Shown here: positions 1-64,000 of the stretch, piece after piece
Numbering within the stretch: the stretch's first letter is position 1
Layout: the number at the start of each line of letters is the position of its first letter
Assembly: GCA_007118565.1 (NCBI GenBank)
Contig: SKRI01000014.1
Location: forward strand, 1 to 64,000
From: Gemmatimonadota bacterium
GTDB taxonomy: Bacteria > Gemmatimonadota > Gemmatimonadetes > Longimicrobiales > Longimicrobiaceae
DNA: 64,000 bases
Direction of reading: 5' to 3'
Program-made: the position numbers and the translations under genes
The notes under the pieces: generated by a model
Told to the model about the DNA's origin: nothing
Databases searched by the model: none
What the model saw: the letters and a program-made list of their open reading frames with translations, nothing else

Positions 1-1287
1 CTGCGCCGGATGACCGGCACGGAGGAGCCGGTCGAAGCCGTGCTCGGCCGCGACAACCGGCTCACCTCGGACGAGCTGGCCGCCGCGGTCTCGGCGGGGC
101 TCCGTGACGCGGGCGTCGGCGTCATCGACGTGGGCACGGTGCCGACCCCGGTCCACAGCTACGCGACCGCGGTGCTGGGCGCCGCGGGCGGGCTGCAGGT
201 CACCGGCTCGCACAACCCGCCCGACTACAACGGCTTCAAGATGACGGTCGCGGGGCGCTCCATCTACGGAGAGCGTATCCAGGAGATCTTCCGCATCATC
301 CGCGAGGAGGACTACGAGTCGGGAGATGGGCGGGAGCGCCGGGAGGAGATTTTGAACCGCTACGTGGCCGACATCGCCCCCAGATTCGCACTTAAGCGTC
401 CGCTGAAGGTGGTGGCGGATTGCGGCAACGGGGTCGGCAGCGTGGTGGTGGTCGATCTCCTCCGCGCGTTGGATGAGAAGGTGGAGGTCATCCCGCTCTA
501 TTGCGAGTCCGACGGAACCTTCCCGAACCACCACCCCGACCCGGTGGTGGACGAGAACCTCATCCCCCTGATCGACAAGGTGCGCGCGACGGGAGCCGAT
601 CTCGGCGTCGCCTTCGACGGGGACGCGGACCGGATCGGCGCAGTGGACGAGAAGGGCGGCATCGTGCGAGGCGACATCCTCCTTCTCCTGTTCGCGCTGG
701 AGCTGGCGGAGCGCAGGGGCGCGGATGCCCCCGTCGTCTATGACGTGAAGTGCACGCAGGCGCTGCCCGATGTCCTCGAGAAGGCCGGGATCCGCGGGAT
801 CATGGCGAAGACGGGCCACTCCCTCATCAAGGAGCGGATGAAGGAAGAAGGCGCCCTCATCGCCGGGGAGCTGTCGGGACACATAATGTTCGGGGACGAC
901 TACTACGGGTTCGACGACGCGCTCTACGCCGCCTGCCTCCTCACCGCCATCGTCTCCCGATCGGAGCGGTCGCTCTCGGAGCGGGTGGGCGAGTTTCCGC
1001 AGTACCTCTCCTCCCCGGAGATACGCTACCCGGCCACCGAGGAGACGAAATTCGGGATCGTGGACCGCGCGGTCGAGCACTTCGGGCACGAGCACGAGGT
1101 CATCGACGTGGACGGCGCCCGTGTCCTCTTCGGCGACGGCTGGGGGCTGGTACGCGCCTCGAACACCGAGCCGGTGATCGTGGCCCGCTACGAGGCACGG
1201 GACGAGGGCCGCCTGAACGAGATCCGGGAGCAGGTCGAAGGCTGGCTCTCGAACGAGGGCGTCCAGGTCCCGGCCGCATCTGTTTAA
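1..1287 (+). CDS. manB: Phosphomannomutase/phosphoglucomutase, 5' end cut by window edge
   Basis: Interconverts hexose 1- and 6-phosphates (mannose and/or glucose) to feed nucleotide-sugar and envelope polysaccharide synthesis in the cytoplasm. The frame is open from base 1, and the first ATG (base 10) lies inside the conserved fold, so roughly the first 30 residues are outside the window. Visible motifs, numbered from that ATG: the phosphoserine loop TGSHNP (65-70, Ser67), the metal loop DGDADRIG (203-210), the sugar-binding GELSGH (286-291) and the C-terminal phosphate-binding RASNTEP. Together these cover the four alpha-D-phosphohexomutase domains. Motifs do not separate mannose from glucose specificity. 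The UPF0182 gene starts 20 nt downstream. Confidence 0.93.
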   Translation: MRRMTGTEEPVEAVLGRDNRLTSDELAAAVSAGLRDAGVGVIDVGTVPTPVHSYATAVLGAAGGLQVTGSHNPPDYNGFKMTVAGRSIYGERIQEIFRIIREEDYESGDGRERREEILNRYVADIAPRFALKRPLKVVADCGNGVGSVVVVDLLRALDEKVEVIPLYCESDGTFPNHHPDPVVDENLIPLIDKVRATGADLGVAFDGDADRIGAVDEKGGIVRGDILLLLFALELAERRGADAPVVYDVKCTQALPDVLEKAGIRGIMAKTGHSLIKERMKEEGALIAGELSGHIMFGDDYYGFDDALYAACLLTAIVSRSERSLSERVGEFPQYLSSPEIRYPATEETKFGIVDRAVEHFGHEHEVIDVDGARVLFGDGWGLVRASNTEPVIVARYEARDEGRLNEIREQVEGWLSNEGVQVPAASV

Positions 1288-1306
1288 CCCGAAGCATCAT
1301 CCTCTG

Positions 1307-4093
1307 ATGTGGTCTCGCCGACGGAAGATCGTCGTAGGCGTCATCGCCGCGCTGTTCGTTCTGCTCATCGCCGGACGGATGGTCTCGGTATTCGCGGTCG
1401 ACCTCCTCTGGTACCGCTCGCTCGGCTTCGACGACGTCTTCTGGACCCGGTGGTGGATCACCGCGGGGGTGCGGGTCACGGTGGGGCTGCTCGCCGCCGT
1501 CTTCGTTTTCCTGAACCTGCGTATCGCGGCCCGGGCGCTCGAGAATGTCCGTATCCGGCGCCGCTACGCGAACATCGAGATCGAGGAGCGCATCCCACGC
1601 AGCTGGGTGCTTGCGGTCGCCACCGGTGTCGCCCTCTTCTCCGGATGGTGGCTCTCGCTCGGCATGGGGAATCCCATCGAGGTGGCCGCTGCCTTCGTCG
1701 CCCCCGCATGGGGTGAGGCGGACCCGATCTTCGGGCGGGACTTCTCCTTCTACGTCTTCACCCTGCCGATCATCGGCCGGCTGCAGATCCTCGCGGGCGT
1801 CCTCCTCTTCTGGACCTTCCTCCTCGTGCTGGTGGCGTACGTGGCCACCACCTCCGTGCGCTGGAGCGAGACCGGGCCGGTGATCACCCCGCTGGCCCGC
1901 CGCCACCTGGGGATGCTCGCGGCGGCAGCGCTCCTCGTGCTGGCCTGGGACTTCTGGCTCGACCGATACCAGCTGCTCGTATCGGGACAGGGGGTCGGCG
2001 GGGCGCTCGGCTACACAGACGTCCACGCCCGCATCCCGGCGCGGGTGGTGACCACCTTCCTGGCCGCGGTCGCGGCCGGCGCGGTGGGGTACGGCGCATG
2101 GGTCGGATCGCTCCGTCCCCCCGCCATCGCTCTCGGGGTGCTGATCCTCGGGGGCGTGGTAGGGCAGGGGGTGTACCCGAGCCTCCTCCAGCGGCTCCTC
2201 GTCGAGCCGGACGAGCTGAACCGGGAGAGCGCCTACATCGAGATGAACCTCGCGCTCACGCGACGGGCATACGACCTGACCGACCTCGACCGCAGGGCGC
2301 TTCCCCACGATCCGGGGGATAGGCCGGATGCCGCGGCGCTGGAGATGGCGCTGGGACGTGTTCCGCTCTGGGACCCCCGCCCCCTGCGGAGGACGTATGC
2401 GGCCCAGCAGGCGCTCTTCCGCTACTACGACTTCGTTTCCCTCCACTACGACCGTTACGGCCCGCCGGGGGATCAGGAGCAGGTCGTCATCTCGGTCCGC
2501 GAGCTCGATGTCGGAGGGCTGCCGGCGGCCGCGCAGACCTGGCAGAACCTCCATCTCAACTGGGTGCACGGGGCCGGCGCCGTGGTGACCCCGGCTTCGC
2601 GAATGGGCGCGGGGGGTGAGCCCGCGTACTGGCTGCGCGACCTCTCTCCGCCGCGGGTCGCGCCCACCGCGCCGCCCGAGCTCGAGCTCACCGATCCCGA
2701 GATCTACTTTGGGGAGCGGACGCGCGGCTACGTGGTGCTCGACCCGGACATGACGCCGGCGGAGCGCAGGGGGGACGAGCCGGTGGGACCGGAGGAGCGC
2801 GACGCCGCTCCCGTTCCCGTCGGGGTCACGCTGGACGCGTTCTGGAAGCGCGCCATGTTCGCCTGGGCATTCCAGAGCCGGAACCTGATCCTCTCCGGGC
2901 AGATCACGCCCCAGAGCCGGATCACCTACCGGCGGGAGGTGGTCGAGCGCGTGCGGGAGGTGGTGCCCTTCCTGGCGGTTCCGGCCGGAGGGCGGGCCGG
3001 ACCCTATCCGGTGATTCACGAGGGGAGGGTGGTCTGGATCGTGGACGGCTATACGACGAGCAGCGCCTTTCCCATGGCCGCGGCCAGCCGCTTCGCCGAC
3101 CGCACCGTTCGCTACGTCCGCAACAGCGTGAAAATCACCGTGGATGCGGTGACGGGGGAGGTCGGTGTCTTCTCGGTGGATCCGGACGATCCGGTGCTGC
3201 GGACCTACGCGGGCATCTTTCCCGGTCTCATCCGCCCCGTGGAGGAGATGCCGGAAGGGCTCCGCCGGCACCTCCGTTTCCCTCCGGTGCTCTTCCAGCT
3301 GCAGACCGCGGTGCTCAGCGAGTACCACCTGCGGGATGCCCGCGCCTTCTACTACAAGGAGGACGTCTGGGACATTCCCACGGAAATCTATCAGAACCGG
3401 GCCATCATGTACGAGCCCTTCTTCACCATCCTTCCCCTCCCGGGAGAGGAGGGGTCCGAGTTCGCGCTCACGACTCCGTTCGTGGCGGCCGGACGGCAGA
3501 ATATGACCGCCTTCTTCGTCACCCGGAACGACCCGCCCCGCTATGGCGAGCAGATCCTGTACGAGCTGCCCAGGGACGAGCTGATCCCGGGACCGCAGCA
3601 GATCGAGGCGCTGATCGACCAGAACCCCGAGATCGCCGAGCAGCTGGCCCTCTGGCAGCGAGCGGGGAGCAGCGTGATCCGCGGAAACATGGCGGTTGTC
3701 CCGATCGGCGACACCTTCGTCTACCTGGAGCCGGTCTTTCTCGAGGCGCAGGAGGGAGCCATTCCCCAGCTTGAGCGAGTGATCCTTGCGAGCGCCCGGC
3801 GTGTCGTCATGCGACCGACCCTGGCGGAGGCCATCTCCGCGCTTCTCGATCCCGATGCCCCGGCCGAGGCCGGCCGCCGTCGGGTCCGCCTCGAGGAGCC
3901 GGACGACCCGGCGGATCCGGCGGAGCGGGAGGTGGAGGCGCCCCCGGCGGTGCCCGCCATCGAGACGGCGCGCGCGCGGGAGGTCATGCAGCGCGCCGAG
4001 CGGCAGCTCCGCGAGGGGGACTGGGCCGCCTTCGGGGAGAGCTGGGAGCAGCTGCGCCGGATCCTTCAGGAGGAAGAAGGAGGATCACCCTGA
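1307..4093 (+). CDS. UPF0182 family large membrane protein
   Basis: A 928-residue protein of the UPF0182 (COG1615) family, whose function is not established. About seven hydrophobic segments occupy roughly the first 290 residues, starting with a helix at residues 8-30. A long, mostly soluble region follows (about 300-850), presumably extracytoplasmic, and the C-terminus is charged and Glu/Arg-rich. Length is normal for the family. It starts 20 nt after the phosphohexomutase gene with no clear Shine-Dalgarno sequence, so the exact start is uncertain, although the ATG directly precedes the Arg-rich n-region of the first helix. It is probably co-transcribed with the upstream gene. Confidence 0.85.
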   Translation: MWSRRRKIVVGVIAALFVLLIAGRMVSVFAVDLLWYRSLGFDDVFWTRWWITAGVRVTVGLLAAVFVFLNLRIAARALENVRIRRRYANIEIEERIPRSWVLAVATGVALFSGWWLSLGMGNPIEVAAAFVAPAWGEADPIFGRDFSFYVFTLPIIGRLQILAGVLLFWTFLLVLVAYVATTSVRWSETGPVITPLARRHLGMLAAAALLVLAWDFWLDRYQLLVSGQGVGGALGYTDVHARIPARVVTTFLAAVAAGAVGYGAWVGSLRPPAIALGVLILGGVVGQGVYPSLLQRLLVEPDELNRESAYIEMNLALTRRAYDLTDLDRRALPHDPGDRPDAAALEMALGRVPLWDPRPLRRTYAAQQALFRYYDFVSLHYDRYGPPGDQEQVVISVRELDVGGLPAAAQTWQNLHLNWVHGAGAVVTPASRMGAGGEPAYWLRDLSPPRVAPTAPPELELTDPEIYFGERTRGYVVLDPDMTPAERRGDEPVGPEERDAAPVPVGVTLDAFWKRAMFAWAFQSRNLILSGQITPQSRITYRREVVERVREVVPFLAVPAGGRAGPYPVIHEGRVVWIVDGYTTSSAFPMAAASRFADRTVRYVRNSVKITVDAVTGEVGVFSVDPDDPVLRTYAGIFPGLIRPVEEMPEGLRRHLRFPPVLFQLQTAVLSEYHLRDARAFYYKEDVWDIPTEIYQNRAIMYEPFFTILPLPGEEGSEFALTTPFVAAGRQNMTAFFVTRNDPPRYGEQILYELPRDELIPGPQQIEALIDQNPEIAEQLALWQRAGSSVIRGNMAVVPIGDTFVYLEPVFLEAQEGAIPQLERVILASARRVVMRPTLAEAISALLDPDAPAEAGRRRVRLEEPDDPADPAEREVEAPPAVPAIETARAREVMQRAERQLREGDWAAFGESWEQLRRILQEEEGGSP

Positions 4094-4103
4094 TCGCATC
4101 GGG

Positions 4104-4132
4104 TTGCCGGCTCCCTGGGGCCGCGATATGAT
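4104..4132 (+). promoter_or_regulatory. Sigma70-type promoter for the arcC-sucCD region
   Basis: TTGCCG (4104-4109), a 17-nt spacer and TATGAT (4127-4132). The -10 matches 5 of 6 and the -35 matches 4 of 6 consensus bases. It lies in the only sizeable gap between the UPF0182 gene and the carbamate kinase gene. The predicted start is near 4139, leaving a leader of about 60 nt that carries an AAGGAG ribosome-binding site. Confidence 0.6.
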
Positions 4133-4199
4133 TGGCGGCCTTCGCCGGGGCGCGAGAGCGCCGGCTCGGACCGGGCACGACGGGCAAGGAGAGCGCTGA

Positions 4200-5141
4200 G
4201 TGAACAGGGCCGGTATCGTCATTGCGCTCGGGGGGAATGCTCTTGCCCCGGACGGGGAGGTCGACAGCATCGACCGGCAGTTCGCGCACACGCGCACCAG
4301 CCTCGGCGCGGTCGTCGGGCTCGCCCGCGCAGGCTGGAGGGTCGCCATCGTGCATGGCAACGGGCCCCAGGTCGGCAACGCGCTGATCCGGAACGAGCTG
4401 GCGCGGGACAAGGTCGCGCCGCTCCCGCTGGGCGTGCTGGTGGCGGCCACGGAAGGGTGGATCGGCTACATGATCCAGCAATCCCTGGAGAACGCGCTGC
4501 GCGCCGAGTCGGTGGATCGCAGAGTTGTGACGCTCGTCACACAGGTGCGGGTGGCAGAGGACGACCCGACGCTCCTGGAGCCGACCAAGCCGATCGGTCG
4601 GACCATGAGCGAGGAGACCGCTCGCTCTCTGGCTGCCGAGCTGGGATGGAGCGTGGCCGAGGGGCCGCGCGGATGGCGACGGGTCGTCGCCTCGCCCATG
4701 CCGCTGGAGATCATCGAGCGGGAGATGATCCGCTCCCTGGTCGATGAGGGCCATCTCGTGATCGCGGCGGGGGGCGGAGGAACGCCGGTGTACCGGACCG
4801 CAGAGGGCGACCTCGAAGGCGTGGACGCGGTGATCGACAAGGACCGCGCCGCGGCCATCCTCGGACTGGACATCGGGGCGGAGGTACTTCTCATCCTTAC
4901 CGATGTGGACGCGGTCTACGCCGATTACGGGACGGATCGCCAGCGTGCTCTCACCCGGCTCACGGTGGCCGAGGCCGAAGAGCTCGCCGGCTCCGGGCAG
5001 CTCGGAGCCGGAAGCATGCTTCCCAAGGTCGAGGCCGCGATCCGATTCGTCCGGGAGGGAGGTGAGCGAGCCGTCATCGCGCCGCTGGAACAGGGCCGGG
5101 CCGCCGTGGATGGCGAGGCCGGAACCACGATCGTAGCCTGA
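4200..5141 (+). CDS. arcC: Carbamate kinase
   Basis: Amino-acid kinase family enzyme (313 aa, full length for carbamate kinase) that interconverts carbamoyl phosphate + ADP and carbamate + ATP. Visible motifs are ALGGNAL near the N-terminus, GNGPQVG at about residue 59, AAGGGGTPV, IDKDRAAAILG and LTDVDAVYADYG, all in carbamate kinase order. The start is GTG, preceded by AAGGAGAG at 4186-4193. Arginine deiminase (arcA) and ornithine carbamoyltransferase (arcB) are not adjacent. The physiological direction, ATP recovery or carbamoyl-phosphate supply, is therefore open. sucC follows after 25 nt, so it probably shares a transcript with sucCD. Confidence 0.9.
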   Translation: MNRAGIVIALGGNALAPDGEVDSIDRQFAHTRTSLGAVVGLARAGWRVAIVHGNGPQVGNALIRNELARDKVAPLPLGVLVAATEGWIGYMIQQSLENALRAESVDRRVVTLVTQVRVAEDDPTLLEPTKPIGRTMSEETARSLAAELGWSVAEGPRGWRRVVASPMPLEIIEREMIRSLVDEGHLVIAAGGGGTPVYRTAEGDLEGVDAVIDKDRAAAILGLDIGAEVLLILTDVDAVYADYGTDRQRALTRLTVAEAEELAGSGQLGAGSMLPKVEAAIRFVREGGERAVIAPLEQGRAAVDGEAGTTIVA

Positions 5142-5166
5142 GAACCCACTACCCGATTTCCATCGC

Positions 5167-6309
5167 ATGGACATTCACGAGTACCAGGCCAAGGAGCTCT
5201 TTGCCCGGCAGGGGATTCCCGTGCCGCCCGGCGAGGTGGTGACCAGCCCGGAGGACGCCGAGCGCGTCGCCACCCGCTTCGGTACGGCGGTCATGGTGAA
5301 GGCGCAGGTCCACACCGGAGGCCGCGGCAAGGCGGGCGGCGTCAAGTTCGCCAAGGACGCATCCGAGGCCCGCTCGCACGCCGAGAATATCCTCGGGATG
5401 ACCATCAAGGATCTCACGGTGGAGCGGGTCCTGATCACACCCGCCGAGGACATCGAGTCCGAGGCGTACGTCGGCATCGTCGTGGACCGGGCCAGCAAGC
5501 GCCCGGTCTTCATGGTCTCGGCCGAGGGCGGCGTGGACATCGAGGAGGTTGCGGATACGAATCCCGAGGCCATCCGCAAGCTGGAGGTGGATCCGCGCTA
5601 CGGGCTCCTGCCACACCAGGCCTATCTCATGGCCGCCGATCTCTACGAGGACGCCAAACAGCAGCGTTCCGCCGCCAGGATCATGCGCCAGCTCTACGAT
5701 GCCTTCATGGGCGCGGGGGCCTCGCTCGCGGAGATCAATCCGCTTATCACGACACCCGACGGCGCGGTCAAGGCCATCGACGCCAAGGTGACGATCGACG
5801 ACAACGAGCTGTTCCGTCGCCCCGAGGTCGAGGAGATGCGCGACGTGAGCAGTGAGGAGCCGTCCGAGGTGACCGCCCGGGAGGCGGGGCTCACCTTCAT
5901 CAAGCTCGACGGGAACGTCGGCTGCTGCGTGAACGGAGCCGGGCTCGCCATGGCCACCATGGACCTCGTGAAGTACTACGGGGGCGAGCCGGCCAACTTC
6001 CTCGACATCGGCGGCTCGTCGAACCCGGAGAAGGTGGTCAACGCCCTGCGCATCATCACCTCGGACCCATCGGTCAAGGTGATCCTCTTCAACATCTTCG
6101 GGGGCATCACCCGGTGTGACGACGTGGCGAACGGGATCGTGACCGCCACGGAGCAGATCGACATCGAGGTGCCGATCGTCATCCGTCTCACCGGGACGAA
6201 CGAGACGGAGGGCGTGCGGATCCTGGAAGGCGCGGGCTTCAGCGCAATGACGGACATGGATGCAGCGGTCGAGAAGGCGGTGAACCTCGCAACCGGAACG
6301 GACAAGTGA
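5167..6309 (+). CDS. sucC: Succinyl-CoA synthetase (ADP-forming) beta subunit
   Basis: The beta subunit of the TCA-cycle enzyme that makes ATP (or GTP) from succinyl-CoA. The N-terminus [13 protein letters not shown] is the family signature. An ATP-grasp fold fills about residues 1-220, and a CoA-ligase flavodoxin-like domain fills the rest, with the glycine-rich [12 protein letters not shown] and [16 protein letters not shown] segments. At 380 residues it is close to the usual 385-400. It overlaps sucD by 4 nt (GTGA), which indicates translational coupling and equal subunit output. Confidence 0.97.
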
Positions 6310-7175
6310 GCATTTTTATCGACAAGGAGACTCGACTCGTCGTCCAGGGAATCACCGGGCGCGACGGCTCCTTCCATACCCGGCAGATGATCGAGTACGG
6401 CACCCAGGTGGTGGCCGGGGTAACGCCGGGGAAGGGGGGGCAGCGATTCGACGACTCGGTGCCGATCTTGAACACGGTGGAGCGCGCCGTCAGTGACGAG
6501 GGCGCCAACACCTCGGTCATCTATGTGCCGCCCGCATTTGCCGCGGACGCCATCTTCGAGGCGGCGGACGCCGGGATCGAGTTCATCGTCTGCATCACCG
6601 AGGGGATCCCCGTCCTCGACATGATGCGGGTCCGTCCCTATGTCATGGAGAAGGGTGCGCGGCTTCTCGGACCGAACTGCCCGGGCCTCATCTCCCCCGG
6701 AAAGAGCAAGGTCGGCATCATCCCGGGCGAAATCACGCACGCTGGTCCGGTGGGGCTGGTCTCCCGGTCCGGCACGCTCACCTACGAGGTGGTCCACAAG
6801 CTCGCGACGTCGGACATCGGCACCACGACCTGCGTCGGGATCGGAGGTGATCCGATCAACGGCACCAACTTCATCGATTGCCTCGCCGCCTTCGAGGCCG
6901 ATCCGGAGACCGAGGCTATCGTGGTGATCGGGGAGATCGGGGGCACCGACGAGCAGGAGGCAGCCCGGTACGTGAAGGAGAAGGTGACCAAGCCGGTGGT
7001 CGGCTTCATCGCCGGCCAGACGGCACCTCCGGGGCGCCGCATGGGGCACGCGGGCGCCATCATCTCGGGATCCGCGGGAACTGCAGAGGAGAAGATCCAG
7101 ACATTCGAGGAGAACGGCGTGGGCGTGGCGCAGCGGCCCGTCGACGTCGTGGGGCTCATCCGCGACGTCCTGTAA
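6306..7175 (+). CDS. sucD: Succinyl-CoA synthetase alpha subunit
   Basis: Partner of sucC; 289 aa, full length. A CoA-binding Rossmann domain (about 1-130, [13 protein letters not shown] near the start) is followed by the ligase domain. The phosphorylated histidine sits in GHAGAI (His248). The start is GTG, overlapping the sucC stop. After the stop, a 9-bp hairpin (7194-7221) separates it from the EIIA-CBS gene. Confidence 0.97.
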
Positions 7176-7193
7176 CGACCATCGCCTCTCGAA

Positions 7194-7221
7194 GGGTGGC
7201 GCACGAAGAACCGCGCCACCC
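7194..7221 (+). promoter_or_regulatory. Hairpin after sucD, possible weak terminator or attenuator
   Basis: Arms GGGTGGCGC (7194-7202) and GCGCCACCC (7213-7221) pair perfectly around a 10-nt loop. No T-run follows, so intrinsic termination would be weak. mRNA processing or stability, or a protein-binding site, are alternatives. Confidence 0.4.
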
Positions 7222-7245
7222 CCTGTCCTCCGAACGAGGAGTCCG

Positions 7246-8133
7246 ATGCGTCTGACCGATGTCCTGCACGACGCGAACATCATCGTGCGGCTCGAGGCGA
7301 ATTCGATCCGGGAAGCGATGGAGGCCCTCGCCGAACGGCTCGTGACTGCCGGCGCCATCCCCTCGATGGACGTGATCGATACCATCTGGCGCGACCAGCA
7401 CCCGCGCGACCTGCTCTGGGTCGGGGGCTCGGCGGCGATCGCGCACCGGCGGGCCGGAAGGGCCCGAGAGCTGGCCGTGGCGCTCGGAGTCCTCGACCCT
7501 CCGCTCGAGAACGATCGGGCGGGGACGGATCGGGTCCGTGTGGTCGCGCTGGTGCTGAGCCCGCCCGGCAAGCTCGACAGGTATCTCCAGGTGGTGGGGG
7601 CCCTCACTCGGGTCCTGCGGGACGAAGCGGTGATCTCCGACCTGGAGGGTGCCGAAAGCCCGCAGGACGTCCTGGCGATCCGGGCCTTCGCCGAGCTGAC
7701 CCTTCCGGAGCAGCTGACGGTGCGGGACGTGATGACGCAACGCGTCTACCGGGTCTTCGCGGACAGTCCGCTCCAGGAGCTCCTGTCCCTCATGGCCCGG
7801 CACCGGCTCCGGGCGGTTCCGGTGGTGGGGGACGGCCGGGAGGTCGTGGGAATCGTGAGCGACCGGGACGTGCTCGGCTACCTCATGCCGAGAGTCCTCC
7901 GCGTCTCGGCCGGCGATGACCGGGAAGGATCGGGGCACCGTGTCCCGATCGCTTCCTCGGAGGTGCGCGACGTGATGTCGCGCTCGGTGATGTGCGTCTC
8001 CGAGGATCAGTCCATCGCAGACGTGGCATCGCTCATGGTGAACAAGGACGTGGAGCGCTTCCCCGTGGTTCGGGAAGGCCGACTGACGGGCTTCCTCACT
8101 CGCGGTGACATCATTCGAAAGATGTTCGGATAG
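7246..8133 (+). CDS. PTS EIIA-like domain fused to two CBS domains
   Basis: A 295-residue soluble protein. Residues 1-150 resemble the fructose/nitrogen-type EIIA phosphotransferase domain. A histidine (His67) stands in GSAAIAHRRAG, where EIIA proteins carry their phosphorylated His, followed by a family-like LAVALGVL strand. Two CBS domains follow (about 165-225 and 236-295, with VRDVMTQ, GIVSDRDVLG and VRDVMSRS motifs), which normally bind adenine nucleotides. No EIIB or EIIC domain and no other PTS gene is nearby. It lies between sucCD and ndk, which are energy and nucleotide genes, so a regulatory role sensing adenylate charge is plausible but inferred. A GAGGAG-type ribosome-binding site precedes the ATG. 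Confidence 0.75.
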   Translation: MRLTDVLHDANIIVRLEANSIREAMEALAERLVTAGAIPSMDVIDTIWRDQHPRDLLWVGGSAAIAHRRAGRARELAVALGVLDPPLENDRAGTDRVRVVALVLSPPGKLDRYLQVVGALTRVLRDEAVISDLEGAESPQDVLAIRAFAELTLPEQLTVRDVMTQRVYRVFADSPLQELLSLMARHRLRAVPVVGDGREVVGIVSDRDVLGYLMPRVLRVSAGDDREGSGHRVPIASSEVRDVMSRSVMCVSEDQSIADVASLMVNKDVERFPVVREGRLTGFLTRGDIIRKMFG

Positions 8134-8190
8134 AAAGACATCTCCGGCGGAAGAACGGCCGGATGCAAACGACCAACGACGATCAAGCTC

Positions 8191-8616
8191 ATGTCTCAGA
8201 CGCTGGCCATCATCAAGCCCGACGCCACCGGCAACGGGAAGGCCGGAAAGATTCTCGCCCACCTCGAGGACGAGGGCTTTACCGTCCGCGCCATACGGAT
8301 GGTGCGGCTCACCCGTGCGCAAGCGGAGGCCTTCTACGAGGTCCACCGAGGCCGTCCCTTTTACGAGGAGCTGGTCGAGTTCATGACTTCAGGGCCGTGC
8401 ATTCCGCTCGCCCTCGAGGCGGACGATGCCGTGTCCCGGCTGCGGGAGGTGATCGGCGCGACGGATCCCACGGAGGCGGAGGAGGGAACCATTCGCAAGC
8501 TATACGCGGAGTCCAAGGGGAGGAACGCGATCCACGCCTCCGATTCGGACGAGAACGCAGCGAGGGAAACGAGTTTCTTCTTTCCCGAGGCGGAGCGGAT
8601 CGGCAGCGGTCGCTAG
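8191..8616 (+). CDS. ndk: Nucleoside diphosphate kinase
   Basis: Transfers the gamma phosphate of ATP to NDPs via a phosphohistidine. The 141 residues show the N-terminal LAIIKPDAT motif and the active-site NAIHASDS with His115. Length is normal. It starts 57 nt after the EIIA-CBS gene without an obvious Shine-Dalgarno sequence. Its position after sucCD is in keeping with the known physical and functional link of Ndk to succinyl-CoA synthetase in some bacteria. Confidence 0.96.
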   Translation: MSQTLAIIKPDATGNGKAGKILAHLEDEGFTVRAIRMVRLTRAQAEAFYEVHRGRPFYEELVEFMTSGPCIPLALEADDAVSRLREVIGATDPTEAEEGTIRKLYAESKGRNAIHASDSDENAARETSFFFPEAERIGSGR

Positions 8617-8648
8617 CCGTGGATCACCGGTAAGGGGGGAGGAGGGAG

Positions 8649-9023
8649 ATGAACCTGCTCGTTCGGCTCGTCGTCTCGGGAGCCGCGGTCTATCTGGCTG
8701 CCGTGCTCGTGCCGGGGATCCACCTCGAGGAAGGGATCCTTCCACTACTCGGCGTTCTCCTGGTGTTCGGGGCGGTCAACGCGCTGATCCGCCCGCTGGT
8801 GATGTCGCTGAGCTGCGGGCTTATCGTGCTTACGCTCGGGCTCTTCATCTTCGTCATCAACGCCCTGATGCTGCTCCTCACCGCCTGGCTCGCCGGGTGG
8901 CTCGGAATCGGCTTCACCGTGGAGAGCTTCGGAGCGGCGCTCTGGGGAGCGCTCATCATCGCCGTCGTTTCCTTCCTCCTCTCCATGCTGCTCCCCGACC
9001 GGAGAAGGGCGCGCAGGCGTTGA
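8649..9023 (+). CDS. Phage holin family 4-type small membrane protein
   Basis: A 124-residue integral membrane protein with four hydrophobic segments (about 4-22, 30-50, 55-78 and 95-115) and a short basic tail (RRRARRR). The pattern, including the NALIRPLV motif after helix 2, matches the YvlD/phage-holin-4 superfamily, which is common in chromosomes and of unproven function. No phage genes are nearby, so a lytic role is unlikely. A strong GGAGGGAG ribosome-binding site precedes the ATG. Confidence 0.8.
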   Translation: MNLLVRLVVSGAAVYLAAVLVPGIHLEEGILPLLGVLLVFGAVNALIRPLVMSLSCGLIVLTLGLFIFVINALMLLLTAWLAGWLGIGFTVESFGAALWGALIIAVVSFLLSMLLPDRRRARRR

Positions 9024-9048
9024 CATTCCGGGAATCCACCGGTATGTT
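9020..9048 (+). promoter_or_regulatory. Near-consensus promoter of the yceD-rpmF-plsX-fab operon
   Basis: TTGACA (9020-9025, perfect -35), a 17-nt spacer and TATGTT (9043-9048). The transcription start expected 6-8 nt downstream is at about 9055-9057, essentially at the ATG (9057) of the DUF177 gene. That gene has no Shine-Dalgarno sequence, so its mRNA is probably leaderless. The -35 overlaps the end of the preceding membrane-protein gene. Confidence 0.75.
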
Positions 9049-9056
9049 GGCGGTTT

Positions 9057-9557
9057 ATGTTTGTTGTCGATCTGGGCGCACTGCGCGACGGAGAAGTCCG
9101 TCTGCGGCGCGAGGTTCCGGCCGATCATCCTCTCTGGGAAGGGATCGACGGCCTCACCCGTCCGGTCGCGGTCGAGCTGACTGCGCGGGACGTGGGCGCG
9201 GCCGTATGGGTGGATCTCGAGATAGAGGCGGAGATCGAGAGGCAGTGCCGGCGGTGTCTCGTAACCGTGCGACGGCCGATCGACCAGGAAGTCGGGTTCG
9301 TCTTCCAGCCAGCTTCCGATGCGGAAGAAGGCGACGACGAGGTGTACACGTACCGGCCGGAGCGTAAGGAGCTGGATCTTTCCGACGCCGTCCGGGAGCA
9401 GTTTCTCCTGGCCGTGCCGCCGTACGTGACCTGTCGGGAGGAGTGTCTGGGGCTCTGCGCACAGTGCGGAGTGAACCGGAACGAGGTGGAGTGTGATTGC
9501 CGTCCGGAGGCGGGGGCCAACCCCTGGGACGCGCTCAAAGACGTTCGATTCGATTGA
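9057..9557 (+). CDS. YceD/DUF177 family metal-binding protein
   Basis: A 166-residue cytoplasmic protein of the DUF177 (YceD) family, almost always encoded just upstream of rpmF and linked to 23S rRNA or ribosome assembly. It has cysteine pairs suited to zinc: CRRC at about residue 63, then CREECLGLCAQCG towards the C-terminus, and an acidic centre. Translation seems to start at the very 5' end of the transcript (promoter -10 at 9043-9048). It is the first gene of an operon running to fabF. Confidence 0.88.
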   Translation: MFVVDLGALRDGEVRLRREVPADHPLWEGIDGLTRPVAVELTARDVGAAVWVDLEIEAEIERQCRRCLVTVRRPIDQEVGFVFQPASDAEEGDDEVYTYRPERKELDLSDAVREQFLLAVPPYVTCREECLGLCAQCGVNRNEVECDCRPEAGANPWDALKDVRFD

Positions 9558-9582
9558 CGCCCAAACCTGAGGGGCTGAGCAT

Positions 9583-9765
9583 ATGGCCGTACCGAAAAGA
9601 AGGACCTCGAAGCAGCGTCAGCGGAAGCGGCGCACCCATGTGAAGGCGAGCACCCCTGCATACCGGAGCTGTCCGCAGTGCGGAGACCCCAAGCTTCCGC
9701 ATCGCATCTGCTCGACCTGCGGCTTCTACCGGCACGAGCAGCGTCTCGAGGTCGAGGAGTTCTAG
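9583..9765 (+). CDS. rpmF: 50S ribosomal protein L32
   Basis: 60 residues, full length. The N-terminus MAVPKRRTSKQRQRKRR is basic and typical of L32. A zinc-ribbon pattern CPQCG...CSTCG (about residues 27-42) marks the zinc-containing C+ form of the protein. It follows DUF177 by 25 nt, which is the usual arrangement. The 144 nt between it and plsX hold no recognisable gene or promoter. Confidence 0.97.
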   Translation: MAVPKRRTSKQRQRKRRTHVKASTPAYRSCPQCGDPKLPHRICSTCGFYRHEQRLEVEEF

Positions 9766-9909
9766 CAGTCCGGAAGCGCGCGCAGGAAGCTCTCGCAGGC
9801 TCCCGCAGGATGACGACGGCCGGATGCCGTCGCCTCCGCCGATCGGCAGGACGCCGGATTCGCCCTGCCGACCCGACCGTCCATCTCCCTTCTCCCTGAG
9901 CGGCTACAC

Positions 9910-10902
9910 GTGCGAATCGCGTTGGATGCCATGGGATCGGATGACGCTCCCGCCGTCGAGGTGGAGGGGGCTCTCCGGGCGCTCGACGAGCTGGGAGATG
10001 ACGTCCACATCGTTTTCGTTGGGGACCGGGAGCTGATCGAATCGGAGCTGGATCGCCACCCGGAGGCCGATCGCTCGCGCATCGAGATCGAGCACGCGCC
10101 GGATCGGATCGGAATGGGCGATTCAGCGGCCCAGGCCATCCGCCGGAAGCCGGAGTCGTCGATCGTCGTCGGGCTCAACCTGCACAAGCGTGGCGAGGCC
10201 GACGCCTTCATCAGCGCCGGGTCGACCGGCGCGGTGATGGCCGGATCACTGTTCATCCTCCGGCCCCTCCCGGGGGTGGATCGCCCCCCCGTCGGCACCA
10301 TCTTTCCCACCGAGAAGGGCCACACGCTCCTCCTCGACGCGGGCGCCAACGTGAATACCCGCCCCAAGCATCTCGTCCAGTTCGCGTTTCTCGGAAGCAT
10401 CTACGCGCACGACCTCATGGAGTGCGAGCGGCCGCGGGTGGGACTTCTCAACATCGGGGAGGAGCCGGGGAAGGGGAACGACCTGACGCTGGAGACCTAT
10501 GCGCTTCTCTCCGCGGCAGACGGCTTGCACTTCGTTGGGAATGTGGAGGGACGGGACATCATCTCCGGCAAGTGCGACGTTCTGGTGTGCGACGGATTCG
10601 TGGGGAACGTGGTCCTCAAGTTTTACGAGTCGGTGGCGGACTACCTCGTTCGCCTCATACGCGCCGAGGCCACGGAGGAGGGGGTGGAGCTCGGCATCGA
10701 GAACGTGGAGCGGACCATGGACTGGACGGAGTACGGAGGTGCTCCGCTCCTCGGCGTGAATGGCGTCTCGATCATCTGTCACGGCGGGTCCCCGCCGCGC
10801 GCGATCCGGAACGCGATCCGGGTGGCGGTGCAGGCGGTGGAGCGGGGAATGGTGACCCACATGGAGAAGCAGTTCGCCCGCCTCGTGCCGACCACGTCAT
10901 GA
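9910..10902 (+). CDS. plsX: Phosphate acyltransferase PlsX
   Basis: Converts acyl-ACP to acyl-phosphate, the first step of glycerophospholipid synthesis in the PlsX-PlsY route. It has 330 residues with the family N-terminus IALDAMGSDDAP, then SAGSTGAVMAG and a GNVVLKFYE segment. The start is GTG and no clear Shine-Dalgarno sequence is visible. The stop overlaps the fabH start (ATGA), so translation is probably coupled. This places phospholipid synthesis and chain initiation under one control. Confidence 0.95.
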   Translation: MRIALDAMGSDDAPAVEVEGALRALDELGDDVHIVFVGDRELIESELDRHPEADRSRIEIEHAPDRIGMGDSAAQAIRRKPESSIVVGLNLHKRGEADAFISAGSTGAVMAGSLFILRPLPGVDRPPVGTIFPTEKGHTLLLDAGANVNTRPKHLVQFAFLGSIYAHDLMECERPRVGLLNIGEEPGKGNDLTLETYALLSAADGLHFVGNVEGRDIISGKCDVLVCDGFVGNVVLKFYESVADYLVRLIRAEATEEGVELGIENVERTMDWTEYGGAPLLGVNGVSIICHGGSPPRAIRNAIRVAVQAVERGMVTHMEKQFARLVPTTS

Positions 10903-11900
10903 TCCGACCCCGGAACGAACGCCCCCGTGCCCGGATCACCGGAACTGGCCGCTACTCCCCGGAGCGGGTGGTCACGAACACGGAGCTCGAGTCGCTGGTC
11001 GACACCTCGGACGAGTGGATCCGCACCCGCACGGGGATCCGCGAGCGCCGCATCGCGGACGACGACACCAGCACCGCGGACATGGGTGCCGCCGCCGCGC
11101 GAGAGGCCATGGGGCGGGCCGGGATCGAGCCGGAGGACATCGACGTCCTCATCCTCTCCACCGCGACGCCCGATCGCCTGCTCCCCTCCACCGCCTGCGA
11201 CATCCAGGCGAGCCTCGGAGCCAAGAATGCGGCTGCGTACGACATCACCACCGCCTGCTCGGGCTTTCCGTACGGGCTTGCGCTGGCGGAAGGGCACATC
11301 GCCGCCGACCAGGCGAAGACCGTCCTGGTGATCTCGGCGGAGAAGATGAGCGCCATCATCGACTGGAGCGACCGCAGCACCTGCGTGCTCTTCGGCGACG
11401 GGGCGGGGGCAGCGGTGGTGCAGCCCGCGGAGGACGAACGCGGAATTCTCTCCACCTTCACCAAGTCGGACGGCACCCTCGCCGAGCTGCTCTGGCGACC
11501 GGCGGGCGGCGCCAGCATTCCCCTCGACATCGCCGTCCTCGACTCCCGCTCGCACCTGGTCCAGATGGCGGGTCCGGAGGTGTTCAAGGCGGCGGTGCGC
11601 TCCATGTGCGAGGCGGCCGGCTCGGCGCTCGAGCGGGCGGGGGTCGCCGCGGAGGAGATCGATCTCCTCGTTCCCCACCAGGCGAACATCCGCATCATCG
11701 AATCGACCGCCAAGTACGCCGGCATCCCGATGGAGAAGGTCTACGTGAATGTGGACCGGTACGGGAACATGAGCTCGGCCACCGTACCGCTCGCACTGGA
11801 CGAGGCCCGGGAAACAGGGCGGGTGGGTCCGGGATCGCTCGTGCTGCTTGTCGCGTTCGGAGCGGGCTTCACCTGGGGATCCGCGGTGGTGCGGCTATGA
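10899..11900 (+). CDS. fabH: Beta-ketoacyl-ACP synthase III
   Basis: Starts fatty-acid chains by condensing acetyl-CoA (or a branched acyl-CoA) with malonyl-ACP. It has 333 residues. The catalytic triad is visible: Cys120 in TTACSGF, His in [10 protein letters not shown] (about 251) and Asn in [14 protein letters not shown]. The ATG at 10899 overlaps the plsX stop by 4 nt. The frame is open further upstream inside plsX but that part is not protein-like. fabD follows with another ATGA overlap. Confidence 0.96.
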
Positions 11901-12847
11901 GCGGACGGATCGGCCTCCTCTGTCCCGGCCAGGGATCGCAATACGTCGGCATGGGGCGCGACCTGATCGACGCCTATCCCCGAGCCCGGGAAACATTCGA
12001 AGAAGCGAACGAGATCCTCGGATTCGACCTCGCGCAGCTCTGCACGGAAGGGCCCGACGATCGGCTCACGGAGACGCGGAACGCCCAGCCGGCCCTCCTC
12101 GTCCACACCGTGGCGGTATGGCGGGTGATCGAGGATCTCGGCCTGGACGTGGCGCTCGCCGCCGGCCACTCGCTGGGAGAGTTCAGCGCTCACGTCCTGG
12201 CCGGCACGTTCTCCTTTGCCGACGCGGTGCGCGTTGTGCGCCGCCGCGGCGAGCTCATGTTCGAGAGCGGTTCCGAGCGTCCCGGCACCATGGCCGCGAT
12301 CCTCGGCCTGGACGACGGTACGGCCGAGGATGTCTGCGCGCGGGCCTCACGTGGGGACGAGGTGGTCGTGCCGGCAAACTACAACTCTTCCGGGCAGATC
12401 GTGATCTCGGGGGACGCGGCCGCGGTCGAGCGGGCGGCAGAGCTGGCCCGGGAGGCGGGAGCGAAGAAGGTCGTTCCGCTGAACGTCTCGGGCGCCTTCC
12501 ACTCACCGCTCATGAGGAGCGCGGCCGACGGGCTGCGGACCGTGCTCGCGGAGGCGGAGCTCTCGACCCCCGCCTTTCCGGTGGTCTCGAACGTGACCAC
12601 GGAGCCGGTGACCGACCAGGAGGCCGTCCGCGCCCTCCTGGTCGAGCAGCTGACCTCGCCCGTGCGCTGGGCCGCATCGGTGGAGCGCATGCGGGTCGAG
12701 GGGGTGGACCGGTTCCTGGAGCCGGGGCCGGGCAAGGTTCTGACCGGCCTCCTGCGCCGGATCGATCGGAAGGCATCCGGCCGTACCGTGGGGACGGCCG
12801 AGGACGTGCAAGCGCTCAGAGAGGAAGGAGGGGAAGGGTGGAGCTGA
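11897..12847 (+). CDS. fabD: Malonyl-CoA:ACP transacylase
   Basis: Loads malonate onto ACP for chain extension. It has 316 residues, starting with the family signature [10 protein letters not shown] (11-20). The nucleophile is Ser92 in GHSLGEF, and the partner His is in SGAFHSPLM. It overlaps fabH by 4 nt at its start, and its last 10 nt overlap the GTG of fabG. It is part of the fab operon that ends at the terminator at 15149-15190. Confidence 0.96.
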
Positions 12848-13572
12848 ACGGAGCAGTCGCACTCGTGACCGGCGGGTCCCGCGGCATCGGCAAGGCCATT
12901 GCGGAAGCCCTCGCCGAGGGTGGAGCGAGAGTAGCGGTGGTCGGACGCAATCCGGACCGTGCGCGGGAGACAGCCGCATCGCTCCCGGGCCAGGGGCACG
13001 CCGGGTTCGGCGCCGATGTTGCAGACCCGGCCGCGGTGTCCGACCTTGTGGGCTCGGTCGAGAAGGAGGTGGGTCCCATCGCGATCCTCGTCAACAACGC
13101 GGGGGTCACCCGGGACAACCTCCTCATGCGCCTCAAGGACGATGAGTGGGACGACGTCATGGACACCAATCTCCGCGGCGCGTTCCACACGATGCGCGCG
13201 GTGTCCCGGGGAATGATGAAGCGGCGCGCGGGCCGGATCATCAACATCACGAGCGTCATCGGCATCATCGGGAACAAGGGGCAGGCCAACTATGCCGCCT
13301 CGAAGGCCGGGCTGATCGGGCTCACGAAGTCCGCGGCCAAGGAGCTGGGCTCGCGAGGCGTGCTGGTCAACGCGGTGGCGCCCGGTTATATCGAGACGGA
13401 CATGACGGCGGGTCTTCCGGAGGATGCGCGGGAGACGCTGCAGTCGCAGATCCCGCTTGAACGGCTCGGCCGGCCGGAGGACATCGCTCCGCTGGTGCGA
13501 TTCCTGGCCGGGCCGGGAGCGGGATACATCACTGGCCAGGTGTTGCCGGTCGACGGCGGAATGGTCATGTAG
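12838..13572 (+). CDS. fabG: 3-oxoacyl-ACP reductase
   Basis: NADPH-dependent first reduction of the elongation cycle; a short-chain dehydrogenase of 244 residues. Visible: the cofactor loop TGGSRGIG (11-18), NNAG (87-90) and the catalytic Ser139, Tyr152 and Lys156 (YAASK). The start is GTG at 12838, chosen because a strong GGAGG purine tract lies just upstream inside fabD and the protein begins exactly at the family N-terminus there. It overlaps fabD by 10 nt. Confidence 0.95.
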
Positions 13573-13627
13573 CGACCCGCGATCGAGAACGACGCGGCAT
13601 TCATCACCTCATTCAAGGAGCGGTTTG

Positions 13628-13867
13628 ATGGCGGAGATCGAAACGAAGGTCAAGGACATCATCATCAACGAGTTGGGCGTCGAAGAGGAGAAGGTTACGA
13701 CCGACGCCTCGTTCGTGGACGATCTTGGCGCGGACTCCCTGGACACGGTGGAGCTCGTCATGGCCTTCGAGGAGGAGTTCGGCATCGAGATTCCCGACGA
13801 GGACGCGGAGAAGATGCAGACGGTCGGCGAGGCCGTCGACTACATCCGGAAGCGTCAGGAAGACTGA
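13628..13867 (+). CDS. acpP: Acyl carrier protein
   Basis: A 79-residue, strongly acidic helical protein that carries growing acyl chains on a phosphopantetheine arm attached at Ser37 in the [10 protein letters not shown] motif. The ATG at 13628 has an AAGGAG site 10 nt upstream (about 13614-13619). The open frame continues upstream, but that stretch overlaps fabG and is not ACP-like. It lies between fabG and fabF, the classical order. It also supplies acyl donors for LpxA and LpxD encoded in this window. Confidence 0.97.
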
Positions 13868-13884
13868 TCGACACGCCTTCGAGG

Positions 13885-15129
13885 ATGACTCGACGAGTAG
13901 TCATCACGGGGACCGGCCTGGTGACCCCCATCGGAAACGATGTGGGGGCCACCTGGTCGGCCATCCGTGAAGGGACGAGCGGAGCCGGGCCCATCACCCA
14001 GTTCGACGCTTCCGATCACGATGTCCGCTTCGCCTGCGAGGTGAAGGACTTCGATCCGACATTGTACATCGATCGGAAGGAGGTGAAGCGGACCGACCGG
14101 TACGCGCAGTTCGCCATCGCGGCCGCATCCCAGGCCATGACGGAGGCGGGGTTGGGAGATGGGCTGAACGGCGTGGATCCCGCGCGGCTCGGCGTCATCA
14201 TCGGCAGCGGGATCGGCGGCATCAACACCTTCGAGGAGCAGCACCGCAAGATGCTGGCGAAGGGACCGACCCGCATCTCCCCCTTCTTCGTCCCGATGTT
14301 CATTTCGGACATCGCCGCCGGCCTGGTGTCGATCCGGTACGGCGCGAAGGGCCCCAATTACGCGCCGGTCTCGGCCTGCGCCACCGGGGCGCACGCCATC
14401 GGGAACGCGGCGCGAACCATCCAGGCCGGTGACGCCGACATCGTGATCGCGGGCGGCGCCGAGGCGAGTGTCACGCCCATGGCCATCGGCGGCTTCGCCT
14501 CGATGAAGGCGCTCTCCGAGCGCAACGACTCCCCGGAGACGGCGAGCCGACCCTTCGATGCGGATCGCGACGGCTTCGTCCTCGGCGAGGGCTCGGGGGT
14601 CGTGGTGGTCGAATCGCTCGAGCACGCTCAGGCGCGGGGAGCCCACATCATCGCCGAAGTGGCGGGATATGGCCAGTCCGCCGACGCCTACCACATGACC
14701 GCGCCCGCGGAGGGCGGGGTAGGGGCCCAGCTCTCCATGCGGCTTGCGCTCGAGGATGCGGATGCCGGGCCGGAGGAGGTCGACTACGTCAATGCCCACG
14801 GAACCTCGACGCCGGCCAACGACAAGAACGAGACGGCGGCGATCAAGGCGGTGCTGGGGGAGCGCGCCCGCGAGATCATCGTCGGCTCTACCAAATCGAT
14901 GACCGGCCACCTCCTCGGTGCGGCCGGCGGGGTGGAGACCATCATCTGCGCCCTGGCCTGCCGGGACGGATACATCCCGCGCACCATCAACTACGAGACT
15001 CCGGATCCGAATTGTGATCTGGACTACGCCACCGAGTCCGGCGTCGATCGGGAAGTCTCCGTGGCGCTCAGCAACTCGTTCGGCTTCGGTGGCCACAATG
15101 TGGCTCTCGTCGTCCGCCGCTGGAACTGA
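13885..15129 (+). CDS. fabF: Beta-ketoacyl-ACP synthase II
   Basis: Elongating condensing enzyme, 414 residues. The catalytic Cys165 is in SACATGAHAIGNA, with histidines in VNAHGTSTPAND (about 305) and TGHLLGAAGG (about 342). It is the last gene of the fab operon and is followed at once by an intrinsic-terminator-like hairpin. Length and motifs fit FabF rather than FabB, though the two are closely related. Confidence 0.96.
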   Translation: MTRRVVITGTGLVTPIGNDVGATWSAIREGTSGAGPITQFDASDHDVRFACEVKDFDPTLYIDRKEVKRTDRYAQFAIAAASQAMTEAGLGDGLNGVDPARLGVIIGSGIGGINTFEEQHRKMLAKGPTRISPFFVPMFISDIAAGLVSIRYGAKGPNYAPVSACATGAHAIGNAARTIQAGDADIVIAGGAEASVTPMAIGGFASMKALSERNDSPETASRPFDADRDGFVLGEGSGVVVVESLEHAQARGAHIIAEVAGYGQSADAYHMTAPAEGGVGAQLSMRLALEDADAGPEEVDYVNAHGTSTPANDKNETAAIKAVLGERAREIIVGSTKSMTGHLLGAAGGVETIICALACRDGYIPRTINYETPDPNCDLDYATESGVDREVSVALSNSFGFGGHNVALVVRRWN

Positions 15130-15148
15130 TCTTTCCCGGTCGCAGACG

Positions 15149-15190
15149 AACGGGAGCGCGGGCGGATCGTCCGCGCTCCCGTTTCAGTTT
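15149..15190 (+). terminator. Rho-independent terminator of the fab operon
   Basis: A 13-bp perfect stem, AACGGGAGCGCGG (15149-15161) pairing with CCGCGCTCCCGTT (15171-15183) across a 9-nt loop. It runs into the T-rich GTTTCAGTTT. It lies 20 nt after fabF and before ispF. Confidence 0.8.
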
Positions 15191-15247
15191 CCGGTCGGCC
15201 GGCCCCGCGGCCGCCCGGATCCATCCCTCTCCCCGTAGAAGGGGGCC

Positions 15248-15766
15248 ATGCGTATCGGCCAAGGGTACGACGTTCATCGCTTTGCCCCCGACCGCCCGCT
15301 CCTGCTGGGAGGGGTCGAAATCCCGTGGCACCTGGGATTGGAGGGTCATTCGGACGCCGACGTCCTCTGTCACGCGATCACCGACGCCATCCTGGGAGCG
15401 GCGGGCCAGGGCGACATCGGACATCATTTTCCACCGGGTGATCCCGCGTGGAAGGACGCCGACTCGATCGATCTCCTCGGGCGAGCGGTCGAGATTCTCG
15501 AGCGTGACGGCTACCAGGTGGTGAACGTGGACGCTACCGTAGTCGCGGAACGTCCTAAGATCGGACCGCACGCCGGAGAGATGCGGGAGCGGCTCGCGGC
15601 GGTGATCGGGATCGCTCCCACGCACGTCTCGATCAAGGCGACAACGAACGAGCTCATGGGATGGATCGGACGAGAGGAGGGGATTGCGGCCATGGCCGTT
15701 GCGCTCATCGACCGAATGGAGGACCTCGACGACCTGCACGCGCGTGTCCGAGCAGGCGGCGCCTGA
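15248..15766 (+). CDS. ispF: 2-C-methyl-D-erythritol 2,4-cyclodiphosphate synthase
   Basis: Fifth step of the MEP isoprenoid pathway: cyclises CDP-methylerythritol phosphate with loss of CMP. It has 172 residues (usual 155-160, with a slightly longer C-tail). The metal site DVH (Asp8, His10) is at the N-terminus, followed by GHSDADVLCHAITDAILGAA-like helices and the conserved ATTNELMGWIGREEGI segment. A GAAGGGGG purine tract precedes the ATG. No ispD is adjacent. It provides precursors for polyprenyl carriers used by MurJ and the glycan genes. Confidence 0.96.
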   Translation: MRIGQGYDVHRFAPDRPLLLGGVEIPWHLGLEGHSDADVLCHAITDAILGAAGQGDIGHHFPPGDPAWKDADSIDLLGRAVEILERDGYQVVNVDATVVAERPKIGPHAGEMRERLAAVIGIAPTHVSIKATTNELMGWIGREEGIAAMAVALIDRMEDLDDLHARVRAGGA

Positions 15767-16409
15767 GGAGCTGGTCGACGCGCCCGGATTCGAATGGCTG
15801 AGCGGGATCCCGGAGGTGGGTCTCTACCTGGTCATGGCGGGGGCCGCCGCGCTCAAGGCATTCGTTCCGCCGCTGCCGGCGGACACCGTGGTCTTCGTGA
15901 GCGCGATCCTGGTGGGGCAGGGAACCGGCTCGGTCGCAATCGCCCTGGTGCTGACCTCGCTCGGAGGTGTCGGCGGGGCGCTTCTGGCCTACGCCCTTTT
16001 CCGCAGATACGGACGATGGCTCGTCCGTCTCCCGGGGCTGCGGCGCCTCGTCCGGCCGGGGCTAATCCGGAAGATGCAGCGCTACCACGGACGCGCCGGA
16101 TCGTTCGCCCTCTTCGCCACCCGGTTCATTCCCGGCCTCCGCCACGTTGTCCCGGTCTTCGCGGGGCTCGTGGCGCTCCCGGCGAAAGCCGTGATCCTAC
16201 CCATCGCCATGGCCACGGCCATCTGGTACGGAACCATCGTGGCGTTCGGAGGCTTCACTGGTCATCAGCTCGCCCGGGGGCTTGCTGCGGAGGAGCCATC
16301 GTCGGTGGCGCTCGCGCTCGGCCTCCTGGGGGTGGTCGGACTCTTTGTGACGGCGATGATCGCGCGGCGGGTCATCCGCAATCGGCTGGCGGGGGAGCCG
16401 GATGACTGA
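15744..16409 (+). CDS. DedA family membrane protein
   Basis: A 221-residue integral membrane protein of the DedA/SNARE-associated family; members are proposed polyprenyl-phosphate or phospholipid flippases. Hydrophobic helices lie at about 25-50, 58-80, 130-160 and 180-215. The signature FATRFIPGLRHVVPVFAG with its Arg and Pro is present, as is FVPPLPADTVV near the N-terminus. The GTG at 15744, which overlaps the ispF end by 23 nt, is chosen because the reading frame upstream of it lies wholly inside ispF; an ATG at 15684 is the alternative. The next gene overlaps by 8 nt. Confidence 0.85.
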   Translation: MSEQAAPEELVDAPGFEWLSGIPEVGLYLVMAGAAALKAFVPPLPADTVVFVSAILVGQGTGSVAIALVLTSLGGVGGALLAYALFRRYGRWLVRLPGLRRLVRPGLIRKMQRYHGRAGSFALFATRFIPGLRHVVPVFAGLVALPAKAVILPIAMATAIWYGTIVAFGGFTGHQLARGLAAEEPSSVALALGLLGVVGLFVTAMIARRVIRNRLAGEPDD

Positions 16410-17316
16410 ACCGATCCCGGAGCTCGATCGGACCTTCCTCCTTGGCCCCTTCGCTGACCACCTCCGCTTCGAACGGGGTCTCGGCGAGCGTAGCGTGGAG
16501 GCGTACCTTCACGACGTCGGCCGCATGGCGGCCTTCCTCCGCACCCGCGGCAAGGGGGCGCCCGGGGGGGTCACCTCCTCCGACCTTCGTGCCGGCGTCA
16601 TGCACCTCAAGGACCTGGGGTTCGCGGCCACCTCCATCGCCCGGAACATCTCCTCGCTCCGAGCCTACTTCCGCTTCCTGGTGGCAGAGGGTGTCGTGGA
16701 GGCCGATCCGAGCGACAGGCTGGAGCCACCCCGTGGCTGGCGCAACCTCCCCGAGGTGCTCTCCGTGAAAGAAATCGAGGCCCTCCTCCAAGCGCAGGAC
16801 ATCGGCCACCCACTGGCTTGGCGGGACCGAGCGCTCCTCGAGTTCGCGTATGCGAGCGGCGTCCGCGTTTCCGAACTGATCGACCTGGAGGTTTCCCGGC
16901 TTTTCCTGAAGGAGGGGTTTGCATCCGTGACCGGGAAGGGGAGCAAGGAGCGACTCGTCCCGGTGGGGCGGAGGGCCGTCGGTGCGCTGTCGCTGTACCT
17001 GCGGGACATCCGCCCACGCATCGAGAAGGGGGAGGGTAGGGGGCGTGTCTTCCTGAACGCACGTGGCCGTCCGCTCTCCCGCATGGGGGTCTGGAAGATC
17101 CTGCGGAAGAACGTGGAGGCGGCGGGCATCGAGAAGAAGGTGAGCCCGCACACGCTTCGTCACTCCTTTGCGACGCACCTCCTGGAAGGCGGAGCCGACC
17201 TGGCGGCGGTCCAGGAGATGCTCGGGCACGCCGATATCTCGACGACGCAGATCTATACCCACGTGGACCGTTCCTATCTGCGGGAGGTACACCGGAGCTA
17301 TCATCCGAGGGCATGA
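16402..17316 (+). CDS. xerD: Tyrosine recombinase XerC/XerD
   Basis: Site-specific recombinase that resolves chromosome dimers at dif. It has 304 residues: an N-terminal SAM-like core-binding domain (about 10-105) and a catalytic domain. The full catalytic set is visible: Arg155 (GVRVSEL), Lys179, His250 and Arg253 (HTLRHSFATHL), His276 (LGHADI) and Tyr285. No mobile-element genes flank it, and a dif-like site is present in this window at 38668-38695, which supports the housekeeping role. XerC and XerD are hard to tell apart by motif, so the letter is tentative. Confidence 0.9.
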   Translation: MTEPIPELDRTFLLGPFADHLRFERGLGERSVEAYLHDVGRMAAFLRTRGKGAPGGVTSSDLRAGVMHLKDLGFAATSIARNISSLRAYFRFLVAEGVVEADPSDRLEPPRGWRNLPEVLSVKEIEALLQAQDIGHPLAWRDRALLEFAYASGVRVSELIDLEVSRLFLKEGFASVTGKGSKERLVPVGRRAVGALSLYLRDIRPRIEKGEGRGRVFLNARGRPLSRMGVWKILRKNVEAAGIEKKVSPHTLRHSFATHLLEGGADLAAVQEMLGHADISTTQIYTHVDRSYLREVHRSYHPRA

Positions 17317-17425
17317 GGAGTGGCACGACCGCCGCTGCCGGCTCCCCACACGTGCGCAGTATCCCCGCCGGCCGCGGCATCGTGCGGAATGGCCTCGAGA
17401 GATCCTTGCCAGAGGAGGCGAAACG

Positions 17426-18019
17426 ATGATTTTGGTGCTCGACAACTACGACAGCTTCACCTGGAACCTGGTGCAGTATCTCGGTGCGCTGGATGCCGAT
17501 CCGGTCGTGCACCGCAACGATCGCATCAGCGTCGAAGAAGTCGAAGAGATGGCGCCCGAGCGAATCGTGATCTCCCCAGGACCCTGCACACCGGCGGAAG
17601 CCGGGATCTCGGTGGAGGTGATTCGACGCCTGGGTTCCACCATCCCGATCCTCGGGGTCTGCCTCGGCCATCAGGCCATCGGGGTGGCCTACGGTGGCAG
17701 GGTCGTCCGCGCTAGGCGGGTAATGCACGGCAAGACGTCCCCCATCCGCCACAGCGGTGCCGACCTCTTTGCCGGTCTGGAGAACCCCCTCACCGTCGCC
17801 CGCTACCACTCTCTGGTGATCGAGCCGGAGTCGGTGCCGGACGAGCTCGAGATCACGGCCCGGACGGACGAGAACGGGTTCGAGGACGAGATCCAGGCGG
17901 TCCGCCACCGGCAGCATCCGGTGTGGGGCGTACAGTTCCATCCGGAGTCGATCGCCAGCGAGCTCGGCATGGAGCTGCTCCGCAATTTCCTCGGTCTGCC
18001 CGCGCCGGTGGCTGCATGA
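17426..18019 (+). CDS. trpG: Anthranilate/aminodeoxychorismate synthase glutaminase subunit
   Basis: Class I glutamine amidotransferase of 197 residues that supplies ammonia for anthranilate (tryptophan) or 4-amino-4-deoxychorismate (folate) synthesis. The N-terminus ILVLDNYDSFTWNLVQYLG is typical, with nucleophile Cys79 in GVCLGHQAIG and the His/Glu pair in WGVQFHPES. An AGAGGAGG ribosome-binding site is at 17411-17418. No trpE or pabB is adjacent, so the pathway (or service to both) cannot be decided; pabA is the alternative name. The stop overlaps the next gene by 4 nt. Confidence 0.9.
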   Translation: MILVLDNYDSFTWNLVQYLGALDADPVVHRNDRISVEEVEEMAPERIVISPGPCTPAEAGISVEVIRRLGSTIPILGVCLGHQAIGVAYGGRVVRARRVMHGKTSPIRHSGADLFAGLENPLTVARYHSLVIEPESVPDELEITARTDENGFEDEIQAVRHRQHPVWGVQFHPESIASELGMELLRNFLGLPAPVAA

Positions 18020-19503
18020 ACCGAATGGGCGCGCTCCTCGCGGCGCTCCTCGTGCTGGCGCTGGGCCCGCTCGCCGCCGAGGCGCAGGTGCGTCTCGAGG
18101 GGGGAGAGGGGGAGCGGGCGCTGGATCCGGTGCGCGCGCTACTGGAGCGCGACGACTACATCGTCCTCGCCCGGGACACGACCTTCGGGCCGGATGTGCG
18201 GATCGAGAGCGACGTGGTCGTCCTGGATGCGTCGGTCCGCCTGGAGGGGGTCATGGCGGGGGATGTCGCGATCCTCGGCCCCCAGGGCGCGCTCTTCGTG
18301 CGACCGGGTGCGCGGATCGGGGAGACGGTGTACGCGGTCGGCGGAATTGCGGTCGTCTCGGGCCTCGCCGATCCCGTCGATCTCCGCGAGATCTATGTCG
18401 GCGCCTCCGAGGTCGAGCGCCTTCCCGACGGGAGCTATCTGGTTCGGATCGAAACGGCTCCGCCCCCGCCCTTCATCTCGCTTCCCGGACTCTTCGGACT
18501 CTGGCTCCCCACCTACGACCGAGTCGACGGCCTCAGCGTTCCCGTGCTCGCCACCCTCAACCCGCTCCGCCGGATCGAGGGCCCGGAGGTCGAAGGCCGG
18601 TTGACCTTTCGAACGGCTCGGGGCGCACTGGACGGCGGACTCGTCGCGAGCCAGCGGGTCGGTGCCTTCGATATCGAGGCGACCGTCGAGCGAACCACCG
18701 AAACGGAGGAGCGGTGGGGCCGCGCCGACCTGAGCAACACCGGGACCGCTCTCTTCTTTGGGAGCGATCCGCGGGAGTACTACCGGACGGATCGTGCGGC
18801 CGTAAGGGCGGGGTTGCGGGAGGGAATCGCGCTCGGGCGCGAGGAGCTGCGTCTGACCCCCTTCCTGGAGGCGCGCCACTCCCGGGATCGCTCCCTCCCC
18901 ACGGCCTCCCCCTGGTCGCTCTTCGGAACGCTCGACCGGCCCAATGCGCCGATCGACGACGGAACCATCACCTCCTTCGTTCCCGGGTTGGAACTCAACT
19001 GGCTCGGAGGAGCGAGCCGCTTCCGCGGAGTCGGAACGGTGGAGCACGCCGTGGGGGGAAGCGCCACCCCCGGGTTCACCCTCGGCATCGTCGACGGACG
19101 GTGGTCGATGGACGCCCTCTTCGACCACATCCTCTCCATACGCATCCACGCCCGCCGACCGCTCGGCGATGCGGCCGCACCCCGGCAGCGCTGGACGCAG
19201 CTCGGTGGCTCGGCCACCCTTCCCACCCTCGCGGTCGGCGAGATGCGCGGTGACCGCGTCTCGTTCGTCCAGTCGGTCTATCGCGTCCCCCTGGGTGTCA
19301 CCGTGCCGATCGCTGGCTCGCCCGAGCTTCGGCTGCTTCACGCCGCGGGCAGCGCCCGCGCCACCGGCGAACCGTCCCGCGACTGGGAGCAGAACCTCGG
19401 TGTGGGAGTGCGCCTTCTCTTCCTGACCGTGGATGGCTGGGTGAATCCGGCGGACGCCGACTTACAGATACGCGTGCTGTTCGGGCTGACCTCTCCCTTC
19501 TGA
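18016..19503 (+). CDS. Putative outer-membrane beta-barrel protein with signal peptide
   Basis: 495 residues, function not recognised. A signal peptide covers about residues 1-24 (hydrophobic ALLAALLVLALGPLAAEA). Residues 50-110 consist of short regular valine/glycine turns that resemble a small beta-helix. The rest, from about 180, shows alternating strands typical of an outer-membrane barrel, and the chain ends in aromatic Phe (LTSPF), as BAM substrates do. It overlaps trpG by ATGA, yet the product looks unrelated to tryptophan or folate synthesis. A promoter for the kds operon follows immediately. Confidence 0.6.
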   Translation: MNRMGALLAALLVLALGPLAAEAQVRLEGGEGERALDPVRALLERDDYIVLARDTTFGPDVRIESDVVVLDASVRLEGVMAGDVAILGPQGALFVRPGARIGETVYAVGGIAVVSGLADPVDLREIYVGASEVERLPDGSYLVRIETAPPPPFISLPGLFGLWLPTYDRVDGLSVPVLATLNPLRRIEGPEVEGRLTFRTARGALDGGLVASQRVGAFDIEATVERTTETEERWGRADLSNTGTALFFGSDPREYYRTDRAAVRAGLREGIALGREELRLTPFLEARHSRDRSLPTASPWSLFGTLDRPNAPIDDGTITSFVPGLELNWLGGASRFRGVGTVEHAVGGSATPGFTLGIVDGRWSMDALFDHILSIRIHARRPLGDAAAPRQRWTQLGGSATLPTLAVGEMRGDRVSFVQSVYRVPLGVTVPIAGSPELRLLHAAGSARATGEPSRDWEQNLGVGVRLLFLTVDGWVNPADADLQIRVLFGLTSPF

Positions 19504-19517
19504 GCTCGAGATCCGCT

Positions 19518-19546
19518 TTGACAGGAGGGCCGAGTCCCTCTAAATT
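19518..19546 (+). promoter_or_regulatory. Sigma70-type promoter of the kds-lpt-rpoN operon
   Basis: TTGACA (19518-19523, perfect) with a 17-nt spacer and TAAATT (19541-19546, 4 of 6). The transcription start is expected near 19553, giving a leader of about 47 nt before the TTG start of kdsB. The site lies in the gap between the barrel-protein gene and kdsB, the last gap before nine tightly packed genes. Confidence 0.75.
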
Positions 19547-19599
19547 CATGGCGTGCTTATTGCTAAGAGGCGCGGCCCTCACGCGCCGCCGGAGAGCGC

Positions 19600-22901
<3,302 letters not shown>

Positions 22902-22909
<8 letters not shown>

Positions 22910-23480
22910 TCCACGACCGGCCACGCGGCTCGATGTCGAGCTCGCCAGCCGCGTGCGCGCCGTGATCCTCGACGTTGACGGGGTGATGACCGACGGCGGA
23001 ATCCTGATCGGCGCCACCGCCTCCGGGGAGCGGATCGAGATGAAGCGCTTCCATGTCGAGGACGGGCTCGGGATCCATCTCCTGAAGGAGGCGGGGGTCG
23101 AGCCGGTCGTCGTCACCGGCCGGGAATCCGATGCGGTCCGCTTCCGCGCCGAGGAGCTCGGGATTGTTGAATGTCACCAGGATCGAGAGGCACGCAAGCT
23201 TGACATCGTGGCGCGGCTGATCGAGCGCCGGGGGTGGAGATGGGAGGAGCTCGCCTTCCTGGCGGACGACCTCCCGGACCTCGCCGTGCTGAGGAAAGTG
23301 GGGCTTCCCGCAGCCGTGGCGAATGCCGTTCCCGAGGTGCGCGCCATGGTCCGCTGGGTCGGGCGCCGTCCCGGCGGCGAGGGAGCGGTCCGCGAGTTCG
23401 TCGAGGCGCTGCTGACGGCGCGGGACGGCTGGCGATCTCACGCAGAGGGGTACGTGGCCTCGAGAAGCGGGGCGAGATGA
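22902..23480 (+). CDS. kdsC: KDO 8-phosphate phosphatase
   Basis: HAD-family phosphatase that removes the phosphate from KDO 8-phosphate. It has 192 residues, with the nucleophile motif DVDGVMTDG (Asp24, Asp26), a threonine motif VVTGRES, and DDLPDLAVLRKVGLPAAVANA as the metal-binding motif III. It has no cap domain, as is usual for KdsC tetramers. It overlaps kdsA by 8 nt and kdsD by 4 nt, so production of these sequential pathway enzymes is coupled. Confidence 0.94.
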
Positions 23481-24469
23481 GCGGAAGGGTGATGCGTGCC
23501 GAGGGGCCGGAGGCGGATTCGCCGCTCGACCATGCACGGACCGTTTTCCGGATGGAGGCCGATGCACTCCACCGCGCCAGCCAGAACCTGGACGCCGGGT
23601 TCTCGCGTGCCGTCGAGCTCATGGCGGGTGCCGAGCGGGTGATCGTCTCCGGGGTCGGCAAGTCGGGGCTGGTCGCGCGCAAGATCGCGGCGACCCTCAC
23701 CTCCACCGGAACGCCGGCCACCTTTCTCCACCCGGTCGATGCCCTACACGGCGACCTCGGCATCGTCTCCGAGCGGGATGTCGCGCTGCTCCTCTCCAAG
23801 GGCGGAGAGTCGGAGGAGATGATGGGGCTGCTCACCCATCTGGGCCGGATCGGCGCGCACGTCGTCGCCATCACCGGCAACCACGCCTCCACCCTGGGGA
23901 GGCACGCCGAGGTCGTGCTGGACGGATCGGTGGGGGAAGAGGCCTGCCCGCTCGACCTCGCGCCGACCTGCTCGACCACGGTGGCCATGGCCATGGGAGA
24001 TGCGCTCGCAGTCGCGCTCCTGCGAGCCCGCGGATTCGAGCGGAGCGATTTCGCCCGGCTGCATCCCGGTGGATCCCTCGGCCGGAAGCTCCTCCTGCGC
24101 ATCGCGGACGTCATGATCGATCACGATCTCCCCGCGCTTTCCGCGGAAGCCACCATGCGCGAGTGCACCCTTCTCCTGGCCGAGAAGCGGGGCACCGTCG
24201 CGGTGGTCGACGCCGATGGACGGTTGATCGGCGTGGTCACCAGCGGAGACCTCACCCGGCTGATGGAACGCGAGGAACACTTCTTGGGGTACTCCATAGC
24301 GGAGGTGATGACGCCCGATCCCAAGTCGGGGTCGCCCGGAGACCTTGCCGCGAGTGCGGCGGGGGTCATGGAGCGGCACGGCGTCATGTGCCTCCCCGTC
24401 ATCGACGAGGACCGCAAACTGGTGGGAATGGTGCATCTGCACGACCTCATGCGCGCGGGGGCCGTATGA
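23477..24469 (+). CDS. kdsD: Arabinose 5-phosphate isomerase (SIS + two CBS)
   Basis: Converts ribulose 5-phosphate to arabinose 5-phosphate, the first committed KDO precursor. It has 330 residues: a SIS domain (about 35-180, with VSGVGKSGLVARKIAATLTS) and two CBS domains (about 205-330). The conserved HPGGSLGRKLL linker sits between them. It starts at ATG overlapping the kdsC stop. All KDO enzymes (kdsA, B, C and D) are thus in one transcript. Confidence 0.95.
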   Translation: MSGRVMRAEGPEADSPLDHARTVFRMEADALHRASQNLDAGFSRAVELMAGAERVIVSGVGKSGLVARKIAATLTSTGTPATFLHPVDALHGDLGIVSERDVALLLSKGGESEEMMGLLTHLGRIGAHVVAITGNHASTLGRHAEVVLDGSVGEEACPLDLAPTCSTTVAMAMGDALAVALLRARGFERSDFARLHPGGSLGRKLLLRIADVMIDHDLPALSAEATMRECTLLLAEKRGTVAVVDADGRLIGVVTSGDLTRLMEREEHFLGYSIAEVMTPDPKSGSPGDLAASAAGVMERHGVMCLPVIDEDRKLVGMVHLHDLMRAGAV

Positions 24470-25050
24470 TCCGGCGCCCCCTGGACTTCCGAACGCTGAT
24501 TCCTGCTGCCTTCCTGGCCGTGGGTCTGGCGGCGTGCGGAGAGGACGCCATGACCCCTACCCCCGGCGCGGAGTTCGGGGATCTTCCTGCCGACAACATC
24601 AGCTTCGATGTCCGGCTCAGGATCACGGAGCAGGGGGTGCGGAAGGCGGATCTCGTGAGCGATACCGCCTTCTTCTATCAGGGCGACTCTCGAACCGATC
24701 TGCGCGGTGTCGAAGCGACCTTCTACGATCCGGTCACCGGTCGGGAGTCGGGCCGCCTCACCTCGCGGACCGGCCTCTACGACATGGAGAGCGGTGCCTT
24801 CACCGCGACCGGTGACGCCGTCCTGATCGTCCAGGTCGATGGAGAGGACCAGCGGATCGAGTCCGAGGAGCTCCACTACGACGTGGCGCGCGAGCGAATC
24901 TGGAGTGATCGCGCCACCACCCTAAGCGAGGACGGGCGCGTCTTCCGCGGGAGTGGGTTCGAATCGGACCTCACCTTCCAGAACATCCGGGTCACCCAGC
25001 TCCGTGAGGACGAGGGGGGAGCGCGCAACGGCGGCGAGATCACCTTCTGA
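24466..25050 (+). CDS. lptC: LPS export lipoprotein LptC
   Basis: Periplasmic part of the LptB2FGC extractor that passes lipopolysaccharide to LptA. It has 194 residues. The N-terminus is a lipoprotein signal with Cys24 in GLAACGED, unlike the TM-anchored LptC of E. coli. The remainder is beta-rich with regular TSRTGLYDMESGAF and ESEELHYDVARERIWS repeats of the OstA/LptC jellyroll. Overlaps: ATGA with kdsD, TGATG with the next gene. lptF and lptG are not in the window. Confidence 0.82.
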   Translation: MIRRPLDFRTLIPAAFLAVGLAACGEDAMTPTPGAEFGDLPADNISFDVRLRITEQGVRKADLVSDTAFFYQGDSRTDLRGVEATFYDPVTGRESGRLTSRTGLYDMESGAFTATGDAVLIVQVDGEDQRIESEELHYDVARERIWSDRATTLSEDGRVFRGSGFESDLTFQNIRVTQLREDEGGARNGGEITF

Positions 25051-26501
25051 TGCGCCTCCCGCTCCTTCTCGGCGTGCTTGTGCTCGCGGTAGCGGTCCCA
25101 CCGGGGAGCCTCGCCGCACAGCAGACCGGTGACTGCCGGGTCGTCGAGACGGAGGAGGTCACCCGCTCCGTGGTGGCCGGCGAGCCGATCGTCTACGTCC
25201 GGGGCCCTCTCCTGGTGCGCTGCGCGGCCGGGGAGGAGCTGCGGGCGGACAGCGCGGTGGTGTACTCGGAGCGGAACGAGGTACAGCTCTTTCGCAACGT
25301 CTCCTATCGGGACGCGGAACGGGATCTCTCGGCCGACCGGGGCTCCTACTTCTCCGTCACGGGGCGGATTCACGCGACCGGTAACGTGGTCTTCCGCGAC
25401 CGGGCGCGTCGTTCGACTCTGCGAGGCCCCGAGCTGGAGTATCTCCGGCCGATGGAGGGCCGACCGGAGGCACGGGTCTCCGCCACGGGGCGGCCGCGGC
25501 TGGTCGCGCTCCCCGCCGAGGACGCGCCTCCCGCGGATTCCGTGGTGATCGACGCCGACCGCATCTCCACCATCGGCGAGGAGCAGCTGAGCGCTTCGGG
25601 AACGGTGGTGATCCGCAGGCCTGACATGACCGCCTATGGGAGCACCGCCTTCTACGATACCGGCGTCGGCCGCCTCGATCTCGCGGGAGATGCCCGGGTC
25701 GAGGCTGAGGACCTCGAGCTCGTTGGCGATTCCATCCGGGCGGACCTACCGGGGGAGCGACTGGAGCACGTGGCCGCGCGCGGCAATGCGGTGCTGACCG
25801 GCGAGGACCTCGCGGTTCGCGGTCGGACGCTCGATCTCTTCTTCGAGGCGGAGGTCCTGCAGCGTCTCGTCTCCCGAGGATCTCCGGATGCCGAGGGGGA
25901 GCCGCGCATCCCCACCGTCGCGGAAACCGCGGACTTCCGGATGGAGGCGGACTCGCTGGACGCCGTGCTGCCCGGGCAAGTCCTCGAGCGTGTGATCGCC
26001 GTCGGCTCGGCCTACGCCGAGTCGCTGGATACGGAGGGGACCGACGCCACCCTCCAGGTCGAGGGTGACCGGACCGTGGCGATCGACCGGGACTGGATCC
26101 GGGGAGACACCATCACCGGATTCTTCGTCCAGGCTTCTCCAGCGGTGGTCATGGCGGAGCCGGACATCGACGAGGTGCCGCCCATGGCCGAGGCTGTTGC
26201 GGAGCCCGAGCGCGAGCGGGTCGAGCTCGAGCGGCTGCTCGCGGTGGGGACGGCCGGGACCCTGTTCCGCGCCCGAGACGAGGACGGGGATCCGGACGGT
26301 CCGCCATCGCTCAACTATGTGGCGGGGAGGCAGATCGAGCTCCGCATGGCGGACGGGGAGCTTGAGGTGGCGAACGTCGAGGGGCTCCGGCGCGGGGTCT
26401 TCCTTGACGCGGAGGGCATCGCCGCGGCCCCTCCGGCGCCGGCCGGTGAGGACGAGGAGGCGGGTGATGATGCACCCGCGCCCGGCGGTGCGGACCGATG
26501 A
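25050..26501 (+). CDS. lptA: Long LptA/OstA-like periplasmic LPS transport protein
   Basis: A 483-residue exported protein with a signal peptide (about 1-23, ending LAAQ). OstA-type repeats follow, such as [26 protein letters not shown] and [20 protein letters not shown], spread over at least 300 residues. The family builds the beta-jellyroll bridge that carries LPS across the periplasm. It is about twice the length of E. coli LptA, and its acidic C-tail lacks the LptD barrel. The Lpt-like assignment rests on these repeats and on its position between lptC and lptB. Confidence 0.78.
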
Positions 26502-27349
26502 GCGAGCCGACCGCATGGGAGCTCGAGCACGATGCTGTCGACACCTCCGGAGAGGTATCGGCCACCCTTGCCGCGCCGGACCATGGTCGCACGCTCAGCG
26601 CCTCGGGGCTGGTCAAGGCGTACAAGCGCCGCCGGGTGGTCAATGATGTGGCGCTCTCCCTGTCCCAGGGTGAGATCGTCGGACTGCTCGGGCCGAACGG
26701 GGCAGGGAAGACGACCACCTTCTACATGCTGGTGGGGCTCATCGCCCCGGATGCCGGGAACGTCTTTTTGGACGGGGAGCGACTCACGCGCGTCCCGATG
26801 TTCCAGCGCGCGCGCCGGGGGATCGGCTACCTCTCGCAGGAGCCGTCGATCTTCCGTAAGCTTACGGTGGAGCAGAACGTTCTGGCCATCCTGGAGATGC
26901 TCCGCATCCCCCGCGCCGAGCGTGAGGCGCGGCTGGAGCGGCTCCTCGACGAGCTGGGAATCGCTCATCTCCGCAACGCCAAGGCGTACGCCCTCTCCGG
27001 GGGAGAACGTCGCCGGCTCGAGATCACGCGGGCGCTGGCCGGCGTTCCCAAGTTCATGCTCCTGGACGAGCCTTTCGCCGGTGTCGATCCCATCGCGGTC
27101 CACGACATCCAGCAGATCGTGGCCGACCTTCGGCAGCGCAACATCGGCGTCCTGATCAGCGACCACAACGTGGAGCAGACGCTCGACATCGTCGATCGGG
27201 CATACATTATGTACGATGGTCGGGTGCGTGTCTCGGGAACGGTATCCGAGCTGGTCTGGAACGAAGAAGTCGCCGAGATCTATTTCGGCCCGACCCTCAC
27301 CTCCCGGATGAGGGATCGGTACCCCAATTCGAATCGAGAGAGCACATGA
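26498..27349 (+). CDS. lptB: LPS export ABC transporter ATPase LptB
   Basis: Cytoplasmic ATPase powering LPS extraction. It has 283 residues: Walker [11 protein letters not shown] (65-74), ABC signature [11 protein letters not shown], Walker [13 protein letters not shown] and the LptB-specific FRKLTVEQN region. An N-terminal extension of about 30 residues precedes the usual start; a later start is possible but none is better supported. It overlaps lptA and rpoN by ATGA at each end. Confidence 0.95.
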
Positions 27350-28842
27350 AGACCGGTCTGTATCAGGGCACCGCCCTCAAGCAGGAGATGAAGATCAATC
27401 CTCGCCTCTACCAGGCGATGGATCTTCTCTACATGCCGCTCCTGGACCTCCAGACGCATCTCAAGCAGGAGCTTATGAACAACCCGTTTCTGGAGATGAC
27501 GGAGAACGACCTTGCCGAGACGGTGGAGGTAGATCCGGAGGAGCGCGAGAAGGAGGACGAGATCGACTGGGAGGAGATCCTCCTGAACGGCTTCGAGGCG
27601 GGCGGACGACGGGAGGAGTACGAGGAGCGCGAATACTACGAGCCGGTCTCCGTAGCGACGCGTGACCTCTCCGACCACCTCCAGGACCAGCTCACCCTGC
27701 TGCGCCTCTCCGACCGGGAGCTCCTGCTCGGGGACGAGATCATCGGCAACGTCAACGACGAAGGATACCTCTCCTGCTCTCTCGACGAGATCATCACCGG
27801 GCTGAACGCCTTCCTGGCGGAGAACGGGGAGGCGTGGGACTTCGACGGCAGGGACCCGTTCACGTTGGAGGAAGGCGAGGCCATGCTTCGCACCGTCCAG
27901 GCCTTCGATCCCCCCGGAATCGCCGCGCGGGACCTCCGCGAGTGCCTCATCCTCCAGCTGCGCGATCTGGCCTTCCAGCAGATCGCGGCCGCGGATCCGT
28001 CGAGCGAGCCCAGTGAGGAGGAGATCGACGAGTTCCTGGAGGAGGACCTGACCTTCCGGATCGTGCGGGATTACTTCGAGCAGCTCATCAACCACCGCTG
28101 GTCGGAGATCTCCAAGGATCTCTCCATTTCCCCGCGTGAGGTGCAGGATGCGGCGGACGACGTGGCCAAGCTCGATCCCAAGCCGGGTTTGAAGTACGGG
28201 AACCGGGGAGACAACTACATCATCCCGGACCTGATCGTCGACAAGATCGACGGCGACTACCTCGTCTTCCTGAACGACACCTCGCTTCCCCGGCTCAAGC
28301 TCTCCCGCGCTTATCGGGAGATCGCGCGCGACAAGAAGAAGTTCCAGGGTGAGAACAAGGAGTTCATCTCCAACAAGCTGAACTCGGCCAACTGGATGAT
28401 CCAGGCCATCGAGCAGCGTCGTCAGACCATGCTCAAGGTCATGAACTTCATCGTGGACCGGCAGCGCGAGTTTTTCGAGAGGGGGGTGCAGTATCTCAAG
28501 CCCCTCACCCTGCGCGAGGTGGCCGAGGTAATCGACATGCACGAGTCGACCGTCTCGCGCGTCACCAACGAGAAGTTCGTCCAGACGCCCCGGGGCGTCT
28601 TCCCGCTGAAGTTCTTCTTCTCCTCCGGACTGGCCACCGACTCCGGTGAGGACGTCTCCGCGCGCGGCATCAAGGCGCAGATCCAGAAGCTGGTGGCCGA
28701 CGAGGACGCATCCAAGCCGCTGACGGATCAGGCGATCGTGAACATCCTCAAGAAGCAGGGAATCAAGATCGCCCGCCGAACTGTGGCGAAGTACCGCGAC
28801 CAGCTCGGGATCCTCTCCGCGAGGATGCGCAAGCGGGTGTAG
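27346..28842 (+). CDS. rpoN: RNA polymerase sigma-54 factor
   Basis: Alternative sigma factor that needs AAA+ activators. It has 498 residues. Region I opens with the Gln/Leu-rich [20 protein letters not shown], followed by an acidic region II with a core-binding domain and a helix-turn-helix ([18 protein letters not shown]). The RpoN box [14 protein letters not shown] lies close to the C-terminus. It is the last gene of the KDO/Lpt operon, the same lptB-rpoN linkage seen in many Gram-negatives. Two hairpins follow. Confidence 0.97.
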
Positions 28843-28871
28843 GGCCGTGTAAGAAAGCTTCAGCGGACGGA

Positions 28872-28889
28872 TCCCGGCGTCCGCCGGGA
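28872..28889 (+). terminator. GC-rich hairpin after rpoN
   Basis: TCCCGGC (28872-28878) pairs with GCCGGGA (28883-28889) around a GTCC loop, 30 nt after the rpoN stop. A short pyrimidine tract (CTCTATTT) follows about 5 nt later. It is a plausible but imperfect terminator. Confidence 0.45.
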
Positions 28890-28899
28890 CCGCGCTCTA

Positions 28900-28934
28900 T
28901 TTGCATCGGCACGATACGACTGTGCCGGTGCAAA
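28900..28934 (+). promoter_or_regulatory. 13-bp inverted repeat in the rpoN downstream gap
   Basis: TTTGCATCGGCAC (28900-28912) and GTGCCGGTGCAAA (28922-28934) pair across a 9-nt loop with one T-G wobble. Smaller GGGGC-TTC-GCCCC and CCC-TTC-GGG hairpins follow up to about 28980. The 207-nt gap holds no gene. The element could be part of the terminator set, an operator for the following glycosyltransferase gene or a structured leader. Confidence 0.4.
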
Positions 28935-29049
28935 CGGAGCCTCCTCGGGGCTTCGCCCCTGCGGGGTCTCCGCCCTTCGGGTCACGATCGCTTCCGCCGA
29001 CGCCGTGACCGCGCCGTGCTTCGGCAGCCCGCCACGTCACACCCTCCCG

Positions 29050-30072
29050 ATGACCGACCTTCCACGGACCGAGCTAGACTCCCACCGGACGCGCCCGAGG
29101 CCGCCCGACGAGCCGCGAGCCGCGAGCCGCGAGCCGCGAACCCGCGGCTTCACCGACTTCGCCGTCGTCATCCCTGCCTACAACGAGGTCGAGAACATCC
29201 CCCGGCTGATGCGCCGGCTGCGGGAGACCTTTACGCGGCACGGCCTGGAGGGTGAGGTCGTGCTCGTGGACGACGGCTCCACGGACGAAACTTACGAAAT
29301 GGCCGTGCAGGAGGGAGCCGACTGGGACCGGCTCCGCATCGTGCGGCATCGCAAGAATCTCGGAAAGACGGAGGCCCTGCTCACCGCCGCCGATCATACG
29401 GGAGCTGGGCGCATCGTGCTCTTCGACGCGGACCTGCAGCACTCCACCGAGGAGATCCCCCGCTACCTGGAGCGGATGGAGCAGGGGTGGGACATCGTGA
29501 CCGGCAGGAAGGTCGGTCCTTACGAGAAGCGGACGGTGAGCTCGGTCTACAACTGGCTGTCGCGGAGGCTCTTCCACCTGCCAGTTCGGGACCTGAACTC
29601 GATGAAGGCCTTCCGCCGCGAGATCCTGGATGAGATCGCGCTGCGGCACGACTGGCACCGCTTCTTCGTGGCGCTGGCGTACGCTCAGGGGTACTCCGTC
29701 ACCGAGATCGATATCGAGCTGCACCCGCGCGAGGCCGGGGAGTCCAAGTACACCGGCACGGGCAGGGTGCTCGTCGGAATGGGCGACCTGCTGGTCGTCT
29801 GGTTCTACCTCAAATTCAGCCGGAAGCCGATGGAGTTCTTCGGCGGCTCCGGCTTGATTCTGATCGTGCTCGGGATCCTGGTCGGGATCGTCGCCATCGT
29901 CCTGCGGGTGGGCGGCTGGATGCCTCCCTTCGGCTACCGCCCGCTGCTCACCCTCGTGCTCCTCCTGGAGATGATGGGGGTCGTGCTCTTCGGGGTGGGA
30001 TTCCTCGCCGAGATGATCGCCACCCTGCGAGCGGAGATCGACGACGTCCGGCGGAAGCTGAGGGACCGCTGA
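29050..30072 (+). CDS. Family 2 glycosyltransferase with C-terminal membrane anchor
   Basis: 340 residues. A GT2 domain follows an Arg/Pro-rich N-terminal tail: VVIPAYNEVENI, VLVDDGSTDET and the metal motif FDADLQHSTEEIPRYL. Two hydrophobic helices near the C-terminus (about 255-285 and 295-320) resemble the undecaprenyl-phosphate sugar transferase (DPM1/GtrB) group. The family usually attaches a sugar to a polyprenyl phosphate at the inner membrane. The ATG at 29050 is preferred to a GTG at 29005. Four copies of a 7-nt repeat lie inside the N-terminal coding part. Confidence 0.82.
   Translation: MTDLPRTELDSHRTRPRPPDEPRAASREPRTRGFTDFAVVIPAYNEVENIPRLMRRLRETFTRHGLEGEVVLVDDGSTDETYEMAVQEGADWDRLRIVRHRKNLGKTEALLTAADHTGAGRIVLFDADLQHSTEEIPRYLERMEQGWDIVTGRKVGPYEKRTVSSVYNWLSRRLFHLPVRDLNSMKAFRREILDEIALRHDWHRFFVALAYAQGYSVTEIDIELHPREAGESKYTGTGRVLVGMGDLLVVWFYLKFSRKPMEFFGGSGLILIVLGILVGIVAIVLRVGGWMPPFGYRPLLTLVLLLEMMGVVLFGVGFLAEMIATLRAEIDDVRRKLRDR
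29110..29137 (+). repeat. Tandem heptanucleotide repeat (GAGCCGC)x4
   Basis: Four perfect head-to-tail copies of GAGCCGC, each 7 nt, inside codons about 21-30 of the glycosyltransferase gene. Because 7 is not a multiple of 3, gain or loss of one copy would shift the frame. The encoded segment is an Arg/Ala/Glu-rich tail before the catalytic fold. Confidence 0.85.
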
Positions 30073-30088
30073 GGGGATCGCCCCGAGC

Positions 30089-30757
30089 TCAGCCGCGTGC
30101 GCAGACGAAGGCGAGCTGATAGGTCCAGCGCAGGGGGAGGAGGCGCCAGGCGACTCGCAGGGCGATGCGCTGGATCGCCGTCGGAACCCTCTTGCTGTAC
30201 CAGGGCTCGGGGCGTGCCGCGAGTACGGAGAGCCCGTTTTGCTCGAGCAGCGCTCGCCAACCTTCCAGGGTGAGCATCAGCTCCGACGCCTTTCGCTGCT
30301 CCGTCCCGTTCCAGCCGGGAAGCCACCATCCCGCGAAGGCGCGATTGGGAACGACGACGAGTGCGCGGCCGTCGGGGCGGAGAACGCGGTGAATCTCCCG
30401 GGCACCTGCCTCGGGATCCACGAAATGCTCCAGGCTACCGAGGCAGGTCACGACATGGAAGGCTTCCCGGCGAAACGGCAGCGCCTCTCCGGCCCCTATC
30501 CCGAGCGGAACGGAGGAAAGGCGGGATCGTGCAAGGTCGAGAGCCGGCTGAACCAGATCCACCCCGACGGTGGAGAGTCCACTCGCTTCGGCTTCGCGGA
30601 GGAGAAAGCCCTCTCCGCACCCGATGTCGAGCATCCGGGATCCGGCAGGAGGAAAGGGACGAAGGAGGTCGAGATAGAGTCGGTAGTCTCTGAGCTCGCC
30701 GGGCGGGTTTCGGTACCGCGACCGATAGAACTGGCCGAGTCGGAGGTGATCGTTCAC
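30089..30757 (-). CDS. Class I SAM-dependent methyltransferase
   Basis: 222 residues; a Methyltransf_11-type Rossmann fold. The SAM-binding motif MLDIGCGEGFLL is at about residues 42-53, the acidic loop VGVDL follows, and a post-motif LGSLEHFVDPEAGAREIHRVLRPDGRALVVVP matches the family. The substrate is unknown. It is convergent with the glycosyltransferase to its left, with only 16 nt between stops, and lies downstream of greA on the same strand. The neighbourhood of glycan genes suggests a sugar or lipid-linked substrate, but that is inference. Confidence 0.8.
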   Translation of the reverse strand: MNDHLRLGQFYRSRYRNPPGELRDYRLYLDLLRPFPPAGSRMLDIGCGEGFLLREAEASGLSTVGVDLVQPALDLARSRLSSVPLGIGAGEALPFRREAFHVVTCLGSLEHFVDPEAGAREIHRVLRPDGRALVVVPNRAFAGWWLPGWNGTEQRKASELMLTLEGWRALLEQNGLSVLAARPEPWYSKRVPTAIQRIALRVAWRLLPLRWTYQLAFVCARG

Positions 30758-30773
30758 CAGCCGCGGAAACCGC

Positions 30774-31256
30774 TCACCCCTTCTCCCCGACCATCTCGGG
30801 CAGCGTAACCAGCTCCACCACCTTCAGCGTGCGCTCGCCCCGGGGAAGGCTGAGGGTCGCCTCCTCCCCCACCTTCTTTCCCAGCAGGGCACGACCGATG
30901 GGGGAAGCCATGGAGATTTGTCCGCTGTCGACGTCGATGTCGTCGCCGAAGACCAGGGCATATGTATCCCGATCGCCCGTCTTCGCGTCCTCCACCGTCA
31001 CGCGCGATCCGAAGCCCACACGATCGGCGGGGATGTGCTCGGGATCGATCGCCGAGAGCTCACCCAGGCGCCGCGTCAGGTGTCCGAGACGAGCCTGGAC
31101 GAACTGCTGCCGTTCGAGCGCGGCCTTGTACTCCGAGTTCTCCCGCAGATCGCCGTGCTCGACCGCCGTCTGGATGACCTTTGGTAGGGTGACGTTCAGC
31201 TCGCGCGACAGGCGCTCGATCTCTTCGCCAAGCTTCGTCTTCAGCTCTTCCAGCAT
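30774..31256 (-). CDS. greA: Transcription elongation factor GreA
   Basis: Rescues backtracked RNA polymerase by stimulating transcript cleavage. It has 160 residues: an N-terminal coiled coil (LKTKLGEEIERLSREL...) with the conserved acidic tip HGDLRENSEYKAA, and a C-terminal FKBP-like domain ending SLPRGERTLKVVELV. Length is normal. It has its own likely promoter (31275-31302). The ATG has no evident Shine-Dalgarno sequence and the predicted leader is about 12 nt. Confidence 0.95.
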   Translation of the reverse strand: MLEELKTKLGEEIERLSRELNVTLPKVIQTAVEHGDLRENSEYKAALERQQFVQARLGHLTRRLGELSAIDPEHIPADRVGFGSRVTVEDAKTGDRDTYALVFGDDIDVDSGQISMASPIGRALLGKKVGEEATLSLPRGERTLKVVELVTLPEMVGEKG

Positions 31257-31274
31257 TCGTCGGGAGTCGCTCTC

Positions 31275-31302
31275 GTGATAAGGATTCGAAACGACCGGTC
31301 AA
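31275..31302 (-). promoter_or_regulatory. Probable greA promoter
   Basis: On the minus strand TTGACC (31302-31297, 5 of 6) and TATCAC (31280-31275, 4 of 6) are separated by 16 nt. They sit in the gap between the flippase-like gene and greA, with the start expected near 31268. Confidence 0.5.
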
Positions 31303-31346
31303 GATAGGCCCGGCAGGCCGTCTTGGACAGCATCGCGCGTGCCCGT

Positions 31347-32288
31347 TTACGGATTCGGCGGGCGGGAGCGGCGCAGCAGGAAGAGAGCCGGAACGAGCTC
31401 GGCCACGACGGTCCAGACGCGTGCGGCCACGGCCAGCGCCACGGCTACGGGAAGGGGGAAGAGGAGGGAGAGGAGCGCGGCCAGCGCTCCCTCCTTGGCA
31501 CCGAGCCCGGCCGGTGCCACGAATACCAGGTATCCTGCGAGGAAGGCGGCGGCATTCGCTGCGACGAGCAGCGGGAGGGCGGCAATGCCGACAGGGGCGA
31601 GCGCCTGGACCATGAGGTAGAAGGAAACGCCGAGCACGACCCATCCGATCAGCGACATGCCGAGGAGCACGGCTCCGTCCCGCCAGCTCCCCTCCCATTC
31701 GGCCACCGGGCGCCGGGCAACGCGCTGGAACAGGCCGTTCGCCAGATGGATGACGCGCGGATGAACGGCGACCAGGAGCAGCGGGATCAGGGCGGGTGCC
31801 CACGCCGCGGCTCCCGGCAGGTCGAGGTGCGCCGGAAGGATCGCCAGGCAGACTGCTGTCGCGGCCACGAGGTTCACCCCGGTATGCACGAGGAGGGAGC
31901 TCACCACGGTGAGTCGGGAGAGTCCCGTTTCGGCGCCGAGCTGTGCGGCACCCACGAACTGCCAGACCTTGCCCGGTATGTAGCGACCCAGATTGGAGAG
32001 AAACCAGGTCCGGCAGAGGGGCCGCCATGCCGTCCGCACTCCGAAGCGGAGGAGAACCATCCGCCATATCCACACCCCCCACAGGAAGCTCACGACGAGC
32101 GCGGCCAGTGAGCCCAGGAGGATCAGGGGGCGAACCTCCCAGTCGAAGGCGAGGAGGGAGTCGACATTGCGCGCGAGCGCCGCCGCAAGGAAGCCGAATG
32201 CCGCGAGGAGGAAGAGGACCGTCGCCGCCGTCCACCACCGGGAGCGACGCGGCGCCAGCTCCTCAGACGTCGGGATCGCGTCTGCCAC
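31347..32288 (-). CDS. Flippase-like membrane protein (LPG synthase TM family)
   Basis: 313 residues with about eight hydrophobic helices. It matches the UPF0104/lysylphosphatidylglycerol_synthase_TM fold: the LSNLGRYIPGKVWQF motif at about residue 98 and the PAGLGAKEGALAALLS motif near residue 262 are characteristic. The aminoacyl-transferase domain of MprF is absent. Stand-alone members are proposed lipid or glycolipid flippases. Its start overlaps the end of the YfhO-like gene by 26 nt, so the two are probably co-expressed in export of a lipid-linked glycan. Confidence 0.82.
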   Translation of the reverse strand: MADAIPTSEELAPRRSRWWTAATVLFLLAAFGFLAAALARNVDSLLAFDWEVRPLILLGSLAALVVSFLWGVWIWRMVLLRFGVRTAWRPLCRTWFLSNLGRYIPGKVWQFVGAAQLGAETGLSRLTVVSSLLVHTGVNLVAATAVCLAILPAHLDLPGAAAWAPALIPLLLVAVHPRVIHLANGLFQRVARRPVAEWEGSWRDGAVLLGMSLIGWVVLGVSFYLMVQALAPVGIAALPLLVAANAAAFLAGYLVFVAPAGLGAKEGALAALLSLLFPLPVAVALAVAARVWTVVAELVPALFLLRRSRPPNP

Positions 32289-34689
32289 GGCGGAATGCGA
32301 AGAGAAGCCAGCCGCCGTACCCGACGAGGAGAAGCAGGAGAATCCCGTAGATCCAGAGACCGATGGTCACGGAGGCGGGGCGGAACTCGAAGCGGACCTC
32401 AGAAGCTCCCTCCGGTACCTCCACCGCCCGGAATGTGTGGTTGGCCTGAAGGATCTCGGCAGGCTGTCCGTCGACGGTAGCCTCCCACCCCGGATAGTAG
32501 TTGTCCGCCAATACCAGCAGCGAAGGCGCCCCCGGCTCGACGCGAACCACCACCTCGTCAGGGTCATGACGCACGATCTCGGCAAGCCCGACGCCGAGCG
32601 CGGGCTCGGCGACGGTCAGAAGGGTGGGCTGGTCGTAGAGCACGACCTCCCGCGAGGGATCGAAATCCTCCGCCCTCATCACCTCGAGCGCGCCGTCCGG
32701 CTCGGTGGCCACGCGGAAGCCGTCGACCAGATAGGCGCGGGGAAGGGCGATCTCGTTTCTGTACACATACGCCGACCCCCGGTGGATCTCGGTGAGGAAG
32801 GGGAGCTCGATTGGCTGCGCCGAGACGAGATAGCGGACATTCCCCGCAGCCAGGAATGACGGGTGCTGGCCGACGTTCCGGAAGTCGGTGTACGCGGTAC
32901 CGTCCGTTCCCAGGAACTCGTTGTACCGCTGGAGCTGGTTTCCATGCTCCCCGCCGAGGAGCTCGATGTCGTAGAGCGTCGGGTAGTTCGTCTGCGGAAG
33001 GCCGGGGAGATACCAGACGCGAGCGGGACGATCGGGAACGGCACGCAGAACCTGAACGACGTCGTCTGGGGCGAAGTACCGGTCCGGGTGCTCGACCGTC
33101 TCCACGAATCGGCTCCCGAAGCTCCAGAGATCAACGAAGATGACCGCCGTCAGCGCCACGGCCATGCTTCGGCGGGCGAGACGACCGTAGAGGTGCGCGA
33201 CGATCAGAGCTCCGGCCACCCCGCCCAGGACGACGAGGCGCCACATGCCTGCCACGAAGTTCTGGTAGTTTGCGAGATACGCCTGCACGGCGCGAGCGTC
33301 GTCGGCGATCCTCCCCGGGACTTCGCCCGGCCCGGCCGGCGGGGTCAGGCTGGCCCAGGCAGCCACCAGCAGCGCCACGCCCACCGCGCCCCCGAGCGTC
33401 CAGAGGATGGCGCGTGCCGGCCCCTCGGCAGACGTGTCGGAGGCATGCATCCGATCGGCGACGTCCTGAATGCGGGAGAAGGCTAGTCCCGCCAGCACCG
33501 TCGCCGAGATCACGAAGAGGTAGAAGGCGATGGAGGGCGCCCGGAACTGCTGCGTTCCCGGTAGGATTTCGTAGAAAATCCGGTAGATCGGAGTGTATCC
33601 CCCGAAGGAGATGAGGAGCGCGAGCGTCCCCAGACCGATCCAGAGCCAGACCCGCCGATCGCCTCGGAGAACTACGAAGGCGCAGACGAGCAGGAGCAGC
33701 GCCCACACTCCCATGTACTCCGCGTGCAGCTTGAAGGGGTTGTCCCCCCAGTAGGCGCGGCCCCCGACGTTCATCCCCACATAGTCCGGCACGGCGATCC
33801 CCACCAGCTCCATCGGCGGCATGGACCAGGAGACGGAGTACTCGTAGCCGCGGCCACCCTCCATTCCGCGGGGCGAGTGCTCCACATAGGAAAGGAAGGG
33901 TAAAAAGTTCACCGCGGCCAGTCCGAAGCCCAACCCCAGGGTGAGCGCGCCGCCTCCGACCCTCATCGCCCAGCTGCGCCGATCCGGGATCCTCGCCCGG
34001 AAGGCGAAGAGGGCGTAAATACCGAGGATGCCCCCGGCCAGGAGCAGGTAGTAGTTGCTCTGGATCTGGAAGGAGAGAAGCGCCATGCCTAGAATGGCAC
34101 CTCCCAGGACGAACCAGCGCATCACGCCGGTTCGGACGCCGCGGTGCAGGGAGAAGAAGAAGGCCGGCGCGAGTGCTGCCACGATCATCCGCCCGTCGTG
34201 GCCCGCGTAGACGCTGGACAGCAGGATGGCCGTCAGCATGTAGCTCACGCCCGCGAGATAGGAGGCGGTGCGACGCGCGCCCATCTCCCGGACCAGGTAG
34301 AACATCCCCGTTCCCGCGGCAAAGAGGTGCAGGGAGAAAATCCAGGGGAGGATCGCGTGCGTCGGCAGGAGCGCCCGCAGCGCGAGCATCGGCGGATAGA
34401 AGGTGCTCCCCGGATTGGCGTAGTGGGGAAGCCCGCCGTAGAGAAAGGGGTTCCAGAGCGGGAGCTCCCCCGCGGCGAACCGGTCGGACACGAACTCGTG
34501 GGAAAAGTAGCCGCCAGCCAGGTAGTCCGTGCCGAAGAGATGCACCGCCGGGTTGAGCGCCGGGAGCATCATGGCGATCGCCATCCCCAGATACGAGAGG
34601 ATCAGGTAGCGATCGCCGATCGTGGGCTCCTCCCGAAGCTCGGACCGGGAGTGTTTGGTGGCGGAACGACGCCGGGTCGCTCGATTCAT
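32263..34689 (-). CDS. YfhO-like polytopic membrane protein
   Basis: 808 residues. A short basic N-tail, about 11-12 membrane helices through residue ~490, a soluble beta-rich domain (about 500-775), then a final helix before an Arg-rich end. The LWNPFLYGGLPHYANPG loop after the first helix and the DNYYPGWEATVDGQPAEI sequence near the end are typical of the YfhO family of GT-C-like proteins. Members such as B. subtilis YfhO are implicated in glycosylation of surface polymers. The substrate here is unknown; adjacency to a flippase and glycosyltransferases fits. Confidence 0.82.
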   Translation of the reverse strand: MNRATRRRSATKHSRSELREEPTIGDRYLILSYLGMAIAMMLPALNPAVHLFGTDYLAGGYFSHEFVSDRFAAGELPLWNPFLYGGLPHYANPGSTFYPPMLALRALLPTHAILPWIFSLHLFAAGTGMFYLVREMGARRTASYLAGVSYMLTAILLSSVYAGHDGRMIVAALAPAFFFSLHRGVRTGVMRWFVLGGAILGMALLSFQIQSNYYLLLAGGILGIYALFAFRARIPDRRSWAMRVGGGALTLGLGFGLAAVNFLPFLSYVEHSPRGMEGGRGYEYSVSWSMPPMELVGIAVPDYVGMNVGGRAYWGDNPFKLHAEYMGVWALLLLVCAFVVLRGDRRVWLWIGLGTLALLISFGGYTPIYRIFYEILPGTQQFRAPSIAFYLFVISATVLAGLAFSRIQDVADRMHASDTSAEGPARAILWTLGGAVGVALLVAAWASLTPPAGPGEVPGRIADDARAVQAYLANYQNFVAGMWRLVVLGGVAGALIVAHLYGRLARRSMAVALTAVIFVDLWSFGSRFVETVEHPDRYFAPDDVVQVLRAVPDRPARVWYLPGLPQTNYPTLYDIELLGGEHGNQLQRYNEFLGTDGTAYTDFRNVGQHPSFLAAGNVRYLVSAQPIELPFLTEIHRGSAYVYRNEIALPRAYLVDGFRVATEPDGALEVMRAEDFDPSREVVLYDQPTLLTVAEPALGVGLAEIVRHDPDEVVVRVEPGAPSLLVLADNYYPGWEATVDGQPAEILQANHTFRAVEVPEGASEVRFEFRPASVTIGLWIYGILLLLLVGYGGWLLFAFRRGRRDPDV

Positions 34690-34710
34690 CGTGCGGAAAG
34701 GATCGTCACG

Positions 34711-35832
34711 TCAGGATTCGTTGGACGACACGACATCCCGGAGGAAGTCGAGGTGCTCGTCTGCGATGGCATCCCAGGAGAAGCGTCTCCCTGCCTCCTC
34801 CCGCCCGGCCAGGGCCCGCTGCTCCCGGCCGGCCGGATCGTCGAGGACTTCTTCGACGGCCCCCACGAGCGCGTCTCGATCGCCGGGCGGGACGAAGAGG
34901 GCATGCTCTCCCGCGACCTCGGGAAGCGATCCAGCGGTGCTCGCAACCAGCGGCGCGCCCGCCGCCATCGCCTCCGCGGCCACCATCCCCCAACCCTCCA
35001 TGCGCGAGGGCATGACGACCGCTGCGGCCGTCGCCAGGAGCGCGCGCTTCTCCGCTTCCTCGACCGCGCCGAGGAGGCGGATCCGCTCGGCAGCCGGAGA
35101 GCGAGAGACCATCTCCCCGAGACGCTCCGCGTCCTTTCCCCGGCCGGCGATCCGCAGCTCCACCTCGGGCCTCCCTGTAGCGAGCCGCGAGAACGCCTCG
35201 ATCAGGACATCCAACCCCTTGTGGAAGAGATCGAGCCGGCCCAGATAGAGGAGGAACGGAGGCGATTCAATCGCCCGCTCGGCTTCGAATAGCGCGGAGT
35301 CGACCGCATTACCGATCAAGCGGACCTCGGTTCCGGTCCCCACACGCGCTCGGACCGCCTCCAAGGTATGTCGGGAGTCGGCGGAGATCCATCGGAAGTT
35401 GTTCAGGCGCCGGGCCTCGCTCCGGTCGAGCAGGCCTCCCAGCAGACGGCCCCAACGGTCCCGTGCCTCCGTCCCGGTCACATGGTGGACGACGGCGACC
35501 ACCGGAGCGGCCGCAGGCCGCGGCAGGCGAATCGGCGTATAGGCGGAGAAGTCGACCACGGCGATATCGTGCCGCCCCTGGGCAAGGAGCCGTTCGGCTG
35601 CGCGGCTGTAGCTCCAGCGGCTGAGAGGGTAGGGCTTGCGGCGGCCGATGAAGCGGGTCAGGAAGCCCGGTGTCCAGACGTCCCGCGCACCGGGAAAGGC
35701 GCCGCATACCATCTCGACTTCGGCCTCCCCGCGCGCCGCAAGCCGGCGGTTGATCTCGCGTGCCCGAATCGCGCCTCCTCCGCCCACCCACGGGTTGTCC
35801 GGATGGTCGTACAGGAGATGGAGGATCCTCAC
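34711..35832 (-). CDS. Family 4 glycosyltransferase
   Basis: 373 residues of GT-B fold: a glycine-rich acceptor loop WVGGGGAIR near the N-terminus, LLYLGRLDLFHKGLDVLIEA in the middle and the retaining-transferase motif EGWGMVAAEAMAAGAPLVAS with its two glutamates. The GTG start at 35832 overlaps the methyltransferase stop (GTGA). The longer open frame upstream is out of frame with that methyltransferase and not protein-like. Sugar donor and acceptor are unknown; a role in surface glycan or glycolipid assembly is inferred. Confidence 0.85.
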   Translation of the reverse strand: MRILHLLYDHPDNPWVGGGGAIRAREINRRLAARGEAEVEMVCGAFPGARDVWTPGFLTRFIGRRKPYPLSRWSYSRAAERLLAQGRHDIAVVDFSAYTPIRLPRPAAAPVVAVVHHVTGTEARDRWGRLLGGLLDRSEARRLNNFRWISADSRHTLEAVRARVGTGTEVRLIGNAVDSALFEAERAIESPPFLLYLGRLDLFHKGLDVLIEAFSRLATGRPEVELRIAGRGKDAERLGEMVSRSPAAERIRLLGAVEEAEKRALLATAAAVVMPSRMEGWGMVAAEAMAAGAPLVASTAGSLPEVAGEHALFVPPGDRDALVGAVEEVLDDPAGREQRALAGREEAGRRFSWDAIADEHLDFLRDVVSSNES

Positions 35833-36470
35833 CGCGGATCCACGCTGACCAGGACGCTGTAGCTTCCCCCCCAGCGACGCCGGAGCAGCGAGTGCTTGAG
35901 CGCTTCGAGATCGAGGCGGTACCCGCGGGCACGGACCCGATAGGGTGCGGGCGAGATGGCCTCCGCCACGATCCGCTGCCATGCGTCGGGGCTCATCAGT
36001 CGCTCGTTCCCCACGTCCTGTCGGGGGTACGCGGCGGAGGGAACGCTGAAGACCACCGACCGAGCCACGCGCAGCTGCTCTCGCAGCAGCGCGGAAATCC
36101 GCTCGTCGTCGAAGTGCTCCATGAGCCCCTGCGAGAGGGCTACCCCGAAGGTGCCCTCGGGAAAAGGAAGATGGAAGGCATCGGCCCGCACCGGCCGGGC
36201 CCGAGGTCCGAAGCGGCGCAGGTTCTCGCGCGCCACCGCCAGGATGCGAACATCGTTGTCCACGGTGGTGACGGACACACCCGTCCGGCTGAGGAGCGCA
36301 CTCTGGGCACCGCTCCCGACACCGACCTCCAGCACTCCCGCGGCCCCCGCCCGGCGCCGTGTCTCCAGGACGAGATCGGCGTGTATGGCGGCACGTTTCA
36401 GGAATGTGCCGCGCCTCATCGGTTCGACCTCGAAACGGTCCCAGTCTGTCGGATCGGCAGCCTTTGTCAT
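35829..36470 (-). CDS. SAM-dependent methyltransferase between two GT4 genes
   Basis: 213 residues. The SAM loop VLEVGVGSGAQSALL lies at about residues 45-59, with VDNDV as the ribose-binding acid and an LPFPEGTFGVALSQGLMEHF motif. The ATG at 36470 is chosen because it forms an ATGA overlap with the stop of the upstream glycosyltransferase; a start at 36527 would lie inside that gene. Both ends overlap GT4 genes by 4 nt, which implies a joint pathway, possibly methylation of a glycan. Confidence 0.8.
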   Translation of the reverse strand: MTKAADPTDWDRFEVEPMRRGTFLKRAAIHADLVLETRRRAGAAGVLEVGVGSGAQSALLSRTGVSVTTVDNDVRILAVARENLRRFGPRARPVRADAFHLPFPEGTFGVALSQGLMEHFDDERISALLREQLRVARSVVFSVPSAAYPRQDVGNERLMSPDAWQRIVAEAISPAPYRVRARGYRLDLEALKHSLLRRRWGGSYSVLVSVDPR

Positions 36471-37663
36471 CGTCGCCGCGTGATCGAGTCGTACACTCCG
36501 ACGAGGTCGGCGACCACCCGATCCCATCCGAAACGCGTCTCGACATCACGCGAGCCACGTGCCCCCATCTCCTTTGCTACGGTGGGGTTGGCCACAATCG
36601 TCTCGATCGCGTTCGCAAGGGCTCCCGGGTCGTCGGGCGGAACGAGCAGCCCCGTCTCTTCGTGTCGGACAACGTCCGGGATTCCCCCGTCTCTCGATCC
36701 GATGACCGGTCGCCCGTGCGCGAGCGCCTCGATCAGGACGACCCCGAGCCCTTCGACATCTCCCTTCTCGTCGCGAACCGCGGGGAGCACGACCAAATCC
36801 GATGCGATGAGCGCTTCGCGGAGCTCCGCATCCGGGACGAAACCGCGGAAGCGGACCTCCCGCCCAGGGGGGAGCTCGGCGGATGCACGCTCCAGCGCTA
36901 TGCGCTCAGGGCCGTCGCCGATCACCGTGAGCCCCAAGGCCATGTCCTCGGGAAGCAAGGCGAGCGCCTCGATCAGTCGATGAACCCCCTTGCGGCGCAC
37001 CAGCCGCCCCACGAAGAGCAGCTCGATACGCTCTCTTCCGGCAGGGAAGGGGGGCGGGGGCGGCTCCCGTAGCTCGACTGCCGCTCCGAACGGGATCCTC
37101 GCCACCGGACGATCCCAGACCTCCCGAACCATTTCCGCCGTGTAGGAGGAAATTGCCGTCACGGCATCGGCCGTTCGGATCGCCTGGCGCAGGAAGGGGA
37201 GAAGGAAGGGAAACCGGTTCCGCGTCCAGGTGACCTCCACGCCGAAGAAGCTGCAGACGAGCGGCACGCCGGAGGCGCGGCGGGCGGCCATACCGATCAC
37301 CGCATGGGGAACCGGCCAGAGGACGTGGATCACGTCGAAACGGCCGGAGCGGGCCAGACGCGCGGCGGTAAGCGCGCCCGACGCGACGTACCCGGGGACG
37401 AGCGCGCCGTACGCCGGCTTCTCCCCGATCCGATCCGGTGCGGTCTGCTCGTGGGTGAGGCGCTCCCAGGACGAAGGCGCGTAACGGAAGCGATGAACCC
37501 GGACGTCGTCCACGACATGGTCGGGCCCGCCGCGGTACGCGGGCGCCAGGACCTCGGCCTCCACGCCCGCGTTCTTCAGGTGCCCGAGGAGCGTGCCGAG
37601 CCAGGGGGTGATCACATCACCCGCGAACCTGGGATAGGCGCTCGCCACGAAGAGGACCCTCAT
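36467..37663 (-). CDS. Family 4 glycosyltransferase
   Basis: 398 residues. The N-terminal acceptor domain starts VLFVASAYPRFAGDVITPW, and the donor domain carries LLFVGRLVRRKGVHRLIEAL, EGLGVVLIEALAHGRPVIGS and GIPDVVRHEETGLLVPPDD, the hallmark of GT4 enzymes. The ATG at 37663 is chosen over one 18 codons upstream because the family begins exactly at MRVLFVAS. It is the first gene of a three-gene overlapping set transcribed leftwards and divergent from the mannosyltransferase gene. Confidence 0.87.
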   Translation of the reverse strand: MRVLFVASAYPRFAGDVITPWLGTLLGHLKNAGVEAEVLAPAYRGGPDHVVDDVRVHRFRYAPSSWERLTHEQTAPDRIGEKPAYGALVPGYVASGALTAARLARSGRFDVIHVLWPVPHAVIGMAARRASGVPLVCSFFGVEVTWTRNRFPFLLPFLRQAIRTADAVTAISSYTAEMVREVWDRPVARIPFGAAVELREPPPPPFPAGRERIELLFVGRLVRRKGVHRLIEALALLPEDMALGLTVIGDGPERIALERASAELPPGREVRFRGFVPDAELREALIASDLVVLPAVRDEKGDVEGLGVVLIEALAHGRPVIGSRDGGIPDVVRHEETGLLVPPDDPGALANAIETIVANPTVAKEMGARGSRDVETRFGWDRVVADLVGVYDSITRRR

Positions 37664-37791
37664 ACCCTCGTCCGGAGGGAGTCCGGTCGGAGGCGGGGAC
37701 CGGCCTCCGGCGCGCACGACGGCGGGTTCGCAAGGGTCAGGGCGCTTGTTCGGCCTCGGGAGCGACGGTAAGTTCGGAACCCGGCAAAGGT

Positions 37792-37811
37792 ACCGGGTGG
37801 CGCCACCCGGT
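37792..37811. promoter_or_regulatory. 20-bp perfect palindrome between divergent genes
   Basis: ACCGGGTGGC followed by its exact reverse complement, 19 bp before the ATG of the plus-strand mannosyltransferase gene and 129 bp from the divergent GT4 start. A dimeric regulator's operator or a strong RNA hairpin are both possible. The 166-nt gap holds no gene. Confidence 0.5.
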
Positions 37812-37829
37812 TCAAGCTACCCGAACCTC

Positions 37830-38561
37830 ATGGCAGTGTTGGAGTCCGCGCTCGTCATCATCCCGACCTACAACGAGAAGGACAATCTTCCACGGATCGT
37901 GCCGGCCGTGCTGGCCCAGGATCCACGGTTCGACGTCCTCATCGTCGACGACGGATCCCCGGACGGAACGGGGGCCATCGCGGACGAGCTGGCCCGGGGG
38001 AGCGACCGCGTATTCGCCCTGCATCGGGACAGGAAGCGGGGGCTCGGGACCGCCTACATCACCGGGTTCAGGTGGGGGCTCGCGCGCGACTACGACATCT
38101 TCTTCGAGATGGATGCCGACTTCTCGCACGATCCCGGCAACCTTCCGGCGTTCGTCACGAAGATCGAGGAGGGGTACGACGTCGTGCTCGGCTCCCGCTA
38201 CCTCCACGGGAGAGTCACGGTGGTGAACTGGCCCATCAGCCGCCTGATCCTGAGCTACGCCGCCAACATGTATGCCCGCCGGGTCACGGGTCTGCCGGTG
38301 GCGGACGCGACGGGTGGTTTCAAGTGCTTCCGTCGCGAGGTGCTGGAGGCGCTGGCGCTCAAGGAGGTGGAGTCGAACGGGTATGCGTTTCAGATCGAGC
38401 TGAGCTTCCGTGCCTGGAAGAAGGGATTCCGGATCGCCGAGATCCCGATCACCTTCGTCGATCGCGATGTGGGCGAGAGCAAGATGTCGAAGCCGATCGT
38501 GGCGGAGGCGGTCTGGAGGGTCTGGCGACTGCGGCTGCTCTCGCTGCGAGGTCGGCTCTAG
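37830..38561 (+). CDS. Polyprenol-monophosphomannose synthase (DPM1-like)
   Basis: 243 residues, a GT2 enzyme without membrane helices: VIIPTYNEKDNL, LIVDDGSPDGT and the metal-binding EMDADFSHDP, then GSRYLHG and the ESNGYAFQIE segment. This set and the length are typical of bacterial polyprenol-phosphate mannose synthases, which transfer a sugar from a nucleotide to polyprenyl phosphate. Such lipid-linked sugars serve GT-C transferases, to which the YfhO-like protein is related. The ATG at 37830 starts just before the family N-terminus; an upstream start at 37746 is possible but the region is not protein-like. Confidence 0.88.
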   Translation: MAVLESALVIIPTYNEKDNLPRIVPAVLAQDPRFDVLIVDDGSPDGTGAIADELARGSDRVFALHRDRKRGLGTAYITGFRWGLARDYDIFFEMDADFSHDPGNLPAFVTKIEEGYDVVLGSRYLHGRVTVVNWPISRLILSYAANMYARRVTGLPVADATGGFKCFRREVLEALALKEVESNGYAFQIELSFRAWKKGFRIAEIPITFVDRDVGESKMSKPIVAEAVWRVWRLRLLSLRGRL

Positions 38562-38667
38562 GTCGAACCGCGCCGTCGCTCCAGCCATCGACGGAGCGAG
38601 CCGGAGGGGGAGGAGAAGAGAGCAAACGGTGGAAAGAGTGGAAAAACCAAGGGTTATCAACAGATGA

Positions 38668-38695
38668 AGTTTACATAATATATATTATACGAAGT
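38668..38695 (-). other. Chromosome dimer-resolution site dif (XerC/XerD target)
   Basis: A 28-bp site in an AT-rich island. Read on the minus strand it has a XerC-type arm ACTTCGTATAA, a 6-bp centre TATATA and a XerD-type arm TTATGTAAACT. From memory this differs from the B. subtilis dif site at only 2 of 28 positions, and it shares the TTATGT XerD core with E. coli dif. It is intergenic (278-nt gap between the mannosyltransferase and rhomboid genes). Gene orientation converges on it from both sides, and a Xer recombinase is encoded at 16402-17316. The rest of the gap shows no gene. Confidence 0.88.
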
Positions 38696-38839
38696 CACTT
38701 TGAAGGTGGGGACGAGCGTTCCTCGATTCAGAGGATTGCTAGCTCACGGCTGAACCATCAGCGCCCGGCCGTCAGCCGCAGCGCCCGCTCCGGTGCGGTC
38801 GAAGGCGTGAAGGCGTCTCTGCCTGCCGATCGAGACCGA

Positions 38840-39697
38840 TCAGTGCGTCCGGTACCGCTTGCTCACCTCCTCCAGTCTGGAGCGCTCCTCGTCGCTCAAC
38901 GAGCGAAGGCCGGATTTGGAGATCTTGTCGAGGATGCGATCGACCTCCTCAAGCAGCTCGCGCTCCTCGGCCGTGGTCCGACTCGAAACACCGGCGGGCT
39001 CGGCCTCCCGCGCGCTGCGGGTCGGCTTGGGCCGACTCGCGCGGAGCGAGTCCGTCCTGCGCGGCGACTTCTTCTTGGGTTTCCGCGGCTTCGGCCCGAA
39101 CGACCCCGGCCCCCACGGGCTCTTCATGAATCCGTACGCCCCCGCCACGCCGCCGAGGTGCGCGAGGTGCGCCACGCCAGTCGCGGTTCCCGTGAGCAGG
39201 TAGACGACGCTCATTCCGATCAGGAATCCGACCAGCCACTTCGCCTTCACGGGAAGGATTCCCCAGATGTAGATCGGGTTGTTCGGCCAGTAGAAGGCGT
39301 AGGCGAACATCACCCCGTACACCGCACCGGAGGCGCCGATGATCGGCGTGTTCCAGAAGAAGACGGAAAGGGCCGCACCCGACATGCCGGCCACCAGGTA
39401 GAACTTGATGAAGCTCGACGACCCCCATCTCTCCTCGAGCGGCGGCCCGAAGAAGAAGAGGACGAGCATATTGAACAGGAGGTGGAACAGCCCTCCGTGC
39501 GCGAACATGTACGTCAGCGGTGTCCACGGCTCGGGAACGGCAAGCAGCCGTGACGGGGTGAAGGCGAGAAAGCCGAGAAGCTGCGGAAACGCCATCGTCA
39601 CCAGAAAGACGACGCCGTTGGCGATGAGCAGCCGCTTCACCCACGGGGTTATGCGGAAACCGAATGGATTCTGGAACTGACGTTCCCGGTACGCCAT
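38840..39697 (-). CDS. Rhomboid family intramembrane serine protease
   Basis: 285 residues. Six hydrophobic segments fill about residues 15-190. The catalytic Ser is in GASGAVYG and the His in VAHLAHLGG, with the conserved WTPLTYMFAHGGLFHLLFN loop in between. After the membrane part comes an unusual tail of about 85 residues, first Lys/Arg-rich and then helical and acidic, probably cytoplasmic. The ATG at 39697 is chosen because it fits the family N-terminus (RERQFQNPFGF). The 172-nt gap upstream of it shows no gene. Confidence 0.9.
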   Translation of the reverse strand: MAYRERQFQNPFGFRITPWVKRLLIANGVVFLVTMAFPQLLGFLAFTPSRLLAVPEPWTPLTYMFAHGGLFHLLFNMLVLFFFGPPLEERWGSSSFIKFYLVAGMSGAALSVFFWNTPIIGASGAVYGVMFAYAFYWPNNPIYIWGILPVKAKWLVGFLIGMSVVYLLTGTATGVAHLAHLGGVAGAYGFMKSPWGPGSFGPKPRKPKKKSPRRTDSLRASRPKPTRSAREAEPAGVSSRTTAEERELLEEVDRILDKISKSGLRSLSDEERSRLEEVSKRYRTH

Positions 39698-39869
39698 ACC
39701 GAGCCTGGAGCCGTGTGAAGTGTGCCGGAGCGCCGACCGTCTGCGCTGCATCTACCCTGCCCGTGGGCCCTCCGGAACTCACGAGGCACCGCGACTTCGA
39801 GGGGGTTCTCCTTCTAGAACACCCGGCCGGTGAAGCCGGTTCCGGTTCATCCGGGTCGGGAAACGAGGG

Positions 39870-40874
39870 TCAGCGCCCGTTCGCCGATCGAGCGATCCGG
39901 TCGCAGAGCTCGACGAACTCGACCCCGGCGGCCTTCGCCGCCTTCGGAAGTAGGCTCGTTGCCGTCATCCCCGGGAGGGTGTTCGCCTCCAGACAGAACA
40001 GCCTTTCCCGCGAGAGGATGAAGTCTATGCGCGCGTAGTCGCGCAGCTTGAGGACCCGGAAAGCTCGCAGCGCGAATGCCTTGAGCTCGGCCGTGGTCTC
40101 CACGTCCAGCGGTGCCGGACAGAGATACTCGGTCTGTCCGGAGGTGTACTTCGCCTTGTAATCGTAGAGGCCCCCGCCCTTCGGCCGGATCTCCACCGGC
40201 GGGAAGGTCTCATCTCCCAGAACGCTCACCGTGAGCTCCCGCCCCTTGGCGAAGCTCTCGACCAAGATCTCGTCGTACCGCTCTCGCTCCTGGGCGATGA
40301 TCTGCGCGAACTGCTCCTCCGACTCAACCACGTGCAGCCCGACGCTCGAGCCCTCGGCCGACGGCTTCACGACGCACGGATATCCGACGAACTCGCGGAT
40401 GGCCTCCGGATCGTAATGAAAGTGCGGCGCCCGGATGGTGCGCCACGGCAGCGTGGGAATCTCGGCGTCACGCAGGAGTCGCTTCGAGGTATCCTTGTCC
40501 ATGGCAATGGCGGAGCCCAGCACGCCCGATCCCGTGTACGGGACTCCCAGAAGGTCGAGGAGAGCCTGCACCGTTCCGTCCTCCCCGGCACCGCCGTGCA
40601 GCGCCATGAAGGCGACGTCCGCATCCAGGAGCTGTGGCACGGTGCCGAGCTCGGAGGGGGGGAGATGGGCGTCGTCGCCCTGCTCGGGAGGGTCGGAGTG
40701 CACCCCCTCGGGAAGCAACTCGGCTTCGTTCTCTGGGGAGATGAACCCCCGCGCCGTATCGATGGCGTGCGCCTCGTGCCCGGCCTCGCGCAGCGCTTTC
40801 AGAACTGCGAGGCCGGAGGCGAGGGAGATCTCGCGCTCGGAGCTGCTTCCCCCCAACAGAACGGCGATCTTCAT
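39870..40874 (-). CDS. ddl: D-alanine--D-alanine ligase
   Basis: ATP-grasp ligase making the D-Ala-D-Ala end of peptidoglycan stem peptides. It has 334 residues: KIAVLLGGSSSEREISL at the N-terminus, the ALHGGAGEDGTVQ motif, VVKPSAEGSSVG in the ATP-binding lid and LEANTLPGMTATSLLP near the C-terminus. The conserved Ser in GSSVG and Tyr in GGLYDYKAKY are present, as expected for D-Ala (not D-lactate) specificity. It lies 79 nt after uvrC with a hairpin in between (40900-40924). Confidence 0.96.
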   Translation of the reverse strand: MKIAVLLGGSSSEREISLASGLAVLKALREAGHEAHAIDTARGFISPENEAELLPEGVHSDPPEQGDDAHLPPSELGTVPQLLDADVAFMALHGGAGEDGTVQALLDLLGVPYTGSGVLGSAIAMDKDTSKRLLRDAEIPTLPWRTIRAPHFHYDPEAIREFVGYPCVVKPSAEGSSVGLHVVESEEQFAQIIAQERERYDEILVESFAKGRELTVSVLGDETFPPVEIRPKGGGLYDYKAKYTSGQTEYLCPAPLDVETTAELKAFALRAFRVLKLRDYARIDFILSRERLFCLEANTLPGMTATSLLPKAAKAAGVEFVELCDRIARSANGR

Positions 40875-40899
40875 GGGAAATGGACGAGAGGATGAATGG

Positions 40900-40924
40900 A
40901 TGGCGCGCGTGAGGGGCGCGCCAT
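40900..40924 (-). terminator. Hairpin between uvrC and ddl
   Basis: ATGGCGCGC (40900-40908) pairs with GCGCGCCAT (40916-40924) across a 7-nt loop. On the minus strand it lies 30 nt after uvrC and before ddl. No T-run follows, so strong intrinsic termination is unlikely. Confidence 0.35.
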
Positions 40925-40953
40925 GCAGAAACCGTACGCGGAGGATACCGCTC

Positions 40954-42810
40954 TCAGGCGGCGCTCGAATCGCCATCCAGGGTGGCCAGCCGCTCCGCGA
41001 TGACCCGGGCCAGCGCGGGGCCGATCCCCTGCACCGCCGCAATCTGATCCACCTCGGCCGCGCGAATCGAGCGCACCGACCCGAAGGAGCGGAGGAGGGC
41101 CCGCTGGCGTGCGGGGCCGACGCCCGGAATGTCAGCGAGCGCCGACCGGACGGTTCGCTTCGACCGCAGGCTCCGGTTGTATCCGACGGCAAAGCGGTGC
41201 GCCTCGTCCCGGAGGCGCTGCAGGAGCTGCAGGGCGGCTGAGCGGCGGGAGAGGTGAATGGCCCCCTCGCGGCCGGGCACGAACACCTCCTCCTCGCGCT
41301 TGGCCAGTCCAACGACCGCCTGCTGCGCGTACTCCTGCTCCTCCAGTGCCCGCCTTGCGGCCGAGAGCTGCCCCTTGCCTCCGTCGATCACCAGGAGATC
41401 CGGAAGGGGAAGCTCCTCCTCGATCCTGCGGCGCACGTAGCGTGTAACCACCTCGTGCATCGAGGCGTAGTCATCATTCCCCCAATCGCCCCGGACACGG
41501 AACTTCCGGTACTCGGCCTTGTTCGGTTTGCCGTCCTCGAACACCACACACGAGCCCACCGTCTCCGTCCCGCTGGTGTGGGAGATGTCGAAGCAGGCGA
41601 TGACCCTTGGTACCGCCTGCAGCTCCAGCTCCTCCTGCAGCTCGTAAAGCGCGTCCGGCGCCCGCGTCCGCGCCGTTCTCTCCATGAGGACCTTTTCCTC
41701 CAACAGATGCTGCGCGTTGCGCGTGGCGAGCTCCACCAGCCGCGCCTTCTCCCCGCGCTGCGGCACATGCGTGCGAACCGCGCGCCCCGACCGCTCGCGG
41801 AGGAGCGTCTCCAGCGTCTCCCGGTCCTCGAACTCCGACGGGAAGAGGACCTCCGGCGGAAGATTCTCGCCGAGCTTCTCCACCTGCACCGCATAGTGGC
41901 GCGTGGCCACGGCAGAGAGGATCTCCCCGTCCGCCTGGTCCTCGAGGCCGTCGAGGAAGACCGTCTCACGCCCGAGGAGCTTCCCCTCCCGGATCCGCAT
42001 CACCACCAGGCAGCCACCCGCGCCGTCGCGCGCGAGCCCGATGACGTCCCGGTCATCTCCCCGCACGTCCACGACCTTCTGGCGCGATTCGAGCGCGTCG
42101 AGCTTGCCGAGCGCGTCCCGGATGCGGCCCGCCTCCTCGAAGTCGAGCGCCGCGGCGGCGGCCTGCATCCGGTCCCGCAGGCGCGCGGCCACCCGCCGCG
42201 TCCGTCCCTCGAGGAGCTCGACCACCTCGTCGGTCATGGCCCGATACTCGTTCTCGGATTGGAGATCGACGCACGGCGCCTTGCACCGTCCGATGTGATA
42301 GTCCAGACAGGGGCGATCCGGGCGCTCCTCCGGAAGCCGATACCGGCAGGAGCGGACGGTGTACACCTTCTTGATCACGTCGAGCGCCTGCCGCATCCGG
42401 CCCACGTCCGTAAACGGACCGAAGTACCTGCCGCCGTCCGGGATCAGCCGGCGGGTGACGAAGACCCGCGGGAACGGCTCCTGGATGGTGACCTTGATGT
42501 ACGGGTAGCTCTTGTCGTCGCGGAGGTTGACGTTGAAGCGGGGCTGGTGCTCCTTGATGAGCGTGTTCTCCAGCATGAGCGCCTCGGGCTCCGAATCGGT
42601 GACGATGGTGTCCACGTCCGCGATCCGGGGCACCATGTGCCGCGTCTTGAGGGAGTCCGCCGCCTGCGCCCCGAAGTAGGAGCGTACACGGCTCCGCAGT
42701 GACTTCGCCTTCCCCACGTAGAGGATCTCGCCGTCCGCGTCCTTCATCAGGTAGACGCCGGGACCGGTCGGGAGGTGGCGAAGCTTGCGCTGTAGCGGAT
42801 CGGGCGACAT
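40954..42810 (-). CDS. uvrC: Excinuclease ABC subunit C
   Basis: Makes both incisions in nucleotide excision repair. It has 618 residues: a GIY-YIG nuclease (about 10-95, GPGVYLMKDADGEILYVGKA), a conserved CxxYHIGRC region, a UVR motif (about 195-235), an RNase H-like endonuclease with FDISHTSGTETVGS and LLVIDGGKGQ, and a tandem HhH domain (DIPGVGPARQRALLRSFG). The ATG at 42810 fits the family N-terminus; an upstream start at 42846 adds 12 residues. Confidence 0.96.
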   Translation of the reverse strand: MSPDPLQRKLRHLPTGPGVYLMKDADGEILYVGKAKSLRSRVRSYFGAQAADSLKTRHMVPRIADVDTIVTDSEPEALMLENTLIKEHQPRFNVNLRDDKSYPYIKVTIQEPFPRVFVTRRLIPDGGRYFGPFTDVGRMRQALDVIKKVYTVRSCRYRLPEERPDRPCLDYHIGRCKAPCVDLQSENEYRAMTDEVVELLEGRTRRVAARLRDRMQAAAAALDFEEAGRIRDALGKLDALESRQKVVDVRGDDRDVIGLARDGAGGCLVVMRIREGKLLGRETVFLDGLEDQADGEILSAVATRHYAVQVEKLGENLPPEVLFPSEFEDRETLETLLRERSGRAVRTHVPQRGEKARLVELATRNAQHLLEEKVLMERTARTRAPDALYELQEELELQAVPRVIACFDISHTSGTETVGSCVVFEDGKPNKAEYRKFRVRGDWGNDDYASMHEVVTRYVRRRIEEELPLPDLLVIDGGKGQLSAARRALEEQEYAQQAVVGLAKREEEVFVPGREGAIHLSRRSAALQLLQRLRDEAHRFAVGYNRSLRSKRTVRSALADIPGVGPARQRALLRSFGSVRSIRAAEVDQIAAVQGIGPALARVIAERLATLDGDSSAA

Positions 42811-42896
42811 GGAGAGGCGACTTCGGGAGACGTTCGGTCGAACCATGGTACCGCCCGCGCGGGACCACGTTCCTGTCCCCTACGAGCCCTTCTCCG

Positions 42897-45647
42897 CTAG
42901 CTCCCGCTCCGGTCGCGGATCATGCGGACGACCCACTTCTCCAACTCGACGGCGAAGAAGACGACTGCCGCCACGCCCAGCACCCAGAGCCAGTGGTCAC
43001 CTTCCAGCGGCGCCGTCCCGAACCAGAGGTGGAAGACCGGGAGATAGGTGAATCCGAGCTGGAAGACGATGAGGAGCCCGGCGGTGAGCAGCGCCATGCG
43101 GTTTCCGATCAGCCCCTCGATCGAGAGTGACCGCCTGATGATGTAGCGGCTATTGAAGAGGTAGGCGAGCTGCCCAGCCGCGAGGGCATTCACCGCGAGC
43201 GTTCGCGACACCTCCAGCGGGGCGCCCAGGGCGAGCGACCGGAAGAAGACGAGTATCGCGAGCGCCGCGATGATGCCGGACACGAAGGTGATCCGCCAGA
43301 GGAGGTGCCCGGTGATAATCGAGGCGTCCGGATCCCGAGGAGGCCGCCGCATGATGCCCGGCTCCGCGCTCTCGAAGGCGAGAGCGAGCGCGAGGGTGAC
43401 GGCGGTGATCAGGTTGATCCAGAGGATCTGGACCGGTGTCAGCGGCAGCTCTGCAAAGGCGAAGACGACCGCGGCGATCACCACCAGGGCCTGAGCGCCG
43501 TTCGTGGGGAGGATGAAGAGGATGGTCTTGCGGAGGTTGTCGTAGATGGTACGCCCCTCCTCCACCGCGCGCTCGATGGTGACGAAGTTGTCGTCCGCCA
43601 GCACCATCTCCGCCGCCTCCTTCGATGCCTCCGAGCCTTTGATTCCCATGGCCACGCCCACGTCGGCGCGCTTGAGCGCCGGTGCGTCGTTCACCCCGTC
43701 ACCGGTCATGGCCACGACCTCCCCCAGCTTCTGGAGCGCCTGGACGATCCGGATCTTGTGCTCCGGGCTCGAGCGGGCGAAGACGTCGTGATCCACCACG
43801 GCCCGCTCCAGCTCATCGTCGCTCATTGCTTCCAGCTGCTTCCCCGCAATCGCCTCCCGATCCTCCCCGATCCCCAGCTGCCGGCCGATGGCCTGCGCGG
43901 TGGCCAGGTGGTCGCCGGTGATCATCTTCACCCGGATACCGGCTTCCTGGCACTCGCGGACGGCATCCTCCGCCTCGGCCCGCGGCGGGTCGATCATGCC
44001 GACCATCCCGAGAAGTGTAAGCCCGCCGAGCTGCTCCGGATCCAGCTCGTCCCGGTCGGTGGGCTTCATCGCCAGCGCTAGGACGCGCTGGCCGCGATCC
44101 GCCATCCCGTGGACCGTCTCGATCCATCCGTCACGATCGATCTCCTCGTCGCTCCCCTCATGTCCGCGTTGCCGATCACAGAGGTCGAGGACCGTCTCGG
44201 GAGCTCCCTTGAGGTGGATGTAACGGCCCTCGGGGCCCTCATCGAGCGTGGCCATGAAGCGGTGCTCGGAGGCGAACGGGACGACGTCCTCGCGGGTGTA
44301 TTCCTCCTTACCCCCCTTTCCCCAGCCGGCCTTCCGTCCGAGGACGACCATCGCCCCCTCGGTGGGGTCGCCGTGCACCGTCCAGTCGTCTCCGTTCTCC
44401 TCCGGCCGGACCTCGGCGTCGCTGCACAGGAATCCGCACCGGAGCAGCTCGGACAGGATCGGCTCCTCACCGGGATCGATCTCCTCTTCGTCTTCCGACA
44501 GGAACGATCCCTCCGGCCGGTATCCGTCCCCGGTCACCGAGTAGCGTCCGGCCGGGGTCGTGATCTCGCGGGCCATCATCTCGTTCCGGGTGAGGGTGCC
44601 CGTCTTGTCCGTGCAGATGACGGTCACCGATCCCAGCGTCTCGACGGCCGGAAGGCGACGGATGATGGCGTTGCGTCCGGCCATCCGCTGGACGCCGAGC
44701 GCCAGGGTGATGGTGATGATGGCGGGGAGCCCCTCCGGGATGGCGGCCACGGCCAGGGAGACGGCGATCATGAAGAGCTCCGCGACGGTGTACTCGCGGA
44801 AGAGGTACCCGAAGGCGAAGACGGCGCCGCTGAAGAGAAGGATGGTGACCGCCAGCGTCCGGCCGAAGCGACCAATGGCGCGGAGGAGGGGGGTGGTGAG
44901 CGTCTCCACCCCGGCCACCATGGTGCCGATCTTCCCGACCTCGGTGTCGGCGCCGGTGGCCACGACCACCCCCTTCCCTCCTCCCCTGGTCACCATCGTG
45001 CCGGAGAAGAGCATGCTCGATCGATCTCCGACCCCAGAGTCCTCCTCCACCGGATCCGGGCTCTTCTCCACCGGCTCGGACTCACCGGTGAGCGGGGCCT
45101 CCTCGACCCGGACGTTCTTGGCCGCGATCAGACGGATGTCCGCGGGGACGCGGTCACCCGACTCGAAGAGAATGATGTCGCCGGGAACTACCTCGGCGGC
45201 CGGGATCGAGGTTCGATCGCCTCCGCGGAGGACGGTGGCCCTGAGGGAGAGCATCTCGCGGATGGCCTCCAGCGCCCGCTCCGCCTTCCCCTCCTGGATG
45301 AAGCCGATGGCGGCGTTGACGACCACCACCGCCAGGATTACCCAGGTGTCGATCCACTCTCCCAGGAGCGCGGTCACGACCGCGGCGGCGATCAGCAGGT
45401 AGATCAGTACGTCGTGGAACTGGCGGAAGAACCGGACGACGGGCCCGGCCGACTTCTCCCCGGGGAGCTCGTTCGGCCCCTCCGCCTCGAGGCGCCGCTT
45501 CGCCTCCTCCGCGGAAAGCCCCTTCTCCTCCGTCTCCAGCTCGGCCAGAACATGATCGACCTCCCGGCTGTGCCAGGCAGGCGCACACGGTCCGTCTCGC
45601 TCCTCGACCTCCTTCCCTGTGGACGGTATGGATCCCATCTCCCTCAA
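42897..45647 (-). CDS. P-type (P2-like) cation-transporting ATPase
   Basis: 916 residues, with an N-terminal cation-ATPase domain (about 25-95), the actuator loop with LTGESEPVEKS, the phosphorylation motif CTDKTGTLTRNEM, KGAPETVLDLC in the nucleotide domain and MTGDGVNDAPALKRADVG. About ten membrane helices are present. M4 has the PEGLP motif of Ca2+ and related pumps, but M5 reads PTNGAQAL and M6 reads NLITAVTLAL, so two acidic ligands of SERCA-type sites are replaced by Gln and Ala. The substrate is therefore uncertain. A possible start 3 codons further in (45638) is an alternative. Confidence 0.88.
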   Translation of the reverse strand: MREMGSIPSTGKEVEERDGPCAPAWHSREVDHVLAELETEEKGLSAEEAKRRLEAEGPNELPGEKSAGPVVRFFRQFHDVLIYLLIAAAVVTALLGEWIDTWVILAVVVVNAAIGFIQEGKAERALEAIREMLSLRATVLRGGDRTSIPAAEVVPGDIILFESGDRVPADIRLIAAKNVRVEEAPLTGESEPVEKSPDPVEEDSGVGDRSSMLFSGTMVTRGGGKGVVVATGADTEVGKIGTMVAGVETLTTPLLRAIGRFGRTLAVTILLFSGAVFAFGYLFREYTVAELFMIAVSLAVAAIPEGLPAIITITLALGVQRMAGRNAIIRRLPAVETLGSVTVICTDKTGTLTRNEMMAREITTPAGRYSVTGDGYRPEGSFLSEDEEEIDPGEEPILSELLRCGFLCSDAEVRPEENGDDWTVHGDPTEGAMVVLGRKAGWGKGGKEEYTREDVVPFASEHRFMATLDEGPEGRYIHLKGAPETVLDLCDRQRGHEGSDEEIDRDGWIETVHGMADRGQRVLALAMKPTDRDELDPEQLGGLTLLGMVGMIDPPRAEAEDAVRECQEAGIRVKMITGDHLATAQAIGRQLGIGEDREAIAGKQLEAMSDDELERAVVDHDVFARSSPEHKIRIVQALQKLGEVVAMTGDGVNDAPALKRADVGVAMGIKGSEASKEAAEMVLADDNFVTIERAVEEGRTIYDNLRKTILFILPTNGAQALVVIAAVVFAFAELPLTPVQILWINLITAVTLALALAFESAEPGIMRRPPRDPDASIITGHLLWRITFVSGIIAALAILVFFRSLALGAPLEVSRTLAVNALAAGQLAYLFNSRYIIRRSLSIEGLIGNRMALLTAGLLIVFQLGFTYLPVFHLWFGTAPLEGDHWLWVLGVAAVVFFAVELEKWVVRMIRDRSGS

Positions 45648-45724
45648 TCAGTTCCGGGCACTTCCGGGGCAATGGCGCGGTCGACCGGCAAATCGCCGGC
45701 CGCCGTCCGCGGGACTGGCCTGCC

Positions 45725-47485
45725 TCATCGCCCCGGGAGGAACCTGCGAGCGGTCTGTGGGATCCTGTTCAGCGTTCCGCGGGCCTCGGGGTTCCCCAGG
45801 GCGGCGGCGACCAGGTAGTAGACCACACCGAAGAGGCCGAGGATGACCACGGCCCGGAGCGTCGGCTGGAATTCCGGCAGGATTAGGCGCGCGCCCCAAG
45901 CGACGACGGCCGCGGCGGCGGCGGCGGCGAAGAGACGCAACAGCGGCGCTGCCCCGGCTCCGACCTTCCCCACCGAACCCCGGAGCTTCCGCCGCAGGAG
46001 GAACCACTCCACCCAGGCGGCGATCCCCGTCGCGGTCGACAACCCTACCGCGCCGAAGTACCAGATGGTGTCCCCGTCCTCGATCGTGAGCCACGAGAAT
46101 ACCCCCGGCCCCACCGTGAGCCCGAAGAGGGTGACGGACTCGAACTGGACCATCAGGGTGAAGCCGATCACCGCGGCGAGTGCGACCCGAACACCAGCGT
46201 ACACGGCGGGCGTCTTGGTGTCGCGGAGGGCAAAGAAGGTCGAGTTGAGGAGGCGGGTCGAGGTTGAGGCCATGAGGGCGAGGCCGTATCCAGCCAGCGT
46301 CGCGTAGACCAGGAGGGTCTGGGCGCGACCGAACTCCCCGGTCTGGTAGAGGGCGGCCACGATCACATCTCCCAGCGCCATGAAAGCGACGAAGGAGGCG
46401 ACGACGTAGAATGCGATGCGCTGCAGCCCGCGATTCGTCCGATCCTGCAGAAGGACCATGGTCTGACCACGTCGCCGCGACAGCTCGGGGAGCTCGGCAG
46501 CGGCGACGGACATGCCGAAGAGCGACACCGGGAGCATGTACAGGGTCTGGGCATAACCGATGGCAGCGACACCGCCGATGGCCAGGAGGCTGGCGAGCAC
46601 CATGTCCAGATAGCCGCTTACCTGGACGACACCCCGCCCCATGATGGCCGGTCCCGCATTGCGGACCACCTCGCGGACGTTCTCCATCTTCCGGCCGAGC
46701 GACAGGCGGATGCTCTTGTCCAGACGGAGAACCCAGGGAAGCTGAATGGCGAACTGCAAGCCCCCGCCTACGAGCGCTCCCCAGGCGAGCGCGACCACCA
46801 GGGCATCCATCGTCATTCCCGCCCCGAGGAAGAGCAGCGTTCCGATCATGGCACCGTTCCAGAGGACTGGCGCCACGTACGGGACGAAAAACTTGCGGTG
46901 GCTGTTCAGGACACCTAGCGACCATGCGGAGAGGACCAGCAGCCCCGTCATGGGGAAGAGGATGCGGACCACCGTGATGGTCAGCTCACGCCGCTCGCCC
47001 GTGAAGCCGGGGGTGAAGATGCTGACGATGAGCGGGGCCAGCAGCACGCCGAGCAGCGCAAGCGCGCCGGCGATGCAGAAGAGGAGGGCGAAGATTGCGC
47101 CCGCCACGCGGCCCGCCTCCTCTTCCCTCCCCTCCTCGAGCAGCTCCGAGTAGACCGGAATGAAAGAGGCCGAGAGCGTCCCCTCACCGAGGAGGTTCTG
47201 GAGCGCGTTCGGCATGCGCAGGCCGGCCCGAAAGACGTCCGCGTAGAGCGAGGTGCCGAAGAACTGCGCGAAGATCCGCTCCCGCACCAACCCGGAGATT
47301 CGGCTGAGGAGGATCCCGGCGCCGACGAGCGCCGAGGACCGGCCGCCCGAGTCCTCCTCCCCCTCCTTCGCGGTTCCCGGGGTTCCCTGCGGGGTGTCGG
47401 CGGAGGATTCCGGCTCGGGAACCGCCTCCGGCGGCGTCTCCTCGGGCGGTGCGCCGGAGGCGGGGGTGTGCTCCCCTTCCGTCAT
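45725..47485 (-). CDS. murJ: Lipid II flippase MurJ
   Basis: MOP-superfamily exporter that flips undecaprenyl-linked peptidoglycan precursors across the inner membrane. It has 586 residues with about 14 helices. The signature SRISGLVRERIFAQFFGTSLYADVFRAGLR-type first helix and loop, and NLLGEGTLSASFIPVYSELLEEG, are highly diagnostic. A Pro/Glu-rich hydrophilic N-terminal tail of about 45 residues precedes them, longer than usual. Its ATG overlaps the bshC stop (ATGA), so it sits at the end of the long lpx-containing transcript. Confidence 0.94.
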   Translation of the reverse strand: MTEGEHTPASGAPPEETPPEAVPEPESSADTPQGTPGTAKEGEEDSGGRSSALVGAGILLSRISGLVRERIFAQFFGTSLYADVFRAGLRMPNALQNLLGEGTLSASFIPVYSELLEEGREEEAGRVAGAIFALLFCIAGALALLGVLLAPLIVSIFTPGFTGERRELTITVVRILFPMTGLLVLSAWSLGVLNSHRKFFVPYVAPVLWNGAMIGTLLFLGAGMTMDALVVALAWGALVGGGLQFAIQLPWVLRLDKSIRLSLGRKMENVREVVRNAGPAIMGRGVVQVSGYLDMVLASLLAIGGVAAIGYAQTLYMLPVSLFGMSVAAAELPELSRRRGQTMVLLQDRTNRGLQRIAFYVVASFVAFMALGDVIVAALYQTGEFGRAQTLLVYATLAGYGLALMASTSTRLLNSTFFALRDTKTPAVYAGVRVALAAVIGFTLMVQFESVTLFGLTVGPGVFSWLTIEDGDTIWYFGAVGLSTATGIAAWVEWFLLRRKLRGSVGKVGAGAAPLLRLFAAAAAAAVVAWGARLILPEFQPTLRAVVILGLFGVVYYLVAAALGNPEARGTLNRIPQTARRFLPGR

Positions 47486-49140
47486 CCGCCCTGCCCTGCC
47501 CCGCCCGCAGGCGATGTCCGACCGCCCGCCTCGAGGAAGGAAAGATCGATCACCGCTGCCATACGCTCGATGAGATCGGGTCCGTGGCGCGCAAGGAAGG
47601 GCATGATGTTGAGGATACGCTCCTGTGGCGAGTCGAGGGGATGGAGCGCGGTCAAGACGCGCTCCAGACGCTGCCGGTCGGGGTCGGCGCGACCCTTCAC
47701 CGAGCGGACGACGGCCCGCTCGGCACGATGCGCGCCGGAAATTGCGCGGTCCCGGAGCGCGGCGACCCGCCGGCGGGCGTCGTCCGGCAGCTCATCGGCA
47801 TCCCCGGCCGAGAGAAAGCGCTCGTAGGTTTCGCTGATCTCCCTGCGAAGCGTTCGGCTCCGTTCCGTCAGCGCGGGAAGGTGCTTCATGCGCACCACCC
47901 GCTCCCAGAGCTCCGACCAGGGGGCGCCGAGCTCGGACAGGTCGAGGCCGAGAAGGTCGAGCGTCCGGCGCACCTCCGCCTCGACCATTGTGAACGATGT
48001 CCGAGGAAAGACGAGCGGGCGTGCGACGCCATGCCGCTCGAAGAGCGGCCCGGTCTGCGCCAGATAGGCGATTTCCGCAGGGCCTGCCACATAGGCCAGG
48101 GGAGCGAAGACCTCGGCCTCCACCACCGGACGCAGGAGGACGTTCGGGCTGAAGCGCTCCGGCGTTCGGTCGGCCATGTCCCGAAGCTCGTCGACATCCA
48201 GCTTCAATCCGGACTCCCGCGCGACCACCCCCCGCTCCCCGGCGCTGAAGAGACGCTCCCGCCCGGTTCGTGTCCGCAGGAACAGGTTGAGACCGCCCGG
48301 AAGGATCGGGACCTGGGCGGTCGCTCCCGCCCGCTCCTCGAGCCGGTCGGTATGTTCGGACATCGCCGCGTTTATCTCGTTACGCCGCTCGATCTCCGCC
48401 CGAACGATTGGCCGGGCCGCGTCCCGAATCGCGGGATGCGCCGCGTCGGTAAGCACGAGATCGAGAGGCGAGAGCAGCTCTCGCAGAAGGCGCAGGAAGC
48501 CGTCGGCGACAGTTTGATTGTCCGCGTATGCGGCCTCGATTATTTCTATGCAGTGACTGCTATCTCGTTCATCTCCAAGCGCTTGCCTGATTTCTTCTGC
48601 GATGCTGTCGAAGCCACTGGCGAGCGGTCGCTCGGCCATAGGGACGGTGGCCTCGCCGGCCGGTCCCTCATCCAGCGTGACCGCTCTGAGCGTCCCACCG
48701 CGCTCCAGCCAGGCAGTTCGCACCTCGGCGAAATCGTGGTCGTCGGAAGCTGCCCAGAAGACAGGGAGGACGACGCAGCCCAACTCCCTCTCGAGCAGAT
48801 CAGCGAGCCGGACTGCGGTGACAGCCTTGGACACCGTGTACAGCGGCCCCGTCAGGAAGCCCGTCTGCTGACCGGTGGTGACGATCGCTCCCCCCTCCCG
48901 CACGAACCGCTCGATTCTCCCCGCCGCGCGCGGCGATGAAGGCATCATCGCCGAGGCAGCGCGGGCGCGCTCGGCAGGACCGAATGCGCCCCGAATCTCC
49001 TCGAGTCGGGCACGAAAGGAATCCAACCGGTCCCAGCGCGCGGGGTAGAGCTCCGGGAAGAGATTGGACTGCCCGCGGAGGAAGCCGGCAGCGAGCGGAT
49101 GGCCCGCCGCGGGCCAAGCGCTGAGGATCTCGGGAGTCAG
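47482..49140 (-). CDS. bshC: Bacillithiol biosynthesis cysteine-adding enzyme BshC
   Basis: Adds cysteine to GlcN-malate in the last step of bacillithiol synthesis. It has 552 residues if it starts at CTG 49140. VTTGQQTGFLTGPLYTVSKA and the FWAASDDHDFAEV motif are typical, followed by a long helical C-terminal part. The reading frame has no ATG, GTG or TTG between an in-frame stop and 49140. The next candidate, TTG at 49026, would remove about 38 residues that resemble the family N-terminus (an aromatic NLFPELYPARW). CTG with a GGGGAGGG site upstream and a CTGA overlap is therefore preferred. bshA and bshB are not in the window. Confidence 0.87.
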   Translation of the reverse strand: MTPEILSAWPAAGHPLAAGFLRGQSNLFPELYPARWDRLDSFRARLEEIRGAFGPAERARAASAMMPSSPRAAGRIERFVREGGAIVTTGQQTGFLTGPLYTVSKAVTAVRLADLLERELGCVVLPVFWAASDDHDFAEVRTAWLERGGTLRAVTLDEGPAGEATVPMAERPLASGFDSIAEEIRQALGDERDSSHCIEIIEAAYADNQTVADGFLRLLRELLSPLDLVLTDAAHPAIRDAARPIVRAEIERRNEINAAMSEHTDRLEERAGATAQVPILPGGLNLFLRTRTGRERLFSAGERGVVARESGLKLDVDELRDMADRTPERFSPNVLLRPVVEAEVFAPLAYVAGPAEIAYLAQTGPLFERHGVARPLVFPRTSFTMVEAEVRRTLDLLGLDLSELGAPWSELWERVVRMKHLPALTERSRTLRREISETYERFLSAGDADELPDDARRRVAALRDRAISGAHRAERAVVRSVKGRADPDRQRLERVLTALHPLDSPQERILNIMPFLARHGPDLIERMAAVIDLSFLEAGGRTSPAGGAGQGG

Positions 49141-49889
49141 CGGGCCCTCCCCAGGAGGATGACCCGTGGCGTCTCCGGGGTGGGTGCGACCCCCTGGTAG
49201 TCACCGAAATGCGCAGTGACCCGCAGGCCGTGGTCCTCGAGGATCTCCTCGAGCTCTTCCACATCGTAAAGGCGAACGCGCTCGTGGTAGATACGGGGCG
49301 GTCCATCGCCGTGGATCTCGATCCGCTTCTCCACGATACGCCCCTCCTCCAGCAGCCGACGCTCCTGGATTACGCGCCGCTGGTTGACGCTCCGCTCGTC
49401 CCTCGAGCGCAGCGTTCGGCGGACCAGATCCGCATTCAGAAAGTCGAAGGCGAATCCGCCCCCTGGGCGGAGCACGCGGCGGACCTCGTCCACAACCCGG
49501 GCATCCTCGGCCCGTGCCGGGAAGTAGCCGAAGGAGGTGAAGAAGTTGGTCACCAGGTCGAAGGTGTCGTCCGCGAACGGGAGGGAGCGCATGTCACCGC
49601 GCACGAAGCACCCGTCCCGCGCCGTCGCCCGGAGGAGGAGCGGTAGGGAAAGATCGAGTCCGAACGCCGTCAGCCCGCGCCTCGTCAGACCCTCCACATG
49701 GCGTCCGGCGCCACACGCCAGGTCCAGCGCCGTCGATCCGTAGGCCGGCTCGAGATGGTCGAGGACGAGATCCACCCCTTCGATGGCCTCCTGCTCGTCG
49801 CGGTGCGGGTAGAGGTGGAGGTAATCCTCCCCGAACCAGCGGACGTACCAGGCCGCGTCAGCCACCACGTCACCGTCCGGAGGCGTCAT
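49137..49889 (-). CDS. Class I SAM-dependent methyltransferase
   Basis: 250 residues. The SAM motif ALDLACGAGRHVEGL is at about residues 54-68, the acidic VDL-type FGLDLS follows, then RGDMRSLPFADDTFDLVTNFFTSFGYF, and the C-terminal half is beta-rich. The substrate is unknown. It is coupled by 4-nt overlaps to rlmH upstream and bshC downstream. A link to bacillithiol, rRNA or small-molecule methylation cannot be told from sequence. Confidence 0.82.
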   Translation of the reverse strand: MTPPDGDVVADAAWYVRWFGEDYLHLYPHRDEQEAIEGVDLVLDHLEPAYGSTALDLACGAGRHVEGLTRRGLTAFGLDLSLPLLLRATARDGCFVRGDMRSLPFADDTFDLVTNFFTSFGYFPARAEDARVVDEVRRVLRPGGGFAFDFLNADLVRRTLRSRDERSVNQRRVIQERRLLEEGRIVEKRIEIHGDGPPRIYHERVRLYDVEELEEILEDHGLRVTAHFGDYQGVAPTPETPRVILLGRAR

Positions 49890-50359
49890 GCGGGTCGCCC
49901 CTTGTGATAGGGCTCCCCGCGCTGGATGGTGCCCGCACGGTAGAGCTGCTCCGCGATCACCAGGCGTGCCATCTCATGGGGAAGCGTCATCGGAGAGAGG
50001 GTGAGGGTGATGTCCGCGCTCCGGAGGAGGTCGTCCGACAGGCCGAGGGCACCCCCGATCACGAACGCAACCCCCGCCTCGCTCTGGAGCGCCCAGTCGG
50101 AGAGACGCCGCGCGAGATCCTCGGACGACCATTCCCGCCCGCCGCGATGGAGGGCGATGACGCGGTAGTGGTCGGGGATTGCCGCCTCGAGGCGGGCTCC
50201 CTCCTCCGCCTTCACCTCCTCCGGCGGTCGGCTTCCCTTCCCTTCCTTCACCTCGACGACCTCGAAGGAGTGGTAGCGCGCGGCGCGCGCCTCGTACTCC
50301 TGCACCGCATCGGTGAGAGGAGGTCGAATCCGGCCCACCACGACGAGCAGCACCTTCAT
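49886..50359 (-). CDS. rlmH: 23S rRNA pseudouridine-1915 N3-methyltransferase
   Basis: SPOUT-class methyltransferase acting on the 70S ribosome. It has 157 residues, full length. VIALHRGGREWSSEDLA and the knot motif FVIGGALGLSDDLL are visible, with the conserved C-terminal AEQLYRAGTIQRGEPYHKG. The ATG at 50359 overlaps the nadB stop; the open frame upstream is a shadow of nadB. Confidence 0.95.
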   Translation of the reverse strand: MKVLLVVVGRIRPPLTDAVQEYEARAARYHSFEVVEVKEGKGSRPPEEVKAEEGARLEAAIPDHYRVIALHRGGREWSSEDLARRLSDWALQSEAGVAFVIGGALGLSDDLLRSADITLTLSPMTLPHEMARLVIAEQLYRAGTIQRGEPYHKGRPA

Positions 50360-51930
50360 CCCCCCTCCCCGTTGCAGACCACGGTGGAGCGGAGGAAGCG
50401 CTCGTTGTCCCGGTAGGGATGATCGCGGTTGAAGTGCAGACCGCGACTTTCCCTGCGGCTCCGGGCACACTGGACGATGAGCCGCGCCGTCTCCCAGATG
50501 TTGCGCGCCTCGTCCGAGCCGGCCCGGGCGATGTCGGCGGACATCCCCTCGAGCGCATCCGCCGCGCGCGCGAGTCCGGCGTCCGAGCGAACGATGCCGA
50601 CATCCTGCCACATGAGATCGCGAATCCGGTCTTCCAGCCTGGTCACCTCTTGGGGATCGGGTGAGGTCCACTCGGCCGCACGCGGTGGAGCTGCATCGAT
50701 CCGGCCGATGCCATCCGTCGGCTCCGTCTCCCGGAGCCGCTCGGCCGCCCGATGAGCATACACCACTGCTTCGAGCAGCGAGTTCGAGGCCAGCCGGTTG
50801 GCGCCGTGGACACCGGTGCACGCGACCTCCCCGGCTGCCATCAATCCCGGGAGCGTGCTGCATCCGTCGCGATCGGTGAGGACGCCTCCGCATTCGTAAT
50901 GAGCGGCCGGGACGACCGGGATCGGCTCGCGCGTCATGTCGAATCCCCGCCGGCGGGTTTCCCGCACGATGGTGGGGAACCGCTCGTCGAGACGGTCCTC
51001 GTCGATCCCGGTGCAGTCCAGGAGGACGTGCTCCGCGCCGGTGCGCTTCATCTCCCGGTCGATGGCGCGCGCCACCACGTCCCGCGTCGCGAGCGAGCCC
51101 CGGGCGTGAACTCCTTCCATGATCGGCTCCCCGTCCGGCCGCACGAGCACCGCCCCCTCTCCCCGCACCGCCTCGGAGATCAGAAACGACGTCCCCGAGG
51201 GGTCGTGAAGCATGGTCGGGTGGAACTGGACGAACTCCATGTTCGCGATGCGCGCACCTGCCCGGTGCGCCACAGCCACCCCGTCCCCGGTGGCAATGGC
51301 GGGATTGGTGGTATATCGATAGACGCGCCCACACCCGCCCGCGGCCAGCATGACCGAGCGCGCCCGGATCGGACGGGCCTCACCCGCCTCGCCGATCCGT
51401 ACCCAGGCGCCGACGCAGCGACGATCGACACCTTCCCCCACCGTCCAAAGGTCGACCACCGCATGGTTCTCGTAGACACGGATGCCCGGAGCGGCGGCCA
51501 CCGCGTCGAGCAGGGCGCGCTCGACCTCCCACCCGGTGCGGTCGGCGGCGCGCACGATGCGGCGGCGGGAGTGTCCCCCCTCGTGGCCGAGGGAAAAGCC
51601 GCCGGTGCTCGTGGCGGAGAACTCCGCTCCCCACGCTACCAGGTCCCGGATCCGCCCCGGTCCCTCCCGGACGAGCACCTCCACCGCATCGGGATGGCAG
51701 AGGCCCGCGCCGGCAGCCAGCGTGTCGGCGCGGTGCAGCTCCGCCTCGTCGTCCTCCGCTACGACCGCGGCGATTCCTCCCTGCGCATAGTTGGTGTTCG
51801 ACTCCGGCCGGTCCTTTTTGGTGACCACGGCGACCTCCGCGAAGGCCGAAGCCCGGAGAGCGAAGACCAGACCGGCGATTCCACTCCCCACCACCATCAC
51901 GTCGACGCGCTCCGGGAGCTCATCTCCCAA
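50356..51930 (-). CDS. nadB: L-aspartate oxidase
   Basis: FAD enzyme that oxidises aspartate to iminoaspartate, the first step of de novo NAD synthesis. It has 524 residues: dinucleotide-binding VMVVGSGIAGLVFALRA, the SNTNYAQGGIAAV FAD-contact motif, MEFVQFHPT, and TGVHGANRLASNSLLEAVVYAHRAA near the end of the FAD domain. A helical C-terminal domain follows. It overlaps lpxK by 11 nt and rlmH by 4 nt. nadA and nadC are not in the window, so its presence here reflects operon packing, not pathway grouping. Confidence 0.95.
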   Translation of the reverse strand: MGDELPERVDVMVVGSGIAGLVFALRASAFAEVAVVTKKDRPESNTNYAQGGIAAVVAEDDEAELHRADTLAAGAGLCHPDAVEVLVREGPGRIRDLVAWGAEFSATSTGGFSLGHEGGHSRRRIVRAADRTGWEVERALLDAVAAAPGIRVYENHAVVDLWTVGEGVDRRCVGAWVRIGEAGEARPIRARSVMLAAGGCGRVYRYTTNPAIATGDGVAVAHRAGARIANMEFVQFHPTMLHDPSGTSFLISEAVRGEGAVLVRPDGEPIMEGVHARGSLATRDVVARAIDREMKRTGAEHVLLDCTGIDEDRLDERFPTIVRETRRRGFDMTREPIPVVPAAHYECGGVLTDRDGCSTLPGLMAAGEVACTGVHGANRLASNSLLEAVVYAHRAAERLRETEPTDGIGRIDAAPPRAAEWTSPDPQEVTRLEDRIRDLMWQDVGIVRSDAGLARAADALEGMSADIARAGSDEARNIWETARLIVQCARSRRESRGLHFNRDHPYRDNERFLRSTVVCNGEGG

Positions 51931-52948
51931 CGATCACCTCCCGCAGGAGTCGATCGATGGTCCGACCGTCATCGTCGAAGGAGACCTGCTGCACCAGGAT
52001 CCATGCCTCCACCCCGGGCGGCAGGTGCTCGCGGACCTTGACCGCATCCTTCCAGGTCATGACGAGCGGTCGACCCCCGGCGCGGCGAGCCAGGGCGGTG
52101 ACCTCGTCCGTTGTGAACGGGTGATGGTCGGGGAGGACGACCTCCTCGACGGTGCCTGCTACGTCCCTCATCGTCCTCAGGAACGGCTCCGGGCGGGCTA
52201 TGGCACAGACCGCCAGCACCGCGCGCCCCTTGAGCGAGTCGAGGGGCCGGAGGCCGCCGCTCGAGGCGGTCACAGGACGGATCCCGGCGGGAGCGATCAG
52301 GGCGGGGGAGATGGAGGTGCCGGGCGCCACAGACCGAACCCGCCGGGCGGCGGCATCCGGATCGTCGTCGGGGCGCTTGCGCGTGATGAGGACGAGATCG
52401 GCCCGCCCGAGAGCGCGGAACGGCTCCCGGAGAGGCCCGGCGGGGAGCGTGGCCTCCGCCGGCTGGTCCGCTGGCACGAGCACAATGTCCAGCTTCCGCG
52501 CCAGCCGGCGATGCTGGAACCCATCATCCAGGACCGCCACCGTGCACCCCTGTCGCGCCGCTTCCCGCACGGCACGGATACGCCGGCGATCAGTGACAAC
52601 CGGGATATCCGGGTTCATCTCGCGGTGCAGGAGCGTCTCATCGTACCCGTAGCCTCGCATGACGACCGCCGGTCGGGCCTCCATCTGGAAGAGGCGGGCG
52701 GCGATCCATGCGGAGATCGGGGTCTTCCCCGCCCCGCCGACCGTAAGGTTTCCCACGCTGACCACCGGGATCGGAGCTCGCTCGGCACGGCGGATACCGC
52801 TGTCGAAGAGGCGATTGCGGAGAGCCGCCACGCCCCCATAGAGCGCCGCTGCCGGAGCGAGTGCGCCGCGCGCCACGCGCGCGCCGCCCTGCGGATCCTC
52901 CCACACCCGGCTCGCCAGGCGGTGGGCGCGTTCCCTCACCCGTCCCAT
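51920..52948 (-). CDS. lpxK: Tetraacyldisaccharide 4'-kinase
   Basis: Phosphorylates the lipid A precursor at the 4' position at the inner-membrane face. It has 342 residues. The P-loop VSVGNLTVGGAGKTP is at about residues 63-77, followed by RGYG and the LDDGFQHRRLARKLDIVLV motif. An N-terminal amphipathic helix provides membrane contact. The ATG at 52948 lies just inside the end of the DUF374 gene (13-nt overlap); the longer frame upstream lies inside that gene. Confidence 0.94.
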   Translation of the reverse strand: MGRVRERAHRLASRVWEDPQGGARVARGALAPAAALYGGVAALRNRLFDSGIRRAERAPIPVVSVGNLTVGGAGKTPISAWIAARLFQMEARPAVVMRGYGYDETLLHREMNPDIPVVTDRRRIRAVREAARQGCTVAVLDDGFQHRRLARKLDIVLVPADQPAEATLPAGPLREPFRALGRADLVLITRKRPDDDPDAAARRVRSVAPGTSISPALIAPAGIRPVTASSGGLRPLDSLKGRAVLAVCAIARPEPFLRTMRDVAGTVEEVVLPDHHPFTTDEVTALARRAGGRPLVMTWKDAVKVREHLPPGVEAWILVQQVSFDDDGRTIDRLLREVIVGR

Positions 52949-53586
52949 CCCACCTCCCGATCGACCGCTGCAGTCAACGCGTTCAGCTCCCGACCGAGCT
53001 CGCTTGCCGCCTCGGTGACTCCGGACTCGTTCACCTCCCGGGGAATCCGTCGGGGGGTGCCGTACCGGATCCGCACGCGCGAGAAGGGTTTCGGCACGAC
53101 GAATCGGTCCCAGCTCCCGAAGGTCCATGCCGCGGTCGGAGCGGCCGCCGCCGGCACCAGCGGCGCGCCGCTGGCACGGGCAAGGAAGATCACCCCCGCC
53201 TTCATGACTTCCCGCGGTCCCCGTGGACCGTCCGGTGTGACGGCCACCGAGTTCCCGCCGCGAAGGGCACGCAGGAGACCGCGCGTTCCGGCGCTCGCTC
53301 CACGGCTGCTAGAGCCGCGAATCGCATGGTATCCCCAGCGCTCCACCACCCGAGCGATGTACTCTCCGTCCACGTTCCGGCTGATCAGCGTATGGATCGC
53401 CCGTCCGCGGTTGTAATAGGTGAGGGGAAGGAGCCGACCGTGCCAGAGGACGTAGATCAGCGGCTCCCCTGCCTCCCGGAGCGCACGCAGCTCGGCATTC
53501 TCCTCGGAGTCCCAGCGGACGGTGCCGAGGAGACTCCCGACCGCGACCGATCCCACGGCTCCCACCAGCCGGGGAGGGAGCTTCAC
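52936..53586 (-). CDS. DUF374 lysophospholipid acyltransferase-like protein
   Basis: 216 residues of the DUF374/LPLAT-like family. A hydrophobic N-terminal segment is followed by VLWHGRLLPLTYYNRG (with the acyltransferase-like His), ALRGGNSVAVTPDGPRGPREVMKAGVIFLA and VPKPFSRVRIRYG. The start is GTG at 53586, overlapping the lpxB stop (GTGA). It sits between lpxB and lpxK, and no lpxL or lpxM homologue is in the window. A role in late acylation of lipid A is an inference from position and fold. Confidence 0.83.
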   Translation of the reverse strand: MKLPPRLVGAVGSVAVGSLLGTVRWDSEENAELRALREAGEPLIYVLWHGRLLPLTYYNRGRAIHTLISRNVDGEYIARVVERWGYHAIRGSSSRGASAGTRGLLRALRGGNSVAVTPDGPRGPREVMKAGVIFLARASGAPLVPAAAAPTAAWTFGSWDRFVVPKPFSRVRIRYGTPRRIPREVNESGVTEAASELGRELNALTAAVDREVGWDG

Positions 53587-54785
53587 GACGTTCCGTCGCC
53601 GAGGAGGTCGATCGCCATTTCCGCGACCCGATCGGCTGCGCCCGGGCCCCCGAGTCGCGCGCGGATCTCGGCGAGACCCGCGAGCATCTCGCGGCGCGCC
53701 TCCGACTCCGGATCGAGGAGCGGGAGGATCGCATCGGCGAGAGCACCGGGCGTTGCATCCTCCTGGAGGAGCTCGGGGACCACCCGCTTCCCGGCGACGA
53801 GATTCGCGAGTGCCACGTGGGGAACGTTCACCACCCGCCGGGCCACCGCGAAGCTGAGCGGGTGCACCCGGTAGGAGACGACGAAGGGAACACCCGCGAG
53901 CGCGGCTTCGAGCGTGCTCGTGCCGGACTTCACCAGCGCGGCGGTGGCGTGGGCAAGGAGCCCGTCGCTCCCGGAGACGCGGGGGAACGGCAGACTCCCA
54001 TACCGGGAGGCGGGGACATCCGGGTGGAAGCCCACCACCGGCTGCACCTCCGGTCGTGCTCCCACGACCCTCCGCGCCGCCTCGGAGAAGAGCTCGCCGT
54101 GACGTATGATCTCCTGCCCGCGCGATCCGGGAAATAGCGCGAGGACGGGACGGTCGGGATCGAGCCCCATCCGGGTGCACCAGGAACGCCTCGGCTCATC
54201 GTCAGCTGCATGCTCGAGGAGGGGGTGCCCCACGAAGGTCGCGTTCACGCCGGCGCGCCGCAGGAACTCCTCCTCGAAGGGAAGGATGACCGCTACGCGA
54301 GCGGCGTCGCGCGCCAGGCCGCGGGCACGGTGCGCTCTCCAGGCCCACACCTGGGGCGCAATGAAGTAGAGGACGGGGACGCCGGCCCGTCGGGCGCGGC
54401 GCGCGAGGCGGAGGTTGAGGCCCGGGAAGTCGATCGGGAGGAAGAGGGAGATGTCGTCCTGGTGAAACCGTGACGCGATCTGCCGCTCAAGCCGCAGGAA
54501 GTATGGGATGCGACGAACGACCTCGGCGAAGCCCATGACGGCCAGATCGCCTACATCGACGAGAACCTCCATCCCCTCCGCGGCCATGCGGCGCCCGCCG
54601 AGACCGACGATGCGCGCATCGGGAACTCTTTCGCGCAGCGCCCGGACGAGCGGCGCGCCGTGCAGATCGCCCGACGGCTCGCCGGCCGACAGGAAGATCG
54701 TGGGGGAACCGCTCAAGCCCGCCCCCGGCGTGCGGAACGCGTGCGTGGTGCGCGCCGGACCCGGAGCGGTGCAACGTCCGGACAC
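53583..54785 (-). CDS. lpxB: Lipid-A-disaccharide synthase
   Basis: GT-B enzyme (GT19) joining UDP-diacylglucosamine and lipid X. It has up to 400 residues. IFLSAGEPSGDLHGAPLV is the family N-terminus, then IDFPGLNLRLARRA, YFIAPQVWAWRAHRA, LALFPGSRGQEI and KSGTSTLEAALAGVPFVVSY. The start is GTG at 54785, giving a tail of about 27 residues before the conserved N-terminus; no better start is visible further in. Confidence 0.94.
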   Translation of the reverse strand: MSGRCTAPGPARTTHAFRTPGAGLSGSPTIFLSAGEPSGDLHGAPLVRALRERVPDARIVGLGGRRMAAEGMEVLVDVGDLAVMGFAEVVRRIPYFLRLERQIASRFHQDDISLFLPIDFPGLNLRLARRARRAGVPVLYFIAPQVWAWRAHRARGLARDAARVAVILPFEEEFLRRAGVNATFVGHPLLEHAADDEPRRSWCTRMGLDPDRPVLALFPGSRGQEIIRHGELFSEAARRVVGARPEVQPVVGFHPDVPASRYGSLPFPRVSGSDGLLAHATAALVKSGTSTLEAALAGVPFVVSYRVHPLSFAVARRVVNVPHVALANLVAGKRVVPELLQEDATPGALADAILPLLDPESEARREMLAGLAEIRARLGGPGAADRVAEMAIDLLGDGTS

Positions 54786-54801
54786 GTCATCTCCCAGCGC
54801 C

Positions 54802-54939
54802 TCAGAAGAGCTGACCCAGATACCAGATCAGGCCGATCACAAAAACCAGCAGGAGGACGAGGCGAAGCGGCGAGGGCGGCCTCTTCGATCGCCCGGGACC
54901 GCTCTCCCTTCGCTCACGCCGGACGCGAAGCAAGGACAT
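54802..54939 (-). CDS. Small single-pass membrane protein
   Basis: About 45 residues from the ATG at 54939 (63 from 54993). A basic Arg/Ser/Pro-rich cytoplasmic part of about 23 residues is followed by one hydrophobic helix (LRLVLLLVFVIGLIWYLGQLF) at the C-terminus. It overlaps the end of the oxidoreductase gene and lies 16 nt before lpxB in the same direction. Not recognised. The clean amphipathic design and placement suggest a real gene, but codon evidence is thin. Confidence 0.5.
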   Translation of the reverse strand: MSLLRVRRERRESGPGRSKRPPSPLRLVLLLVFVIGLIWYLGQLF

Positions 54940-55906
54940 TGGACTCCGTACGCTGCATGATCTCCAGGGCGACCTGGAGGGCTTCCCGCCCATCCCTGCC
55001 GCTCACGACGAGCTCGCTCCGTCCCGCCACGGCTTCACGAAAGGCCTCCAGCTCGGTGCGGAGCGGCTCGGCGCCGTCCCCGCTGAGCTGGATACGCTCC
55101 ACCACGTCCGTCAGCGCCATCGGGATCTCGGTTAGCGCCCCGAGGCTGACACCCGGCTTAAGGCGCAAAAAGGATCCCTCCCCGCGAGCGAGATCCAGAC
55201 TCATGTACCCGGACTCCTGGAACAGCCGGATCTTCCTCATCCGTTCCATGGAAACGCGGCTCGCCGTAATGTTCGCGGCGGCGCCCCCTGCAAAGGTGAT
55301 GCGCGCGTTGGCGATGTCTACGCTGCTGGTGAGTACCGGAACGCCGATCCCCGCCACGTCTGCGACCGGCTCGTGCACCAGGCTCAGGATGAGGTCGATG
55401 TCGTGGATCATGAGGTCGAGCACGACGGCCACCTCAGTGCCCCGCGGGCCGAAGGGGGCCAGGCGGTGCGACTCGATGAAGCGGGGCGCGTCGAGGTACT
55501 TCTCACACGCCCGGAGCGCGCCGTTGAACCGCTCCACATGTCCGGTGGCCACCAGAAGCCCGCGGGCATCCGCCGCCTCGAGAACGCGATCCGCTTCCTC
55601 CAACGTGGAGGTGATCGGCTTCTCGATGAGGAGATGGACGCCGGCTTCGACGGCCTGGAGCGCCACGGCGGCGTGCGCCGGCGTCGGCACAGCAATCACC
55701 GCCGCTTCGACGCGGGAGAAGAGATCTTTCGGATCGGAGAAGGTGCGGATCCCGAGCGCCTTCTCGACCTCCTCGGCGCGAACCGGATCTGCGTCGTGGA
55801 CACCTTCGAGGCGGACGCCCGGAAGGTCGCGGAGGATCCTCGCGTGGTGGAATCCGAGGCTTCCGACCCCGATCACCGCGAAAGGAATCCTCGAGGTGGT
55901 CATCAT
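54914..55906 (-). CDS. Gfo/Idh/MocA family oxidoreductase in lpx operon
   Basis: 330 residues. An N-terminal Rossmann domain has FAVIGVGSLGFHHARIL and the EKPITSTLEEADRVL motif with the catalytic Lys-Pro, and the C-terminal alpha/beta domain has DLMIHDIDLILSL with its conserved His. The family oxidises sugar or sugar-nucleotide hydroxyls with NAD(P). It sits directly between lpxA (ATGA overlap) and lpxB. A member in that position (GnnA) is known to make the 3-keto-UDP-GlcNAc used for amide-linked lipid A, but its partner aminotransferase GnnB is not in this window. The function is therefore a hypothesis. Confidence 0.85.
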   Translation of the reverse strand: MMTTSRIPFAVIGVGSLGFHHARILRDLPGVRLEGVHDADPVRAEEVEKALGIRTFSDPKDLFSRVEAAVIAVPTPAHAAVALQAVEAGVHLLIEKPITSTLEEADRVLEAADARGLLVATGHVERFNGALRACEKYLDAPRFIESHRLAPFGPRGTEVAVVLDLMIHDIDLILSLVHEPVADVAGIGVPVLTSSVDIANARITFAGGAAANITASRVSMERMRKIRLFQESGYMSLDLARGEGSFLRLKPGVSLGALTEIPMALTDVVERIQLSGDGAEPLRTELEAFREAVAGRSELVVSGRDGREALQVALEIMQRTESNVLASRPA

Positions 55907-56730
55907 CGGCCCGAAATGCCTCGGTCGCTCGCCTGGAAGAAGGCGAGGAAGGTCTCGACCTCATCGTAATGTTGCAGCTCCTCCTCGGCCCGGGCGAGCG
56001 CCTGCGTCGTGTTGTAGCTCGACGCGAAGAGGAGCCGGTATGCCCGCTTGAGCTCCCGCCGGACCTCGTCCGGAAAACCGCGGCGCTGCAAACCGACCGA
56101 GTTGAGTCCGTACAGCTGCACCGGATTCCCGGCCGCCTTGACGTACGGGGGGATGTCCTTCGCCGCCCGGGACGCGCCGCCCACGAAAGCGTGCTGGCCG
56201 ATCCTGACGAACTGGTGGATTGGGGTCATTCCGCCGATGATCGCCCAGTCACCGATCGTGACGTGCCCGCCCATGTTGACGGCGTTGGAAATGATGACAT
56301 GGTCCCCGAGCACGCAATCGTGCGCCACATGGGCGTACGACATCAGCATGCAGTCGGAACCGACGGTCGTCTTCCCCGACGCCGTCGTCCCGCGGTTCAG
56401 CGTCACGTACTCGCGGATCCGGGTCCGGTCGCCCACTTCGAGGAAGGTCTGCTCGCCTGCGTACTTCTGGTCCTGGGGGTCGCTCCCGAGCACCGCTCCC
56501 TTCGCGATCACACAGTCGCGGCCGACGACGGTGTCCCTCTCGATAAGAACGTGGGGGCCAATTCGGGTGCCCGCTCCCACGACCACATTCGGCCCGATGA
56601 TGGAGAATGGGCCGACCTGCACGCCGTCCCCGATCTCCGCCTCGTCGTCGACGAGGGCGGTGGGATGGATCCACGACGCCTCTTCGGACGCCGTTCGGAG
56701 GGCCTGGGAGGTTTTAGCGATCGACGACAC
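55903..56730 (-). CDS. lpxA: UDP-N-acetylglucosamine acyltransferase
   Basis: First step of lipid A synthesis: acyl transfer from ACP to UDP-GlcNAc. It has 275 residues with a left-handed beta-helix of hexapeptide repeats (about 20-190, e.g. VGPFSIIGPNVVVGAG), the catalytic His in MSYAHVAHDC, the GGHVTIGDWAIIGG region and a helical C-terminal domain. The GTG at 56730 overlaps the end of lpxC-fabZ by 17 nt. Confidence 0.95.
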   Translation of the reverse strand: MSSIAKTSQALRTASEEASWIHPTALVDDEAEIGDGVQVGPFSIIGPNVVVGAGTRIGPHVLIERDTVVGRDCVIAKGAVLGSDPQDQKYAGEQTFLEVGDRTRIREYVTLNRGTTASGKTTVGSDCMLMSYAHVAHDCVLGDHVIISNAVNMGGHVTIGDWAIIGGMTPIHQFVRIGQHAFVGGASRAAKDIPPYVKAAGNPVQLYGLNSVGLQRRGFPDEVRRELKRAYRLLFASSYNTTQALARAEEELQHYDEVETFLAFFQASDRGISGR

Positions 56731-58066
56731 GTGCCATCATTTCGGCTTCAGCGACAACTTTTCCGTCCACACGTCCCACGCCCTTCATCTTGCAGGTGGT
56801 CCCGCGAATCTGCACGACCTCGACCTCGAAGCGAATCTGATCGCCCGGCGTCACTGGCCGCCGCCACTTCACGTTGTTGAGTGACATGAAGTACACGACT
56901 TTGGCATCCGGGTTCTCGAGCGCGTCCATGAGCAGGAGGCCGCCGACCTGCGCCATCGCCTCGATGACGAGGACCCCCGGCATGATTGGATGCCCCGGGA
57001 AATGGCCCACGAAAAAAGGCTCGTTGATCGAGACGTTCTTGATGCCCACGATGCGCTTCCGCTCCACATAGTCGACGACCCGATCGACCAGCAGGAAGGG
57101 ATACCGGTGCGGGAGATAATTGAGGATGTCCTGGATGTCGAGCCTCCGACCGTTGCCGGAGTCCGATCCGTTCCCGAACCTCTCCAGGAGCGTTCGGGCC
57201 AGAGCCACATTCCCGCGGTGCCCCGGCCGCTCCGCGACGATGTGGGCATTGATCCGCGCTCCGACCAGCGCCAGGTCCCCCACGATGTCGAGCGTCTTGT
57301 GGCGCACGAACTCGTCCGGAAAGCGGAGCTGCACATCGTCCGCGATCCCCTCGTCCGTCAGGACGAGGGCGTTCAGCGTGGAGCCGCCCATGGCGAGCCC
57401 GCGGGAGCGCAGCCTCTCCACCTCGTGCAGAAACCCGAAGGTCCTGGCCTCCGCCAGCTCCGCCTCGAAGCTCTCCGGGTCGATGAGAAACGAGCCGTAC
57501 TGGCGGCCGACCAGGGGGTGGTCGAACTCGATGGTGGTCGAGACCCGGTAGTCCGGCCCCGGCGCCACCACGAAGCTCGCGTCGCCCTCCCGGATGGTGA
57601 CCGGCTCGGTGGGACGAATGACCCGCGCCGGGGCATCCTGCTCGCGGATCCCCGCCGAGGTGATCAGCGCCTCGTACGGACGGGCGCTCCCGTCGCCCGC
57701 CGGCGGCTCGATCCCCTCGATGTCGATGACCAGGTTGTCCACCTGGTGGGCGGCGACCGCCGCGAGCATGTGCTCGACGGTATGCACGAGCACATCTCCC
57801 CGCGCGAGCGTTGTCCCGCGATCGGTGCTGTGTACCGAATCGACGGTTGCCGGCACCTCGGGCGATCCATCGAGATCCACGCGGCGCAGCACGATGCCGG
57901 TATTGGCCTCGGCGGGCCGGAGACGGATGCGGGTGGCCTTTCCGGTATGCAGGCCGATGCCGTCCAGCTCCCGCTCCTCACGGATCGTACGCTGCCGGGG
58001 AGTCGCTTGCGGTTTGTCCTTCACGCGCGGAGTCGTCGGAGTATGAGGATCACGATGTGCCGTCAC
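56714..58066 (-). CDS. lpxC-fabZ: Bifunctional LpxC deacetylase / FabZ dehydratase
   Basis: Fusion of the committed lipid A enzyme with 3-hydroxyacyl-ACP dehydratase. LpxC part (about 1-300): GIGLHTGK, zinc-binding His99 in HTVEHML and the [15 protein letters not shown] and GHRGNVALA motifs. FabZ part (about 315-450): [11 protein letters not shown], then [20 protein letters not shown] with the catalytic His and Glu. The GTG at 58066 is chosen because GGGAGGGTGGGAAGG lies at proper distance; GTG at 58078 or 58024 are alternatives. The fusion is typical of FCB-group bacteria. Confidence 0.95.
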
Positions 58067-59075
58067 CGGCCTTCCCACCCTCCCGGAGTTGCCGGAGCAG
58101 CTGGGGGAGACGGAAGAGCGCGGCCTGCGCCCGGAGCGCCTCGCGGTGCGGGCGCGCGGGGTATCCGGAGACCGTCTGCCCGGCCGGGACGTCGGCGGTC
58201 ACCCCCGCCTGGGCCCCCACCCGTGCCCCGGGCCCGATGCTGAGATGCCCGCCGATGCCGGCTTGTCCCCCGAGCACGGCGCCCTCCCCGACCGTCGTGC
58301 TTCCAGAGATGCCCACCTGGGCGACGACGATGACCCGCTCCCCGATCCGCACATTATGACCAATGTGAGCCAGATTATCAATTTTCGATCCGGAGCCCAC
58401 CACCGTATCACCGATCGAGCCGCGGTCCACCGTGCTGTTCGCGCCGATCTCGACCTCGTCTCCGATCCGGCACCCCCCCACCTGCGGGATCTTCTCGTGA
58501 CGACCCCCGGTCAACGCGTATCCGAACCCGTCCGCGCCGAGGCGGCATCCGCTGTGGATGATGCAATCGCGACCGAGCTCGGTGCCGGGGTACAGCGTGA
58601 CGTGGGCATGGATGAGCGTTCCCCCGCCGACCCGGGCCCCCCGCCCCACCCGAACGTGCGAAGAGACGACGACTCCATCTCCCAGAACGGCTTTCTCTTC
58701 GATCACCGAGAACGGCCCCACCGACACGTCCGCCCCGATCTCCGCGCTCTCCGCAACCACCGCGCTGGGGTGCACGCCAGGCTCGGGAGGGGCTTCGGGG
58801 TAGAGCGCCAGCAGTACCAGCCGCAAGGCCACGTGCGGATCATCCACCGCGAGGTACGGCGTGCCCTCGGGAAGGTGCTCGACGAGCTTCCGCCCGACGA
58901 GAACGGCGGCCGCGGCGCTGCTCCCGACCAGGTCGGCGTACCGCGCGCTCACCACCAGGGAGATGTCGTCCGGGCTCGCGGTGTCCAGCGGAGCGACGCC
59001 GCTGATCGTCACATCGGGATCGGCGTGAAGGTCGGCGTCAACCCGTTCGGCGATCGATCGCAGGGAATGTGGCAT
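58050..59075 (-). CDS. lpxD: UDP-3-O-acyl-glucosamine N-acyltransferase
   Basis: Third step of lipid A synthesis, ACP-dependent N-acylation. It has 341 residues: an N-terminal uridine-binding domain (about 1-100), a left-handed beta-helix (about 100-290) with catalytic His in [11 protein letters not shown], and a C-terminal helix. It starts 10 nt after the base of a strong terminator hairpin, and no Shine-Dalgarno sequence is visible before the ATG. How it is transcribed and translated is thus unclear. Confidence 0.94.
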
Positions 59076-59084
59076 CGGATGCAG

Positions 59085-59132
59085 GGGGGAGAAACAAAAG
59101 GAGGACGTCCGCGCACGGGCGCGGACGTCCTC
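59085..59132 (-). terminator. Strong hairpin terminator between skp and lpxD
   Basis: A 14-bp perfect stem GAGGACGTCCGCGC (59101-59114) with its complement (59119-59132) across a 4-nt loop. On the minus strand the stem is followed by CTTTTGTTTCTC (59100-59089). It has all the features of an intrinsic terminator for the bamA-skp transcript, 22 nt past the skp stop. It may act as an attenuator for lpxD. Confidence 0.85.
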
Positions 59133-59153
59133 TACGTAGCAGCCAGAACGGCG

Positions 59154-59678
59154 CTACCGGTTCAGCCGACGCAGAACTTCCTGGGTAAGATCGAGGCTCG
59201 GATCCGCGGCGACCATGCCTGCTGCGGCCTGATCGATCACGATGGCCACGTTCCGCTCGCTCCGGACCTGCTCCACCGTCGCGGTGATCTGCTCGCGGAG
59301 CCGGTTCATGCGCCGGTGCTGCGAGGTCTCGAGCTGGCCCTCGAGCTGGCCGCGGCTCTCCTGGTACGCGGCAAAGCGCTCCTGCAGGTCGCTGATCCTC
59401 TGCTGCTGCGCCTCCTGCGACATCGTCCCCTGCTGGCGCTCAAGCTCTTCCTGCAGCTCGACGATCTCGCGCTCCATGGTCTCAACGCGAGTCTGCGCCT
59501 GCGTCACCTCGCGCTGGAACTCTTCCATGGCCTCACGCGCCGCCGGCCACTGGTTGATGATCTCCTGCGAGTTGATGTAGGCGATGCCGCCCGCCTGCGC
59601 CTGTGCCTCTGCGGCCCCGGGGATCGCGACCAACGAAAGGGCCGCAGCCGTCGCTAACGCTGCAATGATCCTGGTCAT
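59154..59678 (-). CDS. skp: OmpH/Skp family periplasmic chaperone
   Basis: 174 residues. A signal peptide (about 1-26, ALSLVAIPGAAEAQA) is followed by a beta strand containing GIAYINSQEI and a long coiled coil (about 50-130, rich in Gln, Glu and Arg, forming the tentacles), and the chain ends in an AAADPSLDLT-like turn. Skp holds unfolded outer-membrane proteins for BamA, which is encoded directly upstream. The ATG at 59678 has GGAG 8 nt before it; the GTG 9 nt earlier lies inside that ribosome-binding site. Confidence 0.91.
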   Translation of the reverse strand: MTRIIAALATAAALSLVAIPGAAEAQAQAGGIAYINSQEIINQWPAAREAMEEFQREVTQAQTRVETMEREIVELQEELERQQGTMSQEAQQQRISDLQERFAAYQESRGQLEGQLETSQHRRMNRLREQITATVEQVRSERNVAIVIDQAAAGMVAADPSLDLTQEVLRRLNR

Positions 59679-59696
59679 CGTGCTCACTCCAAAAGG

Positions 59697-62159
59697 TTAG
59701 AATCCCGGTCCCAGCCGGAAGTGAAACTGCCAGCCCGGTTCCGGACGGTCGAAGCCGTACGCGTAGTCCAGACCGAGCGGACCGAACGGGGTCACCAGCG
59801 TCACGCCGAGCCCCGCGCCCCGGAAGAGCCGGGTCGGATCAATGTGCCCCGCACGGGCCCAATTGTTCCCTGCGTCCGCGAATGCCTGCACCGAAATGTT
59901 GTCGTTCAGCCGCACCGCGTACTCGGCCGACATGACGAGGAAGGCGTCACCGAGCCGCCCGCGATCACCCGCGCCCCTGCCCCGCGGCAGGTATCCCTGC
60001 GGCGTGATGCTCGCCTCCTCGTACCCGCGGAGCTGAATCCCGTCCTGCACGCCTCCCACGTAGAAGCGCTCGAGCGGGAACCGGGTGGCGTCTCCGAAGA
60101 GCGTTCCGGTGCGTGCGCGCAGACCGAGCGTGAACTGGATGGGCCGCTCGCCCGGCTGGTCTCCGCCGATGCGGCCGGCCGGCACCCACCACTCGAAATC
60201 ACCCACCAGCTTCTGGAAGTTCCCGTCGCCGCCGAGCGGTCCGCCCGTCTGCTCCACATTGAGCGACTGCCGCGTTCCCACCGTCGGGAAGATCGGGTGG
60301 TTCTTGGTGTCGCGCGTCAGCCCCACCGTTACTCCGCTCGCGAGGGCCTCCGGAAGGAGGAAGATGTTCTCCGGGTCGTCCTCCGCCTGCTCGAAGGCGT
60401 CGTACGACGTCTGCGCGAGCGTGTACCCCACGAAGGCGCGCGTGAACCGGAGCCCCATCAGCGGGACGCCGAAGCGCACCGAGGCACCCGTTCGCGTCCG
60501 GCGACCGTCGCTGAACGGTGAGAAGCGGTCCTGCATGTGGAAGAGCGAAACGCTCCCCGAGTTCCGCGTTCCGAAGAGCGCGGGGTCGGTGTACGACGCC
60601 TCGAAGGTGTTTCGCCATCCATACTCGGCGCGGATCGCAGCCTGCTTCGCCTGCCCGAAGAGGTTCGGCTGCTCGTAGCCGAGGAAACCGGAGAGCCCGC
60701 CGGCGCGGCCGTATCCGCCGAGCGAGGTCCCGAAGTTGATGCTGCCGGTCTGCTTCTCCTCCACCTCGAAGACGATGTCGACCGTCCCCGCCTCGGGGTC
60801 GGGCCGGATGTCCGGCGTCGGCATAGGGGTCTCGAAGAAGCCGAGCCCGCTGATGCTCTGGTAGCTCTGGATGAGCCGATCCTCGTTGTAGATCTGGCCC
60901 GGGAGCACGAAGATCCGGTCACGGATCACCGACTCATGGGTACGCGTGTTCCCGGCGATCTCGATCCGATTGATGTAGAACGGCTGCCGCTCGACCACCT
61001 CGAGGGTGACGTCAACCGTCGGCTCGCCGTTCACCTCACCCCGCCGCTCGATGCGCGGCCGGACCTCGGAGTAGAGGTAACCCTCGTTCCGGTAGAGGCT
61101 CCCCAGCTGGGTGGCCACGTCGCGGACCGCGAGCTCATCGAAGACGTCTCCCCGCTCACGCCCGGCACGCGGACCGAACGGGAGCCCCAGCACGCCCCGC
61201 CGGTGCAGGGTGAGCATCTCCAGGATCCTCTCGGTGGAGAAGCGGGTGTTGCCCTGGACGTCGAACTCCCCGATCCGGTACTGCGGCCCCTCGTCCACCT
61301 CGACAACGAGCCGTGCCTTGCCGGTCTCCTGGTCCACGATGACACTGTCCGAGACCACCGTAAAGTCGATGAAGCCACGGGCCCCGTAGAAATCGGGAAG
61401 CCTCTGCTGGAGGTCCTCCGCGAGGACGTCGCGGTCGAGACGTCCCTGCCGGAACCAGAGGAAGCCCTCCGGCCGAGTGGCCATCTGACGCTCCAGCGTC
61501 CGGTCCGGAAAGCTCGTGTTACCACGGAACTCGACCTCGGCGATGGCCAGCCGCTGCCCCTCAACCACGCGGAAGGTGAGGCGGTATCCCTCGTCCACAT
61601 CTCCAACCGGGGTGAGGGCGGTGTCGACCGAGATCACCTGAACGCCTCGCTGCCCCAGGAGGTCGCGAATGAGGGCCTCGGTCTGCGGAACCACGCTCGG
61701 CCTCAGCGTCTGGTTCCCTTCCAGGCCCACCGAGTCGCGCACGGTCCGCGCATTGATGCGCTCGAGCCCCTCGAAATCGAAGGAGGCGATGAATGGTCGC
61801 TCCTCCACCTCGATGATGAGTGCCGTTCCGCCCGCCACCGTCCGACGGGAGCGGACCTCCACGTGCTCGAACTCACCCGTTGCCATGAGACGGCGGATGG
61901 CGAGAGGGATGTCCGGCGGACGGATCACGGCGCCGATGTTCAGCCCGGTCGTCCCGATCACGGCGGCCTCGGGAATCCTCTCGTGCCCGCGCACCTCGAT
62001 GGTATCGACCATCACCCCCGCTTCACCGACCGCGCCGGCATCCGGCACCGGTGGAACGTCCTGGGCGGAGAGCGGCTGAGTGAGGATCGCGAGAATCGCG
62101 ATCGCGGCGGTCATGAGGAGACCGCGGCGAGCCGTAGAGATGCACTCGTTCGAAACCAT
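59697..62159 (-). CDS. bamA: Outer membrane protein assembly factor BamA
   Basis: Central Omp85 insertase of the BAM complex. It has about 820 residues: a signal peptide (to about residue 33, ending LSAQ), five POTRA domains (about 50-460, e.g. IAEVEFRGNTSFPDR and IGEFDVQGNTRFS) and a C-terminal 16-strand barrel (about 475-820) that ends in GPGF with terminal Phe. The barrel motif corresponding to VRGF reads QLRGYE. The ATG at 62159 is chosen because it gives a normal signal peptide; starts at 62168 and 62114 are possible, and the frame running into clpC is not credible. Confidence 0.94.
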   Translation of the reverse strand: MVSNECISTARRGLLMTAAIAILAILTQPLSAQDVPPVPDAGAVGEAGVMVDTIEVRGHERIPEAAVIGTTGLNIGAVIRPPDIPLAIRRLMATGEFEHVEVRSRRTVAGGTALIIEVEERPFIASFDFEGLERINARTVRDSVGLEGNQTLRPSVVPQTEALIRDLLGQRGVQVISVDTALTPVGDVDEGYRLTFRVVEGQRLAIAEVEFRGNTSFPDRTLERQMATRPEGFLWFRQGRLDRDVLAEDLQQRLPDFYGARGFIDFTVVSDSVIVDQETGKARLVVEVDEGPQYRIGEFDVQGNTRFSTERILEMLTLHRRGVLGLPFGPRAGRERGDVFDELAVRDVATQLGSLYRNEGYLYSEVRPRIERRGEVNGEPTVDVTLEVVERQPFYINRIEIAGNTRTHESVIRDRIFVLPGQIYNEDRLIQSYQSISGLGFFETPMPTPDIRPDPEAGTVDIVFEVEEKQTGSINFGTSLGGYGRAGGLSGFLGYEQPNLFGQAKQAAIRAEYGWRNTFEASYTDPALFGTRNSGSVSLFHMQDRFSPFSDGRRTRTGASVRFGVPLMGLRFTRAFVGYTLAQTSYDAFEQAEDDPENIFLLPEALASGVTVGLTRDTKNHPIFPTVGTRQSLNVEQTGGPLGGDGNFQKLVGDFEWWVPAGRIGGDQPGERPIQFTLGLRARTGTLFGDATRFPLERFYVGGVQDGIQLRGYEEASITPQGYLPRGRGAGDRGRLGDAFLVMSAEYAVRLNDNISVQAFADAGNNWARAGHIDPTRLFRGAGLGVTLVTPFGPLGLDYAYGFDRPEPGWQFHFRLGPGF

Positions 62160-62256
62160 CAGAAACATCAAATGAACCGGAATGGGATTGCAGACTCGTA
62201 GCCCCGCGGCGCCGGAAAGCGCCCGCGGGACTGCGAGATCGTCAGGTGCTGTACCC

Positions 62257-64000
<1,744 letters not shown>

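Follow-up and report, generated by a model that had tools for sequence, protein, structure and literature searches.

Does a 28-bp AT-rich block on a contig of a Gemmatimonadota bacterium act as the chromosomal dif site, and what could lead the recombination machinery to it? A dif site is the single spot where a cell resolves fused sister chromosomes, and an earlier note had proposed from the letters of the DNA that this block is such a site and marks the replication terminus. The window analyzed here covers the initial 64.0 kb of a contig of 67.8 kb (end at position 67784), which belongs to a 2.9-Mb draft genome that comprises 306 contigs and is 93.6% complete. The positions of all features are collected in Table 1.

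The 28-bp site and its counterparts in the phylum

The proposed order of XerC arm, TATATA centre and XerD arm was found exactly at positions 38668 to 38695 of the minus strand. The 28-mer has the anatomy of a dif, with two 11-bp arms showing partial dyad symmetry and a 6-bp centre between them. Using the reference sequences as printed in PMC3025954, we counted 2 mismatches out of 28 with the B. subtilis dif, which reproduces the number given in the earlier note, and 7 with the E. coli dif. The site is intergenic as proposed: it lies in a 278-bp gap bounded by the stop codons of a glycosyltransferase gene on the plus strand (38561) and of a rhomboid-protease gene on the minus strand (38840). 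The nearest relatives of the rhomboid protein, at 43-48% identity, come without exception from Gemmatimonadetes/Gemmatimonadota assemblies, which places the genome in this phylum. The claim that gene orientation converges on the site is correct for these two neighbours but not for several genes between about 30.1 and 37.7 kb, which run the opposite way.

Table 1 Features of the window and of the predicted dif site.
Feature	Position	Strand	Details
dif site, 28 bp	38668..38695	-	ACTTCGTATAATATATATTATGTAAACT; single copy in its own genome
XerC-binding arm (predicted)	38685..38695	-	ACTTCGTATAA; placed by homology to E. coli and B. subtilis dif
Central region, 6 bp	38679..38684	-	TATATA
XerD-binding arm (predicted)	38668..38678	-	TTATGTAAACT; contains the TTATGT core
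Intergenic gap holding dif	38562..38839		between two convergent genes
KOPS GGGNAGGG, left of dif	2162..37051	+	17 toward dif, 3 away; starts of those toward dif: 2162, 3022, 6429, 9136, 10468, 12831, 14717, 15915, 16933, 17029, 17034, 26700, 29760, 31449, 32740, 35627, 37044
KOPS GGGNAGGG, right of dif	39755..64000	-	11 in the window toward dif
xerD, tyrosine recombinase, 304 aa	16402..17316	+	TIGR02225 345.3 bits (cut-off 329.6)
Conserved block, XerD-arm side	4200..38561	+	glycosyltransferase (adjoining dif), rpoN, lptB, kdsD/kpsF-type isomerase, kdsC-type phosphatase, pyrG, trpG/pabA-type amidotransferase, xerD, fabF, fabG, sucD, sucC
uvrC, XerC-arm side	40954..42846	-	TIGR00194 601 bits

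To place the site among its counterparts we searched for dif-type 28-mers in the draft genome and in its relatives. Allowing up to 3 mismatches, the window 28-mer occurs once in the 306-contig draft, with no equal second copy; a looser dif pattern adds one weak match with 3 mismatches that lacks the XerD core. Matches with up to 3 mismatches to the exact 28-mer were present in 45 of 146 genomes (own genome included), one in each. The looser pattern was matched in 244 of 395 phylum genomes, nearly all of the matching relatives having one dif per genome, and a reversed control pattern had no match in any genome of either survey (146 and 395 genomes). The 151 phylum genomes with no match to the looser pattern are probably mostly divergent or incomplete. 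Across 69 related loci, nearly one per genus and picked with the search pattern, the window dif agrees with the most frequent base in each of the 28 columns, including the columns that the pattern leaves unconstrained. The C, G and ATAA of the XerC arm are invariant or nearly so and the TTATGT core of the XerD arm is the same in 69 out of 69 loci (partly through the search pattern), while the 6-bp centre is, along with the flanks, the portion that varies most across the phylum.

Since the inner part of the 28-mer is a simple AT palindrome, we considered whether the match could be fortuitous, an AT-rich palindrome that happens to lie between two genes. For 2 x 2.9 Mb at 67% GC, an independent-base model using base composition only predicts ~3e-10 28-mers within 2 mismatches of the B. 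subtilis dif, and shuffled windows gave 0 matches to the 20-bp core of that dif, in line with the earlier view that a chance match is very unlikely. Moreover the outer arm bases are conserved in the 69 loci, and distant families share both the site and its conserved surroundings. Conservation and uniqueness thus refute a chance palindrome, to which we give a negligible probability.

Strand composition and KOPS polarity around dif

GC skew changes sign at dif, from +0.028 on the left to -0.042 on the right. Computed on the window contig, cumulative GC skew forms a plateau at 30-40 kb. Its peak, at 34.8 kb, is 3.9 kb away from dif, and at dif itself the value is at most 3% below the maximum; the extremum looked for near 38.7 kb is thus present. 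Skew also falls across dif in 45 of the 54 related loci (from the set of 69) that have enough flank.

In the window contig, GGGNAGGG, which in E. coli is the FtsK-orienting polar sequence (KOPS), has 31 copies directed at dif and 4 directed away from it; the right side, up to the contig end, accounts for 14 and 1 (53571) of these. The best breakpoint of this polarity is a single 2.7-kb interval (37047-39758) with dif inside it. In 20000 strand shuffles the observed convergence was never reached, and GGGNAGGG ranked first for polarity among the 3109 octamers of the window that have the form XXXNXXXX and at least 15 copies. When 10 kb on either side of dif (dif itself left out) were pooled over the 69 related loci, which come from related genera and are therefore non-independent samples, GGGNAGGG was again first, this time of 9538 octamers, with 374 occurrences toward dif and 51 away. 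Taken locus by locus, 66 of the 69 lean toward dif and 0 lean away.

Such polarity could be a mere by-product of the G excess on the leading strand, unrelated to FtsK. Other G-rich octamers are indeed polar too (GGGNGGGG, 319 to 74; GGGNCGGG, 410 to 174), and the recognition-helix residues of the relatives' FtsK differ partly from those of E. coli FtsK. However, GGGNAGGG is the most polar of the 9538 octamers, with a bias of 0.88 against 0.70-0.81 in its G-rich sister octamers, and it still directs to dif by 47 to 13 in the 9 loci without a fall in GC skew across the site. It also exceeded the other GGGN[CGT]GGG octamers in a set of 19 genomes analyzed earlier (196 to 39 versus 537 to 260; Fisher p 1e-6). 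A by-product of skew is for these reasons unlikely, though it keeps a noticeable share of our doubt, and we favor the reading in which GGGNAGGG is used as a guidance signal for FtsK.

Searches of the draft genome (93.6% complete) for the motor and gamma domains of FtsK gave no match. Because 94 of 98 relatives encode an FtsK gamma domain, the gene is likely missing through an assembly gap, and true loss of FtsK was rejected on the same count. The gamma domains of the relatives match the solved KOPS-binding FtsK gamma structures 2ve8/2j5p. In E. coli FtsK, residues R1300, E1303 and E1306 matter for KOPS reading (PMC2680272); with this numbering carried over through the alignment, the relatives keep R1300, have Asp in place of E1303 and have Glu or His at E1306.

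The position of dif relative to dnaA was examined in the 8 genomes whose main chromosome is on one contig. In 7 of them (G022, G032, G042, G044, G162, G179 and G202, with a rounded chromosome length used for G179) dif lies 42-50% of the chromosome away from dnaA, for example 42% in the 4.64-Mb G162. The exception is the near-complete G045 (contig 1), in which the distance is only 16% of the chromosome, so that either its terminus is strongly off-centre or the contig is misassembled. The G045 dif nonetheless has convergent KOPS and a local drop in skew. Besides dnaA, nine of the Gemmatimonadota genomes searched (G162, G168, G179, G202, G213, G180, G196, G042 and G045) have an ORF of 587-814 aa with two DnaA-type domains in tandem.

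Skew, KOPS polarity and the phylum-wide gene order all place the replication terminus at dif, in agreement with the earlier proposal. The genome being a draft of 306 contigs, this call rests on strand-composition signals and on the relatives. It should be kept in mind that dif is the place of FtsK and Xer action and not necessarily the point where the forks meet.

Recombinases and the conserved neighbourhood of dif

The XerC/D-type recombinase that had been noticed 22 kb away is XerD, encoded 21-22 kb from dif and scoring above the TIGR02225 cut-off. Its alignment to E. coli XerD (1a0p) shows that the catalytic R, K, H-R, H and Y residues are kept. A second recombinase is encoded on contig 274 in a trmFO-xerC-hslV-hslU cluster, the identities of trmFO, hslV and hslU being read from translations. 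This protein scores 322.9 with the XerC profile TIGR02224, just below the curated 335.15, versus 288.0 with the XerD profile, and its location in the hslVU cluster supports its assignment as a predicted XerC. The genome therefore encodes both a cognate XerC and XerD.

On the XerD-arm side, the gene block listed in Table 1 is collinear in G162, G168, G022 and G076. The exception is its glycosyltransferase stretch beside dif (30-38 kb), which varies among genomes and breaks collinearity. On the XerC-arm side, uvrC is found on the same side of the terminus in G162, G168 and G022, and further genes are, like uvrC, common to G162 and G168. Of the 16 genomes with xerD and dif on one contig, 14 (own genome, G006, G013, G022, G032, G044, G072, G076, G162, G166, G168, G179, G202 and G207) carry xerD on the XerD-arm side at a distance of 17-46 kb, its transcription running toward dif; the two exceptions, G042 and G045, belong to one genus. 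Because the intervening genes are conserved in order too, we attribute this linkage to synteny of the whole block and did not accept xerD and dif as a selected pair. We did not find this block, with xerD 17-46 kb from dif, reported in the literature searched. The general trend in Kono et al. (PMC3025954) is for xerC to lie near dif and xerD near the origin. With xerD near dif, the phylum therefore departs from that trend.

The neighbourhood also bears on another explanation of the 28-mer, namely that it is the attachment site of a Xer-dependent integrated element (IMEX, phage or plasmid) and not the host dif. Elements of this kind do carry dif-like sites, and in 5 related genomes pairs of contigs end at dif, possibly through strain variation at the site. 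In the window, however, dif stands amid housekeeping genes whose order is conserved across families of the phylum, it has one copy and no second direct repeat, its sequence is that of the phylum majority, and both KOPS and GC skew switch at it. A second site and foreign genes were sought and none were found, so that the earlier statement that no integrated element is visible stands. The integrated-element explanation is thus largely refuted and we hold it to be very improbable. As to the five relatives (L190-L199: G264, G269, G273, G267 and G178), their two contigs end and overlap at dif by 122-175 bp with 94-100% identity. These ends may reflect strain variation or Xer-integrated elements; by a rough estimate, the five cases are only modestly above what random contig ends would give.

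Proposed mechanism and comparison with known systems

In all, the 28-mer is almost certainly the chromosomal dif of this Gemmatimonadota bacterium, as judged from sequence comparison and in keeping with the dimer-resolution explanation by XerC, XerD and FtsK. According to this explanation, each recombinase would bind one arm, XerC ACTTCGTATAA and XerD TTATGTAAACT. Once a dimer of joined sister chromosomes has formed, septal FtsK would load on the GGGNAGGG octamers and, guided by them from both sides, would move to dif and activate XerD. XerD first and then XerC would exchange strands between the two dif copies, resolving the dimer. We infer the binding, strand exchange, FtsK loading and cleavage order at dif.

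As a dif, the window site is ordinary and well supported, and a Gemmatimonadetes dif was already predicted in 2011 in the catalogue of the XerCD/dif family by Kono et al. (PMC3025954). That site comes from the same phylum and is of the same kind; it was predicted in one genome, whereas the present analysis adds hundreds of sites, KOPS polarity and gene context. The closest likeness to a well-known site is with the B. subtilis dif, which belongs to another phylum. The two share 26 of 28 bases, the arm-centre-arm layout and a single copy near the GC-skew switch, and both differing bases are in the XerC arm. The guidance motif of FtsK in Firmicutes differs from GGGNAGGG, B. subtilis having SRS motifs instead (PMC5357621).

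The likeness in guidance is to E. coli and Vibrio cholerae, whose KOPS is the same octamer GGGNAGGG, directed to dif and strongest near it. The difference is that here it occurs in Gemmatimonadota, that the recognition-helix residues are partly changed and that its reading by FtsK is predicted. We know of no study of FtsK guidance in Gemmatimonadota. In the literature searched, mostly outside subscription journals, Gemmatimonadetes, KOPS and FtsK are named together only in PMC3025954 and in a paper on vesicles. We found no report of E. coli-type KOPS polarity for this phylum, and it may thus be unreported. We consider it probable that Gemmatimonadota use the E. coli octamer to steer FtsK to dif, together with an anciently fixed terminus in which xerD is kept within 17-46 kb of dif, lying on the XerD-arm side and reading toward the site. 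If true, the E. coli KOPS code would be far older than the proteobacteria, or would have evolved repeatedly, and its polarity across Gemmatimonadota bears on the age and constraint of the FtsK guidance code. In practical terms, dif reliably marks the terminus in this draft genome, which comes from a phylum that is poorly cultured. Combined with the polarity of a single octamer, it allows the terminus to be found within one contig, also when GC skew is flat.

Finally, a link between a recombinase gene and its site is also a feature of the XerS/difSL system of streptococci and lactococci. There a single xerS is directly adjacent to the site (PMC5357621), whereas here a stretch of 17-46 kb with housekeeping genes separates xerD from dif, and XerC exists as a protein of its own.
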